Part shown: positions 1 to 22,814 of the stretch, piece by piece
How the letters are laid out: each line of letters starts with the position of its first letter
How positions within the stretch are numbered: position 1 is the stretch's first letter
DNA from: Plicaturopsis crispa FD-325 SS-3
Taxonomy: Eukaryota > Basidiomycota > Agaricomycetes > Amylocorticiales > Amylocorticiaceae
Length of the DNA: 22,814 bases
NCBI GenBank assembly: GCA_000827205.1
Contig: KN832581.1
Location: 8,252-31,065 of the forward strand
Direction: 5' to 3'
Made by a program: the position numbers and the translations under genes
Notes under the pieces: model-generated
Databases searched by the model: none
What the model was told of the DNA's origin: nothing
Seen by the model: the letters and a program-made list of their open reading frames with translations, nothing else

Positions 1-2560
1 ACTGAAAAAAGCCTCGGTTAGCATCGGGATCAAACGGTGAAAAAATGCGAAAACGACTTACAAAGCAGTGTGAGGCCTCGATAGAGGCCCCAAATAAACG
101 CGGAGGGCCGAACGTGCGCGGGCGGGATGGAGGCGGCGGCTGCCAGGGAATACGGTGGGGAGGCGGCGGGTGTGCGTGGCTGGCGCGGAAAGCGAGGGTG
201 CGGTGGCAGGAGGGACACAGCTCAGTCGAGCTGTGTGGGGTGCGCCGCGCGTGTCTGCTTTCAGGTTGTCGAGTGCGAGGCTGTGATCTCGGGGGAAGGG
301 GGTACGGGGGTGGTGACGTGGCTGCCAAAATGTGGTCAGCTCCTGTTTTCAGTGGTAGTGGAACACAAATAAAACTTACTTTTATAATGAATGAATGATA
401 GATACCCCTCGCATTTCTGCGAGAGGTGGCCAGGTGTTGTAGTGCACGCCGTCGAGGGGGAGGAGGACGACGACGAGGAAAAGAAAAACGAACATTGACG
501 ACGCGTTCGTCAATTTCAAACTCCGCCGGAGACACTCGAACGCTGCGCGTGTTGCCTCCGACGGCGCCGAATCGTTGTCCTGAGCAGTTATAGGGTCATT
601 ATAAAATCTGAAAATAATACACGGCCCTCGTACATACATGAGCATGAAGTGTACCAAGTCCCGATTTTTTTTAACGGTCCCAAAGTGTTCAGTGAGTAAA
701 TCACCAGCCAAAAAGCTTGCAACAGTTTGCAACACTAAGGCATGCTCACTTTACTTGCCCTGGTGGTTTTTTTGCTCTGAAAAATTAAGATTCGGTGTCA
801 GGAGGTACTAATCTACATATACATTGCTTGTAGTGATGATCCGGGCAATGTGCCTATCACCAGAGCCAGCGCGAATGCAGTGCAAGCAAAGTATTGGTGT
901 CTCGCGGAACATCCGAAATGTCCGGAATGGCTGGAATGGCGTGTTTTGAAGGGTTTCAAGCTCCTGCGATGGGCACACACACTGGGCTCCTGGTACGAGG
1001 AACATGAATATGATTTTTTCAGAATAAACTATGCAGAGGGAGTAAGCGTAGAGACAGAGTAAAGCTTGATAGCACTGAAATTTGAAGTCTTTGACTTATA
1101 GGCTCATACATATCCGTCCAAAATATTTACCGCTGCGTCTACATTCTCTAACAGTGCTCTAATATATATCCTGATTTTACCAGATTTAAATACCTATTTA
1201 CGAAGCATGTAGACGTCGACGAAAGCCGGTGTGGCCACTGTGCGCACGGGCCATCGGAACTCGGAACCAACCGACGCGTCGTCGATGGTTGGTTTTTCTC
1301 TTGCTCATCGTCTCCCACCTCCCAGCGTCGCGACACGCTACGACTGACGGCCCACCCTCCGCATCCTCGCGGAGGGTTTCTTTCTGCAGCTCCTCGATGC
1401 ATGGTGAGTTTTTTATTCTTTTTTATCCGTTGGTTTCAAGCTAACAACAATTTTCAACCAGGTTGACCCTGCAACGACGACGACGACGACGACTCCCACC
1501 TCCGCCTTCACGCGCACCACCACCGCCGCCGCCGCTGCCACGTTCACGCGCACCGCCGCCATGTACTGCGGACGCCGTCAACACGCTAGGGCCAGCCCCG
1601 CGCTCGCACACTGAAGAGGAGCTTTTCAGCTCGCGCGCGGCCTTCAAGAGCCTAGGTCGTACACGATTCGAAGGAGTAAGTCCCGAGCTATGCTCGAGGG
1701 GGTAAAAGGGGAGACGGTGTCGAGGGCCGCGACAATCTGAATTGTGAAGCACTCGTCGAACGCCTTAAGCGTCAGGGACACGATCGAGTGTTTAGAAACC
1801 ACGAAAAACTCGTGGAGAATAAGACCTTTAAAATAACAAATAATGACGACTTAGCGTCGTCCGTTAGGCGGAGCTGGGGCTCGACGCGTGATTTTCGGGA
1901 TGTTGAGAGCCTGGAAGTAACGAGTCCGGGGCCTCAGGAGGTGGGAAAAGCAGTCAAAAGCACGGAAAAGAGGCGGTAGCGGGAACGTCGAGGACGGGCG
2001 AGTTGTCTTAGCACACGGTGGTTCAAGGGGAAAAACGCGCGGTCCATTCGATGGGTGGGACGACACCTTAAGGAAATACAAAGAGTTCCCACCGCGCGCG
2101 TTCCCAAGCGCCGGTTCAGGGGCCTACAAGCGCATTCGGAAGCAAAGTCTAAAACGTTAATGAAAATAGCTGGCGCACAAAGTGGAAAAGAGGAGGGGAT
2201 GGATCGTGTAATGCATGGAAAAGGCTCGGGGAAATCGTGTTTGATACTCACCTTTCAGACTGGCCAGGACGTTCGAGGACGGCCGGGTACGTTCACGCAC
2301 ACGCTCCCTATTGACGTGCGCTCGTACCGCCATAGAGCGGAAAGTCGCGCGCGTGTTCGAAGTCCGCGGCTCGTCCCTTTTCCGGTCCGAGATCCAGTCG
2401 ATCAATGAGCGCCGAGATGGGAGGAAAATCGGTAATGAAGTAAGTTGAAAGGTCGCGGGAGAGGGGGGCAGAGGTGGAGCGCAAGAAGGGGTACGGAATA
2501 TGACAGTCCTATGAACCAGCCCATGTCCGTCTGCGACGCCGACGGCGGCCGCTGCGAGGG
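1..2560. other. No supportable gene; GC-rich, low-complexity in places
   Basis: Open frames here are short, lack recognisable domains, and overlap on both strands. I read all frames and saw no transposase, polymerase or enzyme motif. Notable content is a (ACG)n tract near 1474 followed by CCG/CCA-rich sequence, and GC-rich sequence rich in acgcg from about 1640 to 2560. A frame at 850-1062 and another at 1788-1979 have mixed amino-acid composition, but I cannot assign either one, so neither is called as a gene. Confidence 0.5.
1474..1493. repeat. (ACG)n microsatellite
   Basis: Twenty bases of uninterrupted ACG trinucleotide, followed by a CCG/CCA-rich stretch to about 1563. It opens arginine- and proline-rich spurious frames on both strands. 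Confidence 0.85.
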
Positions 2561-2562
2561 GA

Positions 2563-2638
2563 ACGCGGATGTGGCTGAGCACTTCCCGACGCGTTGATAG
2601 ACGCGGAAGTGGCTGGGCACCTCCCGACGCGTCGCGTA
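2563..2638. repeat. Two-copy 38-bp tandem repeat
   Basis: The segment starting acgcggatgtggctgagcac at 2563 recurs at 2601 with three substitutions over the first 31 bases (acgcgga-gtggctg-gcac-tcccgacgcgt pattern). The last seven bases of the copies differ. Confidence 0.75.
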
Positions 2639-2829
2639 AGAGGTCGTCCGCACGCGCGGACTCTTGTCCGGGGCTTGGGTTCTAAATTATCGCTTTCCAA
2701 CAGTTAGCCGCTCGACGCGTGAAGCGCGCCGAGCACACCCCATCAACCGCAACACAGAAAAAACCATAGTAAGATAGAAAGTCTCGAATAACTGGATTTG
2801 ACCAGAGGGCCGAAAGGCTCCTCTACAAC

Positions 2830-3580
2830 GCCCTCTGCCTGCCCACACCCACCCCCTCCGCATTCGCGCACAGCACCCACCCCCTCCGCGTCTGCGCACA
2901 CCCTCGCCCTCCGCGTTCGCGCACACCCACGCGTTCGCGTGCCCCGACGCCCTCCGCGTTTGCGCACCCCGACGCCCTCGCCCTCCGCGTCCGCGCATTC
3001 CGACGCCCTCGCCCTTCGCCATCGCGCACCCCGACGCCCTCTGCGTTTGCGCACCCCGACGCCCTCGCCCTCCACGTCCGCGCATTCCGACGCCCTCGCC
3101 CTTCGCCATCGCGCACACCCACGCGTTCGCACACACCGACGCCCTCCGCGCCTGCGTCCGCGCATCCCACGCTCTCCGCGTTTGCGCACACCGACACCCA
3201 CGCCCTCCTCGTCCGCGCGGCCCACGCCCTCCTGCGTTCGTGCACACCGACGCCCTCGCTCTCCGTGTTCGCGCGCCCCACACTCTCCGCGTTCGCGCAC
3301 AGCCACGCCCTCCGCATCCCCGCACCCCACGCCCTCCGCATCTGCGCACCCCCTCTCCATCCGCGTTCGCGCACAGCCACGCCCACGCCCTCCGCGTTTG
3401 CGCACGCGCACGCGCACACCCCCCGTTTCTGCGCACCCCCACTCCCTACGTGTTCGCGCACGCCCTCGCCCCCACCGTCCGCGCACACCCTCCGCGTTCA
3501 CCTGCACACCCTCCGCGCACCCGCGCCCTTCGCGCACATCCCCACTTCCTCCGTGCTCGCACCTCCATCCCCGTGCAGCA
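2830..3580. repeat. C-rich minisatellite, 25/31-bp units with 87-bp higher-order period
   Basis: The block is built from variants of ccctccgcgtttgcgcac plus cccgacg. Units are about 25 bp, or 31 bp where an extra gccctc is present. A higher-order period of 87 bp (31+25+31) is visible: the string gtccgcgcattccgacgccc starts at 2989 and again at 3076. The strand bias (C-rich plus, G-rich minus) and lack of stop codons produce frames of more than 200 codons on both strands, with Arg/Pro/His repeats on plus and Gly/Arg/Ala/Cys on minus. I regard these as spurious because the unit length is not a multiple of three and no start context or introns support them. Confidence 0.85.
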
Positions 3581-3589
3581 TTTTTTATA

Positions 3590-4630
3590 TACTTACACAT
3601 GTATTAGTAAATAATAAATATGTTTTTCATTCCAAACCACAAAACAGAAGGAGAAAAATAAGTGAGAAAAAGCGAAATTATAATACGAGGCATATAAGGA
3701 GTGACACGAAGGTTTGAGGAAGCATACAAAATAGCCGACACCTCCTACAAAATTTCCAAATACGGATGCGACAAAGTCGCGAGGCACCGTTGAGTAGCCG
3801 AAACACCAGAGATGCAGCCGAGAATGGAAAAATATGTGGTAGCTACTGGTTCCGAAGTTTTTCGAGCATCCGAGGCTGCCAAGGGTTGTGCCAGGTGGGG
3901 GATTCACTAGGATTGCCCAAGTGGCTGAAGTGGCTGAGGTGACGCTGCAAATTCTGCATTGCAATGTGTAGGGTGACTGACACAGAGCCAGATACTGTAA
4001 TGCAATGTGCCTGTACAATGCTAGTACATTACAATATCAGTACAATGACTGGTGGTGAGGAGACGAGGGTGTTTGGAGGAGCGCGATGGCGGCGGCGGCG
4101 GTCTGCACGGCGCTTGCGCTGCGGATTCGCCTGCCGTCGCGCTGGTGTGAGGAGACAGCGTTGGCGGAGAGGGAGCGCGGCGGCGGCAATGGCCATCTGC
4201 ACAGCGCTCGTGCTACCGCGGCGCTGGCGTGAGGAGAGTCGAGACGGCGTTGGTGTGGGTGCGCAGCGGCGGTGATGCGTCGCTCGCAAGCCTGCGTTCG
4301 TGGTCAGACTATGTGAAACAAGAAAGAGGAACATTACTCACCAGGTCACCTCGTTCTCCCTCCTCGTCGCCGCCAGCTACCCTTCCCGCCGTGTCGCAGG
4401 GTGCCGCAAAAGTGCCAGTCGAGGCAGTGAGACTTGGATTGAGTCGGTGTTTGACCGTTGTGTCCGCGTGCACATTTTGCGCCACCGGTGCCACGTCATC
4501 AATATACACAAACAGTTGACCTTTTTAAATTTGCTCGCGACGCAAAAGCTCATTTCTTTCAACTCCCATGTTCGACATTCCACATCCAATATCTTCGCCT
4601 TCGCACACTTATGCCTGTAATCTGACCTTC
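3590..4630. other. No recognised gene; degenerate GC-rich duplication near 4090-4250
   Basis: Between 4085 and 4250 two similar segments follow one another: both contain ctgcac-gcgct (4103 and 4198) and gctgg-gtgaggaga (4141 and 4223), but spacing differs (95 versus 82 bp), so it is a decayed duplication. A 141-codon minus frame (3593-4018) and plus frames at 4229-4620 have no recognisable motif and are left unannotated. Confidence 0.45.
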
Positions 4631-4635
4631 AATGC

Positions 4636-4716
4636 CACTTTATTCTTCTCCACTTCATGTAAACCACTGGGGGACGCCCCGGCTGTGCTTTGCTTGAAGT
4701 GGAGCAGAATAAAGTG
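4636..4716. repeat. Imperfect foldback (24-bp arms, 22 paired)
   Basis: The arm at 4636-4659 (cactttattcttctccactt and four more bases) is the reverse complement of 4693-4716 except for two positions. The 33-base loop contains gggggacgcccc, itself nearly self-complementary, so a stem topped by a second small stem can form. A transcribed copy would give a small hairpin RNA; as DNA it resembles a foldback element. Confidence 0.75.
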
Positions 4717-4788
4717 CTTCTGGTACGGTGCATCGTTCTTAGGTCCCTGTCTGCTCATCACTTGTTTTTTTTGTTCAGACCAAGCATT

Positions 4789-4990
4789 ATCACACATTGG
4801 TATTCCCTTTGTTGTGAGTGACGCCGGTTATTTACCATAGTCACAGAGGTCCTGGGGGTTATAATCACACATTGGTATTCCCTTTGCTGTGAGTGACGCC
4901 GGTTATTCACCATAGTCACAGAGGTCCTGGGGGTTATAATCACACACTGGTATTCCCTTTGCTGTGAGTGACGCCGGTTATTCACCACAG
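4789..4990. repeat. 75-bp tandem repeat, about 2.7 copies
   Basis: The marker cacac[a/t]ttgg or cacacactgg recurs at 4791, 4866 and 4941, an exact 75-bp period. Copies differ at only a few positions, for example ttgttgtg versus ttgctgtg and tttacc versus ttcacc. The length is a multiple of three, so a minus-strand frame (4758-4994) reads as a 25-residue repeat. There is no signal peptide or domain in it, and I treat the frame as a by-product of the repeat. Confidence 0.9.
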
Positions 4991-4999
4991 CCAATTTTG

Positions 5000-5579
5000 C
5001 TGGGTGGTAGCAGCTTATCTGTGATGCTGCTGTTATTCACTTCAGTTTACAGAGGCTCAATCCGAGTTTTCTCGATCCGAGTTTGTGTGGGTTAGCGGCC
5101 ATTCCCGTCTGCTCATACAGTTGCTACCAGTTTCTTGAGGCTTCCTCACATCTACGGTATCTTTTTCTGTTCCTTTTTTCTTCTAATTCTCTGGTACTGA
5201 AGTTTACTTTGTTTGTGTAGATCATTACACTGGCTTTTTAGCACCATTTCGACAGTATCCGGTTTGTGACCTGGGTGCCTGCCTGGGTACGTCAATTTTA
5301 ACTATATGTGTGGACATTGTTTGCTAAGTCAGCATGTATGCTAGCACTGCGCAGTTATCCCTTGGATAGCACCCTGCTTCTTTCGGAGGCATCCAAAGAT
5401 GTTATCCAATGTACGTTCTCCGAGCTATCAGTGTCAAATAACTCTCTAACTGTATTTCTCAGTGCTCGGAGGCTTAGTAAGCCTTTTACCATACGACTTG
5501 GAACATACTGACCTATAACTTGCAGATATTCGTTTTGTGTTTCTATTTGACATTTGCTGCATTATTTTCCCCTTTCCCT
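5000..5579. other. No recognised gene
   Basis: T-rich sequence. A 67-codon frame at 5308-5511 has ordinary composition but no motif I can name and no supporting splice sites; it is not called. Confidence 0.4.
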
Positions 5580-5633
5580 CAAGTCCAAGGATGCGCAGAG
5601 GGGGGACGCCCCCTCTGCGCATCCTTGGACTTG
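5580..5633. repeat. Perfect hairpin, 25-bp arms with 4-nt loop
   Basis: Bases 5580-5604 (caagtccaaggatgcgcaga then ggggg) are exactly complementary to 5609-5633, with the loop GACG at 5605-5608. Pairing stops at both ends. There is no T-run directly after it, so it does not resemble a terminator. Confidence 0.95.
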
Positions 5634-5639
5634 TCCTTC

Positions 5640-6000
5640 GCATTTTTTTCTCAATTCTCGTTTTCTGGAATTACTTTCAAACTATTCAAACTGCTTGCCA
5701 ATGTAGTGTGACCCTGCAAATCGGAAACCAGGTGTGATTTAAGTGAATAGAGTATTGAACCTATGATCCATGAGGCAGGCTACAGCTGAGTCGGTGACCT
5801 GCTGCATGGCTTGACTATGACTGATGCGGCATCGCGAATTGCATCGAGGTGCTCTCAAACTCATCGCCTAAAGTAGGTATAAATATATAGACTCCCATGA
5901 CCGTGCTAGGCTACTCGGACACGTCGTGCTGACCGTCACACAAGCTTGAATATCGTCTTGTCGTCGTAGGTTTAGTAACTCACACCCTCAAATTATCAGC
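5640..6000. other. No recognised gene
   Basis: Read in all frames; nothing attributable. It may be the remains of the upstream part of the hAT element whose C-terminus lies at 6010-6330, but no hAT catalytic motif is visible. Confidence 0.35.
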
Positions 6001-6009
6001 CAGACACCC

Positions 6010-6330
6010 TGCAGTGCGTAAGGACGTGACTTCTGCGTTGCGATGGATATCTTGCCCGTGCAAGCATCTGCCGTACCCTGTGAGCGAGTGTTTTCCTCAA
6101 GTAAGGAGACTTGCACACTGCGACGTAACCGCACCTCGCCTCGGCTGCTTGAGGCACTGCAGATCCTCAAGTTCTCCTTCCGTAAGAGCTGTTTATCCTA
6201 TACGAACAAATATGTTGTTCACGAGCAAGATCACAGTATCTCGGGGCCGCTCACGGGGTACGCCGTGAATTAATGACGGCAGGAAAATACGACGAGCTCA
6301 AGGACCTCATTTGCAACATATCGGACTAGG
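6010..6330 (+). pseudogene. hAT transposase C-terminal dimerisation domain, frame-broken remnant
   Basis: The frame 6043-6273 reads MDILPVQASAVPCERVFSSS-KET-LRRNR-SPRLLEALQILKF-F. This is the signature of the hAT C-terminal dimerisation region (the PCERVFSSSK core is typical of fungal copies). The preceding residues HPAVRKDVTSA lie in another frame just upstream, at about 6008-6040. The likely C-terminal tail ELMTAGKYDELKDLICNISD lies in a third frame, ending at the stop near 6330. The continuity of family-like sequence across three frames argues for at least two small indels. The DDE catalytic portion and zinc finger are missing, so this is a dead fragment. Confidence 0.8.
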
Positions 6331-6960
6331 TATTTACTTGACACATATTCTATTTTGTGGCATTGTAACTACTTTAACGATACCTTAACGATCCACCGCA
6401 CTGATATCGACTTCAATGAGCTGTGCTTTTGGCCGCCGCTTGGCACAAACACAGCATTTTCATTGGCTGGGCCTGACGGGCCGAAATTGGCCGGCTTAGA
6501 CCCTTGCCTCGAACCCGTCTCGAGGTGTACCTCGATTCGCTTCGAGTTTTCGAGGCGAGCAACATTTGTCGCTTCGACTCGATTCCCGGCAACACTAGGC
6601 TAACCTCATGCAGCATGTTGTTCCTCTTTGCGCTTGCTGCGCTCTGGGCACACTGATTGCATGTTGCATTGTGGCTCTATGGCCTTGCAGTCTAAGTACT
6701 TTGCTGACTATGTAGTATGTGCCGCGTATATTGTATAAGAAAGTGAGAAAATTGTATATTTAGTATAGTACAACGGACCCCGGTGTATAGTAAAAATCAT
6801 ACCTAGGAGCTCATGCACCGTACAAGAAGCTAAGAAAAACATGAACCCCCTCTCAAGGATAGATCATAGCATTAACACACACAACAGTATGTAGAATTGC
6901 AAATCAGGAGTAGACGCCATACATTACGATGATCCCTGTAATACTGTAGTCTGTGCCACC
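6331..6960. other. No recognised gene
   Basis: A frame at 6355-6603 is open but has no nameable motif. The sequence from 6700 to 6930 is AT-rich and contains many stops in every frame. Confidence 0.4.
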
Positions 6961-6961
6961 T

Positions 6962-7467
6962 TTACAGTTCCGCATCCGCAAACCACCTCCAGTCTACCCT
7001 AAGCTTAGCATCGGTAGCAGCAACACCTGGGGCCCATTTTGAAATTGGGACTTCCACAATGTTGAATAGCGAAAATGATGGGTATTTGTGGATTCGGAAG
7101 AAAAACGCCCCTGTGGTGGATCCATATGTTGTCCCTAGGCGGATGGGATTCTTAGGCTGTGCTAAGGGCCGATATGTTTCTTCGTCATCGGGTACATTGT
7201 CCCAAATTTCGGCAGGGCAGAAGACAGGCGAGTTGGTGTTGATTACGGTGAACACCGCTCCATCCTCTTTAACCCACGGTCCGTCAAGGGTGATTTGCCA
7301 AGCACTGTGTTTGCTTTAAGATTTGATTTCTCACTACTGGAAAGGCTGACTTACTTTTCCTCGTCATGATTGCCATGCTGGCTATCCTGACTCACACGCC
7401 TTCCATCAATTTCATAGACCACTGTCGTATTGATCCGCAATGGTTGAGAGTTAAATGCTATAGCCAT
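6962..7467 (-). CDS. Small two-exon gene, uncharacterised 154-residue protein
   Basis: Modelled on the minus strand as exon 1 at 7467-7355 and exon 2 at 7313-6962, joined across a 41-nt intron (donor gtaagt, acceptor aaag) that keeps the frame. The start is the first ATG (MAIAFNSQPLRINTTVVYEI) and the stop is TAA at 6964-6962. The product has no signal peptide or membrane segment. It is rich in short hydrophobic, aromatic and threonine segments (GTTYGSTTGAFFFRIHKYPS, then VDWRWFADAEL at the end), suggesting a compact beta-rich protein, possibly lectin-like; I recognise no family. Its start is 167 bp from the proposed ATG of the plus-strand gene at 7634, so the two may share a divergent promoter. 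The intron is short even for this locus. Confidence rests on the clean splice and a composition unlike its neighbours. Confidence 0.55.
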
Positions 7468-7633
7468 AGTGATTGGGCTCAGTTTAGGATTGTGTAGAAG
7501 AATGAAAAGCGTTGAATGTATGTATTAATATGGGTCCATATTTGTATGTATTTGTAAAGGCACGTGACAGTTGACTTATAGCGGCCCAACTGTGGCTCAA
7601 CGGAACTCCCCGCCGTCTCTTGCTTATTTCCTT
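7468..7633. promoter_or_regulatory. Divergent intergenic region with E-box
   Basis: It lies between two genes reading away from each other. A CACGTG palindrome (bHLH-type E-box) sits at 7561-7566. No convincing TATA box was seen for either gene. The role is inferred from position only. Confidence 0.3.
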
Positions 7634-9496
7634 ATGACTTGGGCAACATCTTATCACCACATATTACATGCAAATGCCAATACTTGGCTTAATGCAGACG
7701 CCAAGACCCGCAGGGACGACATCATTCCACGGGTTGTAAAAGCCATTGAAGAGTACCACAAAGAGCACCCGGATAGCAAGAATCCTGGTAGCACTAGCAA
7801 GTTAACAAGTGTAAGCATGATTCACAATAGAATATTCATTATATTGATAATGTCAATACAGCGCATAAGCAATTGGTTTGCCAATAACGCTGCAGGCCGT
7901 TCAAATGGACGTTCAAACGAAGGGGGCCGGACCAAACGCTCCACTAAAGACGACGGGCCTCAATTTGGACGGAAATTCAATAAACGCAACGTTGTTGAGG
8001 CCCTATACAAAGAGGCAGTGATTGCAGAATGCAACTCCCGCACTGGAAATGCACCAGCTGGATCTTCAGCTGCACTCGCAGTATATCAGGCATGCGTAAC
8101 CCATGTTTCCAATCGTTTATCCGCAGAGCAAACTGCACAAGTGGAAGCGACCGTTGAAGAGTGGAATGAGCGAGGACCACCGCCTGAAGTGCAAAGAGTG
8201 TACGTACTATTTCAGTTTATATTATGAAATGCTCAAGTAAAATTACAGAACTGCGGACAAAAGGCTACGCCCGTACATCAAGTCTTTTGTATCGGAGATG
8301 AAGCACATTTGTGGCGCAGATCTCTTAGTGTTTGCTGCATGGGAACACGGCCCAGACGCGCAGCTGGTTACGTCAAAGTGAGTGGTATTTAGCATCAACA
8401 AAAAACAAACCTACAGGATGTACACAGGTTTCAAACGGAACCAGAAGAGGTCGCAGGGATCATAGAGGCTCGTAGGGAGGAGGTCGATGTGTTCCAGGCA
8501 GATGTTTTTGCGGATTACATTGCAGACACACGTGGCAAAGGTAAAGTGAAAAAAATCTTGGATGATAGTGTCATGCGGGCTGACAGTCACGCAGCATCAG
8601 ATGACGACGAGTCCGATGACGAAGATCATGACAGCAAGTTACGAAACATCAAGAGGATTGCTGAAAATGACATTCGCACCGACGAAGGAATCTTACTTCC
8701 AGATAAAGGAGACAAATCCCTAGCTACTGCGAAGCAGTACATGAGAGTATATATCACTTTGAGATATCGTAAGTGCCCAAAAATCTACAACATTTCGAAG
8801 CTAAGAAATTTCACCTAGGGGCATTCACCAATAATCGGCGTGCCAGTGTCCCATGGAAAGCAATATCGATGAACGTCAACCACTTTATTGAAAGTGAATG
8901 CCTTCCTAAAGACTTTGCGTTTATGGATCCCTGGCATTGGAAAGAGGACGCCCTGACAAAAATATGGTCTTTCTGGATACGTCGCCAGAATCAAGGGACA
9001 CCTGGACTTATTTTTCTTAACGGTGCGCCCAAAGACTTGCGAATGCTGGGGGAAAGAAACTCGATCAGGAAAAAGCCGAAGAAATATACCGAGATCAGCG
9101 ATAAGGAGGACGAAGACGGCAGCAGCAAGAATGCTTCAATGAATAGCAACAAAGACGGGGGTGAGGGTGCGGACGATGAGGAAAGGGCCGAAGACCAAGA
9201 GGAAGATGTGATGGCAGAAGCTGACATGGCAATCGAAATGGAGGAAGAAAGGAGCAGGATCGAGGAGAAGAAGGAGAAGGGAAAGGGAAAGGCGAAAGGT
9301 ATGAAGACTTTTATTTTAAGCAGATACTATGTTGACTTTAAATTCAATAGCGCAACATATCATCCAGCCCATGAGTCCTGCAGCCCACAAGAATAGTGCC
9401 GAAGATCGACTGGCATTTCTAAAGACACTTAGCCAAGAGCCGTGGTATCAGAATTTATGTGAAGCTATTCATCAGGAAAATCAAACTGGTTCCAAA
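7571..9496 (+). pseudogene. 5' half of a multi-exon conserved-looking gene of unknown function, interrupted at its 3' side
   Basis: Six exons join in frame through canonical 49-59-nt introns: 7634 (or the frame opening at 7571)-7810, 7862-8199, 8249-8377, 8428-8746, 8806-9298 and 9351 to about 9496. They give about 530 residues. The first ATG in frame is at 7634, but the true start may lie in an upstream exon I could not define. Visible parts are: an N-terminal helical region; RISNWFANN followed by a basic stretch (GRTKRSTK), faintly like a DNA-binding helix; a block containing CGADLLVFAAWEHGPDAQL; an acidic run (DDDESDDEDHD); a VPWKAI...FAFMDPWHWK block; and a long Glu/Lys-rich coil. From memory, this organisation resembles uncharacterised proteins that recur beside KDZ transposons in Agaricomycetes. 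The frame runs into the AT-rich edge of a large insertion and stops at 9526. Confidence 0.6.
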
Positions 9497-9867
9497 GTTG
9501 CTATAAGTTGCTCTAAATTGCTCTAAGTTGCTATATAGCTCATATAGTTCACATAGACACTATAGGTAGGTGCCAACTATATAGCACCGGATAGATGGCA
9601 CCTTTTGGGTGATGTGCTATTATAGCTCGTATAGTTACACTAGATTCCATTGATTTTACAGCATTTTCCCCTGCTATAATAGCTATAACAGCTCTAAGTG
9701 CACATATAGAAGTAGGTTCAAAATCAATTTATTTGTGCTAATTTAATACAAGTACTAATCTACTATCGTAGCCCACACAATGCAATCATGACCAGTAAGA
9801 TTCCTACCCTCACAAACAGCAAACACAGGGACATTAGCACATCATCACTTGCAAAGTTGTTCCACGA

Positions 9868-10560
9868 CTCACCGCGTGTTCCGCTTCCCACTGCACGGCC
9901 TCAAAGACGTACAATAATATAGGTTCAAGCTACGGCCTGAGGGGATAAGGGAGAAGATTAGGAATTGAGAGAGGGAGTAGAGAGGGGGGAGTACACTTAC
10001 CACCAAACAAGTACTAGCGGCGCCCCAGCGTCGCAGCTCACATTGCCCAGCTAGTACCCACAAGAGTGCAGGTGGTGGGGCACAAGCTGGCATGAGCGTT
10101 AGCATTTGGGAGGGGTGTCTATAAAAGGGCGCCAGCAACGAGCGCGAACTACACGACACGCAGTGCGACGGCCGTAGCTCGTGAGCATGTTTTCAACAAC
10201 TAAGAAAGATAATGGTACTCACATTGAATGGAATAAATTGAGATCACTCCAGTCCTAAGCTGAGGAGGGTGAGGAGGGAGTGAATTGTCGTCGACCAAGG
10301 CAATGAGCATGAACGTTGAGAGGAAAGAACAGAATGAAAAATTGACGTGGCATCAATGTGCAGAGTCCTGCAATCATTCCCACGCTAATTTCCCGTTCCC
10401 GCGCGTCGACTCTTGTCAAAATTTCTCTAAGTCCAATCTGTGTCTTATCTCCCCTCCTCGCACATTCCACACAATGCCATCGCTCGGGGATCTACAAGAA
10501 GGATAGCGGGTGTCTGTGACGAGGCTCACCAAGGATCAGGTGAGTGATTATGCCTCTTAT
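9868..10560. other. Interior of the insertion, no recognised gene
   Basis: A minus frame (9869-10159) and several short frames overlap here without motifs. The segment separates the AT-rich left edge from the GC-rich repeats. Confidence 0.4.
10120..10127 (+). promoter_or_regulatory. TATA-box-like motif
   Basis: TATAAAAG stands in a GC-rich setting (tctataaaagggcgcc). The downstream frame from the ATG near 10187 is only 21 codons, so there is no gene to assign it to. It may be fortuitous or a relic promoter of the inserted element. Confidence 0.25.
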
Positions 10561-10599
10561 TAATGTCATAGCGCAACTAACGCACCCCAGCGACCACCC

Positions 10600-12080
10600 G
10601 CGCCCACATGCAAAACAGCGACGGCGCGCAACGGTCCCTGCAACAAACGACCGACGCCCACCCCCGATCACGCCGGCGCAGCGCCAGAGGCGGCATGCTC
10701 GCGCAAAACAGCGGCGGCGCTCTAGGTCCCGACAACAAACCGCGCCTGCGCATAAAACGGTAGCGACACGCCACGGTTCCAGCTCCAAACCACCAACGCA
10801 GACGCCCAGCGCCGCGCCCACTCTCGACGGCGCCCACGCCCATGCGCGTTCTCGACGGCACCCACGCCCCCACGCACTCTTGACGGCGCCGGTCCCCATG
10901 CGCGTTTTCAACGGCGCCGGCGCCCATGCACATTTTCGACGGCGCCGGCGCCCATGCGTGTTCTCGACGACGCTCACGCACTCGCGCACTCTTGACGGCG
11001 CCCACGCCTGTGCGCGTCTCGAGAACGCCCCCGCCCTGCGCATTTTCGACGGTACCCCCATGTCCTCTGCGCGTGTCGACAACGCCCACGCCCACGGCGT
11101 TCTCGACAGCGCCCACACCTTCTCCCACTCTCGACGCACGCCCGTGCGCGTCCTCGACGACACCCCCACCTGCGCACGTTCTCAAACGACGCCTGCGCCT
11201 GCCCACGTCCTTGACAACGCCCACGCCCGCGCACGCCCGTGACAATGCCCACACCCGCGCACGCTCAACAACGCCCACACCCGCGCACGCCCTCAACAAC
11301 GCCCTTGCGCGCGCACGTCCTCAACGACACCCACACCCGCGCACGTCCTCAACGACGCCCGCGCCTGCCCACGTCCTCGAAGACGCCACGCCTGCACGCT
11401 CAACAGCGACAGTCGTACCGTGCGCAGCGTCGGCGCAGCGCCCCCGTCCATTGTGAGCGCCCACGCCCACACTCTGGATGGGTGCCCGTGCGACGACGCC
11501 CACGCCCGCGCACATTCTCGACGACCCCGATGCCCGAGGGCGTTTTCGACAACGCCCACGCTTGCGCGTTCTCGACAACACCAACGCCGTGCGCGTTTAC
11601 GACAGCGCCCACGCCCCCACACGTTTTCGACGGCGCCCACGCCCTCGCGCATGCTCGACAGCGCCCACACCCCCGCGCATTCTCGACACCGCCAACACCT
11701 CGCGCATTTTCGACACCCCCACGCCCCCTCGCGTTTTCGACAACGCGCACGGACGCCATGCGCAGCGCCCACGCCCTCCACACCCTCGCGTTTTTGACAA
11801 CGCCCACGCCCTTGCATTCTTGACAACACCCAAGCCCCCCCGCATTTTCGACAACGCGCACGGGCGCCGTGCGTATTTTCGACAACGCCTGTGCGCGTTT
11901 TTGACAGCGCAGCGCCAGAGGCGACACACATTCGCAAATCGGCGACGGTGCGCCACCGTCAGCAACAAACGATCCACACCCAACCGATCACGCCGGCGCA
12001 GTGCATGAGCAAAACGGCGACTGCACGCCATGGCCCCAACACCGAGATCACGCCAGTGCAGTGCCAGAGGCGCATACACC
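10600..12080. repeat. GC-rich minisatellite (~28-30-bp unit) flanked by a longer repeat
   Basis: From about 10830 to 11905, variants of gacggcgcccacgccc plus catgcgcgttctc repeat every 28-30 bp. A second family flanks it: gatcacgccggcgcag occurs at 10666 and 11986, with a variant at 12046, associated with gcgccagaggcg. The unit is not a multiple of three, but stops are rare, so long frames occur in several phases of both strands (for example 10544-11242 plus and 10577-11299 minus). Their Arg/Ala/Pro/Thr or Gly/Arg/Val/Cys repeats are shadows of the satellite rather than genes. Confidence 0.85.
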
Positions 12081-12328
12081 TGGAGGATGGTTATTATTCT
12101 AGTAGAAATATGTCATGTACTATAGTACTCAAATACACTTATTTTGGATTGTACTTCAATTTTCCACCTATGATGACTATGCAATCTATGGGAGCTATGA
12201 AAACTATAATAGTAACTTAGCCTTTTATTGGTTTGAATGTGCTTTTGCTTACAGTAGCTATAGTAGCTCTTATAGCTCTTATAGCAACAAAATTGCCCAA
12301 AGTAGCTATTATAGATGATCTTATCTCG

Positions 12329-12350
12329 ACTTTGTCTATATAGACAAAGT
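12329..12350. repeat. 22-bp perfect palindrome
   Basis: The sequence actttgtctat at 12329-12339 is followed by its exact reverse complement with no spacer. It lies at the right edge of the putative insertion, next to the 14-bp inverted repeat at 12350-12363. Confidence 0.9.
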
Positions 12351-12351
12351 G

Positions 12352-13022
12352 ATTTTCCTGATGTTTGCTCCCTCGATGTAAGTGAAGTTTTACTATGTGT
12401 TAAATCACAGCTTACAAAGACGGATAATAGAGCACAGGACGAGATAGCCCTGACACATTGCCTAATTGGTGCTCATGGGAGTTTCCCGACGTCTATCTTC
12501 CTGCACAATTTCACACTCAAGCTGGTTTCCGTGCGGACATGACGGCAATCTTAAACCAGCCAAAGTCTCCGATGGGCATTAGCCGTGCCTTCGGGGAGAC
12601 TTTGGTCTTGGGTGTGGGTTTGATGATTCACGAGGCTATGACGGTGAATGCTATTGAGCCTGACGAGGCGGACAATCCATCCAGTGATATTCCACGATGG
12701 GTGCTTGGTAGTCCTTTGGGCCTCGACGACACCCTTGGGTTTGAAGAGCCTTGCGAGAGGTTGCTCAAGCTGATGAAAAAGCCCAGAAACACAAAGCGCA
12801 AAGCAGGCGAAAGTTCCAAGTATGTCTCTGTTATGTCAACTATTGTCTGAATCTCACCGCGTATTTAGCACAAGCGACAGCGCATCCCTGCAAAAGGCCC
12901 TGAACCCGAACTTGTGTCGAAAGAAGCTCGAGAGAAAGCAGAAGAACAGGCTGAGAAGGAGCGCAAAAAGGGAAAAAAGGCAGCCCCAAGAAAAAAAAGG
13001 GCAAACAATGCTTAAACTCTAA
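12352..13022 (+). pseudogene. 3' part of the interrupted unknown gene
   Basis: Exons: the tail ending at 12377 (SDFPDVCSLD), then 12431-12819, then 12869 to about 13022. Introns are 12378-12430 (gtaagt to ataatag, with a cttac branch-like site) and 12820-12868 (gtatgt to atttag). The middle exon reads LPNWCSWEFPDVYLPAQF and later GETLVLGVGLMIHEAM. It then becomes Lys-rich and would fit as the C-terminal half of the gene broken at 9496. The last exon is ambiguous. The phase implied by the best donor reads a basic tail ending at 13022. Another frame, KGPEPELVSKEAREKAEE to a TAA near 13016, looks more protein-like and would need a weaker donor or implies a frameshift. The stop lies about 210 bp upstream of the dioxygenase start. 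Confidence 0.5.
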
Positions 13023-13232
13023 CGTAGCTTTGTGGCCATATATCTGGGCCAAAATAACATTTCTCATTAGATTCAGGATGTTTCATAGTATGAGGGATTG
13101 TGCTCAGAAGCGGAATGCAAGCCCGGTGTGGCTGAATACAATCATTGGCTTGATGATGTAATCTAGTCACATGATTGTTGAACTTCAGAAGTTTTTTTCA
13201 AAGGAACTGTATGCTTGGTTGTCTCGTGATTT

Positions 13233-14805
13233 ATGGGCAAAAGATCTCGCCACCATCATCATACACTTCCCAGGAAGAAGAGCAGAGCAGAATCAGGCTT
13301 TGCTCCAGCACAGTAAGAAATTCCTATTATAAGTCAGAATATATGCTAATCTATGAGCAGTGTGCCTGACCTTAAAGAGTATCTCTGGACTCAAATTCAG
13401 ATAGAGCTAAAATCCCGCACTGAGCTGTATGCATCCCAGCATAATAGAACAGCACCAGCACCAAAAAAAGAGCTGAGCACTATTCTGTATGTTATTATTA
13501 TGCTTTTCGAAAACAAATACTAACACAGTAATCATAAAGTGGACACTTGTACTGTGATCTGAGGCTATTGGAGACAGAGAGGGGGGCCAATATAGCCGAA
13601 ACCATCAAGAAAGAGGGTCAGATCATTGATCTTAATGAGCTGAAGATCATAGTTCTCAGTATTGTGGCAGCGATTCTAAACTCTGGTACGCTGCCAGATT
13701 GCATTATGAAGGATTGCTGATGAAATTATTTGATGTAGTCAAAGTGGAACTTGATGCCCAGCGGGTCACAGACCGGCTCAAAAACTACAGGGTCAACACC
13801 AACACTACTGGGTCTAATTCTGAGGTTGCTTTATCGAAGCTGTTCCCAAATACCAAGATTGGACACTTGGATAAGCCGACCACTATTGTGGATTCACATG
13901 GAAAAATACTTGTTTGGTTTCTGCCTAATATAATACATCCAGCTCGTACGGTGAGCTTAACTCAAGATCATAATATGACTGTCATGCTGATGTTTACGTT
14001 GTAGGGTAATACTAACAATGCCACTGCATCCATCAATCACCTTTTGCGCCGCGAATACAACGCAGCTATCGCATCAGAGAAGCCCTCTTGGCGCAACGAT
14101 GGCTTTCGCATCCAGACAAACAACAATCAATTTCATCCTGGTGTGGTCGATTTTGTCCCAGGGTGGTTTATGCAAGGGCACAAGGTACGAAATTGCTTCT
14201 GGTAGTCAGAATATTGCTGAGCGTGATACTAGAGGCCAGAAGACAAGCTTTACACGTCAAAGGCCTTCCGTGATGAAAGAACGGCTACATTTCTAAAGGC
14301 TATCACCCCGACAGAGATGCTGATAAATGCTGTCACTGCTCTTATCGCTCCAGACCTCTACGACATTGGTCGAGAAGCAATCGAGAGGCTAAAAACTGGA
14401 GACCATCTACAGACAAAGCACTCAAACGTCTCTTTATGGCCTTCAGTTTTCTCTGGAATCGAGGTGATCAGTAACAGGATTACCCCAAATCATCGCGACT
14501 GTGATGGCACATTTGAGGGATATGATCTTCTACTCAGCGGGGGATCGCACAGCCATGCAGAGATGTTTTTGGCTGACTTGGGGGCCAATCTAGCATACCA
14601 ACCAGGTACTGTGGTTGGCCTTTGTGGAAAGCTTTTGCGTCACGAAGTAGCGGACTGGAAGGGTGGAGAACGGGTTTGCTATGCACACTTTATGCGCGAT
14701 GCTGTTCACAGCCGCCTGGGAGTACGCAGAGCAAAATGGGTGGAAGAGAATATTTATCACAAGTTGATGTCAACTGAGTTTTTGGCACGACAGAGGGGAT
14801 ATTAA
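13233..14805 (+). CDS. TET/JBP-type 2-oxoglutarate/Fe(II) dioxygenase (predicted 5-methylcytosine oxidase)
   Basis: Six exons: 13233-13312, 13361-13486, 13540-13685, 13739-13950, 14005-14184 and 14233-14805. All introns are GT-AG, 48-54 nt, and the join keeps one frame (1317 nt, 438 aa). Intron 2 uses an AAG acceptor 16 nt after a tactaac branch site; the nearer CAG would lead to a stop. The start MGKRSRHHHH with a following RKKSR cluster suggests a nuclear protein. The middle has TTIVDSHGKILVWFLP and FVPGWFMQGHK, blocks I recall from mushroom TET/JBP-like proteins. The catalytic core follows WPSVFSGIEVISNR: iron ligands His335 and Asp337 (HRD), His385 in GKLLRHEV, and Arg395 in GERVCY for 2-oxoglutarate. 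These enzymes oxidise 5-methylcytosine in DNA. All core residues are present, so it looks intact. Only 164 bp separate its stop from the KDZ start on the same strand. The substrate is inferred; a related nucleic-acid oxygenase is the alternative. Confidence 0.83.
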
Positions 14806-14969
14806 TATGATCCTTGGCTTCTCAATGATGTCTACAAGGCTTAATAGCATGTGATACTTCAAGGGATGAAAGGGGCCATGAAAGTCATCGGAACGGGTAC
14901 CGGATCCTGTGTCATTCACATGTGCTGTGCCACGTCACAGCATTTTGCGCCTTTCCTTTCCTCGTCACC
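14806..14969 (+). promoter_or_regulatory. Short intergenic region between dioxygenase and transposase
   Basis: The 164 bp must hold the dioxygenase 3' end signals and the transposase promoter. No TATA box was seen. The transposase ATG at 14970 has an excellent context (caccATGcc), which is why I chose it over the upstream GTG-opened extension in the same frame. Confidence 0.4.
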
Positions 14970-17900
14970 ATGCCAAGCTCTAAAGCTACAAAGAAATCGG
15001 AGAGAGCCAAAGCCGTAAAGAAGAAGTCTGCTGTCATTGCTCTAGACTTCATAGAAAAGACTACCAAGGGAGGAAAAGTGGTCTATAAGGCACAGGAGGC
15101 CCCTTTGCGTCGCACCACTCGAGCATCTAGCAAAGCAACAAGCAGCACAACCAAAGGAACTCCGGATCCTGCTGAGGTCTGTCCAGACGCGGATGCTTCT
15201 ACTGGGGCATATGATGCTGGAAGTTCAGATAATCAAGACTTCAACTTTGAACAATCGACACCAAAGCGGAAAACCAAGGTACGAGTAACTTTTTTGGCTA
15301 ATATCAAATGCTTAAGCTGGAGAACAGACTCAAAACGACTTTATACGGGATTATCTACCCTTCAGACCTCAATATCTCCAGGAGCTACTTTATATGGAAG
15401 GTATCTCCGGTGATGGAATGTGTGGCCAGTGTAAATGCGCCAAAGGGGTTATACGGTGCACAGACTGTTTTGGAGATGGCTTGTGGTGTCGAGAGTGTTG
15501 CCTATCTGGACATGCACGACTACCCTTCCACCGGATTCAACACTGGAATGGACAATGCTTTGTGAAGAGCTCACTGTTCCACCTGGGCTATCTGTTGCAT
15601 TTGGGACATGGCGGTCAGCCTTGTCCAAGCCGGATAGATTCTGAAGAACAATGGGAGGATGTGCAAGGAAACGGAGAAGGAGGAATAGATATTTTGCAAG
15701 AAGACGAGGTTCCTGGAGTAGAAGGCAACAGGGCAGATTCCAAAAGTGGAGTAATGACGGTGGGGCATACGACCGGTGTGTTCCAGCATCGTGTGCGTTG
15801 GTGCGAGTGTGTGGGAGCCGCGGATCATCATCTCCAGCTCTTTCGGATGCCACTCTTCTCTGCAAGCATTTTGCGACCAAGGACAGCCTTCACGTTTGAT
15901 GTGCTGGACCATTTCTACATTGATGCCATGGAATGCAAGACTGCCGCCATGAGTTTCTTTCACAAGCTCCGGCGACTCACAAATAATGCTTTTCCAATGA
16001 CCGTACCAGTAAGTGATGTCACTCTTCTTAGATATTTATTCTTATATGTTTGATCAGAATCTTCACCGTGAAATCATGCGTATCTCACGTCAGTGGCGTG
16101 ACCTTCAAGACCGGAAACACTTTGGATACGGGCATGACACCGGGAAAACTCCAGGACCAGGGGACCTAATGTTGTTCTGTCCTGCCTGCCCCCAGCCAGG
16201 GATAAATCTACCAACAGACTGGAAGGCAAATCCACTTCAGTAAGCAAAGTATTTTCTTTGGCGGCATATATTAACATAGATGTAATAAAAACAGGTGGCT
16301 ATTTGTCCGAATGAAAGTAGTGGATGGGAATTTTTCTGCCCAGTCCATGCAAATGCGGAGGCCAGAACTGGATGTTGGGTTAACGGATGGAGAAGGAGGA
16401 ATGACATCAGAGGGTCCATATCAGCATCACTTGAAGAACACTCCCGAGATTAAGCAGGTACATATTTATTTATTTACTATCTGCATTTTCAACTGACATA
16501 GCAGCAAATCAGCGCTCAGGATGTGTGAAACATAACGCTATAAATTCAGCCAATCTTGAACGGAAAAACCTTGCGGCGACAGGAGGAGGAACATGTGCGT
16601 GCGGACGTCATGGAGCATTTGTTCCTCATTCTATGGTAGATTTTCAGAAGGGAGAGCGGTGAGTTGTTAGTGAGAGACAGACCGATATTAAAAACTAAAC
16701 ATGAATACAACAGCCAGATGAACATGGACTACGCAATCTGCGAGGCACTGAACTATCACACAAAAGGATTGCCAGGGGCCATTGTGGTATATGATGTGGC
16801 CTGTCAGTGGTTTGTACATTTCAAGGAGCGCCTTGACAAAAGCTCAACATTGACCAAAACGGACCTCAACATCATTGCGGCTATCGACAAATTCCATCTT
16901 GGAGTTCATATTCCGTCATGCTTTGTGAAATTCTCGTTGAATTTTATCCGAGGAGCCGCTCAGCTTGACGGTGCAATTCTGGAGACCCTGTGGACACCTT
17001 TCAACAAAACGTCGGCTAATGCCAGGGCAATGAGCAAAGCACACCGACGCGAAGTGTATAACAATCACATGCTGGATTCAAATTGGAAAAAGCTGGTGGG
17101 ACTGAGTACGTGAAGGTCTCATCATGATGGTTGTTGCATTGCTGACTATGAGAGATATATCTAGTACCTATGCTTTTGAAAAAAGCAAAGCGTGCTAAGA
17201 ATGGTGTTGAAGAAGCCAAGCATGCATTTGAGAAACTAACGGAGGCTGTAAAGGACCAATCCAAGGAGTGGGAAACTGCTTATGAGAAAGCTATGATGGA
17301 GCGAACAGACGAAAATCTCTCAATATTTGAGGTCAACATGGAAAAAGGTCAAATCTCAGTAGATTCAATGTTATAAACTAATAAAGCTCATATATGTGTG
17401 TAGCTCCATCACAGGCTCAGATACGCTTAGATTTGGCCTCTAACGAGAAGAATCAAGGCCTCAAAGGGGGCGCTATTGCATGGCTTGCAAGCGGAATTGC
17501 AATTGAGGGAGCCCAGTGAGTCCCTACAGTTCAACAAAATTTGAAGTAATATGGGGGTAACCTTTTCGAAAATCAGAGATAGCCTCCGAGCAGAAATTCG
17601 CAAAATGGGGTCACATCCAACAATCAAAATGAAAAATGACATCCAGGAGCGGCGCAGACGTCTAGAAGCAAGAATCGACACTTTTAACAAAAAAGGTTCC
17701 CAGTTCTTCGATAATATCGATGCTAGGGAAGGAAATCTACTTCCTGCAGTGGAGGATAATGTGGAAGAACTGGATGAAAGCGAGGAAGATGGAGAAACAG
17801 ATCACGAAGGGAATGATGATGACTCAGAAGAGGATGAAGCTGAGTGGCCAGAGCATATGCCTTTATGGATGCCGTCGTCATTGAAATCCAGAGAGACAAT

Positions 17901-18638
17901 GGATATTGGGATAAATTCCCTAGCGTCACAGGAGCGGAAACTCCGCCAAGGGCAGGCAAATGATGACCTCGAAGAGCTACGACTAGCGTTGGGACACAAA
18001 TCACTACTATATCGCACGGAACTACGACACACAAAGAGCAAAAAGGGAAAAACAAGAGCTTTTGGTCTCATTAAACGGGCAGATGCACAGGTCAAGAAGC
18101 ATTTGAGGAGCTATCGGAGAGCAAGGGCCGCATTGTTGAGGCTAGGAGAAGATGAGGATATAATGGAGGAGTATAAGGAAATCCACGAGTCAGACTTGAA
18201 ACTCAGCGGGGATGTTTCACATGAAAACCGGGCGGGTCAGAAAAGTGACAAATTGGCATGGTTCTGGGCTTTGCCTGGAGGGAAAAAGAACAAAAGCACC
18301 TGGATGACAGAATGTAAGTTCCAGTGTTTGTGATAATTGTTTGTTACTGAAACAAAAATGTAGTTTACCGTGTAAACTGGCTGCGAGCTAAAGCACGGTA
18401 CGAACGATGGGAAGAGGAGGTGCTAATTGTAGGAAATGAGATGCAGTGGACAGTCCTATGGTTTATGCATCAAAAGAACTGCTGGATCAAACGACGGGAT
18501 CAATGTGGTGAAGAGAACACCAATGGGCATAGAATCTATGCTCAAAAGCAGATCGGCATGTGGGATATGTTCATTGCAGAGGGAAAAAGAGGGTTCAAGG
18601 GATTCATGATACCACATAAGGAGCTAGAGGAGGAGTAA
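14970..18638 (+). CDS. KDZ-family transposase with CxC2 cysteine cluster
   Basis: Ten exons: 14970-15278, 15328-16008, 16058-16239, 16295-16457, 16513-16658, 16714-17105, 17165-17347, 17404-17515, 17577-18313 and 18364-18638. The nine introns are 49-61 nt, all GT-AG, and the join is open throughout (3180 nt, 1059 aa). Residues 1-103 are basic. A CxC2-type zinc cluster follows at about 135-171 (Cys135, 138, 147, 150, 157, 160 and His165, 171). The KDZ core includes RKNLAATGGGTCACGRHGAF, then FVPHSMVDFQKGE, then YDVACQW (Asp521), FHLGVH (554-559) and GAAQLDGAILETLW (574-587). The C-terminal region is charged, with a linker of Glu/Asp and then WLRAKARYERWEEE and MQWTVLWFM. It would cut and move the DNA element carrying it. 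The motif that I recall as DGE in relatives reads DGA (Ala581), although Glu584 is kept. It is followed within 25 bp by a satellite array. Confidence 0.9.
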
Positions 18639-18660
18639 AATGTCAATACAAGAAAATGTG

Positions 18661-19760
18661 TAGTGGACACAAGAAAACGGTAGACAAAATATTTGAAGTG
18701 TAACCGGGTGTGAGACATAACTTAAAGTAAGGAAAAGGCATTGTTACACTTAATGCATGTGAATAATGACAAACATATATGCCAGGCAAATAGTGACCAG
18801 GTGGTCATAGCCAAATATATAGACTGCATAGTCGTGGAAGGTGGAGTAGACCCTGGCCTTTGTGTCCGTGAGGCTGAGGAGAAGAATTCTTTAAAATGCC
18901 TCTTGAGCTGCTTGAGGAGACAAATCATAGAGATGGGCCAAAAAGCTGCCTACAGTCTTGTATTCTGGGTGTGGCAGATAAATCTCTGACCAAAATTATG
19001 CCAGTGTGAGTGGCGGACACAATGATACTGTAGCCGAAATATTTTGGGACTGTGCCGCGGATACAATGAAATGGTAGGCAGAATATTCTGAGGTGGCGGG
19101 GCAGACACAAAGAAACCATAGCCAAAATATTCTAAGACAGAGCGGCGGATACCATGAAATGGTGGACAGAATATTCTGAGGGTGAGCGGCGGACATGAAG
19201 ACACCATAGCCAAAATATTCTGGGCATGAGCGGCGGATGCGAGGATATGCCCATAAGAATATTCTGAGTGTAAGAAGTGGCTACAATAATACCAGAGCCA
19301 AGATATTGTAAGGTGTAGCAGCGGACACAAAGGCACCGTAGCCAAAATATTCTGTGCATAAGAGGGCGGACACTAACAAACCGTAACCAAAATATCCCGA
19401 GGGTGAGCGGTGGATACAACAAAACAGAAGGCAAAATGTTCTGAGGGGGGGGGCAGACACGAAGAAACCGTAGCAAAAATATTCCGAGGGTGAGCGGCGG
19501 ATACAAGAAAACAGAAGCCAAAATATTCTGAGGCGGAGGGGCGGATACGAAGAAACCGTAACCAAAATATTGCGAGGGTGAGCGGCGGATACAAGAAAAC
19601 AGAAGCCAAAATATTCTGAGGCGGAGGGGCGGATACGAAGAAACCGTAGCAAAAATATTCCGAGGGTGAGCTGCGGATACAAGAAAACAGAAGCCAGAAT
19701 AATCTAAGGCGTAGGGGCGGATATAAGGAAATGGGAGGGAGAATATTCTAAGGGTGAGTG
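18661..19760. repeat. ~44-bp satellite organised in part as 88-bp dimers, AATATT core
   Basis: Variants of gcggcggatacaagaaaac plus agaagccaaaatattctgag repeat from just after the transposase stop. The clearest part (about 19440-19690) has an exact 88-bp period: gagggtgagc-gcgg begins at 19486, 19574 and 19662. Each dimer holds two ~44-bp monomers, each with an AAAATATTC core. Copies before 19400 are more diverged. Minus-strand frames up to 257 codons (19132-19905) read repeats such as ASEYFGF and are shadows of the array. Confidence 0.85.
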
Positions 19761-19854
19761 GGCCAGGTAAGAACATGGTGGGTGGATACGACAAGACAGA
19801 TGTCAAAATATTCCCACAATGTGGGTATAGCCAGCAAAATACAGTACAGTATTG

Positions 19855-19951
19855 AGCCAGTATGGTGCAGTGGCAAAGCGCGGGTGTTGTGTGGCGTGGG
19901 AACATTTATCCGTCAGTCCTGGGTTCGAATCCTGGTCCTGGATTACTTTTT
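19855..19951 (+). repeat. tRNA-like Pol III module (decayed tRNA or SINE head)
   Basis: A near-consensus A box (tggtgcagtgg, 19863-19873) and an exact B box (ggttcgaatcc, 19922-19932) lie 48 bases apart. A run of five T at 19947-19951 follows, as for Pol III termination. D-arm pairing (gtgc with gcgc) and the T-arm (ctggg with cctgg) form. The acceptor stem pairs only about five of seven bases, and the anticodon/variable part is too long for a plain tRNA. I read it as a tRNA-derived repeat rather than a working tRNA; an intron-containing tRNA is less likely. Confidence 0.6.
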
Positions 19952-20139
19952 GCACTGGCGGATGTGCTTCAGAATATTTTGAGCTTCAGGGGCCCATACC
20001 CTCAGGCAATATCTCATATGCAGGCGGATACGACACACCATACACAAAATATTCTAAGTAGGGGGGGAAACAGATGTGGGACCACCCTTGTAGATAGGAC
20101 AAAATATAATTTGGCTGATCCTATGAGATAGGCCTCAGA

Positions 20140-20147
20140 ATATTCAT
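20140..20147. repeat. Left target-site duplication
   Basis: ATATTCAT immediately precedes the left terminal inverted repeat and is repeated exactly at 22596-22603. Confidence 0.93.
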
Positions 20148-20489
20148 CACCTGTGATTCCCACATATCGTGGCTACTTAGCCTTGCTATCGACCCCCCTA
20201 TCGCATGGCTAAGTAGCCAGCGTTTGACGTACGTACCGCGTCTCTCAATAATTCCTCAATATCTCTCGCAGGCACTTGGTAGAATTTGCGTGAATGCAGC
20301 GACACGCGCTACAATGAGCCCATCAGGGACTGATTGATGGCTTGCCGTGCGGCACGATGCCGCCCCGCCTTTGCCTGCAGTCGCGCCCGAACGCGTCGGG
20401 CGACACCGTCGCGGTGCTTGCCACTGTCGTCGTCAGTGAGCTTGACTCACTGCCTTAGTTTTATGCCTTTTCCTCCGGGTTCTTTCGCA
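20148..20489 (+). repeat. Left terminal inverted repeat (342 bp)
   Basis: It is complementary to 22254-22595 at 341 of 342 positions; the difference is gagcttgactc here versus gagctcgactc on the reversed right copy. It contains an internal hairpin at 20170-20219. Open frames within it are mirrored in the right copy and are not genes. Confidence 0.95.
20170..20219. repeat. Subterminal hairpin within the left TIR
   Basis: Thirteen-bp arms tggctacttagcc (20170-20182) and its complement (20207-20219) flank a 24-base loop that also contains ctatc and gatag-type pairing around six C. The same structure occurs mirrored in the right TIR at 22524-22573. Confidence 0.85.
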
Positions 20490-22253
20490 TCTTTCGCATG
20501 TATACTGTTTGAGCAATGGAATTAAGTGTACATATATCTCATTCCCCGCGACCTGCGCATGTGCGCGACATGTGAGTTTGTGCTGCTGCGGCCTACAACA
20601 CGGTAGCAGCGGCACTGCGTTGGGGCATCCTCCAGTGGCGAAACCTCAATCGGCCCGGGGAACATGTTGCTCCATTTGCCCTGGTCGGATTCCAACAGTA
20701 CGGCAGTGGGAAAGAAATCATAGCAGAAGGTTGGCGAGTGGGGCGCGGGCCGCACGGCAGACGCAAGACTGGGGGGCAGAAAAAGGCTGGCCGAAGACTC
20801 TCTTGAGACTCTGTACCTTACGGCGTCGCTAGCTGCACGAGGCTCGTTACCCATATCATGAACAGACGGATTGAAATCGGAGCTGACGCGGAGGGGGATA
20901 TAGTAGCGAGAGCCGAGACTACAGATATGATAGTCTTCAAGTCATAGGTCAGCAGCATCATGGGTGTTATGTTAAGACACGACACTCACTTATAGACTGG
21001 GCAGATGGCCGCTAGTCTGGTGGAGGGTACTATATCTTCATTCTTGTCCGTCGTCGCCGGAGTCACGGTCGTCCGACTTGGATTAAGGGCAGTGTACTGT
21101 TTTCATTGACATTAGTATCTTACTGGCTGTAGCACGGAATAAAGCGGATGAGCCTTCGAAGCGGTATATGTAGTAGTAGGCCTCGCCGTCGCTTTACTGC
21201 ACGAGCACCGCGATCTCCTGCAGATACTGAAGATGATGTTGAGTATGGCAAAAGAGGTTTACGACTTGCCATGATACTGGTAAGACTTAAACTTGTGTGC
21301 GAAGTTTCGAATGGCAGTCGTCCTATGTCAGTGCAAGCTGGGGAACAGTACTAGTCTCGACGGCAGTTGAGGGTGGAACGAAGTTAAACGTGCCACTGAG
21401 TCTACGCGCGGGGAAGATTAGATTTCATTTCACTTGCATTTCACCGCGTCCGACACCGTGACGATCCGCTGCAGCTGCCAGACTGGCACAACGTCGACGT
21501 CGTGTCTCATCCTCTCAAAGCTTCCCTTGACTGCTTTGCATACGATCCATACGCCATGGTATGTATTAATTTGCATTTTTTGATAGCGCTTTCACTTAAC
21601 TTTGACCATGTTCGACATAGTCCGACTTGCGTCCGACATCGTTCGACATCGTCCGGCATGCGTTCGCTATCGTTCGGCATGCGTTCGCTATCGTTCGCCA
21701 GCGTCCGACATAGGTTCACGTCCGACATTGTGCCCCGGCGGTAAGCGCAATATTCGTCTAGCGGGCACTCGCCATACTCGAGCCATGCCGCATTGCCTGC
21801 GGCATCGTTGCAGTCATTTAGGGAGGATACAGACTCGGAGCTGGTACAAAGACTACAGTACTAGTGAGCTATTTCTTTTGCATTATCACTGTATAACATA
21901 TATCGTACTCTCATGAGCTTCCAGACGCTGTCGCATCTCCGACACAACCATACAGTCTGCACCCGCCTCGACATCGAGAGCCCACACCCACTGTCAAGGC
22001 CCGCCGCAGCATACAAGTACTGTATCGGAGGTGGTATGCCCTCGGGAGTGCTAATGCCCACTCTGTCTGGGTCACAGAGTCAGCAGCATATGCTCCCCTT
22101 ACAAACGTGCTTGGGTCAAGATAACCGATGCACGCATGCGCTGGGCTCGCTCCGACAACTTTGTTATCACAGTTATATACTTCTGCACCGAACTTTACCT
22201 TTATGTTTGCAGTGCACAGTGTATTAGTGATTTATTTACATATATAAACTGGC
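20490..22253. other. Interior of the 2448-bp element, no recognised gene
   Basis: Frames at 20509-20832, 21148-21354 and 21913-22227 are open but short and lack motifs. The only structure I see is a short repeat at 21610-21735. The interior could include captured host sequence. Confidence 0.5.
21610..21735. repeat. Short tandem repeat based on gttcg/tccgacat words
   Basis: Words of about 10-11 bp (tccgacatcgt, gttcgctatc) recur. A 21-bp unit starting catgcgttcgctatcgttcg is present in two adjacent copies. Confidence 0.75.
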
Positions 22254-22595
22254 TGCGAAAGAACCCGGAGGAAAAGGCATAAAACTAAGGCAGTGAGTCG
22301 AGCTCACTGACGACGACAGTGGCAAGCACCGCGACGGTGTCGCCCGACGCGTTCGGGCGCGACTGCAGGCAAAGGCGGGGCGGCATCGTGCCGCACGGCA
22401 AGCCATCAATCAGTCCCTGATGGGCTCATTGTAGCGCGTGTCGCTGCATTCACGCAAATTCTACCAAGTGCCTGCGAGAGATATTGAGGAATTATTGAGA
22501 GACGCGGTACGTACGTCAAACGCTGGCTACTTAGCCATGCGATAGGGGGGTCGATAGCAAGGCTAAGTAGCCACGATATGTGGGAATCACAGGTG
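22254..22595 (-). repeat. Right terminal inverted repeat (342 bp)
   Basis: It is the inverted copy of 20148-20489 with one substitution and no indel, ending in CAGGTG directly before the duplicated ATATTCAT. Confidence 0.95.
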
Positions 22596-22603
22596 ATATT
22601 CAT
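22596..22603. repeat. Right target-site duplication
   Basis: Exact copy of the 8 bp at 20140-20147. The sequence continuing after it (ccgccgaca) resembles satellite words, as expected if the satellite was interrupted. Confidence 0.93.
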
Positions 22604-22814
22604 CCGCCGACATTGCTTGGACCGACCAGAACGGTTTAAAATGAAAATGGGGTCTGCGAGAAAAAGGGAAACATATTATTTGTTTGACTGATACATGTGT
22701 CGCTCAGAGGTCTACTATATCTTGATTTGTGTTATGCTGTACTACACTATTTAGCAATACAATCTACTTTCCTTGAGAAACGTCGCAATTGAAGATCGTG
22801 GATACAATTTGGAG
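22604..22814. other. Nothing recognised
   Basis: AT-leaning sequence without long frames or repeats, cut by the end of the window. Confidence 0.4.

What the first reader, a model, noticed from the sequence alone, without database searches (positions are those of the whole stretch)
13233..18638. Apparently open TET/JBP dioxygenase - KDZ transposase tandem
Seen: a six-exon gene with the HxD...H...R layout of a 2OG/Fe(II) oxygenase, and 164 bp downstream on the same strand a ten-exon gene with CxC2 and KDZ motifs. Both stay open through all modelled splices. Known: TET/JBP genes have been reported next to KDZ transposons in basidiomycetes. Inference: the pair works as one mobile unit in which DNA oxidation counters or redirects methylation silencing of the element.
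Basis: partly seen in the sequence, partly recalled or inferred. Interest (0 to 1): 0.85.

Follow-up and report, generated by a model that had tools for sequence, protein, structure and literature searches.

The report
Transposon pair: DNA demethylase plus transposase
In a wood-rotting fungus, a gene for an enzyme that probably oxidises methylated DNA sits head-to-tail with a transposase gene in what looks like an old jumping DNA element; this arrangement is a known kind, and this copy shows signs of long exposure to DNA methylation while both proteins stayed intact.

Summary
Window 13233-14805 encodes a six-exon, 438-aa TET/JBP oxygenase; 164 nt later, 14970-18638 encodes a ten-exon, about 1060-aa KDZ transposase with a CxC2 zinc cluster. 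Both are open. The host is Plicaturopsis crispa FD-325 SS-3 (Amylocorticiales). A paralogue 60 kb away has the same six exons and 58% identity, supporting the splice model and protein constraint. The closest solved structure is CcTet, whose catalytic residues and Gly331/Asp337 are kept. The kind is known: TET+ Kyakuja elements (Kojima 2025, PMC12730594).

What I add: (1) this KDZ gene groups with the two other KDZ genes found near a TET gene in this genome; gene order differs at all three loci. (2) The element's right end is at 22699; a relative on contig C8 has a 7-bp target duplication and CA..TG ends, as Kyakuja has. (3) Two later elements are nested (9470-12363, 20148-22595); the left end was not found. 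(4) Both genes have about half the expected CpG at silent codon sites and in introns but normal CpG at codon positions 1-2, unlike 25 KDZ segments elsewhere in the genome. That fits long CpG methylation under protein constraint. Joint mobility and counter-silencing remain inference.

The parts
13233..14805 (+). TET/JBP dioxygenase gene, exons 13233-13312, 13361-13486, 13540-13685, 13739-13950, 14005-14184, 14233-14805; 438 aa
   Evidence: open splice model; PF12851; CcTet E 7.4e-29; same exons in the paralogue
14491..14526 (+). TET active-site stretch HRDCDGTFEGYD: H335, D337, G340 (place of CcTet Gly331), D346 (place of CcTet Asp337)
   Evidence: roles of Gly331/Asp337 from PMC12730594
14970..18638 (+). 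KDZ transposase gene, ten exons, 1057-1063 aa, CxC2 cluster plus KDZ domain
   Evidence: D/D/E candidates VVDGN, YDVACQ, ILETLW aligned (which residues are catalytic is recalled and inferred)
14806..14969 (+). 164-nt gap between the TET stop and the KDZ start, candidate for a readthrough transcript
   Evidence: P. crispa polycistronic mRNAs average 364 nt between ORFs (PMC4503453)
18639..20139 (.). 3' non-coding part with a 44/88-bp tandem array (about 19008-19731)
   Evidence: 19805-20148 is 71% identical to C8
20148..22595 (.). nested 2448-bp element with 344-bp perfect inverted ends and 8-bp duplication ATATTCAT (20140-20147, 22596-22603); recent by its identical ends
   Evidence: searches (arms; uninterrupted relative at C8), letters read
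22604..22699 (.). right terminal stretch of the KDZ element, ending ...GATACATGTG
   Evidence: similarity to C8:1632341 stops here and the flanks differ
7634..13015 (+). upstream orphan gene (public model PLICRDRAFT_33046, 497 aa) and its probable 3' remainder; broken by the insertion at 9470-12363; membership in the element uncertain
   Evidence: splice identical over 488 aa to P0003; 3' remainder inferred from position and open frame
9470..12363 (.). nested 2894-bp repeat, inverted ends CATCAGGAAAATCA, 2-bp duplication TT, Plavaka-B-like ends; no transposase noticed in its frames
   Evidence: sharp copy borders; termini read; criteria from PMC12730594

Best explanation
This is an old but still coding copy of a KDZ DNA transposon, most likely of the Kyakuja type, that carries an AG-type TET/JBP gene. 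Shown: the two genes and their families, the conserved active-site residues, protein constraint on TET, grouping of this KDZ gene with the other TET-linked KDZ genes, a right terminus, and a CpG deficit confined to silent sites and introns. Inferred: the transposase mobilises the element by cut and paste, and the TET oxidises 5mC (and possibly 6mA, as CcTet does) on the element or genome-wide, which keeps the transposase expressed in a methylating nucleus. The element has lived under CpG methylation for a long time; silent CpGs decayed while selection kept both proteins. Later insertions broke the neighbouring gene and split the 3' end.
For: Pfam matches; CcTet E=7.4e-29 with H326, D328, Gly331 and Asp337 all matched; same six exons in the C28:82-kb paralogue, dN 0.37 and dS 2.2, the latter saturated; the three TET-linked KDZ genes form a clade, local support 0.997, among the 20 of 31 KDZ loci that were held; right end shared with a C8 element that has the exact 7-bp duplication CACGTAG, CA..TG ends and a duplicate of its empty site at C8:1639758; silent CpG o/e 0.44 (TET) and 0.51 (KDZ) against 1.02 pooled over 25 control KDZ segments (lowest single control 0.71), while codon positions 1-2 are 1.01 and 1.10 against 1.13; introns 0.51, ten CpG, no intron control; PF00145 at three loci; published TET+ Kyakuja class, and oxidised methylcytosine around Kyakuja copies in Coprinopsis cinerea as cited there (PMC12730594).
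Against: No DNA-level second copy of the pair found. Left terminus and a partner for the right-flank 7-mer TCGCTCA not found; a candidate at 3596 fell because it lies inside another repeat. The contig left of the window reads N, so it could not be searched. TET and KDZ order differs at C1 and C31. Two of the five TET loci have no KDZ found within 10 kb. The C8 element shows imperfect inverted ends, whereas the two reference Kyakuja families are described as lacking them, and its interior reads N, so what it encodes is unknown. The CpG deficit could be inherited composition rather than methylation; the TET paralogue and a few other loci (L011, L014, L037, L077) are low too.
Confidence: 0.72

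Rival explanations
1. Two genes placed side by side: a host or orphan TET gene next to an unrelated KDZ relic in a transposon-rich contig, with no shared mobility.
For: TET genes at C28:82 kb and C5:3 kb have no KDZ found within 10 kb; order and strand differ at C1 and C31; no second copy of the pair found.
Against: The KDZ genes near TET form one clade of their own among those compared; the two window genes share the same silent CpG deficit; published elements enclose both kinds of gene (PMC12730594).
Confidence: 0.2
2. The TET gene has been taken over by the host as a genome-wide 5mC oxidase and the KDZ gene is a bystander.
For: TET protein constraint, dN/dS about 0.17 with saturated dS; a paralogue without KDZ found nearby.
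Against: KDZ is equally open and shows the same pattern of silent CpG deficit with positions 1-2 spared; several diverged TET copies instead of one.
Confidence: 0.12
3. About the CpG pattern only: the deficit reflects composition inherited from another host (horizontal transfer) or from the family, not methylation in this genome.
For: The TET paralogue also has low silent CpG, 0.58; GC of the pair is about 45% against 50-61% in most of the other loci held.
Against: GpC is not reduced and TpG+CpA is raised, 1.25-1.27; codon positions 1-2 are spared; the related KDZ genes at C1 and C31 lack the deficit.
Confidence: 0.35

Closest known systems
TET+ Kyakuja DNA transposons of Agaricomycotina (Kojima 2025, PMC12730594)
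   Same: AG-type TET with HxD, Gly or Ser at 331 and Asp at 337; KDZ transposase; 7-bp duplication and CA..TG ends in the C8 relative
   Different: Host order Amylocorticiales is not among the five orders named there; the C8 relative has imperfect inverted ends; the window copy is nested and its left end is not seen; its transposase was not placed on a tree with Kyakuja references
CcTet of Coprinopsis cinerea (PDB 7vpn, 7w5p, 8jkk)
   Same: Catalytic stretch and both residues linked to 6mA and 5mC kept; best PDB match
   Different: The significant match covers the catalytic half (query residues 226-419); activity of the window protein untested
TET/JBP-KDZ association and oxidised methylcytosine near KDZ copies (Iyer et al. 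2014, recalled; Chavez et al. as cited in PMC12730594)
   Same: Linkage of both gene families in basidiomycetes and the silencing idea
   Different: Neither paper was read here; whether P. crispa was included is unknown to me

Membership tests
TET/JBP dioxygenases (PF12851) | Family profile match above cut-off | tested here: met
   63.8 bits against 34.9
TET/JBP dioxygenases (PF12851) | HxD...H...R iron and 2OG residues | tested here: met
   H335, D337, H385, R395 aligned with CcTet; the role of the Arg is recalled
TET/JBP dioxygenases (PF12851) | Oxidises 5mC | not testable with these tools
   needs an enzyme assay
AG-type TET (PMC12730594) | HxD rather than HxE, with Gly or Ser at 331 and Asp at 337 (CcTet numbers) | tested here: met
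   G340 and D346 at these places
KDZ transposases (PF18758) | Family profile match with the associated zinc cluster | tested here: met
   KDZ 142.6 bits against 26.6; CxC2 80.5 against 27
TET+ Kyakuja transposon | 7-bp target duplication | tested here: inconclusive
   Met in the C8 relative, exact CACGTAG; for the window copy TCGCTCA has no partner in window 1-20000, and the contig left of the window reads N
TET+ Kyakuja transposon | CA..TG termini | tested here: inconclusive
   Right end TG at 22699; left end not found
TET+ Kyakuja transposon | No terminal inverted repeats | tested here: inconclusive
   The C8 relative shows imperfect inverted ends of about 49 bp
TET+ Kyakuja transposon | Transposase falls in the Kyakuja branch | not tested
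   no reference Kyakuja, Dileera or Zisupton sequences at hand
Plavaka-B (for the insert 9470-12363) | CATCA..TGATG ends with a 2-3-bp duplication | tested here: met
   letters, copy borders
Plavaka-B (for the insert 9470-12363) | Plavaka transposase | not tested
   frames of the insert were listed but not searched against families; it would be a non-autonomous relative

The most novel reading that the evidence does not exclude
The pair records a long coexistence of a TET-armed transposon with CpG methylation: CpGs that could be lost without changing the proteins are about half gone, those that could not are kept. So the TET does not protect its own DNA from deamination but lets the genes stay useful while methylated, perhaps through a TET-transposase readthrough mRNA across the 164-nt gap.
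Probability: 0.3. Interest if true: 0.6.

Novelty: new member of a known kind. Interest (0 to 1): 0.38.

Why it matters
Whether transposon-borne TET enzymes really fight silencing has not been validated by experiment (stated in PMC12730594). This copy lies in a fungus with a public genome and published full-length transcript reads, and the same genome holds related TET-KDZ loci at C1 and C31 without the CpG deficit. That gives a paired comparison for expression, methylation and oxidised methylcytosine.

Tried and rejected
Left terminus: the right-flank 7-mer TCGCTCA has no exact partner in window 1-20000; a scan of C28 from base 1 added nothing because C28:1-8251 reads N throughout (seen). A scan for CA..TG ends with 7-bp repeats over C1, C31 and C28 gave only unconvincing pairs. 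A match at 3596 scored above all 210 resampled controls, but other copies run across it inside a dispersed repeat, 3480-4055, so it was rejected. HMG-box idea for the upstream gene (recalled from Iyer et al.): no Pfam family for its first five exons, one database hit, itself, no relative found in the genome, fold prediction too poor to use, mean pLDDT 39. One search stopped with an error after the window rows; one search did the rest. Some control frames were on the wrong strand; one search replaces all of them. A weak sixth TET hit at C3:782608 is below cut-off and was not counted. The protein search with TET found only two relatives, 41 and 36% identical, among the 7994 candidates it scored. 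A bacterial promoter scan between the genes and a plasmid search with the inverted end (no match) were of no use.

Full report
Observation. The finding's genes are really there. The TET gene has six exons (13233-14805), 438 aa, with five GT-AG introns of 48-54 nt. The KDZ gene has ten exons (14970-18638); four acceptor choices stay open, giving 1057-1063 aa. The gap is 164 nt. Pfam: Tet_JBP 63.8 bits, KDZ 142.6 bits, CxC2 80.5 bits, all above their cut-offs.

Organism. The window is C28:8252-31065 of a 33.2-Mb genome in 49 contigs. A protein of the window matched PLICRDRAFT_33046 of Plicaturopsis crispa FD-325 SS-3 on a contig of 115,031 bases, the length of C28. P. crispa belongs to Amylocorticiales.

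The splice models are more than chance. A TET paralogue at C28:82.3 kb has the same six exons with introns at the same places, 433 aa, open, 57.8% identical over 431 aligned codons. Identities at codon positions 1, 2 and 3 are 64, 78 and 42%; NG86 gives dN 0.37 and dS 2.2, the latter saturated. The stop reported for it lies in an intron. The KDZ model aligns in stretches between residues 104 and 1046 with the KDZ genes of C1 and C31, 32-61% identity by stretch.

Enzyme. The best PDB matches are two CcTet sequences, E 7.4e-29 and 8.8e-29. H326, D328, Gly331 and Asp337 of CcTet correspond to H335, D337, G340 and D346; the distal H385 and R395 are present. PMC12730594 says that Asp337 is essential for 5mC and that Gly331 and Asp337 facilitate 6mA recognition. 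The other TET genes on C1, C5 and C31 are 35-40% identical in the catalytic part and have Ser at the Gly331 place.

Linkage. One search gave 43 KDZ rows, which I grouped by position into 31 loci. One search gave six TET rows, five above cut-off. Three of these five have a KDZ gene within 10 kb: the window, C1 (convergent, TET on +, KDZ on -) and C31 (KDZ first, both on +). For C5:3 kb and C28:82 kb none was found; stretches that read N cannot be excluded. Under random placement P is 6e-5, or 2e-3 without the window; clustering of transposons makes this optimistic. In a tree of 20 of the 31 KDZ loci (the window and the 19 others held) the three TET-linked genes form a clade with local support 0.997. 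So the association goes with one KDZ lineage here, but gene order is not conserved.

Element structure. The 8.1-kb query 12001-20140 found no second copy of the pair; the only match to either gene was the TET paralogue at 69% DNA identity. Downstream, 19805-20148 and 22596-22699 match C8 at 71 and 89%, with the intervening 2.4 kb absent at C8. Hence 20148-22595 is a later insertion; its 344-bp inverted ends are perfect. The KDZ element ends at 22699 with ...GATACATGTG, where similarity to C8 stops and the flanks differ. At C8 the element is bounded by an exact 7-bp duplication CACGTAG, begins CA and ends TG, and a duplicate of its empty site, identical over the 60 flanking bases compared on each side, lies 1.6 kb away. 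These are Kyakuja features as described. Its ends are imperfect inverted repeats over about 49 bp, while Kyakuja-1_LB and -2_LB are said to have none. 5178 of the 5792 bases of the C8 element read N, so I cannot say what it encodes; its tie to KDZ rests on the shared 3' part. The left end of the window's element was not found: TCGCTCA has no partner in window 1-20000, the contig left of the window reads N throughout, and a candidate at 3596 was rejected.

Nested insert and upstream gene. 9470-12363 is a dispersed repeat: of 74 other rows, 15 begin within three bases of 9470 and 16 end within three bases of 12363 (counted by eye). It has 14-bp inverted ends CATCAGGAAAATCA and a 2-bp duplication (read), as described for Plavaka-B. 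It sits in an upstream gene whose first five exons I spliced and which equals the public model over 488 aa. Those exons have no Pfam family, no relative found in this genome (their first 214 aa) and one hit, itself, in the protein database. Whether the gene belongs to the element is open; its silent CpG ratio, 0.73, lies between that of the pair and the controls.

CpG pattern. CpG o/e is 0.60 in TET and 0.65 in KDZ, against 1.24 and 1.12 in the two nested inserts; GpC is not reduced and TpG+CpA is raised. By codon position, TET has 1.01 (1-2), 0.38 (2-3), 0.49 (3-1); KDZ has 1.10, 0.44, 0.56; their introns together 0.51, from ten CpG and without an intron control. 25 KDZ segments from 19 other loci give 1.13, 0.98, 1.05 pooled; six of the 25 hold one or two stops, for they run across introns or are decayed. 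The silent-site deficit has Poisson P 1.3e-6 (TET) and 1.4e-10 (KDZ) against the control rate; the lowest single control is 0.71. Some other loci are low as a whole: L011 (C5 TET) 0.67, L077 and L014 (C3) 0.67 and 0.70, L037 (C6) 0.72. The plain reading is loss of methylated CpG by deamination while selection removed replacement changes. 17 CGA codons, each one C-to-T step from a stop, are present. Inherited composition is the main rival, since the TET paralogue also shows 0.58. PF00145 matches lie at three loci, so a DNA methylase is plausible, though that family is not specific to DNA substrates (recalled).

Mechanism. Shown: genes, residues, constraint on TET, linkage with one KDZ lineage, a right terminus, the CpG pattern. 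Inferred: transposition by the KDZ protein, 5mC oxidation, benefit to the element. P. crispa makes many polycistronic mRNAs with a mean inter-ORF distance of 364 nt (PMC4503453; outline, abstract and passages seen), so a TET-KDZ readthrough mRNA over 164 nt is possible and testable; no transcript was looked at here.

Known or new. PMC12730594 (outline, abstract, text parts 1-4 of 7, section 26, figure legends and passages seen) already describes TET+ Kyakuja elements in five orders of Agaricomycotina and proposes escape from methylation; it also cites oxidised methylcytosine around Kyakuja copies in Coprinopsis cinerea. The words Plicatur, Amylocortic and CpG do not occur in its main text; its supplements were not seen. 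Searches for KDZ and TET, for Kyakuja, Dileera or Zisupton (30 of 68 papers listed), for Plicatura crispa with methylation (none) and for two of Kyakuja, CpG, Amylocorticiales and Plicaturopsis (10 of 15 listed) showed no title or abstract start that reports this locus; a fourth search with Plicaturopsis crispa, transposable elements and DNA methylation (15 of 8163 listed) was too broad to tell. This library lacks most subscription journals, and Iyer et al. 2014 was not seen. I therefore file it as a new member of a known kind.

Noticed in passing
window 20148-22595: 2448-bp element with 344-bp perfectly identical inverted ends and 8-bp duplication; relatives with about 76-82% identical ends on C1, C8, C17 and C19. 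Superfamily not determined.
   Followed up: partly
window 9470-12363 and about 2844-4055: Two repeat families, each with a GC-rich minisatellite part beside a sharp conserved end; the first has Plavaka-B-like termini.
   Followed up: partly
window 18762-18948: 188 bp, 83% identical to part of an open frame on C2:2954312, minus strand; possibly a captured host gene fragment in the element's 3' part.
   Followed up: partly
window 6962-7467, minus strand: Small gene divergent from the upstream orphan gene; relatives of parts of it at C3:777205-777387, 75-79% DNA identity.
   Followed up: partly
C8:1632334-1638139 and C8:1639758 (L032, L076): Filled and empty sites of an element that shares the KDZ element's right end, in duplicated sequence on one contig with identical flanks.
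   Followed up: yes
L012 (C28:82.3 kb) and L011 (C5:3 kb): TET genes without a KDZ gene found within 10 kb; the C28 one is open and 58% identical to the window's.
   Followed up: partly
window 5580-5633: 54-bp palindrome repeated at C17:127858 and at C28:85545, 2.6 kb from the TET paralogue.
   Followed up: no
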